From contig DYEU01000008.1 of assembly GCA_020725555.1 (NCBI GenBank), positions 1-58,398 of the forward strand: DNA of 58,398 nucleotides. Reading direction: 5' to 3'. A model generated the notes under the pieces. The model did not search any database, was not told the origin of the DNA, and was given only the letters and a program-made list of their open reading frames with translations. This document shows, in pieces, positions 1 to 58,398 of this stretch. The position numbers and the translations under genes are program-made. Each line of letters starts with the position of its first letter. The stretch's first letter is position 1. The stretch is from Desulfatibacillum sp. Lineage in GTDB: Bacteria; Desulfobacterota; Desulfobacteria; Desulfobacterales; SpSt-501.

Positions 1-158
1 TGTGGAACGATTTGAAAAACAACGCTCTCGGCCGTCAGGCGATTACGACACCTCACCATCTGAAAGCCGCCGTCATCAGTCATTTGCGGTTGATTCAGAA
101 ATCACCGGATCGCGTGCGCTCCTACTTCCAAAACGAAACGATCCAATATGCTGCGTAA
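1..158 (+). CDS. IS630-type transposase, C-terminal fragment (cut by window edge)
   Basis: The frame starting at base 3 is open into the window edge and ends at TAA 156-158, giving about 51 residues. It begins WNDLKNN and ends with a helix-rich tail (SYFQNETIQYAA). The WNDLK segment near the C-terminus is typical of DDE transposases of the IS630 family, so this is probably the last part of such an enzyme. The gene's beginning is outside the window, so I cannot say whether it is intact. Bases 159-347, between it and the arsenic operon, are more AT-rich and hold no gene I can support. The family call rests on memory of the motif, not on a search. Confidence 0.6.
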   Translation, partial: WNDLKNNALGRQAITTPHHLKAAVISHLRLIQKSPDRVRSYFQNETIQYAA

Positions 159-347
159 TGGGTCTGAACTATTATTGGACGACTCATATTTCCGCCAACA
201 TGTATATATTTATTTGCCGGGTTGATAACGACGACGAAACAATCGTTCCCTCTCGACCATTGAAGATCGATACGGCAAACGAAAGCAAGCCACGAGCGCT
301 TGGCGGGCCGCATTTGACGACCGCCTGCCGGGCTGCGTCCGAAACGG

Positions 348-794
348 TCACTTCAGATCTCGAAAATTGAACTGCCCCTCTTTGGGATTGAGGATCATCT
401 CCTTGATCGCATCGCGGATGCGGCGGATCTGAGCCAGTTTCTCCTCCTCCGAGCCCTCGACGGAGGCCGGGTCGGGGAAGGGGATGTGCCAACGCCGGGT
501 GATGCCGGGGAAGAGCGGACATTCCCCTTCGCTCTCGCTGCAGACGGTGATGACATGTTCGAAAAGCCGACCCTGCTTGTATAACTCGAACACGCTTTGG
601 GGCTTCTTGCCCGAGAGGTCGATCCCCTCTTCCTTCATCGCTTCGACGACCAGAGGATGGACCCGCTCCGCCGGCTCGAAGCCGGCGCTTTCGACATGGA
701 AATCCTCACCGCCGAATTTTTTAAGATAGGCCTCGGCGATCTGGCTCCGGCCGCTGTTGTGGCGGCAGATGAACAGGATCGTGTGTTTGGCCAC
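348..794 (-). CDS. arsC: arsenate reductase ArsC (thioredoxin-coupled, LMW-PTP fold)
   Basis: A 148-residue protein of the low-molecular-weight phosphatase fold that reduces arsenate to arsenite. The P-loop CRHNSGRS starts at Cys10. Cys85 and Cys92, seven apart, match the two resolving cysteines of thioredoxin-dependent ArsC, so the redox relay looks complete. The DP pair (FPDP) supplies the general acid. Cys15 of the classical P-loop is Gly here, as in many stand-alone members. The start is GTG at 794, preceded by a GGGGGAG ribosome binding site. It is the last gene of the operon that begins near 9.8 kb and follows the PhoU-ArsC gene by only about 20 bases. No arsenite exporter (ArsB/Acr3) follows within the window. 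Confidence 0.9.
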   Translation of the reverse strand: MAKHTILFICRHNSGRSQIAEAYLKKFGGEDFHVESAGFEPAERVHPLVVEAMKEEGIDLSGKKPQSVFELYKQGRLFEHVITVCSESEGECPLFPGITRRWHIPFPDPASVEGSEEEKLAQIRRIRDAIKEMILNPKEGQFNFRDLK

Positions 795-813
795 TTCTCC
801 CCCTTACGCTTCG

Positions 814-1962
814 TCAGACACACCCCGCGGTGCGGGTCCCCATCCCCGGCCACGGCGGCAAGGCATTCGACACCCACTGCTCGATCCGCCGCCGAATGTC
901 ATCCCGGATTTCACGGAACCGCGCAAGCCGGGCCTCCCGCTCGCCCGTGAAGGTCGCCGGGTCGGGGACATCCCAATTCAACTCCTCCTTCACGCCGATG
1001 AAGGGTGGACACTTCTCGGCGCTCACCCCGTCGCAGATCCGGATCACATAGGAAAAGGGGTGGCCGGAGCGGGAGACGTCAAACACATCGCGCGGCACGG
1101 CACCGGAGATGTCGATTCCCACCTCCTGCATCACCTCCACCGCCAGGGGATGGAGGGTCCCGGGCTGCAGCCCGGCACTCTCGGCGGAAATGCGGTCGCC
1201 GTACAGGTGATTGATCCAGCCGGCCGCCATTTGACTGCGCGCGCTGTTATGGACGCATACGACCAGCACCCGAAGCGGCCCCGCCTCCACGGTCTCACGG
1301 TACTCCCGCAGACGGTGGCGCACGATTTCCCCCAGCACCATGTAGAGCACATGCTTGGCGATGTTGGCCGCATGATCGGCCAGCCGCTCGAGATGCTGCA
1401 CGATCGCCAGCAGGGCGAAATAGCTGCGCGCCCGCTGCGGATCGTTCAAAATGGCCTCCTGCAACCCGGCGACGAGTGATGTGCCCTGAACGTCGACGCG
1501 ATCGTCGGCCATCCAGATTTCGGTTGCCTGGCGATGATCGCGATGGAAAAACGCATGCAGGCTGAGTTCCAGGTTTTTCTGGATCTCCCCCGTCATTGGA
1601 CGCAGCCCGGCGTCAAATCGTGAGACGGCACTCGGCTCCATTTCATGGACCCGCTTGGCGACCGCCGCGGCAAGATCGCCGATCCGCTCCAGATCCCGGT
1701 TGGCCTTGGTCGTCGCCACCAGGAACCGCATTTCATCGGCATAGGGCTGGTGCAAGGTCATCACCTTGAGACAGGCCTCTTCGAGACGAACCTCCAGCCG
1801 GTTGATCTCGATCTCCTGCCGGAGAACCTCGCGCGCGGCATTTTCGTCGGCCTGGACGACGGCGGCCATGGCCCGCCGCACGTTGGCGAGAACGGCTTCC
1901 GACAGCTCATAGAGCATGGTGTGGACGGCTTCGATTTCCGAGCGGTAACGCCGGGGCAACAT
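814..1962 (-). CDS. PhoU-ArsC fusion: phosphate-signalling PhoU domain joined to an arsenate reductase domain
   Basis: One 382-residue frame with two domains. Residues 1-220 are PhoU: two three-helix repeats, each with the metal-site helix (DLERIGDLAAAVAKR near 90-104 and HLERLADHAANIAKH near 190-204). Residues 229-370 are an ArsC/LMW-PTP domain with P-loop CVHNSARSQ at Cys236 and resolving cysteines Cys310 and Cys318. These are eight apart, one more than usual. PhoU normally binds PstB and the PhoR sensor to damp phosphate uptake; ArsC reduces arsenate. The start is ATG 1962 after GAGGAATG. There is no frameshift or stop between the domains, so the fusion is read directly from the sequence. 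It is co-directional with pstSCAB upstream and arsC downstream. The function of the joined protein is inference: it may couple arsenate detection or removal to control of the Pst transporter. Confidence 0.93.
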   Translation of the reverse strand: MLPRRYRSEIEAVHTMLYELSEAVLANVRRAMAAVVQADENAAREVLRQEIEINRLEVRLEEACLKVMTLHQPYADEMRFLVATTKANRDLERIGDLAAAVAKRVHEMEPSAVSRFDAGLRPMTGEIQKNLELSLHAFFHRDHRQATEIWMADDRVDVQGTSLVAGLQEAILNDPQRARSYFALLAIVQHLERLADHAANIAKHVLYMVLGEIVRHRLREYRETVEAGPLRVLVVCVHNSARSQMAAGWINHLYGDRISAESAGLQPGTLHPLAVEVMQEVGIDISGAVPRDVFDVSRSGHPFSYVIRICDGVSAEKCPPFIGVKEELNWDVPDPATFTGEREARLARFREIRDDIRRRIEQWVSNALPPWPGMGTRTAGCV

Positions 1963-2076
1963 GGATCATTCCTCGTTTGCGGGATAGACGTTCTGCCGCC
2001 GAGCGGGCCGTGGCGGGCCGGGCCCATCCGGAAGCGGAATCCGCCGGACGGGCCGGCCTGCCGCTGAGCGACCGCA

Positions 2077-2394
2077 TCACTTGGCCTTGAGGTAGTCGTT
2101 GATCGTCGCTGAGTCCGGTGCTTTGATCGTCATGCCGTTCGGGCCCGCCCCCGGCCGGACGACTTGCTGAACCAGTTCGCCGTGCTTGCGGAACTCTTCA
2201 AGCTCCTTCGCCCCTTCCCGGAAAACCCAAAGACGTCCGTCTTGCACCTGGGTGACGAAGCCGGGCTTGTCATAGGACACCGGGGCGCCTGCTGCCGCTC
2301 CGGATGGGGTTTGGCCGGCGGTTTGGGAGCAGCCGGTTGAAATGGCGATCATCCCCGCCAACAGGATCGCGGCCATCGTGAGTGGTGCTTTCAT
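2077..2394 (-). CDS. small predicted lipoprotein between pstB and phoU-arsC
   Basis: A 105-residue protein with a lysine-led hydrophobic signal (MKAPLTMAAILLAG) and a lipobox-like end, STGC, with Cys22 as the likely lipidated residue. The mature part is short, mixed in charge and contains QVQDGRLWVFREGAKELEEF. I recognise no family. The start ATG 2394 has a reasonable AGGAGAT-like site upstream (CGAAAGGAGATCGATTC). Its place inside the ars-pst operon, 48 bases downstream of pstB, suggests a role at the envelope in phosphate or arsenate uptake, but nothing in the sequence proves that. Confidence 0.75.
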   Translation of the reverse strand: MKAPLTMAAILLAGMIAISTGCSQTAGQTPSGAAAGAPVSYDKPGFVTQVQDGRLWVFREGAKELEEFRKHGELVQQVVRPGAGPNGMTIKAPDSATINDYLKAK

Positions 2395-2442
2395 GAATCG
2401 ATCTCCTTTCGCGCTGTCGTTGCAATCGCCGGTTCGGAGGCG

Positions 2443-3333
2443 TCATCCGAAGCGGCCGGTGACATAATCCAGGGTTTCCGCCAAGTGGGGTTTCTGAAAA
2501 ATGGTCTCGGTGGGGCCGTATTCCACCAGGTGGCCCAAGTACATGAAGGCCGTGTAATCGCTGGTGCGCGAGGCCTGCTGCATGTTGTGCGTCACGATCA
2601 GAATCGTGTAGTCGCCCTTCAATTCCTGAATCAGGTCCTCGATCTTGTTCGTGGCGATCGGGTCCAGGGCCGAGCAGGGCTCGTCCATCAAGAGGACTTC
2701 CGGCTCTGAGGCGATCGCCCGCGCCAAACACAGCCGCTGCTGCTGGCCCCCGGAGAGCCCCAACGCGCTCTCGTGAAGACGGTCCTTGACCTCGTTCCAC
2801 AGGGCGGCCGCCTTGAGGCTGCGCTCGCAGACGGCATCGAGCACCTGCTTGTTCCGCTCGCCGTCGATCCGTAAGGGATACACCACATTTTCGTAGATGC
2901 TCAGCGGGAAGGGGTTGGGTTTCTGGAACACCATCCCCATGCGTTTGCGCAGCTCGATCACATCGACGGCGGGGCCGTAGATCGACTCGCCCAGCAGTCG
3001 GATGTCCCCCCGGATACGCACGCCGCTGATCAGGTCGTTGATCCGGTTGACGGATCGCAGCAGGGTGGACTTGCCGCAGCCGGAGGGGCCGATCAGCGCC
3101 GTGATCTTGCCTTTCGGAATGTTCATCGAAATGTCGAACAGGGCCTGGGACTGGCCGTAGAAAAACGAAAATTCCCGCATCTCCAGGACGGCCGGCTCTT
3201 CCTTCACCTGGGGGTGGGTTTCGGTTTCAAACCGCTGCCCCGAGGCGATCGCCGCCAGGCGGCTTTCTCCGGACGGCGAGGTCGATAGGGGTTTCGATTC
3301 CCCCGGGCCCGGCCGATTGAGTGCTGTACCCAT
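2443..3333 (-). CDS. pstB: phosphate ABC transporter ATPase PstB
   Basis: ATPase of the high-affinity phosphate importer. It has Walker [11 protein letters not shown]-loop region VFQKPNPFP (typical of PstB), signature LSGGQQQR, Walker B VLLMDEP with SALDP, and H-loop VTHN. The length is 296 residues, about 40 more than E. coli PstB because of an N-terminal extension. The frame stays open further upstream, but the start chosen is ATG 3333, directly preceded by a near-perfect TAAGGAGGTT site and 15 bases after the pstA stop codon. Confidence 0.95.
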
Positions 3334-3347
3334 CGGGACGAACCTCC

Positions 3348-5117
3348 TTAAAAAACGGATGAGGCAAACTTGCGGCGCAAGCGGGACCTCAGGTACACAC
3401 CGATCGTGTTCAGCAGAAAAATGATCACAATGAGCAAGAGCGTGGTGGTCAGCACCATGGGCTTGGCCGCCTCGCTGTTTTGGCTCTGAAAGCCGAGATC
3501 GTAAATGTAAAACCCCAAGTGCATGAAACTGCGCTCGAGATGCACGTAGGGAAAGTGGCCATCGATCGGAAGCTCGGGCGCCAGCTTGACCGCACCGACC
3601 AGCATGAGCGGAGCCACTTCGCCGGCCCCGCGGGCCATGGCGAGGATCATGCCCGTCATCACCCCGGGCATGGCCCGGGGGAGCACGATCCGGCGAATCG
3701 TCTGCCACTTGCTTGCGCCGCAGGCATAGGAGCCCTCGCGCATCGAACTCGGCACGGCCGCCAAGGCCTCTTCGGTGGCGACGATGACCACGGGCAGCGT
3801 CAGCAGCGCGAGGGTCAACGAGGCCCACAGGATGCCGCCGGTGCCGAAGGTCGGGCTCGGCAGCTTGGCCGCGAAAAACAGTTCGTCGATGCGGGCGCCG
3901 ATGATGTAGGAAAAGAACCCCAGGCCGAACACGCCGAACACGATGCTGGGCACCCCGGCCAGGTTGTTGATGGCGATGCGCACGGAGCTGACCAGCGGTC
4001 CGGATTTGGCGTATTCCCGCAGATACAGCGCCGCCAGCACCCCGAAGGGGACCACGGCGATGGACATCAGCAGCGTCATCACGACCGTTCCGAAAATCGC
4101 CGGGAACACCCCGCCTTCGCTGTTCGCCTCGCGAGGATCGTCGTAGAGAAATTCCCCCCAGCGCGACAGATAGATCCGCCATTTGTCGAGCGTTCCCAGG
4201 CGGTTGGCCGGGTATCCGCGCACGATTTCATCGAGCGCGAGGCTTTTTTCGCGGCCGTCGGCGGTCAGCACCTGAATTTGGAACCGGGCGTTTTCCTTGC
4301 GCAGCTCCTGAATCGAGCGCTGGATGATCTCGAATTCCTTCTGCAGCTCGGCCTCGGTCGCGGCATGGATGCGGGACTGCTCGCGCCACGGTTCCGATTG
4401 CCTGCCGAAGCGCAACTCGACCTCCCGCAGCCGCAGACGCGATTGCTCCAGGCGGTAGTTGACGTCCCCGATGGCGTGTTTTTCCAACTTCCGCGCCTCC
4501 CCCCAGCGGCTGCGGGCTTCGGGATGATGTTTCTCGAAAAGGCCCCAGACCGCGGCCGGATCGTTCGCCACCGGCACGGAGTCGATCAGGAAGGCTTTGG
4601 GTTCCCCGTAGAACCGCCCCCAGGCCTGACGCTCGAAGATCAGCGCCCACGGCGGCTGCGTTTCCCCGCCGGGGGCGATCTCGAAATCGCTCACCCACGT
4701 AAAATGTTCGTTGGTGAGCTCGTAATTGCCGGTTCGGATCAGCCGCCGGTGAGAGACCCCGTCGTTTTCGGCAAGCCGTTTGCGCACCGTCGCTTGAATC
4801 TCCACGGGCAGGTTCCCGATCACCGACGGCTCCGGGCGGTAGGAATCCTCTCGGGTCACCTCGCCCAGGAAGACGGCCCCCGACACGGTCCGGACGCTGA
4901 CGAGCGGCCGGGGCCAGAAGGTCAAGATCCCCTGAAACAGGATGAAGGCCAGCAAGGCGGCAATCATCGCCAGACAGACGATCATCGCCCCACCGGACAA
5001 CCAGATCGGGGCGGTGCCCCGGGCGAGAAGGCTGAGGCCTCTCGAGCGCCGCCGCAGCCCTTCTGTGGAGGGGGCAGCCCCCGCAAGCGATGGGTTCGCC
5101 GCGGCTTGCAGGTTCAT
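3348..5117 (-). CDS. pstA: phosphate ABC transporter permease PstA, long form
   Basis: A 589-residue permease, about twice E. coli PstA. One transmembrane segment (residues about 40-64) is followed by a large soluble insert of roughly 260 residues containing a charged coiled-coil-like stretch ([17 protein letters not shown] region). The usual PstA membrane core with the EAA loop ([19 protein letters not shown]) comes next. I recall long PstA proteins carrying an N-terminal domain filed as DUF3333; this looks like one. The start ATG 5117 overlaps the pstC stop (ATGA), so translation is probably coupled. Confidence 0.93.
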
Positions 5118-7768
5118 AGTTCAAAAGCCTTCCTGCGGAAACGTTGGCGCACGGTTTCCGCCACGGTGTTCACCAGAAAGGTCATGACGAACAGCGCCAG
5201 CGCCGCCAGAAACAGCATGCGGAAGTGGGTCGAGTCCTTGACCGCCTCCGGCAACTCCACGGCGATGTTGGCCGAGAGCGTGCGGAAGCCGTTAAAGATG
5301 TTCCAATCCATCAAGGGGGTGTTCCCGGCGGCCATGAGGACGATCATGGTTTCACCCACCGCGCGGCCGAAGCCGATCATGACGGCGGAGAAAAGGCCGC
5401 TGGCGGCGGTGGGGATGACGATCCGCACCGCGGTCTGCCAGGGCGTGGCGCCGGCGGCGAGCGAGGCGCTGCGCAGGTGGTCCGGGACGGCGGAGAGCGC
5501 ATCTTCGGAGATGGTGAAAATGATGGGGATGATGGCAAAGCCCATGATGAAACCGACGATCAGGGAGTTGCGCTGCACGTAGGTGTCGAGGAAGCCGCCG
5601 CGCGGATCAAGGCTCCACAGGCCAAACGGCCCGTGAGCCAAGAGGTAGGAGACGCCTAACGAGGCCGCCAGAACGGCTGCGGCGGCAACCAGGTATTTCG
5701 CGAGCTCTGCCGCGGCCACCCGGGTGGCCGACCACCCGGCGTAACGCCGCCAGAGGATCGGATTGATGTGGCGGGTCAACAACACGGCGGCCAGCAGCGA
5801 TGTGGACGGCAGCAGCAGAAACAGCCACCCGCCGGTCCCGCTGCCGCTGCGGCCGGAAAGCCAGGCTTTGATGTCGCCCGCGAACAGCAGATTCTCCACA
5901 AGGGGGCCGACCGCGAAGGCGAGCGCCACTCCGAGTGCTGCGGCAACGGCGATGCCCGCCCATCGCAGTCGATCCCAGCGCCGGAGGGACTGCGGCGGAA
6001 GCAGCTGCCACAGGTATCCCCCCAGCAGCACGGAAAACGGCACCGTGGCGAAAACGCAAAGCACCTGGGGAACGACGGTCTCAACGAACGGGGCCACGAT
6101 GATGGCCGCCAGAAAGCCGAGGACCACGCTGGGGAGGCTGGCCATCATCTCGATCGTGGTCTTGACCCTCCCCCGAAGGTTGATGCTCATCAGCTCGCTT
6201 GCGTACACCGCGGCCAGCAGCGCCAGCGGCACACCGAACAGCATCGAGTAGAAGGTGGCCTTGATCGTTCCGAAAATCAGGGGCAGCAGGCCGTACTTGG
6301 GCTCGAAGTCGTCCGTGCCGCTCGAGGACTGCCAAACGTGCTGGGGCCGATCGTAGCCTTCGTACCACACGGGCAGAAAAATCGCGGCCGGCGAAGATTC
6401 CGGATGCGGAATCCCCAGGGTCCAGAGGGTGCTCGCGGGGCCGGCGATCGCCGCAAGCGCGTCGTCTTTCGGGGAGAGCGCCAAAAGCTGCAGCGACCCG
6501 CCGCCCGGCGTCCCGGGGAAGGCGACCTCGCCCAGCAGCCGATTGCTCGTGACGTGGAACAGGCGGGCGCGGCCGTCGCCATAACCGGCCGCGAGAATCC
6601 GGGTGCGGGCAGAGGCCTTGAGCGCCGTGACTTCGGCGGCTCCGCCCGGCAGCTCGTGCGCCAAGACCGTTTTCGCCCCGTCCGCGGTCCCGGCGCCCCC
6701 CTCCGGCTTGATGCGAAACCAGACTCGTACCCGCCCGGCGCTGTCGCCGGAGACCAGCGAGGTCTTTCCGATCAGGGTCGTCAGCGCCGACAGCCGGTGC
6801 TCGGGCTCGGGGACCAAATCGATCTCCTCGACGACGAAGGATTGCTCCGGATTGCGGGTATCCAGACGGATCACCCGGCCGCTCTCCCAGGCGATGAAGG
6901 CATTGTCCCCCAGTCCGGTGATCACCAGCCAGGACGGTTCGGGTTCGCCGGCCGGGTCATCGAGTTTCATCCGGCCGCCGCTCAACTCCAGGGTGACCTT
7001 TCCGGTCAGGATGTTTTTCCGCGTGGAGACCTCGTCGATATGAAAGGTTCGGCTTTGGGTGATGGCCGCCAGGACGGGGCCGGAGGACTTCATGGATACG
7101 TCGATCAGGCGTATGGGGACTCCGTCCTCGAGCACGACCGGCTCTTTCAGGTCGAGGAGCAAGGTTTGCAGCCGGTACTGGTTTTCGGGGGTGCGCTCGA
7201 GCATGCCGGATTCAAAGGGGAGGGCCGTGCCGGCTTCGAGGCCGCGAACCGTTTCCGGGACCGTCTCCGGTTCCAAAAAGCGGGTGCTGAAGTCCACGGT
7301 GCCGTGCTGGACGCTTCCGTCGGCGAACCCGAACGCCACAATCCCATCCCGGATGGCCAAAGCGGCCGCGGTGGGCCGCCGATCGCCGAAGGGGTGCATC
7401 TGATGGATTTCGCTCCCGGTGTCCAGCCGAAAGATCCGGATCACCCCGTCGTCGCCGAGGGTCCATCCCATGGTGGTGTATTCGTTGAGCGCTATATTCC
7501 GTGCCCCCTCGACCTTCGGCGTCAGGTTCACCGTCCGGAGCGTCTCGATGGCCGGCGCCTGGAACAGAGGGACGACAACGGCCACCAAGAAAAAACAGAC
7601 CAGAAGAACAGCGGCGATGATTCCGACACCGCCCATCGTGATCAACACGCCGGCCGTACGATTCCACACTTTGACCGACGGGAGGGTCTTGCGCCGGCGC
7701 GACCTTCCGGTAAAGGACCTCTGCGGAGCGGCTGGGGGCTGCATGGCATCGTCCGTGCTGCCGGGCAC
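5114..7768 (-). CDS. pstC: phosphate ABC transporter permease PstC, long form with periplasmic insert
   Basis: An 884-residue permease. After a first membrane segment (near residues 40-65) comes a periplasmic stretch of about 400 residues rich in beta repeats resembling a beta-propeller (IRIFRLDTGSEIH, GRVRVWFRI, GRARLFHV). The PstC core follows, with an extra membrane block and the EAA loop (EDALSAVPDHLRSASLAAGA). Long PstC forms with such inserts occur in many proteobacteria. The frame starts at GTG 7768; an in-frame ATG at 7744 is an alternative, and neither has an ideal ribosome binding site. It overlaps pstA by four bases. Confidence 0.92.
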   Translation of the reverse strand: MPGSTDDAMQPPAAPQRSFTGRSRRRKTLPSVKVWNRTAGVLITMGGVGIIAAVLLVCFFLVAVVVPLFQAPAIETLRTVNLTPKVEGARNIALNEYTTMGWTLGDDGVIRIFRLDTGSEIHQMHPFGDRRPTAAALAIRDGIVAFGFADGSVQHGTVDFSTRFLEPETVPETVRGLEAGTALPFESGMLERTPENQYRLQTLLLDLKEPVVLEDGVPIRLIDVSMKSSGPVLAAITQSRTFHIDEVSTRKNILTGKVTLELSGGRMKLDDPAGEPEPSWLVITGLGDNAFIAWESGRVIRLDTRNPEQSFVVEEIDLVPEPEHRLSALTTLIGKTSLVSGDSAGRVRVWFRIKPEGGAGTADGAKTVLAHELPGGAAEVTALKASARTRILAAGYGDGRARLFHVTSNRLLGEVAFPGTPGGGSLQLLALSPKDDALAAIAGPASTLWTLGIPHPESSPAAIFLPVWYEGYDRPQHVWQSSSGTDDFEPKYGLLPLIFGTIKATFYSMLFGVPLALLAAVYASELMSINLRGRVKTTIEMMASLPSVVLGFLAAIIVAPFVETVVPQVLCVFATVPFSVLLGGYLWQLLPPQSLRRWDRLRWAGIAVAAALGVALAFAVGPLVENLLFAGDIKAWLSGRSGSGTGGWLFLLLPSTSLLAAVLLTRHINPILWRRYAGWSATRVAAAELAKYLVAAAAVLAASLGVSYLLAHGPFGLWSLDPRGGFLDTYVQRNSLIVGFIMGFAIIPIIFTISEDALSAVPDHLRSASLAAGATPWQTAVRIVIPTAASGLFSAVMIGFGRAVGETMIVLMAAGNTPLMDWNIFNGFRTLSANIAVELPEAVKDSTHFRMLFLAALALFVMTFLVNTVAETVRQRFRRKAFEL

Positions 7769-7831
7769 CGCCTCCGGCGGAAAAGCCCCTTCGGCGGTGC
7801 CCGTTTGATTCGGCTCAACCTCGCCGGTCGC

Positions 7832-8827
7832 TTAAAAGGTTGCCTGAATGCCGACCTTCTTTAAGGCTTCCCGGCAGATATCGGCCGGAAGGGGGTAGTA
7901 GCCGTCCTTCACCACGTCGGCCTGACCCTGCTTGCTGAAAACGTAACGGATGAACTCGCGGCGCAGGGGGTCGAGCTGGGTGCCGGGCTTGAAGTTGACA
8001 TAGATGTAGAGCATGCGCGCGAGAGGGTACTCGCCCGTGTAGGCGTTTTCCGGGACGGCCGCGATGAATTTCTGGCCGGTCTTGGCGGAAAGCGCCACGG
8101 CGCGGACGTCTGCGGTCTTGTACCCGATGCCGCTGTAGCCGATGGCGTACTTGTCGCTGGCGACCCCCTGGACGACCGAGGAGGAGCCCGGTTGCTCCTT
8201 GACCTCGTCTTTGTAGTCGCCTTTGAAGAGCGCGTGTTCCTTGAAGTAGCCGTAGGTGCCGGATGCGGAGTTCCGCCCGTACAAGCTGATCGGACGGTTG
8301 GCCCAATCGCCGGTCAGGCCGAGCTGCCCCCAGCGCGTGATCGCCTCGGGGTGCCCGCCTTTGCGGTTCTTCGAGAACACCGCATCCACCTGAGGCAGGG
8401 ACATGCCCTGGATGGGGTTGTCCTTGTGGACGTAGACCGCCAGCATGTCGATCGCGGTGGGAAGCTCGGTGGGCTTGTACCCGAATCGTTTTTCAAACGC
8501 ATCGATCTCCGCGCTCTTCATCTCCCGGCTCATCGGGCCGAAATGAGCGGTCCCGCTGACGAGCGCCGGCGGGGCGGTGGAGGATCCTTTCCCTTCGATT
8601 TCGATCTGGACGTTGGGGTACATTTTCAAGAAGCCCTCCGCCCAGAGGGTCATCAGATTGTTCATGGTGTCCGACCCGATGCTCTTGAGGTTGCCGGAGA
8701 CGCCCCCAACCGGCTTGTACTCGGGGAGCTTGGGGTCGATCGCGACCTGCGCGGAGGCCGCTCCGGCCCAGGACAACGCGGCCAGTATGAGCAGTGCGGC
8801 CATTGCCTTGAGGACAGTGGGCTTCAT
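7832..8827 (-). CDS. pstS: phosphate-binding periplasmic protein PstS
   Basis: A 331-residue secreted solute-binding protein. The signal peptide is MKPTVLKAMAALLILAALSW, cleaved near ASAQ. The PstS-type phosphate site elements are visible: SDTMNNLM near the N-terminus, GKGSSTAPPAL, and YGRNSASGTYGYF. The start is ATG 8827, preceded by AAGGAG; a longer in-frame start at 8872 would put 15 extra residues before a normal signal peptide and is less likely. It lies 57 bases after arsR-arsC and is followed by pstC. Confidence 0.94.
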   Translation of the reverse strand: MKPTVLKAMAALLILAALSWAGAASAQVAIDPKLPEYKPVGGVSGNLKSIGSDTMNNLMTLWAEGFLKMYPNVQIEIEGKGSSTAPPALVSGTAHFGPMSREMKSAEIDAFEKRFGYKPTELPTAIDMLAVYVHKDNPIQGMSLPQVDAVFSKNRKGGHPEAITRWGQLGLTGDWANRPISLYGRNSASGTYGYFKEHALFKGDYKDEVKEQPGSSSVVQGVASDKYAIGYSGIGYKTADVRAVALSAKTGQKFIAAVPENAYTGEYPLARMLYIYVNFKPGTQLDPLRREFIRYVFSKQGQADVVKDGYYPLPADICREALKKVGIQATF

Positions 8828-8884
8828 GGTCTTTCTCCTTCTGTGCTGTGGGTTTCCGCAACGGGATGGCATCGAAACGCATGC

Positions 8885-9814
8885 CTATCCGTTGCGCGCT
8901 GTTTTCGTGCGCGGCGCCGGCGTGGCCGGGGGCCGGCCCGCTCGCCGCTTCCTGTGCTTCGGCTGTTTTGCGCCGCGCGGGGGCGACGCCGGTTCGCCGA
9001 TCCAGTTCAAGATCTTGGTCATTAGCTTGTCCCGGACCCGCCGGAACACCGCAAGTCGCTGCGTTTTGCTGCCTTTCGCCTCAAGGGGATCCTCCAGAGG
9101 CCAGTGGATTCTTCGGGTCACGCCTGGAAATACCGGTGTCTGCTCTTCGGCCATGGGGCAGACGGTGATCAGGTAGTCGAAATGCATCCGGCCCATCAGC
9201 GACATCACGCTTTTGGGAGCCTGCCGGCTGATGTCCACTCCGACTTCCCGCATCACCTCGACGGCCATCAGCGGAATGGGACGTGGGGATACCCCGGCGC
9301 TGTAGACCTCGAAGCGATGGCCGCCGTGTTGTCGCAAGATGCCCTCGGCCATCTGACTGCGGCAGGCGTTGGCCTTGCAAAGAAACAACACTTTTTGGCG
9401 ATCCTCCTCGGGCGCTGGGGCCGGCCGCAACGTCAGGGCGACCGCTCTCCGGGCCGCGTCCGCTTCAAGCAGCGGGTCATCGGAAGTGGCATCGCGAAGC
9501 CACTGCAGCGCGCCGTGCACCACCCTGTCCTCCGCGGCATCCGGGACATGGAAGTAGCGCCATCGGCCGACCCTTCGAGAAACGACGAGCCCGGTGTCTT
9601 CCAGCACGTGCAGATGCTTGGACATGGTCGAGGGGGCGAGGCCGAACATTTGGGTCAACTGCTGCAAATTGAGCGGATCCTCGGCCACGGCCGAAAGAAT
9701 CCGGATGCGCACCCGATCGGACAAGGCCTTGGCGATCGATGCGATGCGATGCACGGAGCTGGCCGTCGCCCCCCGGATACCTGCCCGACGAGCTTCGTTT
9801 CGTGTCTTGGTCAT
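8885..9814 (-). CDS. ArsR-ArsC fusion: winged-helix arsenic repressor joined to an ArsC-type domain
   Basis: About 309 residues. Residues 20-95 form an ArsR winged helix: DRVRIRILSAV, recognition helix GLAPSTMSKHLHVLE, wing RRVGRWRYFHV. The usual ELCVCDL metal motif of ArsR is missing (here PLNLQQLTQMFG). Residues 140-285 are an ArsC/LMW-PTP domain with P-loop CKANACRSQMAEG (Cys146, Cys151) and Cys219, but position +7 from Cys219, where the second resolving cysteine should be, is Thr226. So the domain may not reduce arsenate by the standard thioredoxin relay and could serve as the sensor. The start is ATG 9814 (a TTG at 9832 is possible). It ends in TAG. It is the first gene of the ars-pst operon and probably autoregulates the promoter at 9955-9982. 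Confidence 0.9.
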   Translation of the reverse strand: MTKTRNEARRAGIRGATASSVHRIASIAKALSDRVRIRILSAVAEDPLNLQQLTQMFGLAPSTMSKHLHVLEDTGLVVSRRVGRWRYFHVPDAAEDRVVHGALQWLRDATSDDPLLEADAARRAVALTLRPAPAPEEDRQKVLFLCKANACRSQMAEGILRQHGGHRFEVYSAGVSPRPIPLMAVEVMREVGVDISRQAPKSVMSLMGRMHFDYLITVCPMAEEQTPVFPGVTRRIHWPLEDPLEAKGSKTQRLAVFRRVRDKLMTKILNWIGEPASPPRGAKQPKHRKRRAGRPPATPAPRTKTARNG

Positions 9815-9954
9815 CGCCCGTTCATCCCGCAATCGGTGTGATGGAGGCGAGCCAGCGGGCTCCGATCCGTCAGTCGGCCCCGCGTGACCAACGGCCCTGT
9901 AGCCCCCTCCCGCGATTCACCCGCCCCCACAAGGCGGGCTTGAGATGGGTCGAT

Positions 9955-9982
9955 ACTATATTTCGCGAAACTACGAAGTCAA
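9955..9982 (-). promoter_or_regulatory. promoter of the ars-pst operon with palindromic candidate ArsR operator
   Basis: On the minus strand TTGACT (9982-9977) and TATAGT (9960-9955) are separated by 16 bases, a good sigma-70-like pair. The spacer contains the perfect 10-bp palindrome TTTCGCGAAA (9961-9970). The half ATTTCGCG recurs at 9997-10004, just upstream of the -35 box. A dimeric repressor bound here would block RNA polymerase. The match to the ArsR-ArsC product is inferred from position only. Confidence 0.6.
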
Positions 9983-10004
9983 TTCAAAACCCCCGGATTT
10001 CGCG

Positions 10005-10958
10005 TTAGAAGTTGGTTAGGGAAATGCACTCAGGATGTGGGTTTCCGGCGCACGATCGGCGCACCGGCATGTCCAAAGGCATCCCCCTTGGGCATGCTGG
10101 AAAGGCGGTTGAACGGCTGAAGAACCGGGGTCGCGTCGGGTTGAAGAGGCGCCGCCATCCGATGGGACTATAGGAAGCCCCATCGGCGCCGCCGCAAATT
10201 GCCGTCAACGGAAGGCGTTGCGACGCCTGGCCATTCCATCGACCGGTGTGTCGCGGGCATCGGGCCATCCGTCATGGCCGCGGCCTCCCCCCCCCCTTTG
10301 CGGGAGGTCGGCGGAACGCTCAACCCTTCATCCCGGCCAACCGCGAAAGCCCGGAGGCGATTGGGCGGTCGTGGCCCTCGCGTGAGGCCGAGCGCGGTGA
10401 CATCCTCAGGATGTCGGCTTTGAGCGCTTGAAGGGAGGGGGCGTCAAAGGACGAAGCGCTTCTTGCCCCGAGCCATGAGCGGCGGCATCGGAACAACCGC
10501 CCCGCCGGCTGAAGGATGACCCTTGCGCCCATCGGGCCGGCGCGGCTTGGCTCTGGGGGGGCGCGCTGCCTCGGCGGGTTGCGGGGGCCTCGGTGACCCG
10601 CCCCACAAGATCCGATGAAAGGGACAAACGAACAGGATGGGGCGGCCCAGCGCCTGCCTTACAGCGCCCTCCCCCCCCCACAGCAGGTCTTGCCGCGAAG
10701 AGCGGCCTCCTCGCACGGGGTTCAAGGCAGCGATTGGCGAGCGCAAGGCGATAGGCCCCGGGCGGACGCGGCGGGTCCGAATGCGGATCGTTCATCGCCC
10801 GTTCAGCGCATGCGGCGGCCGGAGGCCTTCTTTGCCTTCCAGGATCGCTGCATGCGCCGCTTCAGACACCGCAATGAGGCTTCGTCAACGGCCGAAGCCT
10901 CCGAGGCGAGGCTTCGCCCTGTGCGCGATCACCGCCGCAACGCCCTGCGCGGCGCCGC
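10005..10958. other. 954-bp region without a supportable gene
   Basis: Between the ars-pst promoter and the encapsulin gene. It is GC-rich with long C runs (near 10288 and 10672) and several overlapping open frames on both strands, but none has a ribosome binding site or a translation I recognise. A small inverted repeat, CATCCTCAGGATG, lies near 10400. I take it to be decayed or non-coding sequence; the 3' ends of the encapsulin transcript and the 5' end of the ars-pst transcript should lie at its edges. Confidence 0.4.
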
Positions 10959-11777
10959 TCACTTGACCGCCGTGTAGTTGATCACCGCCGCCGGTTCGAG
11001 GACCCGGAATGTGAAGGATTCGGTGAAATACAGCTTGACTTTGGCGGGCGTGTGGCTTTCATAGCCGATCGCCAGGTCCTGCCCGAGGATCAGTTGAAAG
11101 TCTCCCCCGCGCCGCGACACCATGTAGGCCTCATTCTCAAACTCCCCGCTGAGATAGGGGCTGAGCAGCACGGCCCCTCCCAAAACGGACTCCGCCTGCA
11201 TCTTCACGGGATAGCCTTGGACATGCGCCGACATCCGGCTCCACAGCTTGGGCCCCACGATAAAACTGTAAGGGCCGTCGATGGAGCGGCTGGTGAAAAC
11301 CGTCACGCCCTCGGCGATGCCTTCGAGAAGCTGCTCGGGTTTCGCACCGATGGTCAGGCAGTCGTTTCCGGCACACGACTTCAGCCCTCGGATGTTGGCC
11401 TCCGGCAGGCCGTGATAAATGGTCTTCTCTTCGAAAAGCGCAATTTTGCGGGCGGCATCCTCCATCGCGGAAAGGTCCACATCCTTTGCGCCGCGCACCA
11501 CGTTGTCCATCTCCTGAATGTCGAGATCGAAAGGAACCCGCACCTCGACCACTTGATGGACCTTGCGAATGCCGTAGAGCGGCCCATCGTTGGGTTGCTT
11601 CTCCGGATAGAGAAGTCGGCCTTCCGGCACGCCCGGAAAGTCGGTCCCCATCGGTCCGGTCACGTCCAGGAATTTGCGCCCCGAAAGCATCGCCCTGAGA
11701 CTGCGCGTCGCCTGGGCGTCGATCTCGGTCCAGGCTTCCATCGGGATGGGGGCCAGATCGCGTTTGAGAATGTCCAT
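10959..11777 (-). CDS. encapsulin nanocompartment shell protein (family 1)
   Basis: A 272-residue HK97-fold shell protein that assembles into a protein cage. The N-terminus MDILKRDLAPIPMEAWTEID is typical of linocin/encapsulin family 1, as are GRKFLDVTGPMGTDFPGVPE, the E-loop region and the C-terminal strand ESFTFRVLEPAA. The length matches the family (about 265-285). The start is ATG 11777 after CAGGAGGTTGTTT; the longer frame from 11834 has no support. It lies 67 bases downstream of the hemerythrin-like gene, which is the probable cargo. Confidence 0.93.
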   Translation of the reverse strand: MDILKRDLAPIPMEAWTEIDAQATRSLRAMLSGRKFLDVTGPMGTDFPGVPEGRLLYPEKQPNDGPLYGIRKVHQVVEVRVPFDLDIQEMDNVVRGAKDVDLSAMEDAARKIALFEEKTIYHGLPEANIRGLKSCAGNDCLTIGAKPEQLLEGIAEGVTVFTSRSIDGPYSFIVGPKLWSRMSAHVQGYPVKMQAESVLGGAVLLSPYLSGEFENEAYMVSRRGGDFQLILGQDLAIGYESHTPAKVKLYFTESFTFRVLEPAAVINYTAVK

Positions 11778-11844
11778 AAACAACCTCCTGCGTCGGCTTG
11801 ATGGGATGGGTGCGGATGCATCCGTCAAATCCACACTGTTGCGA

Positions 11845-12399
11845 TTACCCTTTGAGGCTGCCGATGCCGAGCCCCACGGCGGGGTTCGACGGCGCTTGCG
11901 CCGTGGTGAGCGGCTCCGGTTTGAAGGCCTTGGCCGGTTTGGATCGTTTGGCGGAAAGCGTCGGCGGCAGCTCCGGCGGAACCGCCCCCAGCAGCTTGTC
12001 CTTGGCTTCGGCGAAAAGCCGGCCGAGCGTGTTCAGGTCCTCGGCGGTGAACAACTGCCGGGCCATCGGGAAAATCTGGGCTTCCTCCTCATCCAGATGG
12101 TGGGTCGTGTATTCCCCCAGGCCTTCCATTTTGATGGAAAACCGCTCGTGGTCGCGGGGGAAGCGCTCGGCGTCCTTGATGATCAGCTCGATGATGTGAT
12201 GCTCGTTGACCGCTTCCAGCGCATCGCGGCGCGCTTGAGCGAAGCCTTCAAGCAGATCGTAAAAATACTTTTCCTCCATGGTGTGGTGCACGACCAGGTT
12301 GCGAAGGAACTGATCAAAAACGTCCGGGTCGGCTTCGGACTGCTGGTAGAGTTGTCTTAGGTCGGCGTGGTGGCTGACGAGGGCATCGATCACATCCAT
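11845..12399 (-). CDS. hemerythrin-like encapsulin cargo protein
   Basis: 184 residues. Residues 1-145 are a four-helix hemerythrin/HHE domain with candidate di-iron ligands in HHADLRQ, HHTMEEKYFY, EHHIIE and THHLDEEE. A flexible proline- and lysine-rich linker follows. The last residues, NPAVGLGIGSLKG, match the encapsulin targeting-peptide pattern (a hydrophobic pair then GSL+). Together with the shell gene next door this predicts an iron- or oxygen-binding cargo packed in the cage, probably for oxidative or nitrosative stress. The start ATG 12399 is preceded by CCGGAGGACGT. Hemerythrin cargo in encapsulins is already known, so the pairing is recognised rather than new. Confidence 0.9.
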   Translation of the reverse strand: MDVIDALVSHHADLRQLYQQSEADPDVFDQFLRNLVVHHTMEEKYFYDLLEGFAQARRDALEAVNEHHIIELIIKDAERFPRDHERFSIKMEGLGEYTTHHLDEEEAQIFPMARQLFTAEDLNTLGRLFAEAKDKLLGAVPPELPPTLSAKRSKPAKAFKPEPLTTAQAPSNPAVGLGIGSLKG

Positions 12400-12553
12400 A
12401 CGTCCTCCGGTCTTGCGGTGGTGGGTTGCGGTTTCCTGGGGGTTAGACTTTACCTTTTAAAGAGCGATGTATAATCATTCCTGGAAAAAGCGCCAGCACC
12501 CTTAAACAAAGCTAAGGTTGGGGGCTTTTGTCAAATCGGAAAAGGAGGCGGAT

Positions 12554-12955
12554 GTGGGAACGCCACGAAACGTCTTGGGTGGAGTCTTGGAACTATGCGG
12601 TGATGCTCCCCTAACCGGCTTTTTTCGCACGGGGAAATGTGAGACCGGCCCCGATGACGAAGGCGCGCATGTCGTATGCGCCCGCCTCACCCGCGAGTTT
12701 TTGGATTTTACCCGCTCGAGAGGCAACGACCTCAGCGCGCCTCGTCCCGAACTCGGCTTTCCAGGCCTTAAACCCGGCGACCGTTGGTGCCTCTGCGCCT
12801 TGCGCTGGAAGGAGGCTCTGGAGGCCGAAGTGGCACCTCCGGTCGTATTGGCAGCAACCCACGAGGCCGCGCTCCGGCACATCCCGATCGAGGTGTTGAA
12901 ACAGCATGCCATCGATGGCCAAGACAGGAACCGCAATCCGGACTCGGAAGGCTAA
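12554..12955 (+). CDS. DUF2237 family protein
   Basis: 133 residues. The whole family signature is visible: NVLGG near the start, PLTGFFRTGKCETGPDDEG, HVVCARLTREFLDF, RGNDLSAPRPELGFPGLKPG, DRWCLCALRWKEAL and PPVVLAATHEAAL. The function of DUF2237 is unknown; conserved cysteines (C-x-T-G, WCLC) suggest a structural or redox role. The frame is open further upstream, but GTG 12554 is chosen because AAAGGAGGC sits seven bases before it. It is followed immediately by the SRPBCC gene, probably in one transcript. Confidence 0.88.
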   Translation: MGTPRNVLGGVLELCGDAPLTGFFRTGKCETGPDDEGAHVVCARLTREFLDFTRSRGNDLSAPRPELGFPGLKPGDRWCLCALRWKEALEAEVAPPVVLAATHEAALRHIPIEVLKQHAIDGQDRNRNPDSEG

Positions 12956-12956
12956 A

Positions 12957-13421
12957 TTGCCGACCATCTCCGTTTCGCGACGCTATCATGCATCACCGCA
13001 AGCGGCCTGGCGGGTGTTGACAGACACCTCCCTGTGGCCCGTGTGGGGGCCGACGGTGCGGGACGTCAGGTGCTCCGAGCGCTTCATCCGCAAAGGATCC
13101 AAGGGCAAGGTGCTCACGCCGATCGGGTTGTGGGTCCCCTTCCTCATTACGGAATACGATGCGTTGCGCTATTGGGGTTGGAAAGTCGGCGGCCTCCGCG
13201 CGACCGGACATCGATTGATCGCCTGCGATGAACATTCCTGCTGCATTGTGTTCGAGCTGCCCTGCTGGTGGTTTCCGTATGTCATTGTCTGCAGATATGC
13301 CGCCGCCAAGATAGCCGAGCTTCTCAAAAGCCCATTCGCAGACCAGGGACGTCCATTCACATATCAGGATCCTTTGCCTCCGGTCCCTGACGCGGCATCG
13401 AGCAACCATCGGCCCTCGTGA
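12957..13421 (+). CDS. SRPBCC (START-like) family protein
   Basis: About 154 residues with the fold's opening pattern, ISVSRRYHASPQAAWRVLTD, then SLWPVWGPTVRDVR and later strands, as in polyketide-cyclase/START-like lipid or ligand carriers. No catalytic residues can be assigned. Two starts are possible: TTG 12957, just after the DUF2237 stop and behind GGAAGG, or ATG 12906, which would overlap DUF2237 by 50 bases. I prefer the TTG. A carrier for a small hydrophobic ligand is the usual role; the ligand is unknown. Confidence 0.72.
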   Translation: MPTISVSRRYHASPQAAWRVLTDTSLWPVWGPTVRDVRCSERFIRKGSKGKVLTPIGLWVPFLITEYDALRYWGWKVGGLRATGHRLIACDEHSCCIVFELPCWWFPYVIVCRYAAAKIAELLKSPFADQGRPFTYQDPLPPVPDAASSNHRPS

Positions 13422-13547
13422 CCGCCCTCGCGCGGCGGCATCCCGCTCGACCCGCGCGGCGGCCCCCTGCGACGGCGAACACCGAAAAGGGCCTCTTGAC
13501 CCGCCTATCGGCGGGGAGGCCCCCCACCACCCGCCTTGCGCCGCAAG

Positions 13548-14693
13548 TCAGCTCGAAGGCGTCCTGATCTTCTGCACCGCAAGCAGCGACACCGCCCCCA
13601 TCGCCGCCCCGGCAAAGAAGGGGATGCGGTGGTCGATCATCCAAACCATGCCCCCGATCGCCGGCAGAAAGACCGCCGCGACATGGTTGATGGTGAAGCC
13701 GACCGCCATGCTGGGGGCGATGTCGCGGGGGTCGGCGACCTTCTGGAAATAGGTGCGGATGGCGATGGCGAAGGTGAAGAAGGCCTGGTCCAGGATGTAG
13801 ATGAGGGCCACCAGGAGTCTGGAATCGGTCACCGCATAGGACGTGAAAAGAACGATCACGCTCAGGTACTCGAGGGAGAGGACCTTGCGCTCCCCGAAGC
13901 GCAGGATGCTCCGGCCGACGAGGGGGCTGAGGAAATAGTTGATCGAATTGTTGATGACGAAGAGGATCGTGACCTCCTGCACCGTGTAGTGGAACTTCTG
14001 GACGAGCAGAAGCACCGCGAAGGCGATGAAGATCTGGCGCCGCGCGCCGGCCATGAAGGTCAGGAAATAAAAGAGCCAGTAGCGCCGGCGCAGCACCATC
14101 TGCTTGCGCTGGAGGGGCGCCTGGGGGTCGGAGGGATCCCGGGTGAGGGCCCACAGGCCGGCGGCGGCGATCAGGACGCCGACGACGAGATAGACCTGCT
14201 CGAAGCGAAGCAAGGCCGTCATCCCCCAGATCATAAGCCCGATGGCGATGCTCGTCGCCGCGGCCAGGCTGGTGAGGCGGCCGAAGACCCAGGGCGACTC
14301 GTGCTTCTTGAAGTACTGCAGCGTCAGCGACATGTTCGTGGTCTCGTAGTAATGAAACCCGAAGCTGCTCACGAGGGTCGTCAGGGCGAGTCCCGCGAAG
14401 GAAGGGAAAAACCCCGTCGCCGCCAGGCCGGCTCCGAGCAGCAGAATCGAGAGGGCGGAGAGCCGGTGCTCGGGAATCCAGCGGATGACGAAGACCGCAA
14501 GCAGCGCCAGAAATCCCGGGATTTCGCGGATCGACTGGATCATCCCCACCTGGCCGCCGCTCAGGCCAGCGAGGTCCACGGCGAAATTGTTGAACAGCGT
14601 GGACCAGGTCTGAAGCCCGACCGTGGAGCCGATGGTGAGCACCACGAGGTAAAGGAACATCGGGTTGCGCTTGGCGGAGGCGGGATCGAGCAT
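13548..14693 (-). CDS. major facilitator superfamily transporter
   Basis: About 381 residues with around 12 hydrophobic helices. Motifs include an N-terminal SGGQVGMIQSIREIPGFLAL loop and the second-half counterpart (LVGRSILRFGERKVL), as in the MFS. The substrate cannot be told. The frame is open to 14807, but the extra N-terminus is proline/arginine-rich and unlike a transporter, so ATG 14693 (MLDPASAKRNPMFLY) is chosen. The C-terminus is close to 13548 and no partner gene is evident. Confidence 0.85.
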   Translation of the reverse strand: MLDPASAKRNPMFLYLVVLTIGSTVGLQTWSTLFNNFAVDLAGLSGGQVGMIQSIREIPGFLALLAVFVIRWIPEHRLSALSILLLGAGLAATGFFPSFAGLALTTLVSSFGFHYYETTNMSLTLQYFKKHESPWVFGRLTSLAAATSIAIGLMIWGMTALLRFEQVYLVVGVLIAAAGLWALTRDPSDPQAPLQRKQMVLRRRYWLFYFLTFMAGARRQIFIAFAVLLLVQKFHYTVQEVTILFVINNSINYFLSPLVGRSILRFGERKVLSLEYLSVIVLFTSYAVTDSRLLVALIYILDQAFFTFAIAIRTYFQKVADPRDIAPSMAVGFTINHVAAVFLPAIGGMVWMIDHRIPFFAGAAMGAVSLLAVQKIRTPSS

Positions 14694-14897
14694 GCGCGGG
14701 TCTTTCGAATGCGTGGGCGGGGGCACCCGCGGGGGCGCGGCGCGGGGAGGTGCCCGTAAAATCCTTCCGGCGTCGTTCACGGCCGCGGGGCTCTGGGTTT
14801 TACCCAACGCGGGATCGTTGCTTTACCGCGGCGGGCCCGCTGGGCATCCTCTCCGGCGGGGGGGGTGCCTCCCGGGGCGCTCCCCGCGGGTGAGGGT

Positions 14898-16265
14898 TCA
14901 GCGGAGCGGTTCCAGCATGTAGAGGAGATCGCTCTCCCGCGTGGGATAGGGCGACAGGATGCTCTGCTCGTGGAGGCGGCCTGCCGTCAGCCCGTTCCGC
15001 ATGGCCAGGCGCACGGCGTTCACCAGGCCGGAGGCGCTGTCGGAGAGAAAGTGCGCCCCAAGGAGTCTTCCGTCCTCCCCGGCCAGGATCTTGTAGGCGG
15101 CATGCTCAAGGCCGACCCGGCGATAGGTCGGCCAGCGCAGGTTTTGCGCAAAGCTCTTGCGGTAGGCGACCCCGGCGTCCGCCAGCGCGGACTCGGTCTT
15201 TCCCACCATGGCGAGCTGGGGAAAGGTGAAGAGAATCGCCGGGACCGTGCCGTAGTCGATCGTTTCCGGCTTTCCCTTGCCGGAAGCGGCGAGAATGTTT
15301 TTTGCCGCCACATGGGCCTCGAAATCGGCGACACGCGCAAGCTGGATCGTGGCCGCGCAATCGCCGACGGCGAAGACCCTCGGGTTCGAGGTGCGCATCC
15401 CCGCGTCCACGACGATCCCCGAGCGCGTGAGGTGAACGCCGGCCGCCTGGAGATCGAGTCCCTCGATGTCGGCCACGCGGCCTGCACCGTGAACGACCTG
15501 ATCCGCCTCAAGCGCTTCGCCTCCCGCCAGGCGGATCCGAAAGTCCCCGGCCCCCTTGTCGATCGCCTCAATCCGAACCCGGGTGCGGACCTCGATCCCC
15601 GCCTGCCGGGTCGCATCCAGCAGGGCCGCGACCATGTCGGCATCGAAAGGCCCGAGCGGTCTTGCGGCCGCTTCCAGAATGCATGGCCGGCAGCCCGGCG
15701 GCCCGAGGCGGGCTGCAAAATGGGCGAACTCGAAGGCAATGAACCCGCCGCCGACGAACACGATCCGCTCGGGAAGAGCCGGCTGTTCGAGCCAGGCTTC
15801 GCTCGTCGTCAGGTGCTCGGCGCCGGGAATGGATAGGTGCATGGGGCGGGCCCCCACGGCCAGGATGAAGTAGCGGGCGCGAAGATCGCGGCCGCCTGCC
15901 CGCAGAACCTCCCGGTCCCGGAAGGCGGCAGCCCCGCCGATGAATTCGATCCCGGCCTTGCGGAACCCCTCGAGGGTGCGATCGGGCACGCCCGCGGTGA
16001 AGGCGTTCTTCTCCCGCAGCACCTCGGACCAGAGCGCCCGCGGAGGGGCGGCGATGCCTTTTCCGATCAAATGCTGGCAGCGGGCGACGGCCTCGGCCGC
16101 CTCGTAGAACCACTTCTTGGGCTGGCAGCCGCTTTGGGCGCACACCCCGCCGGGCCGATCGCTCTTTTCGACCACGGCGACCTTCATGCCGGCCGCGGCC
16201 AAATCGTGAGCCGCCGTCTGCCCCGCCGTCCCGGACCCCACGACCACGACGTCAAAATCCGCCAC
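14898..16265 (-). CDS. pyridine nucleotide-disulfide oxidoreductase (glutathione reductase-like)
   Basis: 455 residues. The FAD-binding GSGTAGQTAA is at residues 10-19 and the redox disulfide GGVCAQSGCQPKK gives Cys42 and Cys47. A central NAD(P) motif (VFVGGGFIAFEFA), the second FAD motif (VFAVGDCAATI) and a dimerisation domain follow. In the C-terminal active-site segment the usual His-Pro-Thr is Tyr-Pro-Thr (SPYPTRESD), so the proton-relay His of lipoamide dehydrogenase and mercuric reductase seems absent. No N-terminal or C-terminal mercury cysteines are seen, so MerA is unlikely. The first of the 13-nt repeats lies 16 bases upstream of the start. Confidence 0.88.
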   Translation of the reverse strand: MADFDVVVVGSGTAGQTAAHDLAAAGMKVAVVEKSDRPGGVCAQSGCQPKKWFYEAAEAVARCQHLIGKGIAAPPRALWSEVLREKNAFTAGVPDRTLEGFRKAGIEFIGGAAAFRDREVLRAGGRDLRARYFILAVGARPMHLSIPGAEHLTTSEAWLEQPALPERIVFVGGGFIAFEFAHFAARLGPPGCRPCILEAAARPLGPFDADMVAALLDATRQAGIEVRTRVRIEAIDKGAGDFRIRLAGGEALEADQVVHGAGRVADIEGLDLQAAGVHLTRSGIVVDAGMRTSNPRVFAVGDCAATIQLARVADFEAHVAAKNILAASGKGKPETIDYGTVPAILFTFPQLAMVGKTESALADAGVAYRKSFAQNLRWPTYRRVGLEHAAYKILAGEDGRLLGAHFLSDSASGLVNAVRLAMRNGLTAGRLHEQSILSPYPTRESDLLYMLEPLR

Positions 16266-16280
16266 CGCTCCCTCCTTTTA

Positions 16281-16461
16281 GGGGACGTCCATTAGGGGAC
16301 GTCCATTCTTATATCACTTGACGGCTGCCTTGCGGCGGGAACGACACCCGACCGCCGGCCGAGCCGAATCCGCTTCAACCCCAAGTCTCTTCGAGAAGGG
16401 GCATTCGAAAACGAGCAGCCGAAGCGCTCACGAAGAAACCAATATATGAATGGACGTCCCC
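16281..16461. repeat. 13-nt motif copies 1-3 (tandem pair plus inverted copy)
   Basis: GGGGACGTCCATT occurs at 16281-16293 and again at 16295-16307, followed by AT-rich sequence. The inverted copy AATGGACGTCCCC lies at 16449-16461, with a partial copy (CGTCCCCTAG) soon after. The enclosed 140 bases hold no gene. The core GGACGTCC is itself palindromic. The arrangement sits between two converging-free genes, the flavoprotein and the Rieske protein, and looks like a REP-type or MITE-like element. Confidence 0.8.
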
Positions 16462-16498
16462 TAGTTACTCGTCCCCTAGTTACTTAGTTACCTTCGGA

Positions 16499-16921
16499 TC
16501 AGCGGAGGGAAACGACCAGCCGCTCCTCTTCCACCGCGACCGGGTAGACCGGGACCGGCCCCGTGGGTGGGCCGTGAATTTTGCGGCCGGCGTAGGTGTA
16601 GGTGGAGCGGCCCACGCTGCAGCACTGGACCGTGTGCGTTCCCGGCACGGGGTCGAGGCGGCGATGCCCGATGTGCGAGCAACGGTTCTGAAAGGCATGA
16701 AATGCCCCGTCCTCGCCGTGGATGACCAGCACGCGCACCGGAAGCCCCCCGCCCTCCAGCCGCAGGGCGCCGCCGGGCCTTGCGAGCTCGGGGGCCCGTT
16801 TCCGATCGATCGTGATCCGGCCGTTCTCAAAACGCCATGCGAGGGGGTCGGGGGGCCGGGGAGTCGCCGGGATGCCAAAGAGGCGTTGCAAAAAGCCCCG
16901 TTTTAAGAAGGTGACCTTCAT
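16499..16921 (-). CDS. Rieske-type [2Fe-2S] domain protein with a changed cluster ligand
   Basis: 140 residues. The first half-motif is normal (NRCSHIGHRR: Cys81, His83). The second, normally C-P-x-H-G, reads CCSVG: Cys100 is present but the His position is Val103. So one of the four Rieske ligands appears lost, unless Cys101 or another residue takes over. The rest of the fold is present, including the following Tyr-rich strand (RSTYTYAGRKIHG) and a C-terminal YPVAVEEERLVVSL strand. The start is ATG 16921. It is divergent from fetA and upstream of the flavoprotein, with which it may share an electron-transfer job; that is inference. Confidence 0.75.
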   Translation of the reverse strand: MKVTFLKRGFLQRLFGIPATPRPPDPLAWRFENGRITIDRKRAPELARPGGALRLEGGGLPVRVLVIHGEDGAFHAFQNRCSHIGHRRLDPVPGTHTVQCCSVGRSTYTYAGRKIHGPPTGPVPVYPVAVEEERLVVSLR

Positions 16922-17204
16922 CCCCGCCTCACCGCGCAAGGAGCCCGCCTCGTCTCCCCCTCCGCCAGGGATAAGGCCTTCCCTCGCCGCACGGGACGAA
17001 ACGGACTCGCACGGGGAACCCATCCAGAAAAACGCGGGCGGCGAACCCCCGCCAAGGTCACTCTACCGGCGGGCCGCCCCATGGTCAACCGCTTGTCTTT
17101 TCGCGGCAGCTTTGGCAATCTCCAGACCTGCACTCCCCAGCCGGCAGCAGCCGACCCGACCGGCCGGGGTCGCCCCTTCCGTAAAGCCGGACGAAGAGGC
17201 CCTG

Positions 17205-17918
17205 ATGAGCCCGAGCCGTGGGCAGACCCCCGGACCCCGTCTTCCCCTCAAGCTCGAGGCCCGCGGACTGGGCCGCGAGGTGACTGGAAAGCCCCTCCTG
17301 CATGACATCCACCTCGGGGTGCAGCAGGGCGAGGTGCTGGCCGTGATCGGGCCGAGCGGCTCCGGGAAATCTTCCCTGCTGCGCCTGCTCAACCGCCTCG
17401 ATGAGCCGACGGCAGGCACGGTGTATCTGAACGGTCTCGATTACCGCGAAATCCCTCCTCGGGAGCTCAGGCGGCGGGTCGGGATGGTCATGCAGGCGCC
17501 CCATCTCTTCCCCGGCACCGTCTCGGAAAACGTCGGCTTCGGCCCACGCCAGCGCAATGCGCCGCTTTCGACCGGCCAAATCGAAGCCCTCCTCGAGCGG
17601 GTGGGCCTTGCCGGCTACGCCCCCCGCGATGCGGGGCATCTTTCCGGCGGGGAGGCCCAACGCGTCTCGCTCGCACGGACGCTCGCGAACGATCCCGAGG
17701 TGCTCCTCTTGGATGAGCCCACCTCGGCGCTGGACGACGAGGCCGAGCGGGGGATCGAAGCGCTGGTTCTCGAAATCATCCGCGAACGCTCGATGACCTG
17801 CATCATCGTGACCCACGATCTGCCCCAGGCCGCCCGCCTGGCCGGCCGCGTCGTGATCCTCGAGGCGGGCCGGATCAAAGCGGTCGGCACGCCGCAGGAG
17901 CTGCTCCATGGGAAATGA
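17205..17918 (+). CDS. fetA: FetA-type ABC transporter ATPase
   Basis: 237 residues: Walker A GPSGSGKSS, Q-loop VMQAPHLFPGTV, signature LSGGEAQR, Walker B VLLLDEPTSALD, H-loop VTHD. The sequence and its partner match the FetAB (YbbL-YbbM) type implicated in iron export and oxidative-stress tolerance in E. coli. The frame is open far upstream; ATG 17205, preceded by GAAGAGGCCCTG, gives a normal N-terminus. It overlaps the start of fetB by 11 bases. The 283 bases upstream, shared with the Rieske gene, hold no gene and should contain both promoters. Confidence 0.88.
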   Translation: MSPSRGQTPGPRLPLKLEARGLGREVTGKPLLHDIHLGVQQGEVLAVIGPSGSGKSSLLRLLNRLDEPTAGTVYLNGLDYREIPPRELRRRVGMVMQAPHLFPGTVSENVGFGPRQRNAPLSTGQIEALLERVGLAGYAPRDAGHLSGGEAQRVSLARTLANDPEVLLLDEPTSALDDEAERGIEALVLEIIRERSMTCIIVTHDLPQAARLAGRVVILEAGRIKAVGTPQELLHGK

Positions 17919-18717
17919 GCTCGCCCTCGCCGGTTGCGAGGACTTGACGGGGGTTCTGCTTCAGGCCGGCGGAGCGGCCGCTCTCTGCCTCGCCGTGATG
18001 GGGCTCTGCCGAAGGGCCGCCGTGCGCGTGGAGCGCGAAACGGTCGTTTCGCTCCTTCGCGGGTTTCTGCAAATCGCCCTGGTCGGCGTCGTCCTCGCGC
18101 TGGTGCTGCACCGCGGGTTCGGGGTGGGGATCCTGATCCTGCTCGCGATGACGATCGCGGCGGCCGCGATCGCCTCGCGGCGCACGGGGGGCATCCCCGG
18201 CGCCTTCCGGGTCTGCTTCCTTGCGGTGGCCGCCGGGTCGGGCACGACGATCGCGGCGATGGCCGCGATCGGGGCCGTGTCTGCGGAGCTCGCCACCCTC
18301 GTGCCGGTCGGCAGCATGGTGATCGCGAGCGCCATGACCTCGGCTTCCCAGGCGGCCGAGCGCTTTCGCGCCGAGGTCGCCGCCCGGAAGGGTCTCGTCG
18401 AGGCGGCCCTTGCGCTCGGCGCAGCACCGGCGAAGGCGGTCGCGGCCCAGGTCCGAAGCGCCGTCTACGCCAGCCTCATCCCGCGGCTCGACGCGCTCAA
18501 GTCGCTCGGCATCGTCTGGGTGCCGGGGATGATGGCGGGCATGATCGTCTCGGGGGCGAACCCGGTCTTCGCCGGCATCTACCAGTTCATCGTGATGGCC
18601 ATGATCTTTGCGGCATCCGCCATCACGGCGCTGGTTGCGGCGCTCCTTCTGCGCACGCGCATCTTCACCCCCGCCGAACAGCTCTCCCTGCAGCGGGTGG
18701 GCGCCACCCGGGAGTGA
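17908..18717 (+). CDS. fetB: FetB-type ABC transporter permease (UPF0014)
   Basis: 269 residues with about seven membrane segments and the family's SRRTGG and LGAAPAKAVAAQVRSAVYASLIPRLD segments, followed by GIVWVPGMMAGMIVSGANP, the hallmark of YbbM/FetB. It forms the membrane half of the exporter encoded with fetA. The N-terminus extends slightly before the first helix (MGNELALAGCEDLT). Confidence 0.9.
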   Translation: MGNELALAGCEDLTGVLLQAGGAAALCLAVMGLCRRAAVRVERETVVSLLRGFLQIALVGVVLALVLHRGFGVGILILLAMTIAAAAIASRRTGGIPGAFRVCFLAVAAGSGTTIAAMAAIGAVSAELATLVPVGSMVIASAMTSASQAAERFRAEVAARKGLVEAALALGAAPAKAVAAQVRSAVYASLIPRLDALKSLGIVWVPGMMAGMIVSGANPVFAGIYQFIVMAMIFAASAITALVAALLLRTRIFTPAEQLSLQRVGATRE

Positions 18718-18772
18718 GGCCTCCTGCCGGTCGAGCCGGACCCGGGAGGCAGACCCCACGTAATGATATCAG

Positions 18773-18785
18773 AATGGACGTCCCT
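18773..18785 (-). repeat. 13-nt motif copy 4 (single)
   Basis: AATGGACGTCCCT, the inverse orientation of the motif with one change at the end, placed 14 bases before the TetR operator and 55 bases after fetB. It is the only copy with no inverted partner nearby. Confidence 0.75.
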
Positions 18786-18798
18786 CATTTTTTTATTT

Positions 18799-18819
18799 TG
18801 GACTGGACAGTCCAGTCCA
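18799..18819 (+). promoter_or_regulatory. palindromic operator upstream of the TetR gene
   Basis: Arms TGGACTGGA (18799-18807) and TCCAGTCCA (18811-18819) are perfect inverted repeats around CAG. It lies 22 bases before the repressor's start, with an AT-rich stretch (TCATTTTTTTATTTTG) just upstream that could hold the promoter. Size and place fit a TetR-dimer site for autoregulation and control of the efflux operon. Confidence 0.7.
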
Positions 18820-18841
18820 GACAGGGTAGAAGGCGCCCGCC

Positions 18842-19459
18842 ATGACGGGACAGGCGAACGGCAGGACCGCGGCGACGCGGCCGCGCATCGTGAGGGCGGC
18901 CTGGGAGGCCTTCCGCGAGAGGGGCTACCGCGCAAGCCTCGAGGAGGTCGCCGCACGCGCCGGGGTTGTGCGGCAGACGCTCTACAACCACTTCCCGGGG
19001 AAAAAGCTCCTCTTCGGCGAGGTGGTGCGGCACGCCACGCGCTCGATCCTGGTCACCCTCGAAGGCGGGGAGTCCCTGCGCGAAACCCTCATCGCCTTCG
19101 GCCGCGCGCTGCGCGAGCGGGTGCTCAGCCCGGACGGCATCGCGGTCTACCGCACCCTCGTCGCCGAGGCGGCCACCTTCCCGGAGCTCGCCGGCCATTT
19201 CTTCGCCGAGGGGCCGGTCGCCACGCGGGAGCGGCTGGCGGAGGTCCTCGCGGCGGCGATGAGGAAAGGCCTGCTCCGCCGCGACGACCCGGCCTTCGCG
19301 GCCGAGATGCTGATCGCCATGCTGATCGAGTTCGACCGGCTGCGCCGGCTGCTCGCCCCCGCCGGGAAGCACCCCGCCGGGGACCACAAAACCGAAGCGG
19401 TGGTGGACTGCTTTTTGCGCGCGTTCGCCCCCCGAGATTCCGGCAAAAAGAGAACCTAA
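18842..19459 (+). CDS. TetR/AcrR family repressor of the efflux operon
   Basis: 205 residues. The N-terminal helix-turn-helix reads YRASLEEVAARAGVVRQTLYNHFPGKKLLF (residues about 33-62). The C-terminal half resembles the AefR-type TetR ligand domain (YRTLVAEAATFPELAGHFF). It is followed by the efflux genes with only three bases between them, so it is cotranscribed. Its operator candidate is at 18799-18819. Confidence 0.9.
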   Translation: MTGQANGRTAATRPRIVRAAWEAFRERGYRASLEEVAARAGVVRQTLYNHFPGKKLLFGEVVRHATRSILVTLEGGESLRETLIAFGRALRERVLSPDGIAVYRTLVAEAATFPELAGHFFAEGPVATRERLAEVLAAAMRKGLLRRDDPAFAAEMLIAMLIEFDRLRRLLAPAGKHPAGDHKTEAVVDCFLRAFAPRDSGKKRT

Positions 19460-19462
19460 GGA

Positions 19463-20662
19463 ATGCGCATGAACCCCCGAGCCCTCATCGTTCTGATCGC
19501 CCTTCTGGCCGCCTGCAGCCCCGAGGGGGCGGGCAAGCCCCCGGGCCCGGGCGCCGCCAGCCCCCAGGCGCCGCAGGTGTCCGTCGTCACCCTCGAGCCG
19601 CGGCGCCTGGCGCTCACGACCGTCCTGCCCGGCCGCACCTCGGCCTTCCGCATCGCCGAAATCCGGCCCCAGGTGAACGGCCTGGTGCTCCGGCGTCTGT
19701 TCGAGGAGGGCTCCGAGGTCAAGGAAGGCCAGGTCCTCTACCGCATCGATCCCGCCCCCTTCCAGGCCGCGCTCGACAACGCGCGCGCCGCTCTGGGCCG
19801 CGCCGAGGCGAACCTGCCCGCCGTCCGCGCGCGCGAGGAGCGCCTGCGGGCGCTGCTCGAGGAAGGCGCGGTCAGCCGGCAGGACTACGACGACGTCTCC
19901 GCCGCGCTGAAGCAGGCGACCGCGGAGATCGCCTACTGGCAAGCCCAGGTCGAAACCGCGCGCATCCATCTCGGCTACACGCAGATCACCGCCCCCATCG
20001 CCGGCCGCATCGGCAAATCGAGCATCACCGACGGGGCCATCGTGACCGCCTACCAGCCGTTGCCGCTGGCGACGATCCAGCAGATCGACCCGATTTACGT
20101 CGATGTGCCGCAGTCCTCGGCCGAGCTCCTGCGCTTGAACCGCCGCCTCGCGGCGGGCCGGCTGAAGCCGGACCCCCAGGCCCGGCACGCGGTGCGCCTC
20201 TTCCTCGAGGACGGCACCCCCTACCCCCACGAGGGGAGCCTCCAGTTCCGGGACATCACCGTCGACCCCGCAACCGGCGCGGTCACCCTGCGCATGGTCT
20301 TTCCCAACCCCCAGGGGGTCCTCCTGCCGGGGATGTTCGTCCGGGCCGAGATCCACGAGGGGGTCCTGGAGCAGGCGATCCTCGCCCCCCAGCCGGGGAT
20401 CCAGCGCAACCCCAAGGGCGAGCCCTTCGCCTACGTGGTCGACGCCGGGGGCAAGGTCGAAATCCGCCCCCTCGTCCTCGAGCGTGAAATCGGAAGCGAC
20501 TGGCTCGTCACCTCGGGGCTGGCGGCGGGGGACCGGCTGATCGTGGAGGGACTCCAGGCCCTGCGCATGCTGCGGCCCGGGACCCCGGTCACGGTGCGCG
20601 AAGCCTCCCCCCGGGCGGACGCGCCGCCTGCAGGCGCATCCGCCCCGCCGGCTTCGAAGTAA
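19463..20662 (+). CDS. RND efflux periplasmic adaptor (AcrA-type, lipoprotein)
   Basis: 399 residues. A lipoprotein signal ends at LLAAC with Cys18. The barrel-sandwich, coiled-coil hairpin (AALGRAEANLPAVRAREERLR) and later barrel (ITAPIAGRIGKSSITDGAIVT) follow in AcrA order. It joins the inner-membrane pump to the outer-membrane channel. It is the second gene of the TetR-pump operon. Confidence 0.92.
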   Translation: MRMNPRALIVLIALLAACSPEGAGKPPGPGAASPQAPQVSVVTLEPRRLALTTVLPGRTSAFRIAEIRPQVNGLVLRRLFEEGSEVKEGQVLYRIDPAPFQAALDNARAALGRAEANLPAVRAREERLRALLEEGAVSRQDYDDVSAALKQATAEIAYWQAQVETARIHLGYTQITAPIAGRIGKSSITDGAIVTAYQPLPLATIQQIDPIYVDVPQSSAELLRLNRRLAAGRLKPDPQARHAVRLFLEDGTPYPHEGSLQFRDITVDPATGAVTLRMVFPNPQGVLLPGMFVRAEIHEGVLEQAILAPQPGIQRNPKGEPFAYVVDAGGKVEIRPLVLEREIGSDWLVTSGLAAGDRLIVEGLQALRMLRPGTPVTVREASPRADAPPAGASAPPASK

Positions 20663-20674
20663 AAGGGGGCGGCA

Positions 20675-23600
20675 ATGCTTTCGCGCTTTTTCCTCGACCG
20701 TCCGGTCTTCGCCTGGGTGATCGCCGTCGCCATGATGGCGGCGGGGGCTCTGGCCATCTACCGGCTGCCCGTCGCCCAGTACCCGCCGATCGCTCCGCCC
20801 TCGATCGCCATCGACGCCTTCTTCCCCGGGGCCTCGGCCGAGACGGTCGAAAACACCGTGACCCAGATCATCGAGCAGAAGATGACGGGTCTGGACAATA
20901 TGCTCTACCTCTCGGGCACGAGCTCCTCCTCCGGCGCCTCGCGCATCGAGCTCACCTTCGCCCCCGGCACCGACCCCGACATCGCCTGGGCCAAGGTGCA
21001 AAACAAGCTCCAGCTCGCTCTCGCGAGCCTCCCCGAGGTCGTCCAGCGGCAGGGCGTCAAGGTAAGCAAGTCGACCCGCAACTACCTCATGATCGTGGGG
21101 CTGGTCTCCGAGGACGGCCGCCTGAGCGGGGACGACCTGCGGGATTTCGCGCAGTCCAATCTCGAGAAGATCCTCTCGCGCGTCCCCGGCGTGGGGGAGG
21201 TGGAAAACTTCGGGACCCAGTACGCCATGCGCGTCTGGATCGACCCCGACCGGCTGACGAGCTTCCAGCTCACGCTCGAGGAGGTGATCCTCGCCCTGCG
21301 CGCCTACAACGTCGAGGTCTCGGCCGGACAGTTCGGCGGCATGCCCGCGACCCCCGGCCAGCAGATGAACGCGGCGATCGTCGTCCAGCACCTGCTGCAG
21401 ACCCCGGAGGAGTTCGCGGCCATCCCGGTGAGGATCCGGCCCGACGGCTCCGTCGTGCGCATTCGCGATCTCGGCCGCACCGAGCTCGGCACCGAGCGCT
21501 ACGACGTCGTCGCCCTCTACAACGGCCGGCCCACGGCCGCGCTCGCGATCCGCCAAGCCGCGGGCGCCAACGCGCTCGAGACGGCGGACAACGTGAAGTC
21601 GAAGCTCGCCGAGATGAGCCGCTACTTCCCCCCCGGCGTGAAGGTGATCTACCCCTACGACACGACCCCCTTCACCCAGGTCGCGATTCGGGAGGTGGTG
21701 AAGACCCTGGTCGAGGCGGTGATCCTGGTCTTCCTCATCATGTGGCTCTTCCTGGGGACCTTCCGCGCGACCTTCATCCCCACGATCACCGTCCCCGTCG
21801 TGCTGCTCGGCACCTTCGCCGTGCTCGCGCTCTTCGGCTTTTCGATCAACATGCTCACCATGTTCGCCATGGTGCTGGCGATCGGCCTGCTCGTGGACGA
21901 CGCGATCGTGGTCGTGGAGAACGTCGAGCGCTTGATGCGCGAGGAGGGCCTCCCGCCCAAGAAGGCGGCCGCCCGCTCCATGGACCAGATCACCCCCGCC
22001 CTGATCGGTATCGGGGTCGTGCTCGCGGCCGTCTTTCTGCCCATGGCCTTCTTCGGCGGCTCGACCGGCGTGATCTACCGGCAGTTCTCGCTGACGGTGG
22101 CCGCGGCCATGCTGCTCTCGGTCGTCGTGGCCCTGATCCTGACGCCGGTGCTCTGCGCCCAGCTCCTCAAGCCCGTAGCCGGCGGCCACGAGTCCGCATC
22201 CGGGGCGATCTGGTTGTTGCGGCCGTTTTTCCTGTGGTTCGACCGCAGCTTCTTCCGCCTGCGCGATCTCTACGTGCGCGCGGTCGGGCACGTGCTCGCC
22301 CGCAGGCTGCGCTACGTCTTTGCCTATCTCCTGATCGTCGCCGCCCTGGGGGCCCTGTTCTTCCGCATGCCCACGGCCTACCTCCCCGAGGAGGATCAGG
22401 GGATCCTCATGGTCCAGGCGGTGCTGCCGCCGGGGGCGACCCTCGAGCAGACGCAGGCCGTCCTCGAGCGCGTCCTAGCCCACTTCCAGGAGAAGGAGCC
22501 GGAGGCCGTCGAATCCTTCCTCGGGGTGGCCGGCGTGGGATTCTCCGGCCAGGGGCAGAACGTGGGGCTGGGGTTCACCAAGCTCCGCGACTGGGATCTC
22601 CGGCGGCGTCCCGACCTGCGCGTCAAGGCCGTGGCCGCGCGCGCCATGGCCGCCTTCTCGCGCATCCCGGGGGCCATGGTCTTCGCCTTCCCGCCGCCCG
22701 CGGTGATCGAGCTCGGCAACGCCACCGGGTTCGACTTCCAGCTCCAGGACCGCAACGGCCTCGGCCACGCGCAGCTCATGGCCGCGCGCAACCAGATCCT
22801 CGGCATGGCCGCGCGCGACCCGCGGCTGCGCGGGGTGCGGCCGAACGGGATGGAGGATGCGGCCGAGTACCGCATCGACGTCGACTGGGACAAGGCGGGC
22901 GCACTCGGCCTGTCGATCGCCACCGTCCACACCACCCTTTCGGCCGCCTTCGGGGGAGCCTACGTGAACGACTTCATCCAGGCCGGCCGGGTGAAGAAGG
23001 TCTTCGTCCAGGCCGATGCGCCCCACCGCATGCTCCCGTCGGACCTCGAGAAGATCCACGTGAGAAACCGGGAGGGGAAGATGGTCCCCTTTTCCTCCTT
23101 CGCCGCGGGCCGCTGGGTCGAGGGTTCCCCGCAGCTGCAGCGCTACAACGGCTTTCCCTCGATCAACCTTTGGGGCGAGCCTGCACCGGGCTACAGCACC
23201 GGCGAGGCGATGGCGGCGATGGAGGAGATCGTCTCGCGGCTGCCGCAGAACGTGGGCTACGACTGGACGGGGATCTCCTACCAGGAGCGCATGGCCCGGG
23301 CGCAGGCCCCGCTGCTCTACGCCTTCTCGATCTTCGTGATCTTTCTCTGCCTGGCCGCGCTCTACGAGAGCTGGCCCGTCCCGATCGCGATCCTGCTCAC
23401 CTTCCCCCTCGGGGTGATCGGCGGCGTGATCGCCTCGAGCGCCAAGGGGCTCCCGAGCGACGTCTACTTCCAGATCGGCATGCTGACCACCCTCGGGCTC
23501 ACCGCGAAGAACGCGATCCTGATCGTGCAGTTCGCCAAGGCGCGGGCCGAAGCGGGTGCGGGGCTGATCGCGGCCACGCTCGAGGGGTCGAAGCTGCGGC

Positions 23601-23854
23601 TCAGGCCGATCGTGATGACCTCGCTCGCCTTCGGCTTCGGGGTGCTGCCGCTTGCGCTCGCGACCGGGGCCGGCTCGGGCGCCCAGGGGGCGATCGGGAT
23701 TGCGGTCTTAGGCGGCATGGTGACCTCGACGGTGCTGGTCGTGTTCTTCGCCCCGCTGTTTTACGTGATGATCACCCGCGTGTTCGGCCGGCGCGGCCGA
23801 CCGATCTCCTCCGCCCCCGCGGCCGCCGCGGTTGAGGGAAAGGTCTATGAGTAG
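20675..23854 (+). CDS. RND efflux pump, HAE1 (AcrB-type)
   Basis: 1059 residues, the normal length. It begins MLSRFFLDRPVFAWVIAVAM as in AcrB/MexB. The proton-relay aspartates are in GLLVDDAIVVVENVERLM, and the second half has LTAKNAILIVQFAKA. There are two large periplasmic loops and 12 membrane segments. The family exports hydrophobic drugs, bile salts or solvents; the substrate here is not visible. It ends with TAG overlapping the next start (ATGAGTAG). Confidence 0.95.
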   Translation: MLSRFFLDRPVFAWVIAVAMMAAGALAIYRLPVAQYPPIAPPSIAIDAFFPGASAETVENTVTQIIEQKMTGLDNMLYLSGTSSSSGASRIELTFAPGTDPDIAWAKVQNKLQLALASLPEVVQRQGVKVSKSTRNYLMIVGLVSEDGRLSGDDLRDFAQSNLEKILSRVPGVGEVENFGTQYAMRVWIDPDRLTSFQLTLEEVILALRAYNVEVSAGQFGGMPATPGQQMNAAIVVQHLLQTPEEFAAIPVRIRPDGSVVRIRDLGRTELGTERYDVVALYNGRPTAALAIRQAAGANALETADNVKSKLAEMSRYFPPGVKVIYPYDTTPFTQVAIREVVKTLVEAVILVFLIMWLFLGTFRATFIPTITVPVVLLGTFAVLALFGFSINMLTMFAMVLAIGLLVDDAIVVVENVERLMREEGLPPKKAAARSMDQITPALIGIGVVLAAVFLPMAFFGGSTGVIYRQFSLTVAAAMLLSVVVALILTPVLCAQLLKPVAGGHESASGAIWLLRPFFLWFDRSFFRLRDLYVRAVGHVLARRLRYVFAYLLIVAALGALFFRMPTAYLPEEDQGILMVQAVLPPGATLEQTQAVLERVLAHFQEKEPEAVESFLGVAGVGFSGQGQNVGLGFTKLRDWDLRRRPDLRVKAVAARAMAAFSRIPGAMVFAFPPPAVIELGNATGFDFQLQDRNGLGHAQLMAARNQILGMAARDPRLRGVRPNGMEDAAEYRIDVDWDKAGALGLSIATVHTTLSAAFGGAYVNDFIQAGRVKKVFVQADAPHRMLPSDLEKIHVRNREGKMVPFSSFAAGRWVEGSPQLQRYNGFPSINLWGEPAPGYSTGEAMAAMEEIVSRLPQNVGYDWTGISYQERMARAQAPLLYAFSIFVIFLCLAALYESWPVPIAILLTFPLGVIGGVIASSAKGLPSDVYFQIGMLTTLGLTAKNAILIVQFAKARAEAGAGLIAATLEGSKLRLRPIVMTSLAFGFGVLPLALATGAGSGAQGAIGIAVLGGMVTSTVLVVFFAPLFYVMITRVFGRRGRPISSAPAAAAVEGKVYE

Positions 23855-25286
23855 CCGGATCAAGACGTTCTGGGCGGCCGCCGCCTGCCTCGCCTGGCTG
23901 GCCGGCTGCACGTTCACCCCCGCATACCGCCGGCCGGAGGCCCCCGTGACCGCGACCTGGCCCGAGGCGGCCCAGGGGCCCGTGCTGCCGGCCGGGACTC
24001 CGGAGGCGGGGGATCTCTCCTGGCGGCAGCTCTTGCCGGATGCGCGCCTGCAGCGGGTGATCGAGATGGCGCTTGAGAACAACCGCGACCTGCGGATCGC
24101 CGCGCTGAACGTCGAGCGGGCGCGGGGGATCTACGGCATCCAGCGCGGCGAGCTCTACCCTGCGCTGGGCGCCCAGGCCGAGGCGAACCGCCTGCGCCGC
24201 TCCGAGGACCTGCTCCAACCCGGCCAGCCCCGGACGATCACGCAGTACTCGGCGAACCTCGGGGTGGCGGCCTGGGAGATCGATCTCTTCGGCCGCATCC
24301 GCAGCCTCTCGGAACAGGCGCTCGAGGGGTTCTTCGCGACCGCCGAGGCCCGCCGCGGGGTCGAACTCGCCCTGATCGCCGAGGTGGCGCGCGTCTACTT
24401 CTCGCTCGCCGCCGACCGGGAGAGCCTCGCGCTCGCCCGCTCGACCCTCGAAACCCAGCAATCCGCCTTCTCCCTGGTCCAACGGCGCTTCGAGGTGGGC
24501 CTCGCCACCCGGCTCGACGTCCGGCGCGCGGAAATCCCGCTCGAAACGGCCCGGCTCGACGTGGCGCGGTACACGCAGCTCGAGGCCCAGGGCCGAAACG
24601 CCCTGGATCTCCTGGCGGGGCGGCCGGTTCCCGAGGAGTGGCTTCCGGCCGACCTGGAACGCGTTCTCCCGCCGCGGGAGGTGGCCCCCGGGATCCCCTC
24701 GGAGGTGCTGCTCAAGAGGCCGGACGTCCTGGCCGCGGAACACCGCCTCAAGGCGGCCTATGCCTCGATCGGCGCCGCCCGGGCCGCCCTCTTCCCGCGC
24801 ATCTCCCTGACGACTCTCCTGGGGACCGCAAGCGACGAGCTCTCGCGGCTTTTCGCCTCGGGGACAGGCACGTGGCTCTTCCAGCCGCAGGCCGCGCTCC
24901 CTCTCTTCGACACCCGGCTGTGGGCCGCCCTGCGGGTGAGCCGGACCGAGCGGGAAATCGCGCTTGCGCAGTACGAGCAGGCGATCCAGGGCGCGTTTCG
25001 CGAAGTCGCCGACACCCTCGCCGTGCGCCAGACGATCGCGGCGCAGATCGCCGCCCAGCGGGCGCTCGTCGCGGCCGCCGCCGAAACCTACCGCCTGGCG
25101 CGGCATCGCTTCGAGCGCGGGATCGACAGCACCCTGAGCGTCCTCGACGCCCAGCGCACGCTCTTCGCCGCGGAGCAGGGGCTCGTCGCCCTGCGCCAGG
25201 CGGAACGGGTCAGCCGCGTCCGCCTGTATGCCGCCCTCGGCGGAGCGGAAGCCGAAGGCCCGGCCAACCCGGCGGCCCTTCCATGA
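23847..25286 (+). CDS. outer-membrane efflux channel (OprM/NodT type lipoprotein)
   Basis: 479 residues. The signal ends LAWLAGC with Cys21 as the lipid site. The repeated OEP helical hairpins follow: LENNRDLRIAALNVERARG, FEVGLATRLDVRRAEI and FERGIDSTLSVLDAQRT. ATG 23847 overlaps the pump's stop by eight bases, so translation is coupled. It completes a tripartite pump with the two genes before it. Confidence 0.93.
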   Translation: MSSRIKTFWAAAACLAWLAGCTFTPAYRRPEAPVTATWPEAAQGPVLPAGTPEAGDLSWRQLLPDARLQRVIEMALENNRDLRIAALNVERARGIYGIQRGELYPALGAQAEANRLRRSEDLLQPGQPRTITQYSANLGVAAWEIDLFGRIRSLSEQALEGFFATAEARRGVELALIAEVARVYFSLAADRESLALARSTLETQQSAFSLVQRRFEVGLATRLDVRRAEIPLETARLDVARYTQLEAQGRNALDLLAGRPVPEEWLPADLERVLPPREVAPGIPSEVLLKRPDVLAAEHRLKAAYASIGAARAALFPRISLTTLLGTASDELSRLFASGTGTWLFQPQAALPLFDTRLWAALRVSRTEREIALAQYEQAIQGAFREVADTLAVRQTIAAQIAAQRALVAAAAETYRLARHRFERGIDSTLSVLDAQRTLFAAEQGLVALRQAERVSRVRLYAALGGAEAEGPANPAALP

Positions 25287-25298
25287 AGGGAACGGGAA

Positions 25299-25311
25299 GG
25301 GGACGTCCATT
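25299..25311 (+). repeat. 13-nt motif copy 5
   Basis: GGGGACGTCCATT followed by GGTTTATCATTATC, 13 bases after the efflux channel's stop and 13 bases from the end of the converging QueG-like gene. With copies 6 and 7 it brackets the QueG-like gene. Confidence 0.75.
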
Positions 25312-25323
25312 GGTTTATCATTA

Positions 25324-26028
25324 TCAGCGGTTGGGCGGGATTGGAAACGGCCGATTCAGGGTGCGGCCTCCGTATGGGCAGACCGCGGCGCAGATGCCGC
25401 AGTTGCGGCCCTCGTTCAGGTGGGCATAGCGTTCCCTCTTGAACTGGTCGCAGGCAAATGCATCGAGAATCTCCTCCCGGGGGACTCCGGGCCGCCAGGC
25501 CGTCCCCTTGAGCGCCGAGGCCGGGCAGGCCTCGACACAGATCCGGCAGGTGCCGCAATAACTTCGCTCCACGGGGGTTGCGGGGCGAAGCTCCCAGTCG
25601 GTGAACACCGTCCCCAAACGCACCCAGGGACCGAAGGGGCGGGTGATCAGCTGGCCATGCCGTCCGACCCAACCCAGCCCCGCCCGGGTGGCCGCCGTCT
25701 TGTGCGGAAAGTCCCCCCGCAGCCGCACGGGGTCGGTGCGTTTCGAGGAGGCGAGGGCGCGGGCGCGGAAGCCCGCGGAGCCGATGGCGGAGGCCAGCGC
25801 GCCGGAGAGCTCGTCGATCCGCCGGTTGAGGCGCGTGTACTCCGCGGCGTAGGCCGGGGTCGGTCCGTTGCGGATGCCGGCCATGATTTCCGGCGCAACC
25901 GGCAGGGCAAACGAGACGGCCCGGGGAAAACCCCGCCCGCATTCATCCCGCGGGGTGTCGATCCCCGCGAGGTCGGCCACCCCCCAGAGCACCACCCCGC
26001 TCTCCCGCATCCAAGAGGGTACGTCCAT
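25324..26028 (-). CDS. QueG-like 4Fe-4S double-cluster protein
   Basis: 234 residues. The N-terminal half resembles the short epoxyqueuosine-reductase-like proteins (LWGVADLAGI, FPRAVSFALPV). The C-terminal half has CGTCRICVEACPASAL and, later, CGICAAVCPYG with a separate ACDQFK cysteine, enough for two [4Fe-4S] clusters. Full QueG is longer and binds cobalamin; this is a shorter paralogue, so tRNA modification is not established. The start ATG 26028 lies inside repeat copy 6 and encodes MDVPSW; the next ATG, at 26010 (MRESGV), is the alternative. No good ribosome binding site precedes either. Confidence 0.8.
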   Translation of the reverse strand: MDVPSWMRESGVVLWGVADLAGIDTPRDECGRGFPRAVSFALPVAPEIMAGIRNGPTPAYAAEYTRLNRRIDELSGALASAIGSAGFRARALASSKRTDPVRLRGDFPHKTAATRAGLGWVGRHGQLITRPFGPWVRLGTVFTDWELRPATPVERSYCGTCRICVEACPASALKGTAWRPGVPREEILDAFACDQFKRERYAHLNEGRNCGICAAVCPYGGRTLNRPFPIPPNR

Positions 26029-26029
26029 T
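26017..26029 (+). repeat. 13-nt motif copy 6 (one mismatch)
   Basis: GGGTACGTCCATT, followed by GTGATATTGTTTTC. On the minus strand it supplies the ATG of the QueG-like frame. The partner, copy 7, is about 290 bases away in inverted orientation; nothing recognisable lies between them. Confidence 0.7.
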
Positions 26030-26317
26030 GTGATATTGTTTTCTTGCAAAAGCCCCCCTTCTCCGCTCACCGGGGGAAGCCGTCGCGGCGGCGGCCACAG
26101 GCCCTCCCCCCAAAGCGCACGGCAAGGATTCATCACACCGCCGCTTTTCGTTCATACAACGGCTTTTTGTTGCTGTCACCCGGGGTAAGGCGTTCCTTGC
26201 CGATGCCGCGCCGCCCGCCTCGCAGCGCCCCCAGCCGTTTCTTCTCGACCCGGTCGCGAAAGCCGCAGGGAAGCTCGAAACGGCGAATCGCCGTGGGGCG
26301 ACCAATACCAATAAAAC

Positions 26318-26330
26318 AATGGACGTCCCC
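26318..26330 (-). repeat. 13-nt motif copy 7
   Basis: AATGGACGTCCCC preceded by ACCAATACCAATAAAAC. The ATG at 26319 within it is in frame with the SHMT gene and would add 26 residues to its start. Confidence 0.75.
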
Positions 26331-26396
26331 TATTGGGTTGACAAAGCGGTGGCCGTCGACTACCTCATCCGGGCGGAAACCGTCGCGGGCTTTTCC

Positions 26397-27665
26397 ATGA
26401 AAGAAAACACCTCCTCGTCCCTGCAGCACGCCGACCCGGCGGTGGCCTCCCTGATCGACGCCGAACGCGAGCGCCAGGAGTCCACCCTGAACCTCATCGC
26501 CGCGGAGAACACCGCTCCCGCAGCCGTCCTGGAAGCCTTGGGCTCGTGCTTCAACAACAAGACGGCCGAGGGCTACCCGGGGCGGCGCTACCACACCGGC
26601 TGCGGGGTGGCGGACGAGCTGGAGCAGCTGGCCGTCGACCGCGCCAAGGCGCTTTTCGGCGCGGGCCACGCCAACGTGCAGCCGCATTCGGGAGTCAACG
26701 CCAACCTCGCGGTCTACGGGGCGGTGCTGAAACCCGGGGACACGATTCTCTCGATGAAACTCAGCCACGGCGGCCATCTTTCGCACGGCGACGCCGCCTC
26801 GATCACCGGCCGCATCTTCCAGGCGGCGCACTACGGGGTCAGCCCCGGCACCGAGCGGCTCGACTACGACGCCATCCGCGAGCAGGCGCTGCGCCTGCGG
26901 CCCCGGATGCTCGTGGCCGGGGCGAGCTCCTACCCGCGCCTGATCGATTACCCAGCCCTGCGGGCGATCGCCGACGAGGTCTCCGCCTATCTCTTGGTGG
27001 ACATGGCGCACATCGCGGGGCTGGTTGCGGCGCGGGTCATCCCGAGCCCCGTGCCGCACGCCCACTTCGTGACCTTCACCACCTACAAGACCCTGATGGG
27101 GCCGCACGGCGGCGTGATTCTCTGCCCGGCGGAGTTCGCCCGGCAGGTCGACCGCTCCATCTTCCCCGGGACCCAGGGGACCCCGACGCTCTCGCTCGTC
27201 GCCGCCAAGGCCGTCTGCTTCCATCGGGCCGCACAGGAGGAATTCCGCGCGGTCCAGGCGCGCACGCTCAAGACCGCGGCGTTGCTCGCCGCGGAACTTA
27301 GCCGCAGGGGCTATCGCCCGGTCAGCGGCGGAACCGACAACCACCTGGTCCTCATCGACCTGCGCGGCAAAGGGCTGACGGGCGACCGGGCCGAAGCGGC
27401 GCTCGAGGCGGCCGGGATCCTCGGCAACCGAAACGTCATCCCCTTCGACCCGGAATCGACTCAGGTGACGAGCGGCCTGCGTTTCGGGACCCCCGGGATC
27501 TGCACGCGCGGGATGGGGGAGGAAGAGACGCGGCACATCGCCGGTTGGATCGACCGCATTCTTTCCAGGCCCGAGGACCGGTCCGTGCAGCAAGCGGTGC
27601 GGCGGGAGGTCCGCGGCCTGTGCCGGCGCTTTCCCCTTCAGCCCAACCGGGAGGAAGTCGCGTGA
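26397..27665 (+). CDS. serine hydroxymethyltransferase-like PLP enzyme (divergent paralogue)
   Basis: 422 residues. Clear SHMT features: LIDAERERQESTLNLIAAEN, EGYPGRRYHTGC, ANVQPHSGVNANLAVY, SHGGHLSHG, VDMAHIAGLVAA and the PLP lysine Lys231 in FTTYKTLMGPHGG. In true GlyA this reads TTHKTLRGPRGG; His before Lys is Tyr here and the following Arg is Met. The tail is also divergent. So it is probably a specialised paralogue whose aldehyde or folate specificity may differ. The start is ATG 26397; ATG 26319 in repeat copy 7 is an alternative, and neither has a good ribosome binding site. It overlaps the next gene and heads a four-gene cluster. Confidence 0.85.
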   Translation: MKENTSSSLQHADPAVASLIDAERERQESTLNLIAAENTAPAAVLEALGSCFNNKTAEGYPGRRYHTGCGVADELEQLAVDRAKALFGAGHANVQPHSGVNANLAVYGAVLKPGDTILSMKLSHGGHLSHGDAASITGRIFQAAHYGVSPGTERLDYDAIREQALRLRPRMLVAGASSYPRLIDYPALRAIADEVSAYLLVDMAHIAGLVAARVIPSPVPHAHFVTFTTYKTLMGPHGGVILCPAEFARQVDRSIFPGTQGTPTLSLVAAKAVCFHRAAQEEFRAVQARTLKTAALLAAELSRRGYRPVSGGTDNHLVLIDLRGKGLTGDRAEAALEAAGILGNRNVIPFDPESTQVTSGLRFGTPGICTRGMGEEETRHIAGWIDRILSRPEDRSVQQAVRREVRGLCRRFPLQPNREEVA

Positions 27666-28852
27666 AGCCGGACCTCTTCGCGGCGCTGCAGCCCGCCATC
27701 GACGGCGAGTGGATGGTTCGGGTGCTGCGGGAAATGATCCTGATCCGCAGCGAAAACCCCTTCGACGAACCACCGCGGGAAGGATTTCGCGAGCAAGAGA
27801 TGGCCGACTACCTGGCCGGCCGCCTGAGCGATCTGGGAGCGGCGGTCGAAGCCCGCGAGGTGCGGCCCGGCCGGCCGAACGTGTTCGGTCTGCTCAAGGG
27901 GAAACAGGGCCGCACCACGCTCATGCTCGCCGGTCACATGGACACCGCCCGCACCGACGGCTATGCGGATGCCTACGCGGTGAGGATCGAAAACGGCCGC
28001 CTCCACGGGCGTGGGTCCTGCGACATGAAGGCGGCGCTGGCCGCCTATCTCGGGGTCCTCAAGGCGCTGCGGGATGCCGGTGTCCGCCTTGAGGGCAACC
28101 TGATCGTCTGCGGCATCGTCGACGAGGAATACCAGATGCTCGGCTCCAAGGCGATCGGCCGCTCCGGCCGCATGGCCGACCAGGGCATCATCGGGGAGCC
28201 TACCCGCCTCAGGGTCTGCCCCGCGAACAAAGGCCGGGTGAGCACCAAGATCATCACCCGCGGCCGGGCCGCGCATTCGAGCGTGCCCGAAACCGGGGTC
28301 AACGCCATCGAAAAGATGGCGAAGGTCATCCAGGCCTTCGGCGACTACAACGCGGAGCTGCTCGCCAGGCCGGGCCACCCCCTCTGCGGCCAGGGGCGCT
28401 TTACGCCGGGAGTGATCCGCGGGGGGGTGCAGGTCAACATGGTGCCGGACCATTGCGAGCTCGAGGTGGACCGCCGCACGCTTCCGGGCGAATCCCAAGA
28501 GAGCGTCTACGCCGAACTGCACGCGCGCATCCGGCGGGCTGCGGCCGGAGACCCGGATTTCGCCTACGAGATCACCGCGCCCACCTGGCTGATCGCCCCC
28601 AACGACATCTCCCCCGAGGAGCCGGTCGTGGCGGCGCTGCGGAAGGGCCACGAAGCGATCTTCGGCCACGACCCCGGGGTCGAGGCCTTCGTGGCGGGTT
28701 CGGATGCGCCCTACATGGGGTTTCCCACCGTGATCTGCGGCCCGGGGTCGATCCGCCAGGCCCACACCACCTGCGAGTTCGTGGAACTGGAGGACGTCCT
28801 GGGCGCCGCCCGCCTTTACCTCTATGCCGCACTCGAGCTGCTCGGCGGATGA
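27662..28852 (+). CDS. M20 family metallopeptidase (ArgE/DapE/CPG2-like)
   Basis: 396 residues. Metal-site motifs: GHMDTA (91-96), GRGSCDMK with Asp121, catalytic Glu in DEEY (155-156), GEPT, and GSDAPY with HTTCEF at the end. A lid domain lies between about 200 and 305. Such enzymes hydrolyse N-acyl amino acids, dipeptides or pteroyl-glutamate. GTG 27662 overlaps the SHMT stop and has GGGAGGA nearby, so the two are cotranslated. Confidence 0.9.
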   Translation: MKPDLFAALQPAIDGEWMVRVLREMILIRSENPFDEPPREGFREQEMADYLAGRLSDLGAAVEAREVRPGRPNVFGLLKGKQGRTTLMLAGHMDTARTDGYADAYAVRIENGRLHGRGSCDMKAALAAYLGVLKALRDAGVRLEGNLIVCGIVDEEYQMLGSKAIGRSGRMADQGIIGEPTRLRVCPANKGRVSTKIITRGRAAHSSVPETGVNAIEKMAKVIQAFGDYNAELLARPGHPLCGQGRFTPGVIRGGVQVNMVPDHCELEVDRRTLPGESQESVYAELHARIRRAAAGDPDFAYEITAPTWLIAPNDISPEEPVVAALRKGHEAIFGHDPGVEAFVAGSDAPYMGFPTVICGPGSIRQAHTTCEFVELEDVLGAARLYLYAALELLGG

Positions 28853-28867
28853 CCGCCGAGGCAGGGG

Positions 28868-30181
28868 ATGGGGATGGACAAGCAAGCGCTGAAACACAGG
28901 GTCTGCGAGCACATCGACCGCCGCCGGGCCGACATGATCGCGATCGCCCGCCGCATGCTCGGGCACCCCGAGCTGGGGTACCGCGAGGTCAAGACCGCGG
29001 CCTTGGTCAAGGAGGAACTCGAGAAGCTCGGCCTGCCCGTCCGGGCGGGGCTTGCCCTCACCGGGGTCGAGGGCACGCTGTCCGGAAAATCCGCGGGCCC
29101 CACGGTGGTGGTCATGGGCGAGCTCGATTCGGTCGTGGAGAAGAGCTCGCCCGTCGCCGACCCGGCCACCGGGGCCGCCCATCTCTGCGGCCACCACATC
29201 CAGGTGGCGAGCATGCTGGGTGCCGCCATGGGGCTGGTCGGGGCGGGGGCCGCCGCGTTCCTGGCCGGGGCGGTGCGCTTCCTGGGCTGCCCGGCGGAGG
29301 AATTCCTCGAGATCGAGTACCGGCTGGGGCTCAAGGCCGCGGGGAAAATCGGCTTCCTCGGCGGCAAGCAGGAACTGATCCGCCTGGGCTATTTCGACGA
29401 CGTGGATGCGGCCATGATGGTGCACGCCTTCGCCGACACGGCCGAGCCGGCCTTTCTGATGAACGCCACGGGCAACGGCTTCATGGCCAAATTCATCCGC
29501 TACGAGGGCAAACCCGCGCACGCCGGGGCCGCGCCCCACCGCGGGGTCAACGCCTTGAACGCCGCCTGCCTCGGCATCATGGCGGTCCACGCCCAGCGGG
29601 AGACCTTCCGGGACGAGGATGCGGTGCGGGTCCACCCAATCATCACCAAGGGCGGGGACGTGGTCAACGTCGTCCCCGCGGACGTGCGCCTCGAGACCTA
29701 CGTGCGCGGCAAGACGCTGGAGGCCATCCTCGATGCCTCGGCCAAGGTGGACAAGGCCTTCCGCGCCGGGGGCGACGCCGTCGGCGCCGCAACGCGCATC
29801 ACCAACGTCCCCGGCTACCTGCCGATCTTCCAGGACCCCACCCTCACCGAAATCGCCTGCCGCAACGGCCGGGAGCTGCTCGGCGACCGGGGCGCGCTGG
29901 AGGCGGGCTTCATGGGCGGATCCTTCGATGTCGGCGATCTTTCGCACCTGATCCCCGTCATCCACCCCTTTGTGACCGGAACGAAAGGCCACCTGCACAC
30001 CGCCGAATTCACGATCACCGATTACGAGGCCGCCGTCGTGCTGCCGGCCAAGCTCATGGCCCTGTGTGTCGTCGATCTGCTGGGCGACGGAGGTGCCGAG
30101 GCCCGCCGCGTGAAGCAGGGCTTCACGCCGCGGCTGACCAAGGCCGCCTACCTCGAGCTGATGGAGCGTTTGAGCCGCTGA
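28868..30181 (+). CDS. M20 family amidohydrolase (AbgB/aminoacylase-like)
   Basis: 437 residues. HPELGYREVKTA near the start, HLCGHHIQVASMLGAA as the metal loop, CPAEE with the catalytic Glu, GKPAHAGAAPHRGVNALNA in the lid and TGTKGHLHTAEF at the C-terminus are features of the M20D amidohydrolases (AbgB, HipO types). The GHxD motif of the previous protein is replaced by GELDS. It lies 15 bases after the first M20 gene. Two different M20 subunits side by side recall AbgA-AbgB, the p-aminobenzoyl-glutamate hydrolase. Confidence 0.88.
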   Translation: MGMDKQALKHRVCEHIDRRRADMIAIARRMLGHPELGYREVKTAALVKEELEKLGLPVRAGLALTGVEGTLSGKSAGPTVVVMGELDSVVEKSSPVADPATGAAHLCGHHIQVASMLGAAMGLVGAGAAAFLAGAVRFLGCPAEEFLEIEYRLGLKAAGKIGFLGGKQELIRLGYFDDVDAAMMVHAFADTAEPAFLMNATGNGFMAKFIRYEGKPAHAGAAPHRGVNALNAACLGIMAVHAQRETFRDEDAVRVHPIITKGGDVVNVVPADVRLETYVRGKTLEAILDASAKVDKAFRAGGDAVGAATRITNVPGYLPIFQDPTLTEIACRNGRELLGDRGALEAGFMGGSFDVGDLSHLIPVIHPFVTGTKGHLHTAEFTITDYEAAVVLPAKLMALCVVDLLGDGGAEARRVKQGFTPRLTKAAYLELMERLSR

Positions 30182-30212
30182 AGCGCACGCGAACGCAAAA
30201 GGAGGTTCTCCC

Positions 30213-31550
30213 ATGGCCGAAACCGCTCAATCCCCCTCACCGGCATCCCGGAGCCTGGTGTCCTCCCAGCTGGTCAAGGTCTATGCCGTCGCGCTCGTTC
30301 TGGTCGTCTTAGCCGAGCTGATCGGTTTCATCCGCTGGACCCCCATCGAAAAAATCACGATCCTGCTGGTTCCCTTCGTGCACACCATCTGGCTCGCGGT
30401 CCTCTTCGCCCCCCAGGCCGCCGGGCGCTGGGTCAGGGTCTACACCCTGAGCGACTCCGCCTGGGCGGCCGGCATCATCCTGACCGCCACGTACCCCTTG
30501 ATGGTGCGCTACGGCACGCTGGTCGGGCCCAACGTCCCCAAACTGCTCCAGGCCGGCGTCGCCCTGATTTTGCAGGAGGCCGGCAACAACTGGGGCGCGA
30601 TCGTCATGGCCATGCCGATCGCCATCCTGCTGGGGTTGCGGCGGGAGGTCATCGGCGCCTGCTACTCCGTCGCCCGGGAGCCCAACCTGAGCCTCATCGC
30701 CGACATCTACGGCCTGGACTCCCCGGAAGGCCGGGGCGTGGTCGGGACCTACATCACCGGCACCGTGCTGGGAACGGCCTTCTTCAGCATTCTCGGCAGC
30801 GTCTTCGCCCTGACCGCGCCGGCCGTCTTTCACCCGCTGGCGCTGGCCATGGCCATGGGCATCGGCAGCGCCAGCATGATGACCGCCGGCGCGGCGACCC
30901 TGGGCGAAGCCCTGCCCCAGTACAAGGACCAGATTCTCGCCTTTGCCGCCGCCAGCAACCTGATCACCGGCATCACGGGGCTGTACGCCTCCTGGTTGAT
31001 CGGCCTGCCGTTTGCCGAGTGGATCTATCGCCTGATGGGCAAGAAGAAGGAGCCCGGCACGAAGACCTTTTCCCTGACGCAAAAACAGGAGCGGCCCAAA
31101 ATCGACCTCGCCTTCACCTTCCTCCACCTCGTGCTGATCTGCATCCTGACGCTCATCGGCAACTGGGTCGCCACCAAGGTCGATCCCCTGACCGCCCTGC
31201 CCGGGATGATCTTCATCTTCGCCGTCTCCGTGGTCGGCGTCCTGCTCGCCCGCTTCGTGCCGGTCTACATCCCGACCATCGCCTACGTCGGCACCATCTC
31301 GCTCATTCTCACGATGCCGGGGATGCCCTACTCCAAGGAAATCCTGGCTGCCGTCGGCAAGGTCAACTTCCTGGCGCTGGCGACCCCCATCATCGCCTTC
31401 ACCAGCCTGTCGATCGCCAAGGACCTGGATGCCTTCCGGAAGCAGGGCTGGCGGATCGTCGTGGCCGCCTTGATCACCCTGTTTGCGGTTTTCTTCAGCG
31501 CAGCCGTGATTGCCGAAGTGTGCCTGCGCATCCAGGGGTTCCCGCGCTGA
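30213..31550 (+). CDS. DUF3100 family membrane protein, probable transporter
   Basis: 445 residues with about 12 hydrophobic segments. The start MAETAQSPSPAS is followed by a membrane helix, ILLVPFVHTIWLAVLFAPQ, and SLIADIYGLDSPEGRGVVGTY; the middle has AMAMGIGSASMMTAGAATLGEALP. I recall this as DUF3100, often next to M20 hydrolases. The start is ATG 30213 after AAAAGGAGGTT. It is likely the importer or exporter for the substrate of the two hydrolases. It ends TGA, then 138 bases without a gene. Confidence 0.8.
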   Translation: MAETAQSPSPASRSLVSSQLVKVYAVALVLVVLAELIGFIRWTPIEKITILLVPFVHTIWLAVLFAPQAAGRWVRVYTLSDSAWAAGIILTATYPLMVRYGTLVGPNVPKLLQAGVALILQEAGNNWGAIVMAMPIAILLGLRREVIGACYSVAREPNLSLIADIYGLDSPEGRGVVGTYITGTVLGTAFFSILGSVFALTAPAVFHPLALAMAMGIGSASMMTAGAATLGEALPQYKDQILAFAAASNLITGITGLYASWLIGLPFAEWIYRLMGKKKEPGTKTFSLTQKQERPKIDLAFTFLHLVLICILTLIGNWVATKVDPLTALPGMIFIFAVSVVGVLLARFVPVYIPTIAYVGTISLILTMPGMPYSKEILAAVGKVNFLALATPIIAFTSLSIAKDLDAFRKQGWRIVVAALITLFAVFFSAAVIAEVCLRIQGFPR

Positions 31551-31688
31551 GGGCGGCGGCAGGGGATCCCGGCGCGACGTCTCGGGCAATCGACGTCCGG
31601 CCGGGGTCCTCTCCGCGGGCCGCACCCCGCCTCCGCCGGGAATGGCGGAAACCGGATACGGGGGGCTTTCGCGGCAGGAAGGGATTCG

Positions 31689-32216
31689 GTGGAAGTCGTG
31701 TTCGCGCTGGATGAGGAAGACCTCGTCGCCCTGGCGCGGCAGCACATGCTGCACTCGCCCGCCCTCCGCCGCCGCTACCGCATCCGGTGGCTCGGCGCCA
31801 CGCTGCTCATGGGGGCTGCGGCCGTTTTCCTCTTCGTGCATCTGTCGCTGAAATTCCCCGCCCTCTACCTCGGCGCCTTCGCCCTCTTCTTTCTGGTGCT
31901 CTACCCCTACTACGACCGCTGGCTGGTCGGGCGAACCCTGCGCCACATCGTCTCGGCGCGCCTCCATCCCAAGGCCCTGGCCCCGCGACGGCTGCGGGCG
32001 ACCCCGGAGGGCTTGGAGGTGGAGGTCGGCGGCTCGAAAACGTTCACCGCCTGGAGCCGCGTGAGCGGGATCGAAGTCACCCCGGAGCGCACCTTCGTGG
32101 CGATCGACGGCGCCTATTCCATCGTGATCCCGCGGCGGCGGCTGGGGGAAGAGATCCACCGGCGGTTCATCGACACCCTCCTAAAAAAGGGGACGTTCAT
32201 TTTTATATTGCTTTGA
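31689..32216 (+). CDS. YcxB-like membrane protein
   Basis: 175 residues: a short soluble N-terminus, two membrane helices (residues about 37-75) and a beta-rich tail (TPEGLEVEVGGSKTFTAWSRVSGIEV, FVAIDGAYSIVIPRR) as in YcxB-like C-terminal domains. Function unknown. The last dozen residues (KKGTFIFILL) are encoded by repeat copy 8, so the original C-terminus may have been replaced. Confidence 0.7.
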   Translation: MEVVFALDEEDLVALARQHMLHSPALRRRYRIRWLGATLLMGAAAVFLFVHLSLKFPALYLGAFALFFLVLYPYYDRWLVGRTLRHIVSARLHPKALAPRRLRATPEGLEVEVGGSKTFTAWSRVSGIEVTPERTFVAIDGAYSIVIPRRRLGEEIHRRFIDTLLKKGTFIFILL

Positions 32217-32525
32217 ACTTATTCCCACCGGCTCACCGCGCATTTGCGCGGGCGATCCTCCGGGCGGCCGCCGCAGGCGCCCGCCTGCGACCTCGAAGGG
32301 CAAGGCCACTCTCCCGACCCGGCGGATAAGGTCCCCCGTATCGGGGTTCTTTTCCGGTCACCCCAAGAAAATTGCGTTTTCGGGCAGGCTGCGGCTTGGG
32401 GCCTCGATCTCCCCGCGCGTACGGCTTTCCGCTGTTTTCGGCCGTATTGGGGAAAAGCCCAATCAAGCGACGATGAGGCGCATGGCTGCGGCGGTTCATT
32501 TACCAATAAAACAATGGACGTCCCC
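32189..32525. repeat. 13-nt motif copies 8 and 9 (inverted pair, 337 bp)
   Basis: GGGGACGTTCATT at 32189-32201 and AATGGACGTCCCC at 32513-32525. The inner flanks are AT-rich (TTTATATTGCTTTG and TACCAATAAAAC). The 311 bases enclosed are GC-rich, with no gene I can support. The left copy forms the 3' end of the YcxB-like gene; the right copy precedes the cyanate operon. Confidence 0.8.
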
Positions 32526-32555
32526 TATATAGCACAAATTTGAAAAATATGGATT

Positions 32556-32567
32556 TTGATAAATCAA
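32556..32567. promoter_or_regulatory. small inverted repeat in the AT-rich leader of the cyanate operon
   Basis: TTGAT-AA-ATCAA in an AT-rich stretch (32530-32590) 200 bases upstream of cynS. It could be a regulator site, for example of a LysR type, but no regulator gene is next to it and the promoter boxes are not clear. Confidence 0.3.
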
Positions 32568-32760
32568 TAATGTCACTTTTTTTGACCTGGCGGTTTCTCT
32601 CGGAAGGCGCCTTTCTCGTTTTCACCCCGCCGGTTCCATTGGGTTTTCTGACTCAGGGGTCCTCCCGACACCCTTCTGGCATTCGATCTGCTCATGGCCT
32701 TCACCGATCGCTTCATGAGCCCATGAAGCCCATTTGAGAAAGGAAAGGAGCACGGCCACG

Positions 32761-33204
32761 ATGGAGAGGAAACAAGCCACCGCAGCGATCCTGAAGGCCA
32801 AGAAGGAAAAAGGACTCACCTGGGACCAGATCGCCGCCGCTGTCGGACGCCATGAGATCTGGGTTACCGCTGCGCTGCTTGGCCAGGCGAGCATGGGACG
32901 CGAGGAAGCCTTCAAGGCGACGAAGATCCTGGGCCTGGACGCTGAAGTCGCCTGGGCCTTGCAGCAGTGCCCGATGAAGGGATCGCTCGAGGAGACCGTA
33001 CCGGTGGATCCCTTGATTTACCGGTTTTACGAAATCCTGCAGGTTTACGGCACCACAATCAAAGAGATCATCCACGAAAAATTCGGTGACGGCATCATGA
33101 GCGCCATCGACTTTGAGATGGACATCCGCAAGAAGCCCGACCCGAAGGGCGACCGGGTCGTGGTGACCCTGGACGGAAAATTCCTACCCTACCGAAAATG
33201 GTAG
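32761..33204 (+). CDS. cynS: cyanate hydratase (cyanase)
   Basis: 147 residues. Cyanase converts cyanate and bicarbonate to ammonia and carbon dioxide. The catalytic residues of the E. coli enzyme (Arg96, Glu99, Ser122) correspond to Arg88, Glu91 (YRFYEILQVYG) and Ser114 (GIMSAIDFEMDI). The N-terminal helical domain is present (KKEKGLTWDQIAAAVGRHEIW), and the C-terminal strand ends DGKFLPYRKW. The start ATG 32761 follows AAAGGAG. It stops in TAG and is followed after 26 bases by an ABC transporter gene set. Confidence 0.95.
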   Translation: MERKQATAAILKAKKEKGLTWDQIAAAVGRHEIWVTAALLGQASMGREEAFKATKILGLDAEVAWALQQCPMKGSLEETVPVDPLIYRFYEILQVYGTTIKEIIHEKFGDGIMSAIDFEMDIRKKPDPKGDRVVVTLDGKFLPYRKW

Positions 33205-33230
33205 GCATCGGCTTGTAAGGAGACTTTTTC

Positions 33231-34607
33231 ATGTGCAGCAACGACCCCATCTGGGCCAGCGAGGCGCCGGCCCCTTCCGTCCCGAAGCCCCACTGCGATG
33301 CGACACTCCCTGCATGCCCGGGTTCAAACCCCGGGGAGCCGGCGACCGCGGAGGATCTCATGGACCGCGTCATCGAGCATGCGGTGGTCAAATCGATTTT
33401 CGGCTTCAACGAGGTGACGCGGCGAAATTTCTTGAAAACGCTTGGCACCTCGGCCGCCATGGGAATCATCGCCAGCGTCTTTCCGCTCGACGCGGCCAAG
33501 GCCTTCGCCAAGGAGACCACCGGGCCTCTGGAAAAGAAGGCCCTCAAAATCGGCTTCATCCCGATCACCTGCGCCACCCCCCTCATCATGGCCGAACCCA
33601 TGGGCTTCTATGAAAAGCACGGGCTTCAGGGGACCCGCGTGGAAAAGGCCTCGGGCTGGGCCATGATCCGCGATTGGGCCGTCTCCCGGCAGGTCGATTG
33701 CGCCCATATGCTTTCGCCGATGCCGCTCGCCCTGAGCCTCGGGGCCGGCGCCCCGGAGATGCCGTTTCTCATGCCCGCCGTGGAAAACATCAATGGCCAG
33801 GCCATCACCTTGCACAAGAAGCATCGGGGCGTCCAAGGCCCGCGGGACATGAAGGGCTTCACATTCTGCGTGCCCTTTGACTACTCCATGCACAACTTTC
33901 TTTTGCGCTACTACCTGGCCGAAGGCGGGGTGGACCCTGACAAAGAGGTGAAGATCCGCGTCGTTCCGCCGCCGGAGATGGTGGCCAACCTGCGGGCCCA
34001 GAACGTGGACGGCTACCTTGCCCCGGATCCGTTCAACCAGCGCGCGGTCTATGAAGATGTCGGGTTCATCTACAAGCTCACCTACGAGTTGTGGGAGGGC
34101 CACCCCTGCTGCGCCTTCGCCACCTCGAAAGCCTTCGCCACCGAAATGCCCAACACCTTCAAGGCGGTCTTTCGGGCTATCGTGGAATCGATCCTGTTTG
34201 CCCAGAAACCGGAAAACCGCGGCGAGATCGCCAAAGCGATCTCGCCGCGCAACTACCTGAACCAGCCCGTCGAAGTGGTGGAGCAGGTGCTTACCGGCCG
34301 GTTCCCCGACGGTCTCGGCAACACACTCCATGTTCCCCGACGCATCGACTTCGACCCGTTCCCCTGGCACTCCATGGCGGTCTGGATCCTGACGCAGATG
34401 AAGCGCTGGGGCTATATCGGCAAAGAGGTCGATTACAAGACCATCGCCGAGCAGGTGTACCTCGCCTCGGAGTGCAAGAAGATCATGGAGGAGCTGGGCC
34501 ATCGCGCGCCGGAGGCGACCTATGCCCGCCACACGATCATGGGGCGGGTTTTCGATCCGGCGGATCCGGAAGGCTACGTGCAGAGCTTCGCCATCCGCAG
34601 GCAATGA
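33231..34607 (+). CDS. CmpA/NrtA-like substrate-binding protein of the cyanate (or nitrate) ABC importer
   Basis: 458 residues. A 60-residue N-terminal leader with several cysteines precedes a Tat signal, TRRNFLKTLGTSAAMG. The binding domain reads LKIGFIPITCATPLIMAEPMGFYEKHGL, then AFATSKAF, and ends with FDPFPWHSMAVWILTQMKRWG. This family serves nitrate, bicarbonate, nitrite and cyanate ABC importers; the cynS context argues for cyanate. The start is ATG 33231 after AAGGAGAC. Confidence 0.87.
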   Translation: MCSNDPIWASEAPAPSVPKPHCDATLPACPGSNPGEPATAEDLMDRVIEHAVVKSIFGFNEVTRRNFLKTLGTSAAMGIIASVFPLDAAKAFAKETTGPLEKKALKIGFIPITCATPLIMAEPMGFYEKHGLQGTRVEKASGWAMIRDWAVSRQVDCAHMLSPMPLALSLGAGAPEMPFLMPAVENINGQAITLHKKHRGVQGPRDMKGFTFCVPFDYSMHNFLLRYYLAEGGVDPDKEVKIRVVPPPEMVANLRAQNVDGYLAPDPFNQRAVYEDVGFIYKLTYELWEGHPCCAFATSKAFATEMPNTFKAVFRAIVESILFAQKPENRGEIAKAISPRNYLNQPVEVVEQVLTGRFPDGLGNTLHVPRRIDFDPFPWHSMAVWILTQMKRWGYIGKEVDYKTIAEQVYLASECKKIMEELGHRAPEATYARHTIMGRVFDPADPEGYVQSFAIRRQ

Positions 34608-34727
34608 CCTCGTGGCGGCGGTGACCCCCGAGCCGGCCGAATGGCGTTTTCGGCTTGGGGGCCGCCGTTTCGCCTGGACACGCGCAACGCGTTCCTTTTG
34701 CGGTCTCGGAAAACAGGCGGGGAAAAG

Positions 34728-35504
34728 ATGACGGCATCCAAACCCTATGCATGGTGGGTCGTTTTCGTTGTCTTCCTGATCGGCTTCCTCTCCATCTGGC
34801 AGCTCGCCACGTTGGGGAAGAAAGGCTCCTTGCCCGGGCCCATCGCCGTGGCCCACTCGTCGTGGGAGTTTCTCTCCGACCCCTTCTATGACCGGGGACC
34901 GAACGACAAGGGGATCGGGCTTCTGACGTTGTACAGCCTCGGCCGGCTCACCCTGGGCTTCTCCGCCGGCACGCTGGTTGCCGTCCTCCTCGGGGTCGTT
35001 TTAGGGCACAACCCGGTCCTCTACAGAGGGCTCAACCCGTTCATCCAGATTCTCAAGGCCATCTCGCCGATCGCCTGGATGCCTCTTTTGCTCTACTCCG
35101 TGCAGGACAGCGGCATCACGGCGCTGCTTGTCGTCTTCATGGCGAGCATCTGGCCCACGCTCGCCAACACGGCCTTCGGTGTCGCCAACATCCGACGGGA
35201 TTACCTGAGCGTCGCCAACATTTTGCAGATGAATTGGCCGGCCAAACTCTTCAAGGTGATCCTGCCTGCGGCTGCGCCCACGATCGTCGCGGGCTTGAGG
35301 ATTTCGATCGGCAGCTCCTGGGTGGCCATCGTCCCCGCGGAGGCGCTGCTCGGCTCCCTCGGACTGGGCTATTTCATCTGGAACGAGTGGAACAACCTCT
35401 CCATCGCCAACGTCATCTTCGCCATCCTGGTCATCGGCGGCGTCGGGGTGATTCTCGATCTTCTCTTCAACCGGATGGCCAAGGCGATGGCCTATTCCGA
35501 ATAG
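34728..35504 (+). CDS. ABC transporter permease of the cyanate importer (SsuC/NrtB type)
   Basis: 258 residues with five to six membrane segments and the EAA-type loop ([31 protein letters not shown]). The start ATG 34728 after GGCGGGGAAAAG fits; the upstream part of the frame (from 34641) does not look like a transporter N-terminus. It ends in TAG, 11 bases before the ATPase gene. Confidence 0.88.
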
Positions 35505-35515
35505 GAGTGGAGCGG

Positions 35516-36304
35516 ATGAGCCGCGGCAAGCTTCTTGAAGTCGAAACCATCTCCAAATTCTTTCCCGCGCACGGAAACGGAACCCGCCACTGCGTGTTCG
35601 AAAACCTCTCGCTTCACGTCCAGGAGAAGGAATTTCTCTCGGTTCTGGGGCATTCGGGGTGCGGGAAATCGACCCTGCTCAACATCATCGCCGGAATCGA
35701 AGAGGCCGACGGCGGCTTCGTTTTCCTGGACGGCAAGGAAGTCCGCGGCCCGGGGATCGACCGCATGGTCGTCTTCCAAAACTTTGCGCTCATGCCGTGG
35801 ATGAGCGTTTCCAACAACATCAAGCTGGCGGTCAAGGCCGCTTATCCCCACTGGAGCCGCGAACGGATCCGGGCGCAGGTGCAGAAATTCATCGACATGG
35901 TGGGCCTCAAAGGCGCCGAAGCCAAAAAGCCCGCCGCGCTCTCGGGCGGGATGAAGCAACGCGTCGGGCTCGCCCGGGCTTTTGCCGTGAGCCCGCGAAT
36001 CCTTCTCCTGGACGAACCCTTCGCCTAGATCGACGCCCTCACGCGGGGGGTGATCCAGAACGAACTGGTGCGCATGTGGCAGGAGACCGGGATCACGGTC
36101 TTTATGGTCACCCACGACGTGGACGAGGCCATCTTGCTGTCGGACCGCATCCTGCTCATGAGCCCGGGACCGGGGGCCGCCATCCGCGAGGAGATCGAAA
36201 TCCGCATTCCCCGCCCGCGCACGCGCGAAACGGTCATCGAGCACCCCGCCTACTACGAGACGAGAAATCGCATCATCCGCTTTCTGAACCAGCACACCCA
36301 TTAA
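35516..36304 (+). pseudogene. ABC transporter ATPase of the cyanate importer, interrupted by in-frame TAG
   Basis: The frame runs from ATG 35516 with Walker [10 protein letters not shown] (45-53), signature LSGGMKQR and Walker B LLLDEPFA, then TAG at 36026-36028 (codon 171). It continues in the same frame to TAA 36302-36304 with IDALTRGVIQNELVRMW and the H-loop VTHDVDEAILL. Without the TAG it would be a full-length 262-residue ATPase. Family members read DEPFAQ(L/I)DALTRG here, so CAG to TAG, a single transition, explains it. The other TAG codons in this window end genes properly (cynS, the permease, the RND pump), so routine recoding is unlikely. It is a recent nonsense mutation, a sequencing error, or rare read-through. 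If real, the importer lacks a complete ATPase. Confidence 0.85.
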
Positions 36305-36591
36305 GGGGACGTTCATTGTTTTATTGGTTTATCCCCGCCTCCGGCCGTCTTGGGGGTGTTGCCGGTTGACCGGAGGTCTGCGAGGAATGATGATCAGGCG
36401 GTATTTCGCGCGCTTGGATTTCCCCCCGGACCAAGTCGGGAGAGTGGCCATCGTCGAGAAAAGGGGAGGACCGATGGGGCTGGAAACGCGAACCGAGCGG
36501 AAAAGGGCTTGGTTTCGAGATATTGCCTGCAGCCGCGGGCCGCGGGGGAGAGGCCGGGGCTCATCATACCAATATGTAAATGGACGTCCCC
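36305..36591. repeat. 13-nt motif copies 10 and 11 (inverted pair, 287 bp)
   Basis: GGGGACGTTCATT at 36305-36317, right at the stop of the ABC ATPase, and AATGGACGTCCCC at 36579-36591. AT-rich flanks face inward (GTTTTATTGGTTTAT, ATACCAATATGT). The right copy sits in the signal-sequence region of the lipocalin gene. With copies 8-9 it brackets the cyanate operon. Confidence 0.8.
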
Positions 36592-37100
36592 TGTTTGGGG
36601 TGCTGCTGCTGGTCGCCTGCGCCCTGCCTCCCGGCCCGACGCTGCCGCCGCTTGAGACCGTAGAGCGGCTGGAGCTCGAGCGCTACGTCGGCACCTGGTA
36701 CGAAATCGCCGCCTATCCGACCTGGTTCCAGAAAGGGTGCACGGCCTCCCAGGCGACCTACACGCTGCGCGCAGACGGGCGCCTTGCCGTCGAAAACCGC
36801 TGCCGCCGAGGTCCTGCAGGGGAGATCGACTCCGTGCAAGGGGTCGCCTGGGTCCCCGACGCATCGGCGCCGGCCAAGCTGAAGGTTCGATTTTTCTGGC
36901 CGTTCGCCGCCGACTACTGGGTCATCGACCTCGCCCCAGACTACACCTACGCCGTGGTGGGACACCCGAGCCGAAAGTATTTGTGGGTCTTGAGCCGCGA
37001 GCCGGTGATGGATGAAAGCCGCTACCGGTCGATTCTCGCGCGGCTCGAGCGCATGCGCTACGACACCGCAAGACTCGTCAAGACGGGGCGGGATCGCTGA
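36474..37100 (+). CDS. lipocalin (Blc-like outer-membrane lipoprotein)
   Basis: The lipocalin fold is clear: RYVGTWYEIAAYPTWFQKGC, ATYTLRADGRLAVENRC, FWPFAADYWVIDLAPDYTYAVVGHPSRKYLWVLSR. The lipobox LLLVAC is preceded by a short hydrophobic stretch, so this is a Blc-type lipoprotein that would bind lipids. The N-terminus is odd: the frame runs through repeat copy 11 (coding NGRPLF) into an arginine-rich stretch starting at ATG 36474, which has GGGGAGGA before it. The original signal start may have been displaced by the repeat. GTG 36600 would leave too short a signal. Confidence 0.8.
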   Translation: MGLETRTERKRAWFRDIACSRGPRGRGRGSSYQYVNGRPLFGVLLLVACALPPGPTLPPLETVERLELERYVGTWYEIAAYPTWFQKGCTASQATYTLRADGRLAVENRCRRGPAGEIDSVQGVAWVPDASAPAKLKVRFFWPFAADYWVIDLAPDYTYAVVGHPSRKYLWVLSREPVMDESRYRSILARLERMRYDTARLVKTGRDR

Positions 37101-37242
37101 AGGTGAAACGCGGGGCCGCCTCGCCGGCTGAAACGGGGCACCGCAGGGTTCTTGCGGCTAAAGGAGGCGCGGCGGGAGCGGCGGCCGCTAAAGCCGTAGG
37201 TCTCGCGGAAGCGTTCTGCCCCCCGGAGGGGTCACGGAGGGG

Positions 37243-38418
37243 TCACACGATCCCGCCCTCGGAGAGCGGCCGGTTTTCGAGAATCCGCTCCGGCCCGAAG
37301 ATCGAGAGATTGAGCGACAGGGACGCGCCCGTGATGCGCTCGGCGAGGTATCGCCCCACGGCCGGCCCTTGCTGCAGCCCGTGGCCGGAGAAGCCCGTCG
37401 CCAGATAAAACCCCTTCAGCCCGGGCCACTCGCCCAGGATGGCGTTGCCGTCGAGCGTGTTCACGTCGTAGAGGCCCGCCCAGCCGCGAACGATTTTCAG
37501 CCGGTCCCAGGCGGGCACGAACTCGGCGAGCTCGGGCCATAGGACCTCGGTGAACCGTTTTTCGTCCCAGCGGAAGTCAAACCCGACGGGGTCCTCGGGC
37601 ATGGATTTTCCAAGCAGGATCAGCCCGCCCGTCTCGGTCCGGAAATACAGGCCGGAGGGAAGGACCGTCAGCGGAAGCGGCCCCTCCGGCTTCACGGCGG
37701 TGTCGAGGGCGAACACCTGGCGTTTCACGGGGATCACGGGGAGCTTGACCCCCGCGGTCGCGGCGAGCTCCGCGGCCCAGGCGCCGCCGCAGTTGACCAC
37801 GCAGGCCGCGCGCAGCGTTTCCCCGGACGCGAGCTCGACCCCCTCGACCCGGCCGGCGGCGGTGAGCACCCGGACGGCCTCGCCGGTCAGGAACTCCGCC
37901 CCGAGGGCCTTGGCCTTGGCCCGGTAGGCCATCAGCACGGCATAGGCGTCGAAGTGGCCGTCGTCGGGGCCGAAGGTGGCGGCGGCGATCCCCTCCGTCT
38001 CGTAGAGCGGATAGCGCGCGCGGACCTCTTTCGGGGACCACCACTCGACGCGGCAGCCCAGGCTGCGCTGCAGCTCGAAGGCGCGCCTTGCGGCATCGAT
38101 CTGGCCTTGGGCATATAGGAACAGGTTTCCTTCCCTGCGGAAAAAAATCCTCGGCCGGCGGTCCCCCACCGCCATCTCGTCCTCGAAGCGCTCCAACACC
38201 TCGAAGGCGAACCGGGAAATGAGGATGTTCTCCTTGAGGCTGAATTGGATGCGCACGTTGCTCATCGAAAGGGTCGTGGAGGCCCGCGCGTAGGTGGGGT
38301 CCCGCTCCACCACGACCACCCGCAGGCCCGGGGCCGTCCTGACGAGCCAATAGGCGGTCGCGCAGCCCATGATGCCGCCGCCGGTGATCACGACGTCATA
38401 CGAAACGCTTCCGGCCAT
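37243..38418 (-). CDS. FAD-dependent amine or amino-acid oxidase (DAO family)
   Basis: 391 residues. The N-terminal Rossmann motif is VVITGGGIMGCATAYWL; the middle has VVNCGGAWAAELAATAG. The C-terminus has GFYLATGFSGHGLQQGPAVGRYLAERI, characteristic of sarcosine/dimethylglycine/glycine oxidase-like DAO proteins. The substrate is not certain. The start ATG 38418 is preceded by GAGGAGGAAGGC; the longer frame (to 38475) is unlikely. With the SHMT paralogue not far away, an N-methyl-glycine or related substrate is possible. Confidence 0.86.
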   Translation of the reverse strand: MAGSVSYDVVITGGGIMGCATAYWLVRTAPGLRVVVVERDPTYARASTTLSMSNVRIQFSLKENILISRFAFEVLERFEDEMAVGDRRPRIFFRREGNLFLYAQGQIDAARRAFELQRSLGCRVEWWSPKEVRARYPLYETEGIAAATFGPDDGHFDAYAVLMAYRAKAKALGAEFLTGEAVRVLTAAGRVEGVELASGETLRAACVVNCGGAWAAELAATAGVKLPVIPVKRQVFALDTAVKPEGPLPLTVLPSGLYFRTETGGLILLGKSMPEDPVGFDFRWDEKRFTEVLWPELAEFVPAWDRLKIVRGWAGLYDVNTLDGNAILGEWPGLKGFYLATGFSGHGLQQGPAVGRYLAERITGASLSLNLSIFGPERILENRPLSEGGIV

Positions 38419-39100
38419 GATTGCCTTCCTCCTCAAACGAGCTCCGGCTTCCCAACCCACAGGGGGTGGACCCATCCGGGAGCCGCGTCAAACGGTCTGC
38501 GTTTCCTTCGCCCACAACGACCTCCCCCCGGGCCCGCCGCCCGCCGGTTCGATCGGCACGCCCTGCAGGTTCGATGAAGGTTCGCCGGTCGCCAGGGCTT
38601 CCTGCGGCGGGCCGGAACGAGCCGAGCACGTGGGGCGGACCGGGCCTCTCGTTCAAAAACCCTGCAAAACGCCCCCGGGTGGGCCCTCCCGGCGATCGTT
38701 GATCGATCGCATGAAGAGAGAGACCACGCGAAGAAGAGACGTTGGGCTTGGGGACCGCCCGCGGGTACCCCGTCGGTGGGTTTAGGGCCCATACCACAAC
38801 CCTCGCCCGATACACAAACGCCTTTGCCCCGCGCCCCCGCCCATCCCGTTCCGGGCCAGGCGTCAACATCGCCCCATGGTTCAACGGCCGGCTGGATATC
38901 GGTCCTTGCGGTATGCGGCGGGAGAAAACCGAACGGGTCCATGCACATGATCCCGGGAAACATCCCGCATCGCCAACGTGCGAGATCTGGGATAAAAGAC
39001 GCCTGGAAGGAGGAATGGCCCACAGCCTGCTTGCCGCACCCGATTCGGATGTATTCTATCGAGGCACAGGCAGCCGATCAAAATCCTAATGGGCCGAGGA
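38419..39100. other. 682-bp region without a supportable gene
   Basis: GC-rich with frames on both strands that do not resemble any protein I know and lack good ribosome binding sites. The promoter of the oxidase gene should be at its left end. Nothing else could be assigned. Confidence 0.4.
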
Positions 39101-39556
39101 TCACAGATCGGGGTTTTTGATTTTCAGGAAATCCTGGCGCAGGCGGCGGGTCGCTTCCCACACGTCCTCCATGTATTTCTTCTCTTTGGGCGATACCAGC
39201 CGAAGGTTTAGGGTATCCGTCGAATAGCGTATTACGTCTCCGGCCGGGATGTAGGTGTAGGATTCAATCGTCGCCATCATCACCGTGGCCGCCATTCCGA
39301 CCCAAATGTTCGATTTTAAGGTCGCCCTATAAAGACAGGACCGCATGGCCAAAAAGCACTCTTCGCCGATCGTGCACGGCCCATGGATGGCCACTCCATG
39401 AGCGACCGAGGTTTTCTTCCCGCTGGAAACGCTAGTGCCGCCATGGCTGTGGATGATGACGCCGTCCTGGATATTTACCTCTTCCCCGATAATGATGGGA
39501 GCCACGACACCATCAGGCCCACGCTCGTCAGCGCGAATTACCGCCAGCGGCGCCAC
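39101..39556 (-). CDS. gamma-class carbonic anhydrase-like protein, start unclear
   Basis: The left-handed beta-helix repeats are visible: VIRADERGPDGVVAPIIIGEEVNIQDGVIIHSHGG, then AHGVAIHGPCTIGEECFLA. The Arg-Asp-x-Gln zinc-site environment (NIQDGVIIHSHGG, VAHGVAIHG) is retained. The homologous frame continues upstream to about 39637 (IDPSAQIIGNVKIEKDVFVAP) but has no ATG, GTG or TTG there, and a TAA stops it. So GTG 39556 is the only formal start and would lose the first helix turns, or the gene has lost its 5' end. The enzyme interconverts carbon dioxide and bicarbonate, a cyanase co-substrate. Confidence 0.75.
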   Translation of the reverse strand: MAPLAVIRADERGPDGVVAPIIIGEEVNIQDGVIIHSHGGTSVSSGKKTSVAHGVAIHGPCTIGEECFLAMRSCLYRATLKSNIWVGMAATVMMATIESYTYIPAGDVIRYSTDTLNLRLVSPKEKKYMEDVWEATRRLRQDFLKIKNPDL

Positions 39557-39779
39557 GAAAACGTCCTTTTCAATTTTGACGTTGCCGATGATCTGGGCGG
39601 AGGGATCGATTATTAACGGTCTCGTAATTGTCAGGACATTGCCTGTTCTGTGACTTTACCCCTTTGGAGATGGCTGGCGTCTATTTGTCTATACTATTTC
39701 GAGACGTTTAATAACGCAGACGGGTGAATTTGAGGGTAATCGCCTGCGAGGTTGCGGCGGATATTGGGCGGATATTTTT

Positions 39780-41110
39780 GGCTCTATTAAATTCTGAGTG
39801 GGTTATAAAGCATGGGGGTTGAGTTTTTTGAAATCGAGTTTGCCTGCGATCAGGAACAGGACAGTTCGGATGGTCGACATCCGGCGATAGCCTCGGGCTT
39901 TGCGTTTGGCGGCCTGGAAAAGGCCATTGAGCGCCTCAAGAAAACCGTTGGTCATGCGGCTTCTCGCCCAGGCGACAATTCCCTCCAGATGGTTACGGAT
40001 CATTTGGGCAACCGCTTTCATCGGCTCGACCTTCGAACGCATCACGTGGGTGCACCACTGCCGGAGCATGTTGCGAACCACATGGACCTGCTTGCGGTTG
40101 AGGATTGCACGCAAGTCTTCCCGATACCGCCAGGCACGCGCCGTGCGCCTGGTGCTCAGTTGCGAAAGCAGAGCGTCCAGCTCAGCCCGGCACGTGCTGT
40201 TCAGGTGATTGCGATCCTTCAACAGCGTCCAGCGAAGCCCTTTGAGTCGGGGGTCTCGCTTCTGCTCAGCACGCCGAGTCAAGTCCAGCGCCCGCGAGGC
40301 GTGCGCGATGACATGAAACTTGTCATGGGTCAGCATCGCGTTCGGAAAGTGCTCAAAGACGCCCTTGATGTAGGCCGGGGACATGTCCAGACTCACCGAA
40401 CCAATGGCCAACGGATCGCCCCCATGGGCCACCAAGTCCTTGGCCAAGCGCTCGATCGCCGCCGCCTCGCGGGTCTCGGTCACAAAGATCCCCGCCCGCC
40501 GTCGGGCGTCGGCCGCCACGGTGACATAGCTGTGTCCGCGCGCCTTGGAGGTCTCGTCGATCGCCAGCTCCCGCAGCTCCGCGTAATCGGCTTGGGCTAC
40601 CGCCAGATCCACGTAGCGCTCGGCAACCGCCGCCACCCGGTGACGACTCTCCCCCACCACACGCGCCACCGCAGCAAAAGGCATCTCGCGGCACAAGCAC
40701 AGCACCAACGCCTCAAACAACAGCGTAAAACCACTGAGCTTTCCCGCCCACGGCGGCTCCACCAGCCGCACCGAACCGTCAGACAGCTTCACCCGCGGCA
40801 GCCGAACCTCCAAAAAGCACTCATGTTGGAAGAAGTTCAAATGCCGATAGCGCTTGATCTGGGTATCGTGCACGGGATGCTCGCCGCAAACCTCCGGATG
40901 GCGAAAACGGCTGGTTGCACGAAAATCGATTCGAATCGTCAGGTTCCGGGCCGAGAGATCAAACCGCGCTTCTCCGACCTACCAGGGGGCCTCCACCCCC
41001 AAGGCCGTCTCAAACAACCGCTCAACTTGCATGGGGCCTCCCTACTTTACCGGTATGCTCTCTACCAAGGCTGGGAGCCTAATCTACCCACTCGATTTTT
41101 AAAAGAGGCT
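39780..41110 (-). mobile_element. ISL3-family insertion sequence
   Basis: Ends: GGCTCTATTAAATTCTGAGT starting at 39780 and, inverted at the other end, AGCCTCTTTTAAAAATCGAGT ending at 41110 (mismatches in the middle). The element is about 1331 bp, with one transposase gene reading leftward. I see no clear 8-bp target duplication: left flank ATATTTTT, right flank TTAAAAAA. Confidence 0.75.
39803..41032 (-). pseudogene. ISL3 transposase, full frame interrupted by TAG at codon 18
   Basis: The long part (GTG 40873 to 39803, 356 residues) has the ISL3 DDE domain: LAIDETSKARGHSYVTVAAD, LDMSPAYIKGVFEHFPNAMLTHDKFH and MTNGFLEALNGLFQAAKRKARGY. Upstream in the same frame the true N-terminus is readable from ATG 41032 (MQVERLFETALGVEAPW), then TAG 40981-40979, then VGEARFDLSARNLTIRIDFR. 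ISL3 proteins have Tyr here (PWYVG), so one base change explains the stop. Translation from GTG 40873 would lack the N-terminal DNA-binding segment, so activity is doubtful. Confidence 0.85.
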
Positions 41111-42015
41111 TTAAAAAAACCGCACGGCTGCGGCCCGCACGGGGGGCAACCGTGGATCTTGCGGCCGCCTTCTCTGCCGCGGCGCTCCGGGAGGCGCCTT
41201 TCATCGACCGGCTTCTTCGGCTCGTAAAGCTCTCGATCACAAAGGGCGTCGGTTGGAGATCGCCGAGGCTCTCGGAAGAACCCAAGGGAACGACCGGCTC
41301 GTCCTGCCCGGATTCGTCTTGGTACCCCACCCCAGACGCCCATGGCGCCTTGCCGGGTTCGCGGAGCGATCGCTTTCGCGGCACACGCCCCAAAGTGGGG
41401 GGAAGATTCCTCCTCGGCCGTACCGGGGGGCATTCGCGACCGGCTCCTGTCTCCTGCAAGGCCGACCCTGCCGTCCTTCACGGCTCGGCGCTTTTCCCCG
41501 CGACCGCGGATGCCGCGTTCATCGCAGCCATGGCCGTGCGCGATCCTGCCGCTGCTGGTGGCAATCGATCCGGGCGGAAGCGAGTTTCTTGCCTGAAAAA
41601 ATCGAGCCGCCCGAGCTTGTCTCCTCCCCTACCCTGCCGGGGCTTTCGTCATCGGCTCTTAAGGGTGATTGCAGACGCTCGTGCGCAGGTGGACGGCGAT
41701 CTGCGTCCAGGCTCTATCGGCGCCGGCCATGGGCTGGAGAGGTTGATCCCCAAGCGGGTGCCGAACGCCCTCTCCCGGCTGCACATACCGTTTCCTTCGG
41801 GCAGGGAAGCGACCTCCGGGGCGGGGGCCGGCGGCAATCGGGAAGCTGAAAGCCCTCTGCGCCGGCGGGCGCAAGCCGACTTCCGGCGTGGGCTGAGGGT
41901 TCCCAAAGATCAAAACCGGGTTGGCTCTATTCCGGGCGGGTGTTGATTGGCGGCCGGTTCGTGTGTCGGTTGGTCGCAAAAGGTATGCTCATCTCCTTAT
42001 GAAGCCTTTCCGTCA
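41111..42015. other. 905-bp region without a supportable gene
   Basis: GC-rich, next to the ISL3 element. Several open frames in both directions, but codon pattern and translations do not resemble known proteins, and no ribosome binding site stands out. Probably decayed sequence. Confidence 0.4.
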
Positions 42016-42618
42016 TCAAAAGCGGATATCCTTCGCTCGAAGCCGCCAGCCCCCGGATGACCTTCTCATCCCAATCGAGGTTTTTTTCCTTGCCGCGGTC
42101 CGGAAAAAATCCTCCGTTTCCTTTTTTCCGAGATTTTGCAGGAGAACGGTATCCGCGGGGTACAAGACCGAACGCAGCAGAAAGAGGTCGGCCTCCGGCA
42201 GAAACCTTTCGACGATGGCGATGAACAAAAGCTCGCCGTCGAACCGCAGGTCACGGATGAACGCCAACTTCGGCCGGGAGATTTTGCCGATGTTGTCCAG
42301 CACGACCACCCGCGGCAGATGTGCGGGGGACGTTTTCCCGGCAAGGATGTCTTTGGCATCACTCATCCGGGTGTACCGATTCCGCCTGGAACCGTCCCGG
42401 TGGGGAAGAATCTGGTGGATCAGGTCGTTGCAGGATTGAGAGGCCGGCCGCGAGAAGTCGGCGAAGAGAAATTGCCACGTGTCCGCGTGAAGCGTGGCCA
42501 TCTGTTTGACCATGCGGGATCGGCCGATCCCGAACCTGCCGGTCACGACGACGTTGCGGCCCTGAGCCAGCGACCGCATCACCGCGGCGATCTCCCGCTT
42601 CCTGCCGACGAAATCCAT
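42016..42618 (-). CDS. short AAA/ORC-like ATPase, P-loop Lys replaced by Arg
   Basis: About 200 residues from ATG 42618 (MDFVGRKREIAAVMRSL, an Orc1/STAND-type opening). The P-loop reads GRFGIGRS (27-34): the invariant Lys is Arg. The Walker B-like VVVLDNIGKIS and arginine-rich later helices are present. The protein is shorter than most AAA regulators and ends soon after ARKKTSIGMRRSSGG. Either it is a degenerate ATPase or the C-terminal part is missing. It lies 35 bases downstream of the enolase pseudogene. Confidence 0.6.
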   Translation of the reverse strand: MDFVGRKREIAAVMRSLAQGRNVVVTGRFGIGRSRMVKQMATLHADTWQFLFADFSRPASQSCNDLIHQILPHRDGSRRNRYTRMSDAKDILAGKTSPAHLPRVVVLDNIGKISRPKLAFIRDLRFDGELLFIAIVERFLPEADLFLLRSVLYPADTVLLQNLGKKETEDFFRTAARKKTSIGMRRSSGGWRLRAKDIRF

Positions 42619-42653
42619 TTTACAAACGCTTACGGAACCATGCGGCGAAGCCG

Positions 42654-43391
<738 letters not shown>

Positions 43392-43443
43392 GGTGACGTC
43401 CTCCGTTGTTGGGGTTTTGCCGGGTTCGGTTGCGGAATGTCCC

Positions 43444-43866
43444 TCATCCGTTGATTTTGGTCTTGAATTCGGCGAGCTGCTCCTGGAGTTCGGATACGAT
43501 CGTTTCCAGTTCACGTCGGGCGCCGCCGGAGAGGCTTCCGTACCCCCTCATGGAGTTGGGTCCGAGCTCTTCGAGCAAATGTTCGATCGTGAGCAGGTAA
43601 GGCATTGCGGCCTGACGCACGGTTACGGTATCCGGCGGGATCAGCGCGCCTTTCTGAGCCAGAATGTCCCACATTCGTGCGCGCAGCCGCCGGCTGAAAT
43701 CCTCGACCCATGTTCGGTGCGCCTCCGACAGCCCGGCAATCCGGCTCCGAAAAGGGCTGCGCTGATGGATGGGATGCAACGCGCATTCAAGATCGAAGAG
43801 CGCGTGGTCTATCGCTTTCAGTCGTTGAAACAGGATGCGCCGGTGGTTTTCGTTGAGGTCCGTCAT
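43444..43866 (-). CDS. conserved-looking helical protein of unknown function
   Basis: 140 residues from ATG 43866. Mostly alpha-helical by eye, with charged heptad-like stretches (LKAIDHALFDLECAL and ELETIVSELQEQLAEFKTK). I recognise no family. It is the first gene after the fluoride riboswitch and its terminator, 53 bases before the enolase pseudogene. The ribosome binding site is poor. The composition looks like real coding sequence, unlike the surrounding gaps. Confidence 0.6.
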   Translation of the reverse strand: MTDLNENHRRILFQRLKAIDHALFDLECALHPIHQRSPFRSRIAGLSEAHRTWVEDFSRRLRARMWDILAQKGALIPPDTVTVRQAAMPYLLTIEHLLEELGPNSMRGYGSLSGGARRELETIVSELQEQLAEFKTKING

Positions 43867-44040
43867 GCAGGGTCAACGGGATCCTGAGCGGCCTTGAAGG
43901 GTTTCGGTGTGCTGCACCCCTGGATGCCGTCACGGGGTGCGCTGCCCCGATCACGCTGCGGCTTGGGGACTTTAGAACCGGGCCTGCCGGCGGGGGGAGA
44001 TGGCCATGCGTTCTTCTGCATCCGCGCTCGTTCCCGCATC

Positions 44041-44069
44041 GAAAACAAAAGCCCGCCATCGCGGCGGGC
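44041..44069 (-). terminator. intrinsic terminator of fluoride riboswitch 1
   Basis: On the minus strand GCCCGCC-GCGAT-GGCGGGC (44069-44051) followed by TTTTGTTTTC. A seven-base-pair GC stem and a T run right after it make a terminator in the leader, about 50 bases after the aptamer. Confidence 0.8.
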
Positions 44070-44115
44070 GCTGGATGAATCCTTCCCGGCGTCTCCCACC
44101 GCATGAAGCTCTCTG

Positions 44116-44172
44116 CAGCAGGAGTCATCAGCTCGGAAGGAAGAGCAGTTGTGAGGGGGACTCCATCCCCGC
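44116..44172 (-). ncRNA. fluoride riboswitch (crcB motif) 1
   Basis: Minus strand: GGGGATGGAGTCCCCC at the 5' side and GAGCTGATGACTCCTGC at the 3' side, the two conserved parts of the crcB-motif fluoride aptamer, about 20 bases apart. The distal segments can pair as in the known pseudoknot (GGAGTC region with GACTCC). The terminator at 44041-44069 makes it an ON switch in the presence of fluoride. Controlled genes are those at 43866 and below. Confidence 0.88.
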
Positions 44173-44787
44173 TTCTTGCGGTATCGAAAACGGGCAGGAA
44201 AATCAAGAGCGAATCCTCCGCTTGCCAGGACGGAAACCTTGAATTCCGCCGTTCGGCGCCCGACCGCTGATCGCCTTCGAACGCTTCCAATCTCAGGTCC
44301 GATGGGAACCTTTGGGGATCGAGGAGGGCGATTCGCCCCGCGTCTATCTCGCGCTCACCCTCTGAGCGCGGAAACGCTTCGAGCCCATGGTTGTCCTGGA
44401 ATGCGATCCCCCGCCCTCCCGCTTAGGCGACCGCAAGGATTCCCTGGCTCTCCTCCAGGGGGCCCTCCCTATGGTTCGTGCTGAAGGGCGTGAACCCAAA
44501 TGTTGGCCTTTGGCCAAAGCGATGCGAGCCTTGTCGCCCCCTTCTTGAATCCCGAAGATCACCCCTCCTGTGACGCAAGCGGTCTGGAAAAAGTCGTCGG
44601 TTGGCCTCGCCGGTTGTACGCGGCAAAGGTGCAGCGAACGCTCGATATCGTCTGCGGCGATTTCCTTGCCCGGCGGGTCGCTGTTCTTACTCGGCACGCC
44701 GGACCGTTCACAGGCGAAGCGATGTTCCCACCCCTTTGCTTCTCTCCAATGCCGGCCGGAAGCAACCCAGCCCTGCCAGGGGAGGGC
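44173..44787. other. 615-bp region without a supportable gene
   Basis: Open frames on both strands, none with a family I recognise. It should contain the promoter for riboswitch 1 at its left end and the 3' end of the UspA gene transcript at its right end. Confidence 0.4.
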
Positions 44788-45225
44788 TCAGCGGTAGACG
44801 AGCACCGGAATCTTGGAATGTGTCAGCACTTTTTGCGCTACGCTGCCGAGCAGCAGAGCCCCCATGCCACTGCGACCGTGGGAGGCCATAATGATGAGGT
44901 CGCAGCCGTTTTTCTCGGCAGCTTCGATGATGGCCGCATAAGGCTCTTCCTCGACCCTCATGACGATATTGCACACCACCCCGGCCCTCTTGGCCGCCTT
45001 TTCAAGGGCCGCAAGGTACGATTTTGCCTTGGCCGTCAATTCTGCCACGGCTTGATCCCGAAAGGCTCCGGGGATTTCCGCGTCGAAAATCGAAGCATAG
45101 TCGCGCGGAACCACGCAGATGCCGGTAATTCTGGCCTGGATCCCTTTCGCAAATTGAATGCCATTGTCGACGGCGGCTTGGGATAACGGCGAACCGTCTG
45201 TCGGCAGCAGGATGTGCTTGAACAT
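44788..45225 (-). CDS. universal stress protein (UspA family)
   Basis: 145 residues. MFKHILLPTDGSPLSQAAVD at the start, the C-terminal ATP-binding motif IIMASHGRSGMGALLLGSVAQKVLTHS, and the last strand IPVLVYR. The family's nucleotide-binding G-2x-G-9x-G(S/T) motif is intact. The start is ATG 45225 after GAGGAGGTGAAT. It lies about 90 bases downstream of the PiT-type permease and may be cotranscribed. Confidence 0.93.
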   Translation of the reverse strand: MFKHILLPTDGSPLSQAAVDNGIQFAKGIQARITGICVVPRDYASIFDAEIPGAFRDQAVAELTAKAKSYLAALEKAAKRAGVVCNIVMRVEEEPYAAIIEAAEKNGCDLIIMASHGRSGMGALLLGSVAQKVLTHSKIPVLVYR

Positions 45226-45318
45226 ATTCACCTCCTCATGCGTCTTCGGTAAACCGAGTGAACGGATTGAAGCTTTCTCGCTCTTAGCAGCAGCTGCCCC
45301 CTTTCTGTTTACCGGTTT

Positions 45319-46290
45319 TCAATGGACCCCCAACAGTCTCGAGAAAATGAAATACAGGATGTAGGAGACGATGCCTCCGACGATGGGCGTGAAAAACCAT
45401 GAAATGACGATTTCCTTCATGACTTTCATGTCGATCGCCTTGATGCCCCTGGCCAGCCCGGCCCCGGCGATCCCGCCGATCATGGCCTGGTTCATGGAGG
45501 TCGGATAGCCCAGCGACGCGGCGATGTGCGCCGTGATTCCCTGGGCCAGCTGCGCCCCCACCGCACTGTTCAGGTCCAGGCTCACAATCTGAAGCCCTAC
45601 TCTTTCAAGCAGCGGCCGGCCCCAGGTCAACGCACCGATGGCCATCACGATTCCGCCGAGGAAGCCGGCCAGCATGCGGCTCGGGATGAACCCTGTCCCA
45701 TAGAAAACCCCCACGGCGTTGCCGGTGTTGTTGCAGCCCAGGGTGTAGGCGGCATAGCAGCAGACCACAATCAGGAAATAGCCGACCATCTTTTTGGTTC
45801 GAGCGGAAGTGCGCCCCATGAGCGTGTCCATCAACTTGGTGATGACGAAACCGAGGATCGCCCCCACAATGGGTGTCCCCACCCAGGTCACAGCCAGGGC
45901 GAGGATGGTCGTGCTCCAGAAGACCTCGGCCTGCATGGCCATGGCCGCGCCGACGACCGAAAAAATGGCCAGCTGCGAGGTGGAGACCGGAAGCTTCAGC
46001 CAGGTGTTCGCAGCGGTGACCACGGCGGCGGTGAGCATCATGATCATGGCGCAGAAGATGCTCATGTCCTTTCCGGCGATCACTCCGGTTCCCACCGTTT
46101 TGACGACGTTGTGACTTTCAAGCGTTGATCCCAGCAGGACGCACACGGCGATTAAAATGGTCGCGCGCCGCGGAGTGATCAGCTTGGCGCCGAAAGCGGT
46201 CCCCATTACCGCCCCCGTGTAGTGAGAGCCGATCGTCCAGCCGAAGAACAAGCCGGACACCACCATGCCGATGAGATACACAGTTTCCAC
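45319..46290 (-). CDS. PiT-type inorganic anion permease (phosphate or sulfate)
   Basis: 323 residues, about ten membrane segments and the two PiT repeats. The second repeat has CNNTGNAVGVFYGTG. The first has GSHYTGAVMGTAFGAKLI where PiT proteins have GANDVANAF-like sequence, so the first anion motif is altered. LPVSTSQLAIFSVVGAAMAM is the conserved PVSTT-like segment. Phosphate is the first guess; CysP-type sulfate permeases are also related. The start is GTG 46290 after AAGGAGCTGTTC. A strong promoter lies just upstream. Confidence 0.85.
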   Translation of the reverse strand: METVYLIGMVVSGLFFGWTIGSHYTGAVMGTAFGAKLITPRRATILIAVCVLLGSTLESHNVVKTVGTGVIAGKDMSIFCAMIMMLTAAVVTAANTWLKLPVSTSQLAIFSVVGAAMAMQAEVFWSTTILALAVTWVGTPIVGAILGFVITKLMDTLMGRTSARTKKMVGYFLIVVCCYAAYTLGCNNTGNAVGVFYGTGFIPSRMLAGFLGGIVMAIGALTWGRPLLERVGLQIVSLDLNSAVGAQLAQGITAHIAASLGYPTSMNQAMIGGIAGAGLARGIKAIDMKVMKEIVISWFFTPIVGGIVSYILYFIFSRLLGVH

Positions 46291-46351
46291 GAACAGCTCC
46301 TTTCAATAATTTTTTTACAAACTTTTCAAAAAAAATGTAACAGCTGTAACA

Positions 46352-46380
46352 ATTCTATTTTAACGCTATTCTGTTGTCAA
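46352..46380 (-). promoter_or_regulatory. strong sigma-70-like promoter of the PiT-type gene
   Basis: Minus strand TTGACA (46380-46375), 17-base spacer, TAGAAT (46357-46352). Downstream, TGTTACAGCTGTTACA (about 46350-46335) is a direct repeat of TGTTACA separated by GC, which could bind a regulator. An AT-rich leader runs to the ribosome binding site. Confidence 0.7.
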
Positions 46381-46701
46381 GCAAAATGTGAGGGCCGTTT
46401 TTGCCGGAGAGAATGCGAAAGCCTCCAGGCGAGAGTCCGACCGGGAAGACCGGTCGAGCCGTCTCAAGGGCAGATCCCTTGCGATAGCCTGGGACTGAAG
46501 GGGGCCGGGGGGTACCGGGGGGCCGGGTCCCCGGTGAGCCATCAACCCATCGCCACCCCACCGGATGCCCAATCAAGGCGATGGGTGGCCTTTTCCTTAA
46601 AGCATGCGTTTTGCCTCATTCCGATCCATCCGTGCCACGAACGGGAGCGCAGACCGTTCGCGCGCGAGATGTCGAAGAACAGTGGGCAGGCCTACGGTTT
46701 T
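46381..46701. other. 321-bp region without a supportable gene
   Basis: GC-rich, between the PiT-type promoter and the ISL3 remnant. Short frames only; nothing assigned. Confidence 0.35.
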
Positions 46702-47193
46702 GGGTCTCTGAAACTCTGAGCAGGGATATCGCATGGAGGTTGAGTGTTTCAAAATCGAGTCTGCCGGCGATTAGGAACAGGACGGCTCGGATGGCCGACA
46801 GCCGGCGATGGCCTCGAGCTTTGCGTATCGCGGCCTGGAAACGTTTATGGATCGCCTTAAGGAAACGGGCGTTCTTGAGGCCTCTCGTCCAAGCAACGGC
46901 CCCCCCTGGTGGCGGATCCTTCGGACAACGGCCTTCATCAGTTCGACGTTCGACCGCATCACGTCGATGCTTCACGGCCGGAGCCTGTTGGGAATTCCAT
47001 GAGCCGGCGCTCGATTGCCACCGCTTCGCGAGCCTCCGAGAGATCAAACCGCGCTTGCCCCACAGACCGGGGCGCCTCTACCCTTAGGGCCATCTCAAAC
47101 AACCGGGTACCGTGCCGGTGTCCCCCCGCCTCCCGGCAAACTCACGACCCGGGTCCCACGCCTGCTCTACCCGCTCGGAGCGCAAAAGAGAGT
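46702..47193 (-). mobile_element. internally deleted ISL3 copy (MITE-like remnant)
   Basis: Both ends resemble the ISL3 element at 39780-41110: CTCTGAAACTCTGAG near 46704 (compare CTCTATTAAATTCTGAG) and TCTACCCGCTCGGAGCGC near 47166 (compare TCTACCCACTCG). The transposase C-terminus is readable (ARGHRRLSAIRAVLFLIAG, then FETLNLHAI) and a piece of the N-terminus follows (near 47040-47105). The middle, about 800 bp, is missing: about 490 bp against 1331 bp. It cannot transpose alone. Confidence 0.8.
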
Positions 47194-47472
47194 CGTGATG
47201 GCGTATGGATCGGAGCCAAGGCCGCCTTGGGCATGGGCGTCGTGAACGGGTCTCTTCGTTGCTGAAACGCCGCCCCGGTTTAGCAACGCCGGCCGCATGG
47301 GCTTTCCATCCGGAGCCGCTCTCTGCAGCATGCCATCGCCATGACGGTTTTGGTCTTAGGGGAAGGTCTTTCCACGCGTCCCTTCCGGGGCGGCTTTATC
47401 CGCCGTTTGGCGCGGCCTTGAGGATGAAGATGGCCGAGGGGCTGCTGCTCTTGCACCTGAGCCCCCGCATTC

Positions 47473-48159
47473 TCAAGATGATTTCGGGGCCGCCATGATC
47501 GGCAAAAACGTCTTCCAACCGCTGCACCAGCCGACGGCGCTGATCAGCGCCGCCTGATCTTCCGTCGTCTCCGTTCCCTGGAATTCCTGCCGGAAGGAGT
47601 GGCTGTAGGCTTTGAGATGCCGGGCGATGTTGTCCACCAACTCGATATGCGGAGACAGGTCGCGGATGATTCCCCGCGATACCTCCTCGATCAGATGGCG
47701 CCGGCATCTCTCGGCCGAATCATCTCCAGCGCATCGGCCGCAGACGGCCTTTGGCCAATGAGGGGCCGTATGCAAGGCCAAGGCCCGAAGTTCGCTGACA
47801 TCCCGGCCTCTTTGGACAATTTCCGGCCGAGCCACGCCCTGGCTGTGGTGGCCATACCCCCCCTCGCACATGAGGCATGGCCTTTTTTCCCTAAGGCGCC
47901 TCATGGTTCGCCACGGCTTTAGGGGGCTGCGGGCGGAAAGAAGGGCCTGAGCGCGGTTCATCAAGTCTTCGTAAAGGATCGACGGCCCATGCATGTACCC
48001 CTGGCGGAAGGCCGCTTCGACGGAAATAAAGGCCCAGCTGTGCCGCTCGCACATCCCCCAGGCGTCCCATAGCCGAACGCGCGTCGAGGGCGACATGATG
48101 CTGCCTTGAATGAACCACCACAGAAAATAGATCTCTCCGTTGGAAAGCGGAAAAGGCAT
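47473..48159 (-). CDS. DUF6062-like cysteine-containing protein
   Basis: 228 residues from ATG 48159 (MPFPLSNGEIYFLWWFIQGS). It contains GMCERHSWAFI and a later CLMCEGG and AVCGRCAGDD, in the style of DUF6062 proteins (C-x-x-C clusters, W-rich N-terminus). Function unknown; the Cys pairs suggest zinc binding. It is 30 bases downstream of the MFS gene in the riboswitch-2 transcript. The 279 bases before the ISL3 remnant hold nothing recognisable. Confidence 0.6.
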   Translation of the reverse strand: MPFPLSNGEIYFLWWFIQGSIMSPSTRVRLWDAWGMCERHSWAFISVEAAFRQGYMHGPSILYEDLMNRAQALLSARSPLKPWRTMRRLREKRPCLMCEGGYGHHSQGVARPEIVQRGRDVSELRALALHTAPHWPKAVCGRCAGDDSAERCRRHLIEEVSRGIIRDLSPHIELVDNIARHLKAYSHSFRQEFQGTETTEDQAALISAVGWCSGWKTFLPIMAAPKSS

Positions 48160-48188
48160 TCGTGCCTGTCCCCTCGATCGCCGGTTTA

Positions 48189-49391
48189 TCAACCGAAGCG
48201 CCTTTGGACCGCGAACAGGAGCGGTACCGCCAGGAGCTGCATAAGGATTGAAAAAACAACCAGTGCCGGAATGGAGAGATCATAGAAAATCCCCATCACG
48301 GCGCTGCCGGCAAACCAAAAAATGCCGAAGCTCATGTTGAATATCCCAAACGCCGTGCCGCGCCTTTGAGCAGGCGCCATCGAGGCGACGGCGGCCTTGA
48401 AAATCGACTCCTGCGCGCCCATGCCGACCCCCCACAAGACAGCCCCAACCAGGGCACTGGTGAAATCCCCCAGAAACACGAGCGGTGCGAAAGGAATGGA
48501 GATCAGGATGGACAGGATGACGACCGAATTGCCCTTGCGGTCGTACATGCTGCCGAACACCAGCGCCGCCAACGCGTCGGACAGCATGGCGACGGCATAG
48601 AACACCGGGATCCAATCCCGTTGGACGAGGGCCGTCTTCTCGAAGTGGTACGCGATCAGGGGATAATCCGCAAAACCGGCCGCGACGCACGCTGTCCCTG
48701 CGAGATAGAACCAGAAGGGTCGATCGAAACCGCGGGTGTCCAGCTTCGGGTTGGATATGTGCAGATCGCGCGGATGGGGAAACCAATACCGCGCCAGACC
48801 GACGCATCCCCAGCAAAGGAGCGCCGGGACGATCAGGAAGGCAAAGCTCAGCCGATAATCGTTGTGGGTGAACATGAGCGCCGCCACGAGCAAAGGCCCC
48901 AGCGTGGCCCCCGCCTGGTCCAGAGCTTCGTTTACGGCAAACGCCCACCCGCTGCCGATATGCGACCCGGCAAACGAGAGCATGGCGTCCCGCGGCGGCG
49001 TGCGGAGCGCCCTTCCGGCGCGTTCCATGAAAATAAATGCCACGGCCATGGACCAGTGCCCGGCCAAGGCGAGGAGCGGGACCGGCAGCAAGTTGAGCAT
49101 GTAGCCGAAGGTCGCAATCGCCCAATAGCGGCCGGTCTTGTCGGCCAAACGCCCGGAAACAAGTCTCAGGGTGCAGCCGATCAGCTCCCCCAGGCCCGCT
49201 GCAACGCCGACAATCGTTGCACCCGCCCCCAGCTGAGACAAAAAGGGGCCGAAGATGCTTCGTCCGCCCTCGTGAGTCATGTCGGCGAAAAGGCTGATGA
49301 CGCCGACCATGACGACAAACCGGACCGCCCTTTGTTTGTCGATGCCGGCTGCGGCGAACCTTTTCTGCGTGGAAGGCTCATGCGCGACCAT
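48189..49391 (-). CDS. MFS transporter in the fluoride-switch operon
   Basis: 400 residues, 12 membrane segments. VISLFADMTHEGGRSIFGPFL and the conserved loop (GRLADKTGRYWAIATFGY) are MFS features. Related proteins with this SLFADMTHEGGRSI opening are common MFS members of unknown substrate. ATG 49391 overlaps the end of the antiporter fragment by 14 bases, so the two are coupled. It is the only intact membrane transporter behind riboswitch 2. Confidence 0.88.
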   Translation of the reverse strand: MVAHEPSTQKRFAAAGIDKQRAVRFVVMVGVISLFADMTHEGGRSIFGPFLSQLGAGATIVGVAAGLGELIGCTLRLVSGRLADKTGRYWAIATFGYMLNLLPVPLLALAGHWSMAVAFIFMERAGRALRTPPRDAMLSFAGSHIGSGWAFAVNEALDQAGATLGPLLVAALMFTHNDYRLSFAFLIVPALLCWGCVGLARYWFPHPRDLHISNPKLDTRGFDRPFWFYLAGTACVAAGFADYPLIAYHFEKTALVQRDWIPVFYAVAMLSDALAALVFGSMYDRKGNSVVILSILISIPFAPLVFLGDFTSALVGAVLWGVGMGAQESIFKAAVASMAPAQRRGTAFGIFNMSFGIFWFAGSAVMGIFYDLSIPALVVFSILMQLLAVPLLFAVQRRFG

Positions 49392-50115
49392 GGGTTCCGC
49401 CTGGCTTCATCTTCGAGACCGTTCCCATTCCCGTTCGTTTGCAGGTCGGGAGCGCAAACCTCGGTTCGAGGGTCGGAGCGACTGCCGGCGGCGCCGGGAT
49501 CCAATGCCGGGGGATAGACGCCAGGGTGGCGATTAGGGTGGGGCCCCCCGCGCCGGCGATCACCGCCGCGACGAGAAACGAGTCTCGCTCACGGGACACG
49601 ATTCCGCGGTCGAACCTGTAAAGGACCGAGAGCGTCCCGAAGGTCAGGCCCGTGGACATCCGGACCCTGGTAAGCCGGCGTTCGTTGCACTCGCGGCGAA
49701 ACGCCGCAACCAACGGAGAGAGCCCGAACGCCTTGCGGACGACCTGAGCCCGGGGCAGCACGGTGAAATCGAGCGGGCCGCTGACAACCTCCGGCAGTGA
49801 GACGAGAGAACCGGTACGGATGAAGTAACAGGGTGTCAGGAAACCGATGGCCCAGGTGCGGATCCTTCGCCCCCACGGGCGGTCTCCCGCCGCGGCCCCT
49901 GCCGGCACCCTGCCCGCGATGTAGGCCGGCAACCCTGCCTCGCTCTCCGACCAAAGCGCCACGGCGCCCGGCCCGCAGAGTCTCTCGGCAACGAAACCGG
50001 GCGGCCACACGACCCCGATCTTCGGGTGGCTGGAAACCTGGAGATGGTTTAAGGGGAGGGCGGCGACGGCGGCGAGGGAAATCCTCAAGGCCAACAGGGC
50101 CAACGTTTCGGTCAT
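49378..50115 (-). CDS. truncated CPA2-type cation/proton antiporter, middle part missing
   Basis: 245 residues from ATG 50115, after GAGGAGGGCTCC. The first helix region is readable (MTETLALLALRISLAAVAAL) and so is the second half of a CPA2 antiporter (WAIGFLTPCYFIRTGSLVSL, RMSTGLTFGTLSVLYRF, FLVAAVIAGAGGPTLIATL). The family's membrane domain is about 380 residues; roughly 130-150 from the middle, including the usual core ion site, are gone. It is probably non-functional as an antiporter. It is the first gene after fluoride riboswitch 2. Confidence 0.75.
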   Translation of the reverse strand: MTETLALLALRISLAAVAALPLNHLQVSSHPKIGVVWPPGFVAERLCGPGAVALWSESEAGLPAYIAGRVPAGAAAGDRPWGRRIRTWAIGFLTPCYFIRTGSLVSLPEVVSGPLDFTVLPRAQVVRKAFGLSPLVAAFRRECNERRLTRVRMSTGLTFGTLSVLYRFDRGIVSRERDSFLVAAVIAGAGGPTLIATLASIPRHWIPAPPAVAPTLEPRFALPTCKRTGMGTVSKMKPGGTHGRA

Positions 50116-50158
50116 GGAGCCCTCCTCGATGCTGCGTGGGATGCTTCCGACCCCACAA

Positions 50159-50187
50159 CGAAAAAACCCCGCCATGCGGCGGGGTTT
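50159..50187 (-). terminator. intrinsic terminator of fluoride riboswitch 2
   Basis: Minus strand AACCCCGCC-GCAT-GGCGGGGTT followed by a TTTT run. It lies about 40 bases after the aptamer and about 45 before the first start codon, as in transcriptional riboswitches. Confidence 0.88.
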
Positions 50188-50228
50188 GCCGGCACCGGCG
50201 CTGACGCCCCACCGCAAGGGATTCCATG

Positions 50229-50285
50229 CAGTAGGAGTCATCAGCTCTCCGTGAAAGCAACCGGCAGGGGGGACTCCATCCCCTT
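50229..50285 (-). ncRNA. fluoride riboswitch (crcB motif) 2
   Basis: Minus strand GGGGATGGAGTCCCCCC then, about 20 bases on, GAGCTGATGACTCCTAC, the canonical crcB consensus. It controls the antiporter fragment, the MFS gene and probably the DUF6062-like gene. It shares the conserved parts with riboswitch 1 but differs in the loop, so it is not a recent copy. Confidence 0.92.
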
Positions 50286-50717
50286 ATTTTTGAAGAGGCT
50301 ACTGGGGATGCGGTCTGAAAGTCAAGCCGCTATCAAAAACCGTTTCCCGCGAAACGCTGCCGCCGGGATGCGCCGATCGCGCGGTCCTTCACCCTTCATC
50401 CCAATCGCCGAAAACACCCGGTCCGAAGAAGCGCTCGAGCAGATCGGGCCCCTTCGTTGAAGAAGCCGTCCTTGGCCGGCCAGCGGCTCCAGAGGGCCTC
50501 CCCGCTCGAGGGGTCGTTCGATCCCGCCGTGGGCAGACTGCCGGGAAGGGTGGGCCAGGCGCTTAGCGACCCTGGGAAGGAATCCCCGCAATCAACCCTT
50601 CGAGACCCCCGCTGCGGTCTTCGCGGCGAAGGAACCCGGCATCGCGGCGCACTGCGAGGCCGGGGAGAAGTTCCACCCGAGGTTCGTGGCGGTGGGAGCC
50701 CCTCCTTCATAGGAGAT
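50286..50717. other. 432-bp region without a supportable gene
   Basis: Between riboswitch 2 and the end of the MutS-like gene frame. It should hold the riboswitch promoter near 50290-50330 (an AT-rich CCTTATTTTTGAAGAG is there). Frames on both strands do not resemble known proteins. Confidence 0.4.
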
Positions 50718-52454
50718 TCAACCGGATCCTCCTTTTTGCATGGCTTCCCGGAGAAAGCGTCCTTCAACTCCTTGATCCTGCCTCGGGGGCCGGGCCCTCG
50801 GTGTGAATGAGGATTCCCCGCATGATGTCCTCGCCGCGTTGCAGGGGAGGCTCAGCTGCTGCTGATCAAGCCCCCGTGCCGTCGGAGCGCAGCGGGGGCC
50901 GATCGGCTGCCGCGGGGGGGTCGGCATGTTCACGCCACTAGGCTCTTTGCCCCCCCCCGCATTGAAGATCCGGGCATACAGATCCAGGCCATAACTCGTT
51001 TCCAGGGGCTCACCTTCCCTGACTTTGAAGGACCGCGTTCCATCCGGAAGCCTCTCGGCCCGCAGGAAGAGGACGTTCTTCGCCCCCTGCTCCCGGACAC
51101 GGCGTGCAAACTCGTGCATGTGGGTGACGTAAAAGACCTTGATGCCTGCCTGCAGCAGGGAGCTCACGACGTCTCGTGCGATCTCAGAGCCTTCGCGCTC
51201 GTTGGTGCTCGCGAAGGATTCATTGAGCAGAACGAGACCGTTGGGTCGGATCAGGTCGACCATGGCGCTCATGCGCTTCAGCTCCTCTTCGAACTTGCCG
51301 CTCTTCATCGTTCGGTCTTCTTCGCGCTTAAAGTGCGTAAAGACCCCCGAGCACACGTTGGCACAGAAGGATTCCGCAGGGACGAACATGCCGGATTGCA
51401 TCATCACCTGCGCCTGGCCAACGCTGCGCAAGAACGTGGTCTTCCCCCCCTGATTGGGGCCGGTAATGATGACGAGATGTTTCCCATCGGCAGTGACATC
51501 GTTGCCCACGACCTTGCGCTTCATGGTCAGCGCCAGTGAGACATCGTATAAGCCCGTGGAGGAAAATCGACGCTCATCGGCCGGCGCGACCAGGGGAAAG
51601 GCCACCGGCTCGTCCAATTGCTCAAGCTGCTCGTACAAGTTCAGGCAACCGACGTAGACTGCCAACTCCCAGCGCAGCACTTGGAAAAAGCTCTCCACGT
51701 GCTCGGCCGCCTGAGCAACCGCGTTGGCCGCCCGGGCCAAGCCGCGATCCCGCAATTCCCCCAAGACGCGCAGCCCATGATCATCGCGCGGATGGAGGGT
51801 GTACGAATAAACCGGCGACTTTGATGAACAGATGCGCTTGATCCAACTCCGTTCCGGGTCGGCGGGCTTGCAGAGCCTATAGTGGGTCCCCTCATTTCCT
51901 TTTCCCAACAGGGCTTGGAGCAAGACGCCTTTGGCGAATCGCAGTGCCTGGGTATGCTTCGCCACGGTGGCCAGATAGGCATCGTCCAGCTCCTGCGCAA
52001 TCATGGAGAAAAACCGGCGGAAACCTCTCGACGCAAACGCTGCGGCGTGCTCGTCGGCGATCTGCCGCAGCCTTTGCAACAAGTCCAGGGAGGCTTCGAG
52101 CATCCGCTGAGCGCCGCTCAAGATGGAGCTGGGTCCGGCATGGCGAGAAGAGATCCACAGCCACTCCCTGCGCTTTCTCTCCAGAAACTCCAGGGGAATG
52201 CGGTAGATCTGCCGAATCGTGTCCGGGTGTTTGAGGCAATCCTTCAGGATTTCCTGGCGATAGAGAATGGTTTCGGGCTCCGCAGAGCCGGATAACACGA
52301 CACGCCGGGCAACCTCCAGCAGGAACGGATCGCCCTGGGCCATGGCCGCAAACAGGATGTCCAGCGCAAGGTCCTGCGCAAGGTCTTGCATGCCGGGCGG
52401 AACTTCCCGAGCAGGATCGAAATCTCGGTCAGGGTACAGCAGGTAAACCTTCAC
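50718..52454 (-). CDS. MutS-like ATPase (MutS domain V type), downstream member of a pair; 3' end likely frameshifted
   Basis: 578 residues. The C-terminal half is the MutS ATPase: Walker A GPNQGGKTTF, Walker B-type LVLLNESFAST (the usual Asp is Asn), and VTHMHEF. The N-terminal half is helical (clamp/lever-like) with no mismatch-recognition domain. The natural end is probably near 50930: a run of nine G on the coding strand (50958-50950) sits just after YARIFNA, and one G more or fewer gives a stop within about ten codons. In the present frame about 60 low-complexity residues are added. ATG 52454 overlaps the upstream gene's stop (ATGA). Confidence 0.88.
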   Translation of the reverse strand: MKVYLLYPDRDFDPAREVPPGMQDLAQDLALDILFAAMAQGDPFLLEVARRVVLSGSAEPETILYRQEILKDCLKHPDTIRQIYRIPLEFLERKRREWLWISSRHAGPSSILSGAQRMLEASLDLLQRLRQIADEHAAAFASRGFRRFFSMIAQELDDAYLATVAKHTQALRFAKGVLLQALLGKGNEGTHYRLCKPADPERSWIKRICSSKSPVYSYTLHPRDDHGLRVLGELRDRGLARAANAVAQAAEHVESFFQVLRWELAVYVGCLNLYEQLEQLDEPVAFPLVAPADERRFSSTGLYDVSLALTMKRKVVGNDVTADGKHLVIITGPNQGGKTTFLRSVGQAQVMMQSGMFVPAESFCANVCSGVFTHFKREEDRTMKSGKFEEELKRMSAMVDLIRPNGLVLLNESFASTNEREGSEIARDVVSSLLQAGIKVFYVTHMHEFARRVREQGAKNVLFLRAERLPDGTRSFKVREGEPLETSYGLDLYARIFNAGGGKEPSGVNMPTPPRQPIGPRCAPTARGLDQQQLSLPCNAARTSCGESSFTPRARPPRQDQGVEGRFLREAMQKGGSG

Positions 52455-53983
52455 CGGGGAATCCTCGCCTTGATGTGTTCGTAGGTCAGGCGGTGTTTTT
52501 GCGCCAGCGAGCGCGCATACGCAAGGCCGTCGGCAGGTTTTCTCACAACCTTGTAGGTGCGCACGGTCGGATCTTCGGGGTCCACGGCGGCCACCATGCT
52601 GACCGTCTTTTCGCTGAACGAGGCCAGCTCATCCAGGAACGTCACCCAGACGCCGATGACATCCAGCGCGCTCAGCCGCGCCATGATCTCCTTGCTCAAA
52701 AGAATCGCGTCGTTCAGGGTGGTCGAAGCAAAGATCTCATTCAGGATGAACAGGCTGTCGGGCGTGCTTTGGGAGAGCATCTCGCGAATGCGAACCAGGT
52801 CGTCCTCCAGCTTGCCGCGCAGGTTGCGGATATCCTCCGCGCGCTCGAAATGGGTGAAGATTCGATCGCAGAGAAACAGCCGCGCCTCCCGCCCGGGGAC
52901 TGGGCAGCCTAAACCGCCCAGGTAATGGATCTGACCCAACATGCGGGCGAAGGTCGTTTTGCCCCCTTGGTTGGGGCCGGTGACCACGATGAGCCGCTCT
53001 GGGCCATGCAAAGAAAAATCATTGAACACAATGGCCTTTGCGTCGTCCCGCGTCATGGATGCCAGTGCCAGATCGAAGCTCTCGCGCGCGAACACGGCTT
53101 TGCTCGTGTTACTCACCTGGGGATAGCAGAAGGGCAACCCCTTGCGCTTGAGTTCAGCGATGAAGTCCAGAACAGCCACATAAAACTGAATCTCCCGATC
53201 AAACGATTGGAGGGTCTCGTCAAGAAACCGGGGGTGACGGGCACCAAAGCGCTCTAACGCCAGGAAGGGTTCTGGATGGAGCCGAGCCACGAACTTGAGG
53301 ATCTTCGCCTCAACGTGACTCATCCCCGCTCGTTCCGGCAGTTTCCGGAGGTAGCTCTCAACCTCCCCCTGCTGGAATTTTTCGAAAATCTTCTCTATCT
53401 CAATACTGTAGTCCGACTCCCCTTCGTATCGTTTGACCTTGAACTTTCCGCTTCCGATGATCACGCAATAGTTCAGCTCACTCAGGGCGCGCTTGACCTC
53501 GATTGCCTCTGTGACCAAAGATCGAAACGCAGGCGCGTGGACGTAGTGCTGCACCCATTCGCGGAAAGCCAGAAGGCCGCGCGATTTGAGCGGTGCATCC
53601 TCGAGATCGTGAGCCAGAGCGGCTACCGCGTCTCCATAAACCAGTGCCGCTTCCAGCATCCATCCCTTCTGGTGATGCGCGAAGTCGAGCTTCTCCGCCA
53701 GGGCCAAATAGCGGCGCGCAGCGCTCATCTTTTCCGCAAATGATTTCATTTGGGCCATCAGGGCATCCTGCTCCAGGTCCTTCATGACTTCCTGGCGATA
53801 GCGAACGGTTTCGAGGTCGCCCGGGAGGCCCCAGAAAAAGGGTTTCAGGTCATATTCCTGCTTGGATGCCGTGATGGCTTCGATGACCCGATCCAAGTTC
53901 AGATCGGGAAAGAATTCCGGCTGACTCGGTGTTTCGCATGGAACACCGACGTTGTCCCACAAGATGCTGCGAAAGCTCATCAT
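52451..53983 (-). CDS. MutS-like ATPase, upstream member of a pair
   Basis: 510 residues. A helical N-terminal half, then Walker A GPNQGGKTTFARM, signature-like RNLRGKLEDDL and Walker B-type LFILNEIFASTTLND. It is homologous in layout to the next gene; the pair may form a heterodimer. These are MutS-related proteins without the mismatch-binding domain. The start at ATG 53983 (MMSFRSILWDN) fits; upstream sequence is not coding. Confidence 0.9.
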   Translation of the reverse strand: MMSFRSILWDNVGVPCETPSQPEFFPDLNLDRVIEAITASKQEYDLKPFFWGLPGDLETVRYRQEVMKDLEQDALMAQMKSFAEKMSAARRYLALAEKLDFAHHQKGWMLEAALVYGDAVAALAHDLEDAPLKSRGLLAFREWVQHYVHAPAFRSLVTEAIEVKRALSELNYCVIIGSGKFKVKRYEGESDYSIEIEKIFEKFQQGEVESYLRKLPERAGMSHVEAKILKFVARLHPEPFLALERFGARHPRFLDETLQSFDREIQFYVAVLDFIAELKRKGLPFCYPQVSNTSKAVFARESFDLALASMTRDDAKAIVFNDFSLHGPERLIVVTGPNQGGKTTFARMLGQIHYLGGLGCPVPGREARLFLCDRIFTHFERAEDIRNLRGKLEDDLVRIREMLSQSTPDSLFILNEIFASTTLNDAILLSKEIMARLSALDVIGVWVTFLDELASFSEKTVSMVAAVDPEDPTVRTYKVVRKPADGLAYARSLAQKHRLTYEHIKARIPR

Positions 53984-54099
53984 GTTTTCTCGCGTGGCCT
54001 ACGCCCCTGCCGAATCAAAAAACCTGCCCGCAGAGAAGTGCCCCCTTCCTCGCGGCTATCCACCAAGACGGCAGTGAAGGGCACCCTCACCGGCGAAGC

Positions 54100-54430
54100 C
54101 ATCCCTTGATTGAAGCGTTGGCGGCCCATGGCGCCAGAGCGCATGCGGCTCGGGGTACTGTTCGCGTTTCGCCTCACCCCATCTGCCCGATCCGCCCGGT
54201 GGCAGGGAATGAGGAGCGGGATTTCACCGCCCCGTTCGACGATCGCAGGAGACGATCGCTCCCGGCTGTCGAGGGATCCTTGGCGAATGGCTTGCTCAGC
54301 CGCCTTCCGGGCTTTGCCCAGGGCAACCTGCCGGACTCTCGGCCCGAGCGCTGCCTGCCGCCAGACGGCACCCACGGTGCCGAACGTCGTGGGAATCAGC
54401 TGGTAGAAGGTTCGCTCATCGTCATCTCCC
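54100..54430 (-). pseudogene. remnant of a methylated-DNA-cysteine methyltransferase (MGMT) gene
   Basis: In the minus frame, ERTFYQLIPTTFGTVGAVWR and GPRVRQVAL match the N-terminus of MGMT-like proteins as I remember them. Soon after, PLLIPCHRADRADG is the active-site PCHR motif. About 60-70 residues that should separate them are missing, and the ATG (54424) is in a different frame. So both ends remain and the middle is deleted, as in the enolase remnant. Confidence 0.5.
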
Positions 54431-55682
54431 GACACCGATGGGTCATGAGACCTCTGCCGGGCAGAACCTTCATTCGATTTGATCCTTATCCGATGCGGGA
54501 TTTTCTGTTTCTGTGATTGTGAAACGGCCTCGGCCTTGCTGTCAATGAACCAACCATCCGAGAAAGCGAATGATCCGGCCGGACGCGCAATTTCGCTCCG
54601 CCTGTGTTGCGGGTCCGCAGAGGGCTCCTTTCCGGGTCCGTCCCCCGGACTGTGCGCGCCGGGCGGCCCAGGGCCGGGGATCGGCGGGGACCGCATCGTC
54701 GTCTCTACGTCCGTTTGCCCGAACAGCCATGGCATGGTTCGGATGTCCTGGCCGTCTTGAGCCAACCGGGTGGCGACGACCTGACGGGAGGTGCGGCGCC
54801 GAGGCGCCGCTGCTGGCGGCAATCCCACTCCGCCCCCCGCGCCTTATATCCGCATGGCCATGAGCCGCGGATCGTCGGAACGATTCGCCCGCTCGGCTTT
54901 GGCTCTTTCGCGGGGCCTCTCGACGGGCAGGCGCCTTGGTGTGCCGGCACGGAGGGCACCGCCCCAGTCTCCGATTTCCGCCCCGAGCGCATGCCGATGG
55001 ACAACCGGCAACGCCGAAAGGGGTTGGCTCTGCGTTGAGGCGGCCCCTCTCCTCGACACCCCGGGGGCCGGAGAGACGTCGATCTCGGCTTCCCCCCGCG
55101 GTGAACCGCAGGATGGACCGCCGAGGCGGGGGCTAAAGCAATGAAACGGCGGCTGGTGTTGGGCGGGGAGCCTCAGGCCGCCTCGACGAACGGACGAGGG
55201 GGCCCGGGCAGACCTCATCCGAGGCTCGATCGTCTCGAGCGCAATGCCCCCCGCTCAGGGCTTTAGGAACGGATTCAGTCCGCTCCCTTCCCCTGGCCGC
55301 AAGCGCCCCCGGCATCGGTGTTGCAGATCCCCTTTCAGCCTTCCGGTTGCCACGGCCCAAACCGGCCGCACCAGGCGTCATCTCCCTCGGGTCGCCCGCG
55401 CGGGCCACGCGTTGATCCGTTCGTCGATCCGTTCATCGGGATTAGGACCATAGTCCTATATTCAGCCCCCATGCCGGTTGATAAACTTGTTCTTACCGGT
55501 CGTCTGAACCCCAGACGACCGCTCAATCGCTTGTCCTGCCTTTTGCAGGCCGGCCCTATCGTCGAGAAGGACCCGCCGGTCGGTCGAGGCCTGAGCCTCT
55601 CACCAGATGCGGATCGTGCGGCGAGCGACGTGCAAACGGCTCAAGTCATCGGCCGGTTCTGGTGTCCCCCAAGGAGGCGAGC
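54431..55682. other. 1.25-kb region without a supportable gene
   Basis: GC-rich with many overlapping frames on both strands and no recognisable translation. Near the right end there are small inverted repeats: AGGAC-CATA-GTCCT at 55444-55457 and the hairpin at 55497-55521. The promoter of the MscS gene should be here. Confidence 0.4.
55497..55521 (+). other. perfect 10-bp hairpin upstream of the MscS gene
   Basis: CGGTCGTCTG (55497-55506), loop AACCC, CAGACGACCG (55512-55521). No T run follows, so it is not an ordinary terminator; another hairpin (CCTGCCTTTTGCAGG) follows near 55534. They lie 160 bases before the MscS start and could be a leader structure or a protein site. Confidence 0.5.
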
Positions 55683-58070
55683 ATGACGGCTGCAGCCCAA
55701 ATGGCGCGACGCTGCATGATCATCGTCGCCATCGTCGCCCTGGCCGCCACGGCGCAGGCGCAAAAAATGCCGAAACCCAAGCCGCCGAAGCCCGAAGTCA
55801 AGTTGCAAGAGGCGGCCGTTCCCGCCGCACCGCAGACCCCGGAGCAGGTGGACGCTTTCCTGAGCACCCTGACCGACGAGAAGGCGCGGCAGGTGCTGGC
55901 CCAGATGCTCCGGGAGCAAACCGCGGCCAAGGCCGCCTCCAGCGAGGAGAGAGGGATCGTCAAGGGCAAGGAAAGCGGGCTGGGACCCATGTACTACCGG
56001 ATGATCGACCTCGCCTCTTCCCTCGTCAAAAAGCTCTTCGGCACCCTCCCCCGGGCGGAAGACCCATCCGACGAACTGGGCAATGCTTGGCGCAGGCTGA
56101 CCGGCGGCGAGGGGGTCGGCCGCTTCCTGCTGAGCACGCTGTCGCTGCTGGCGATTTTGGCGGCGGGCTTGCTCCTGAGGTGGCTGCTTTTCCGGTCAAC
56201 CCGGGAGATCCGCGAGCGGCTGTTCGCCTCCGTGAGGCTGGGGCGCCTTGAATTTTTGGGACGGGCCCTGTTGCATTCGATTCTGGAGGCCGTGGGGATT
56301 GCGGTGTTCGCGGTCGCCACCTTCATTCTGCTTGTCCTCTTTCTCCAAAAAGGGGATTTGGGGTTCGAGTTTGTCTCGGTCTACCTGCTGGTAAGCCTTT
56401 ACGTGCTGATCTTTGCCGGTGCGGCCAAGGTCATTTTTTCACCCGATGCCCCCGCCCTGCGCCTGTTCCCGATGAAGGACGCGGACGCGACTTTCCTTTA
56501 CCGCTGGATCGTTTTCATCGTGGCGGGGGCGGCCGTGTTCTCCGGGGCGAGCGCCGTCCTCGGTGAAATCGAAGCCGCCAAAACCGTCTACCTGCTGTTC
56601 TACAGTTTGGGCGGCGCCTTCATCGCCATCGCCCTCATCGTCATGATCTGGCAGAGCCGGCGGCGGGTTGCCGCAGCCATCCTCCCGGCGAATGCCGAGG
56701 CCGGTCATGGCGGACTGCGGGCCGCTTTCGCGCGCTCCTGGCATTACCTGGCAAGCGGATACGTGCTCTTGATGGGCGTGTACTGGATCGCGGATGTCCT
56801 CTCGGGGGGGAAGGCCACGATTCTCAACCTGATCCTCAGCCTCTTCGTGATCCCGATCTTCATCGGCCTGGACCAGTGGGGGTTGCGGCTTCTCAAGCTT
56901 GCCTCCGGAGAGATGACGCAGGTCGCCGACTTGAGCGGCGAGCAGGTGCGGGAAGTCCCGCCCCTCGGAGAGCAGAACAAAATCCGGCAATTCGCGCCCT
57001 TGATCCGGAAGCTCTACCAGCTGATGCTGGCCGCGTTTTTGTTCTTTGTGGTGCTGCGGCTGTGGGGGGTGGATGTGGCCGTCGGGAGGATTTTCACCTC
57101 CCACGTGCTGAGCATCGTGGTGACCCTGCTGCTGGGCTTCATCACCTGGGAGTTTGTCAAGGCCCGCATCGACAGCCGCTTGCGGCAGGAAATCCCCGAA
57201 GTCGATGACGACCATGAGCAGGGCGGTGCAGGCGGCTCCCGCGTCGGGACCCTGCTCATTCTCTTCCGCAAGTTCGTCGCGGCAACGTTGTTCGTGATCG
57301 TCGCCCTGATCGTTCTCTCCGCCCTCGGGGTGAACATCGGCCCGCTGATCGCCGGAGCCGGGGTGATCGGCCTCGCCATCGGGTTTGGTGCGCAAACCCT
57401 GGTGCGGGACATCATCGCCGGGGTCTTTTTCCTGATCGACGATTCGTTTCGGGTCGGCGACTACGTGGAATCCGCCGGCATCAAGGGCACCGTCGAGAAG
57501 GTCACGCTGCGCTCCCTCAAGCTGCGCCATCCCCGCGGCATGGTGTACACCGTACCCTTCGGCTCATTGAAATCGATCACCAACTTCAGCCGGGATTACA
57601 CCATCATGAAGCTGGACTTCCGCGTGCGGTTGGACACCGACCTGGAGGCGGTGCGCAAAATCATCAAGAAGATCAACAAGAACCTCCGCAAAAACGAAGA
57701 ATTCAACCGCGCCATGCTCGATGACCTCAAGTCCCAAGGAGTCAAGGAGTTCCAGGACTCGGCCATGATCCTGAGGGTCAAGTTCAAAACGGTTCCCGGG
57801 GAACAATTTGCCATCCGCAAAGAGGTCTACCGGATGATTCAGGAGGAGTTCCGCGCGGCCGGCATCCAGTTTGCCCACCGGGACGTCACGGTCTACATCC
57901 CCCCGGAATCCCGGGATCGGGCGAATGAGGCGCATCCGTCGGCCGCGGCGGCCCCACCGGTTGATCCGCATCTCCACCAGGTGGGAGCGGCCGCGGCCCT
58001 GGCCGTGATCCAGCAGGAAGACGAGGAGCGGGCGAAAGCCCTGGCACAGGCCAAACCGAAAGAGGCGTAA
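55683..58070 (+). CDS. large MscS-family mechanosensitive channel
   Basis: 795 residues. A signal peptide (MTAAAQMARRCMIIVAIVALAATAQA), a proline/lysine-rich linker, a periplasmic region and about eight to ten membrane segments precede the MscS pore and beta domain: LIAGAGVIGLAIGFGAQTLVRDIIAGVFFLIDD (as GFGAQ and LVRD), FRVGDYVE and GTVEKVTLRSLKLRHPRG. The C-terminal cage domain follows and a charged tail ends EERAKALAQAKPKEA. The start is ATG 55683 after AAGGAGGCGAGC. It protects against osmotic downshock; many large paralogues have unknown triggers. Confidence 0.93.
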   Translation: MTAAAQMARRCMIIVAIVALAATAQAQKMPKPKPPKPEVKLQEAAVPAAPQTPEQVDAFLSTLTDEKARQVLAQMLREQTAAKAASSEERGIVKGKESGLGPMYYRMIDLASSLVKKLFGTLPRAEDPSDELGNAWRRLTGGEGVGRFLLSTLSLLAILAAGLLLRWLLFRSTREIRERLFASVRLGRLEFLGRALLHSILEAVGIAVFAVATFILLVLFLQKGDLGFEFVSVYLLVSLYVLIFAGAAKVIFSPDAPALRLFPMKDADATFLYRWIVFIVAGAAVFSGASAVLGEIEAAKTVYLLFYSLGGAFIAIALIVMIWQSRRRVAAAILPANAEAGHGGLRAAFARSWHYLASGYVLLMGVYWIADVLSGGKATILNLILSLFVIPIFIGLDQWGLRLLKLASGEMTQVADLSGEQVREVPPLGEQNKIRQFAPLIRKLYQLMLAAFLFFVVLRLWGVDVAVGRIFTSHVLSIVVTLLLGFITWEFVKARIDSRLRQEIPEVDDDHEQGGAGGSRVGTLLILFRKFVAATLFVIVALIVLSALGVNIGPLIAGAGVIGLAIGFGAQTLVRDIIAGVFFLIDDSFRVGDYVESAGIKGTVEKVTLRSLKLRHPRGMVYTVPFGSLKSITNFSRDYTIMKLDFRVRLDTDLEAVRKIIKKINKNLRKNEEFNRAMLDDLKSQGVKEFQDSAMILRVKFKTVPGEQFAIRKEVYRMIQEEFRAAGIQFAHRDVTVYIPPESRDRANEAHPSAAAAPPVDPHLHQVGAAAALAVIQQEDEERAKALAQAKPKEA

Positions 58071-58324
58071 AAAGCCCCCGGTTTTTCCGGAAAGATGAGC
58101 CGCTTCCCGCCGATGCCCGCCGATCGGGAAAAGGAGACCCCCATCGTGCCGTTGAACCCCAAAGCCTCCCCGAGGACATCGCCGCACGCCGCCTGCGGCG
58201 TGGAAGTGGTCGTCACCGGTGGACACCAAAGCCGACATGCCCCGCCCAGCGTCGTTCGTGTGAAGCGACCCACCATGGTTCGGACATATCTGGAATCGGT
58301 CGTCCATAGTGGGCACCCAATCGA
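58071..58324. other. intergenic region with two similar ~30-bp segments near the IS3 end
   Basis: TGGAAGTGGTCGTC...GGTGGACACC at 58201-58226 and TGGAATCGGTCGTC...GTGGGCACC near 58290-58317 resemble each other. The second lies just beyond the stop of the transposase fragment and may be the IS3 terminal repeat. No gene was found here. Confidence 0.3.
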
Positions 58325-58398
58325 TCATGCTGCCAGGCGTTGTTCGTAGTACCGACGTTCAAAGGCTGCCGGTGAGAGATAGTCCAGTTGCTTTTGAA
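58325..58398 (-). CDS. IS3-type transposase (OrfB), C-terminal fragment (cut by window edge)
   Basis: The minus frame reads QKQLDYLSPAAFERRYYEQ, then RLAA and TGA (58327-58325). The LDYLSPAAFE segment is the typical C-terminal end of IS3-family OrfB (LGYLSPAEFE...). The rest of the gene lies outside the window. Confidence 0.75.
   Translation of the reverse strand, partial: QKQLDYLSPAAFERRYYEQRLAA

Follow-up and report, generated by a model that had tools for sequence, protein, structure and literature searches.

Arsenate mimics phosphate and gains entry to cells in this way. How a cell can keep high-affinity phosphate uptake going when arsenate is around is an open question of practical weight. 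The Pst system imports phosphate and, unavoidably, some arsenate, and PhoU is its regulator. Here we ask why, in a genome of Desulfatibacillum sp., a PhoU should be joined to an arsenate reductase (ArsC) in a single protein. The window that we analysed is one entire contig (C1, 58,398 bases), base 1 being the contig end.

A single frame encodes PhoU and ArsC

The fusion is encoded on the minus strand at 814..1962 (382 aa, ATG start), as shown by the ORF call, by Pfam and NCBIfam matches and by orthologous fusions in other genomes; the plus strand contains stops over the same positions. The PhoU part (aa 5-214, 1321..1950 on the minus strand) matched the NCBIfam profile TIGR02135 (phoU_full) over its whole length (model positions 2-212 of 212) and above its cut-off (162.5 vs 130.25 bits). 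Pfam matched PhoU in two stretches (114.3 bits, cut-off 23.5). A linker (aa 216-230, 1273..1317, same strand) leads to the ArsC part, of the LMW-PTP fold (aa 231-365, 868..1272, same strand), which Pfam LMWPc matched over aa 232-363 (56.7 bits, cut-off 23.2). The NCBIfam profile TIGR02691 (arsC_pI258) matched aa 234-362 under its cut-off (85.8 vs 174.3 bits), as it did for the stand-alone ArsC of the window (108.6 vs 174.3 bits).

The ArsC part has C236, R242, C310, C318 and D334, and with them a CX5RS P-loop and two further relay cysteines. The fold, this P-loop and the three relay cysteines are common to the thioredoxin-coupled ArsC (pI258, B. subtilis and the Deinococcus ArsC2, 8p5n). The fused ArsC of the window differs from these in its joining to PhoU, in falling under the TIGR02691 cut-off and in the spacing from Cys310 to Cys318, which at 8 residues is one longer than in 8p5n. 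In a set of 31 ArsC domains all three cysteines were kept in 4/4 PhoU-ArsC and 24/24 stand-alone ArsC, and the third was absent in 3/3 ArsR-ArsC.

The four known fusions have both E-x-x-x-D motifs (E92/D96 and E192/D196), which we take to be the metal motif of PhoU. Position 203 is Lys in the three orthologous fusions and Glu in the distant one (G288). The same position is Glu in 40/40 aligned unfused PhoU and in 5/5 aligned PDB PhoU chains (the latter by eye), making Glu203 a conserved residue of this alignment rather than a formal criterion of TIGR02135. Its change to Lys may alter the function of PhoU, docking included. Loss of Asn100 was considered as a further signature of the fusion, but this position is variable among the PDB PhoU and the idea was given up. 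The window protein thus has the full-length fold and the two motifs of the TIGR02135 PhoU (4q25, 1t72), and differs from them by the added C-terminal ArsC domain and by Lys for Glu203. An earlier sequence-only reading had described one open frame, without giving its strand, a complete PhoU with both metal helices, and an ArsC with Cys236, Cys310 and Cys318. The frame, the two motifs and the numbering of the cysteines were all correct; "complete" holds for the length, the TIGR02135 score and the motifs of PhoU, but not for Glu203.

Predicted structures agreed with the profiles. The best PDB relatives of the two halves by phmmer were 8p5n and the Pseudomonas PhoU 4q25. The AlphaFold2 model of the fusion (mean pLDDT 91.4, pTM 0.69) was matched by Foldseek to the same PhoU (4q25, TMt 0.93) and to two ArsC, 8p5n (TMt 0.91) and the B. 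subtilis 1jl3 (TMt 0.87), which places the second half of the predicted model in the ArsC fold. The short linker is probably flexible: it was modelled at very low confidence (pLDDT <50 at residues 216-225), more in keeping with a flexible tether than with domains held rigidly together. In the alignment behind the model (A2), however, 51 of the 55 rows are single-domain and bear no signal between the domains. These 51 are drawn from 52 single-domain rows, the PhoU of L013 being omitted and over-long ORFs, L052 and L054 having been excluded earlier.

The fusion is conserved in related genomes

We searched the order for the fusion and found matches at 1e-44 in 6 of 389 genomes, four of which have an uninterrupted fusion: the window, G003 (80% identity to the window fusion), G239 (58%) and G288 (26%). 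The class draw returned the same six genomes of 389. G003 is a Desulfobacterales MAG (contig CALIUY010000002.1, locus L048). The sequence-only reading would have been refuted by an assembly error; the orthologous fused frames in G003 and G239 exclude one. Both domains look to be under purifying selection. Between the window and its ortholog in G003 (L005), dN/dS was 0.146/1.04 (~0.14) for the PhoU part, 0.069/1.06 (~0.07) for the ArsC part and 0.381/0.93 for the 13-codon linker, values that are rough because dS is near 1. With this reservation, the ArsC part appears roughly the more constrained of the two.

We also looked for internal starts, in-frame among the 40 codons preceding the HNSARS motif, in the three orthologs. 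All three have a GTG at codon 214, in no case preceded by a Shine-Dalgarno-like match. Where the window has CTG at codon 218, L005 and L034 have an ATG, again without such a match. The window GTG225, near 1280, has a GGAG 12 nt upstream, and the TTG225 of L034 has a GGAGG at 2 nt; neither start is common to the orthologs. Hence, no conserved start with a ribosome-binding match was found near the junction in the three orthologs. Separate translation of the domains from a start near 1280, which would also have undone the sequence-only reading, has for it a weakly preceded and unconserved GTG; this makes internal translation improbable, if not strictly impossible.

Further fusions were sought more widely. 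The scan of genome contigs confirmed at least seven loci; among those listed, L048 is fused and the other six showed no fused ORF. In plasmids, none of 3 and none of 6 matching records covered 80% of the query. In the phylum draw (1e-44) 10 of 395 genomes matched, and the nine besides the window's own had single-domain ArsC. A G288-type query of the phylum (1e-30) gave 10 of 395 as well, the nine others being single-domain by match range. In the family of G288 and G239, 2 of 36 genomes matched, both by the fusions already known. A fusion could be missed in these draws, since at most four candidates per genome (phylum draw) or five (order and class draws) were scored.

The fusion lies in an arsenic-linked pst cluster

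The fusion is the seventh of eight closely spaced genes, all on the minus strand, in the order arsR-arsC, pstS, pstC, pstA, pstB, a small lipoprotein gene, phoU-arsC and arsC; the close spacing suggests a single operon. The first gene (8885..9832) encodes a fusion of ArsR and ArsC. It is followed by PstS (7832..8872, TIGR02136, 241 bits), by long forms of PstC (5114..7768, 884 aa, TIGR02138, 205 bits) and PstA (3348..5117, 589 aa, TIGR00974, 245 bits), and by PstB (2443..3333, TIGR00972, 391 bits), the likely start of which is the ATG at 3333, the mechanical ORF running to 4182. The small lipoprotein-like protein (2077..2394) was labelled from its N-terminus by eye; it has relatives in L048 and L098, and no family match in Pfam or NCBIfam. 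The last gene (348..794), 19 nt downstream of the fusion, encodes a stand-alone ArsC of 148 aa with all three cysteines. The gene order, the ArsR-ArsC, the putative operator described below and the adjoining ArsC make the context of the fusion stronger than the sequence-only reading had it.

A further PhoU and a further PstB, both over their cut-offs, are encoded on another contig of the same genome (C30), and the arsenic-linked Pst is therefore an additional system. The acr3 of this genome is also on C30 (454 bits). The window itself encodes a PHO4-family (Pit-type) phosphate transporter at 45319-46290 on the minus strand. PstC and PstA both have long regions ahead of the permease match; the extra region of PstC gave a weak beta-propeller match (20.9 bits, cut-off 154).

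A sensor-like ArsR-ArsC and its putative operator

The ArsR-ArsC has an ArsR/SmtB helix-turn-helix (HTH) by profile (NF033788, 70 vs 55 bits). In arsenite-sensing ArsR, the HTH part has a cysteine pair for As(III). The window protein has no cysteine before residue 152, nor does L048 have one in its HTH part; L055 has one and the other orthologs one or two (by eye). The third relay cysteine of the ArsC part is absent in all six ArsR-ArsC orthologs, three of them in the set of 31 domains and three read by eye, in which Thr takes its place. The ArsR-ArsC looks like a sensor.

A sigma-70-like promoter (9953..9982, minus strand; TTGACT with TATAGT or TAGTAT) lies 122 nt before arsR-arsC, as two overlapping matches where shuffles of 9700-10900 led us to expect 0.1. 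Its spacer and -10 are overlapped by a palindrome, TTTCGCGAAATATAGTA (9954..9970, minus strand), the putative operator of ArsR-ArsC. We drew the pattern TTTSGCSAAATRTRRTA by eye from three such sites (window, L048 and L055). When up to one mismatch was allowed, the three genomes searched gave one site in G000, one in G003 and two in G239, each of them exact; the reversed pattern, as a control, occurred in none of the first two and twice in G239, once per strand. The count in G239 therefore means little by itself, and position carries the argument. The second site of G239, which had no part in making the pattern, is in the fusion cluster of that genome, 114 nt before pstS, in the gap that separates pstS from the divergent arsC.

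More distant relatives provide further sites. A search of 275 genomes of the order (1e-35) gave ArsR-ArsC in six: the three with orthologous fusions, and G264, G064 and G179. In each of the latter a site with one mismatch lies 37-49 nt before arsR-arsC. The genes divergent from arsR-arsC in G064 and G179 are ArrA/ArrB-like, after the respiratory arsenate reductase (G064: ArrA 1334 bits against a cut-off of 1600 but far ahead of the 244 of the next family, ArrB 332 bits; G179: ArrB 325 bits against a cut-off of 450), and tie the regulator to arsenate through a separate gene set. No exact site was found in the unfused pst-arsC loci L057-L061 and L063, nor on the 8.7 kb contig of G288, the only one searched in that genome. 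An ArsR-ArsC without the third cysteine, with its site also found beside arrAB-like genes in two relatives, is a finding in its own right.

The cluster in relatives and the origin of the fusion

G003 has the same eight genes, and downstream of them an ArsR, in which there is a Cys-Val-Cys motif, and acr3 (TIGR00832, 376.5 bits, cut-off 282.8). The fusion of G239 follows a different and shorter set of pst genes. There, arsC and pstS are divergent, and arsR-arsC precedes pstS by about 4.7 kb. About 12 kb past this fusion, on the source contig of L055 (G239:C6:356067-357446), there is an acr3 in three pieces, apparently broken; G239 has another acr3, over the cut-off. The distant fusion of G288 likewise follows pstB: the only PstB match at 1e-60 is directly before it. 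Downstream of it is an alkaline phosphatase match far under the cut-off.

Within the order, arsC genes that are not fused recur inside pst clusters or next to them. In G264 the cluster is entire, and its regulator, Pst and lipoprotein are of the same kinds as in the window, but phoU and arsC are separate. In the loci that we read, unfused arsC lie beside phoU in G089, G081 and G028, 0.8 and 1.9 kb from it in G037 and G030, and between pstS and pstC in G024. Where unfused phoU and arsC are neighbours in the same order, the gap is 2 nt in L059, 18 nt in L058 and 48 nt in L057. In G089 and G081 the two separate genes share a frame and are divided by one stop. Other ArsC loci, e.g., L062, L065-L067 and L070, showed no pst cluster by the queries used. 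Hence, the arsenic-linked pst cluster is probably older, and the fusion a later step within it.

The three orthologous fusions form a clade in the trees of both domains (ArsC 100/100, PhoU 100/100), and the PhoU part is a long-branched paralog. The fused ArsC belong to a group of 14 rows (98/95), in which nine stand-alone ArsC come from elsewhere in the phylum; two more, including the pst-cluster ArsC of G024, are of the order. The ArsC2 nests inside the group of ArsC that neighbour phoU. We considered whether the fusion arose when the stop codon that separates phoU from a neighbouring arsC was lost; a clade of the fused ArsC with this neighbour/ArsC2 lineage was disfavoured (p-AU 0.0084, an optimistic value since the tested group was named after viewing the tree). 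The position of the G024 ArsC on the fused side of the split counts against a clean separation. A single clade with the ArsR-ArsC lineage was also disfavoured (p-AU 0.006). A separate origin of the G288 fusion is possible: grouping G288 with the other three fusions gave p-AU of 0.034 for ArsC and 0.21 for PhoU, with very long branches. The second trees omit L049 and L051-L054.

What the fusion may do

Our strongest inference is that the cluster is for taking up phosphate when arsenate is present. In these relatives of sulfate-reducing bacteria, the fusion and the arsenic-type switch are probably there to handle arsenate while it enters the cell alongside phosphate. There is, in our judgement, about an even chance that the cluster encodes an arsenic-controlled Pst importer carrying its own arsenate reductase, tethered to its PhoU. 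ArsR-ArsC would repress the cluster through the promoter palindrome, leaving the genes on when arsenic is present. PstSCAB would bring in phosphate with some arsenate, and the PhoU part would dock at PstB, as is thought for ordinary PhoU. The flexibly tethered ArsC part, judging from its residues, would then reduce the incoming arsenate by the Cys236 - Cys310 - Cys318 relay with thioredoxin. The arsenite would exit through Acr3, the gene of which adjoins the cluster in the nearest ortholog (G003). Such a fusion is a "Rosetta stone" argument that PhoU is located where the imported oxyanion meets the cytosol, and the whole has the appearance of a natural design in which a reductase sits on the importer's own regulator with an arsenic-type switch above it.

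Several observations count against this reading. The cluster of G264 is unfused, and the fusion is therefore not required; the stand-alone ArsC 19 nt downstream means that a free reductase is probably already made; the ArsC part is under the TIGR02691 cut-off; Glu203 is replaced by Lys; and the contig of G288 has no exact operator. A broader version that we hold tentatively, as possible rather than probable, has a dedicated arsenate-filtering Pst importer in which three parts derive from ArsC: the ArsR-ArsC would be a one-shot arsenate sensor, whose ArsC part could form the first Cys-Cys disulfide but has no resolving cysteine, the PhoU-ArsC a reductase or gate seated on the importer, and the free ArsC a backup. 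These parts would share one operator, which in relatives would also precede genes of arsenate respiration.

The sequence-only reading had suggested that tethering could place arsenate reduction at the mouth of the importer or, alternatively, let the redox state of ArsC signal arsenate entry to Pst. A role in arsenate entering through Pst is supported by the conservation of the fusion, the Pst and arsenic genes around it and the arsenic-type regulator; both mechanisms stay proposals. In the signalling version, arsenate turnover would oxidise the ArsC part (Cys310-Cys318 disulfide) and alter PhoU, shutting Pst import or changing Pho signalling. We find this rather doubtful. PhoU does regulate Pst, its Lys203 suggests a re-tuned core, and the other ArsC fusion of the cluster joins a repressor and is sensor-like, lacking the third cysteine in 6/6. 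The PhoU-ArsC, in contrast, keeps the three relay cysteines as do 24/24 stand-alone ArsC, which suggests full turnover, and its linker is modelled as disordered (pTM 0.69). An intact relay and the stronger constraint on the ArsC half are our grounds for favouring tethered reduction over signalling.

It is unlikely that the fusion merely fixes a 1:1 ratio of two operon proteins, with no spatial or signalling role. The unfused neighbours in L059, L058 and L057 speak for it. Against it, the fused ArsC does not simply continue the phoU-neighbour lineage (p-AU above), a second arsC is retained beside the fusion, and the fused form persists down to 58% identity. Very improbable is an ArsC part acting as a protein phosphatase (LMW-PTP) on a Pho or Pst partner instead of reducing arsenate: the Pfam family is LMWPc and the ArsC match is under the NCBIfam cut-off, but the part has two extra relay cysteines, arsenic genes surround it, and Foldseek places the ArsC 8p5n (4.9e-9) far before the phosphatases YfkJ (an LMW-PTP; 4etm, 1.1e-4) and Wzb (2wmy, 1.6e-4). 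An assembly artefact, or domains made separately from an internal start, has next to no probability, given fused frames at 80% and 58% identity in two other genomes and candidate starts that lack a Shine-Dalgarno-like match in all three orthologs (the common GTG214) or are not shared (the window GTG225 with its weak GGAG).

Comparison with known systems

We found no PhoU-ArsC fusion in the literature searched, in agreement with the sequence-only reading, which knew of no described example; subscription papers were mostly outside the scope of the search, so that this is weak evidence of novelty. Fusions of ArsC to aquaporins, ACR3 or ArsR are known from two sources (PMC12838822, PMC6514093), which cite Wu et al. 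2010 for the aquaporin-ArsC and ACR3-ArsC of actinobacteria and mycobacteria. Like the window fusion, these join an arsenate reductase domain to a component of membrane transport. As described there, they serve arsenite exit, whereas the partner in the window, PhoU, is a cytosolic regulator of phosphate/arsenate import. The actinobacterial ArsR-ArsC (PMC6514093) have the architecture of the first gene of the window cluster; the window protein differs in heading a pst cluster, in the missing third cysteine of its ArsC and in the conserved palindromic site in front.

The arsenic islands of A. tumefaciens 5A likewise have a second, arsenic-linked pst-phoU cluster under ArsR, and arsenite and deletion of arsR1 are reported to raise expression of the ars-linked pst1-phoU1 cluster (PMC7965956, PMC3834237). 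PMC3834237 mentions no fusion, and the regulator it describes differs in architecture from that of the window. In Lp. plantarum, a pstC mutation is reported to lower arsenate uptake (PMC11084836).

Elsewhere on the contig

Just upstream of the arsenic-linked cluster, at 10959-12399 on the minus strand, lies a Family 1 encapsulin shell (NF041155, 254 bits), beside a weakly PA2171-like protein (45 bits, cut-off 190) that is a possible cargo. At 16722-23854 on the plus strand, an ABC-ATPase-like frame is followed farther along by an AcrAB/MexAB-like RND efflux pair. Two adjoining proteins at 50718-53983 on the minus strand each have a MutS_V domain.
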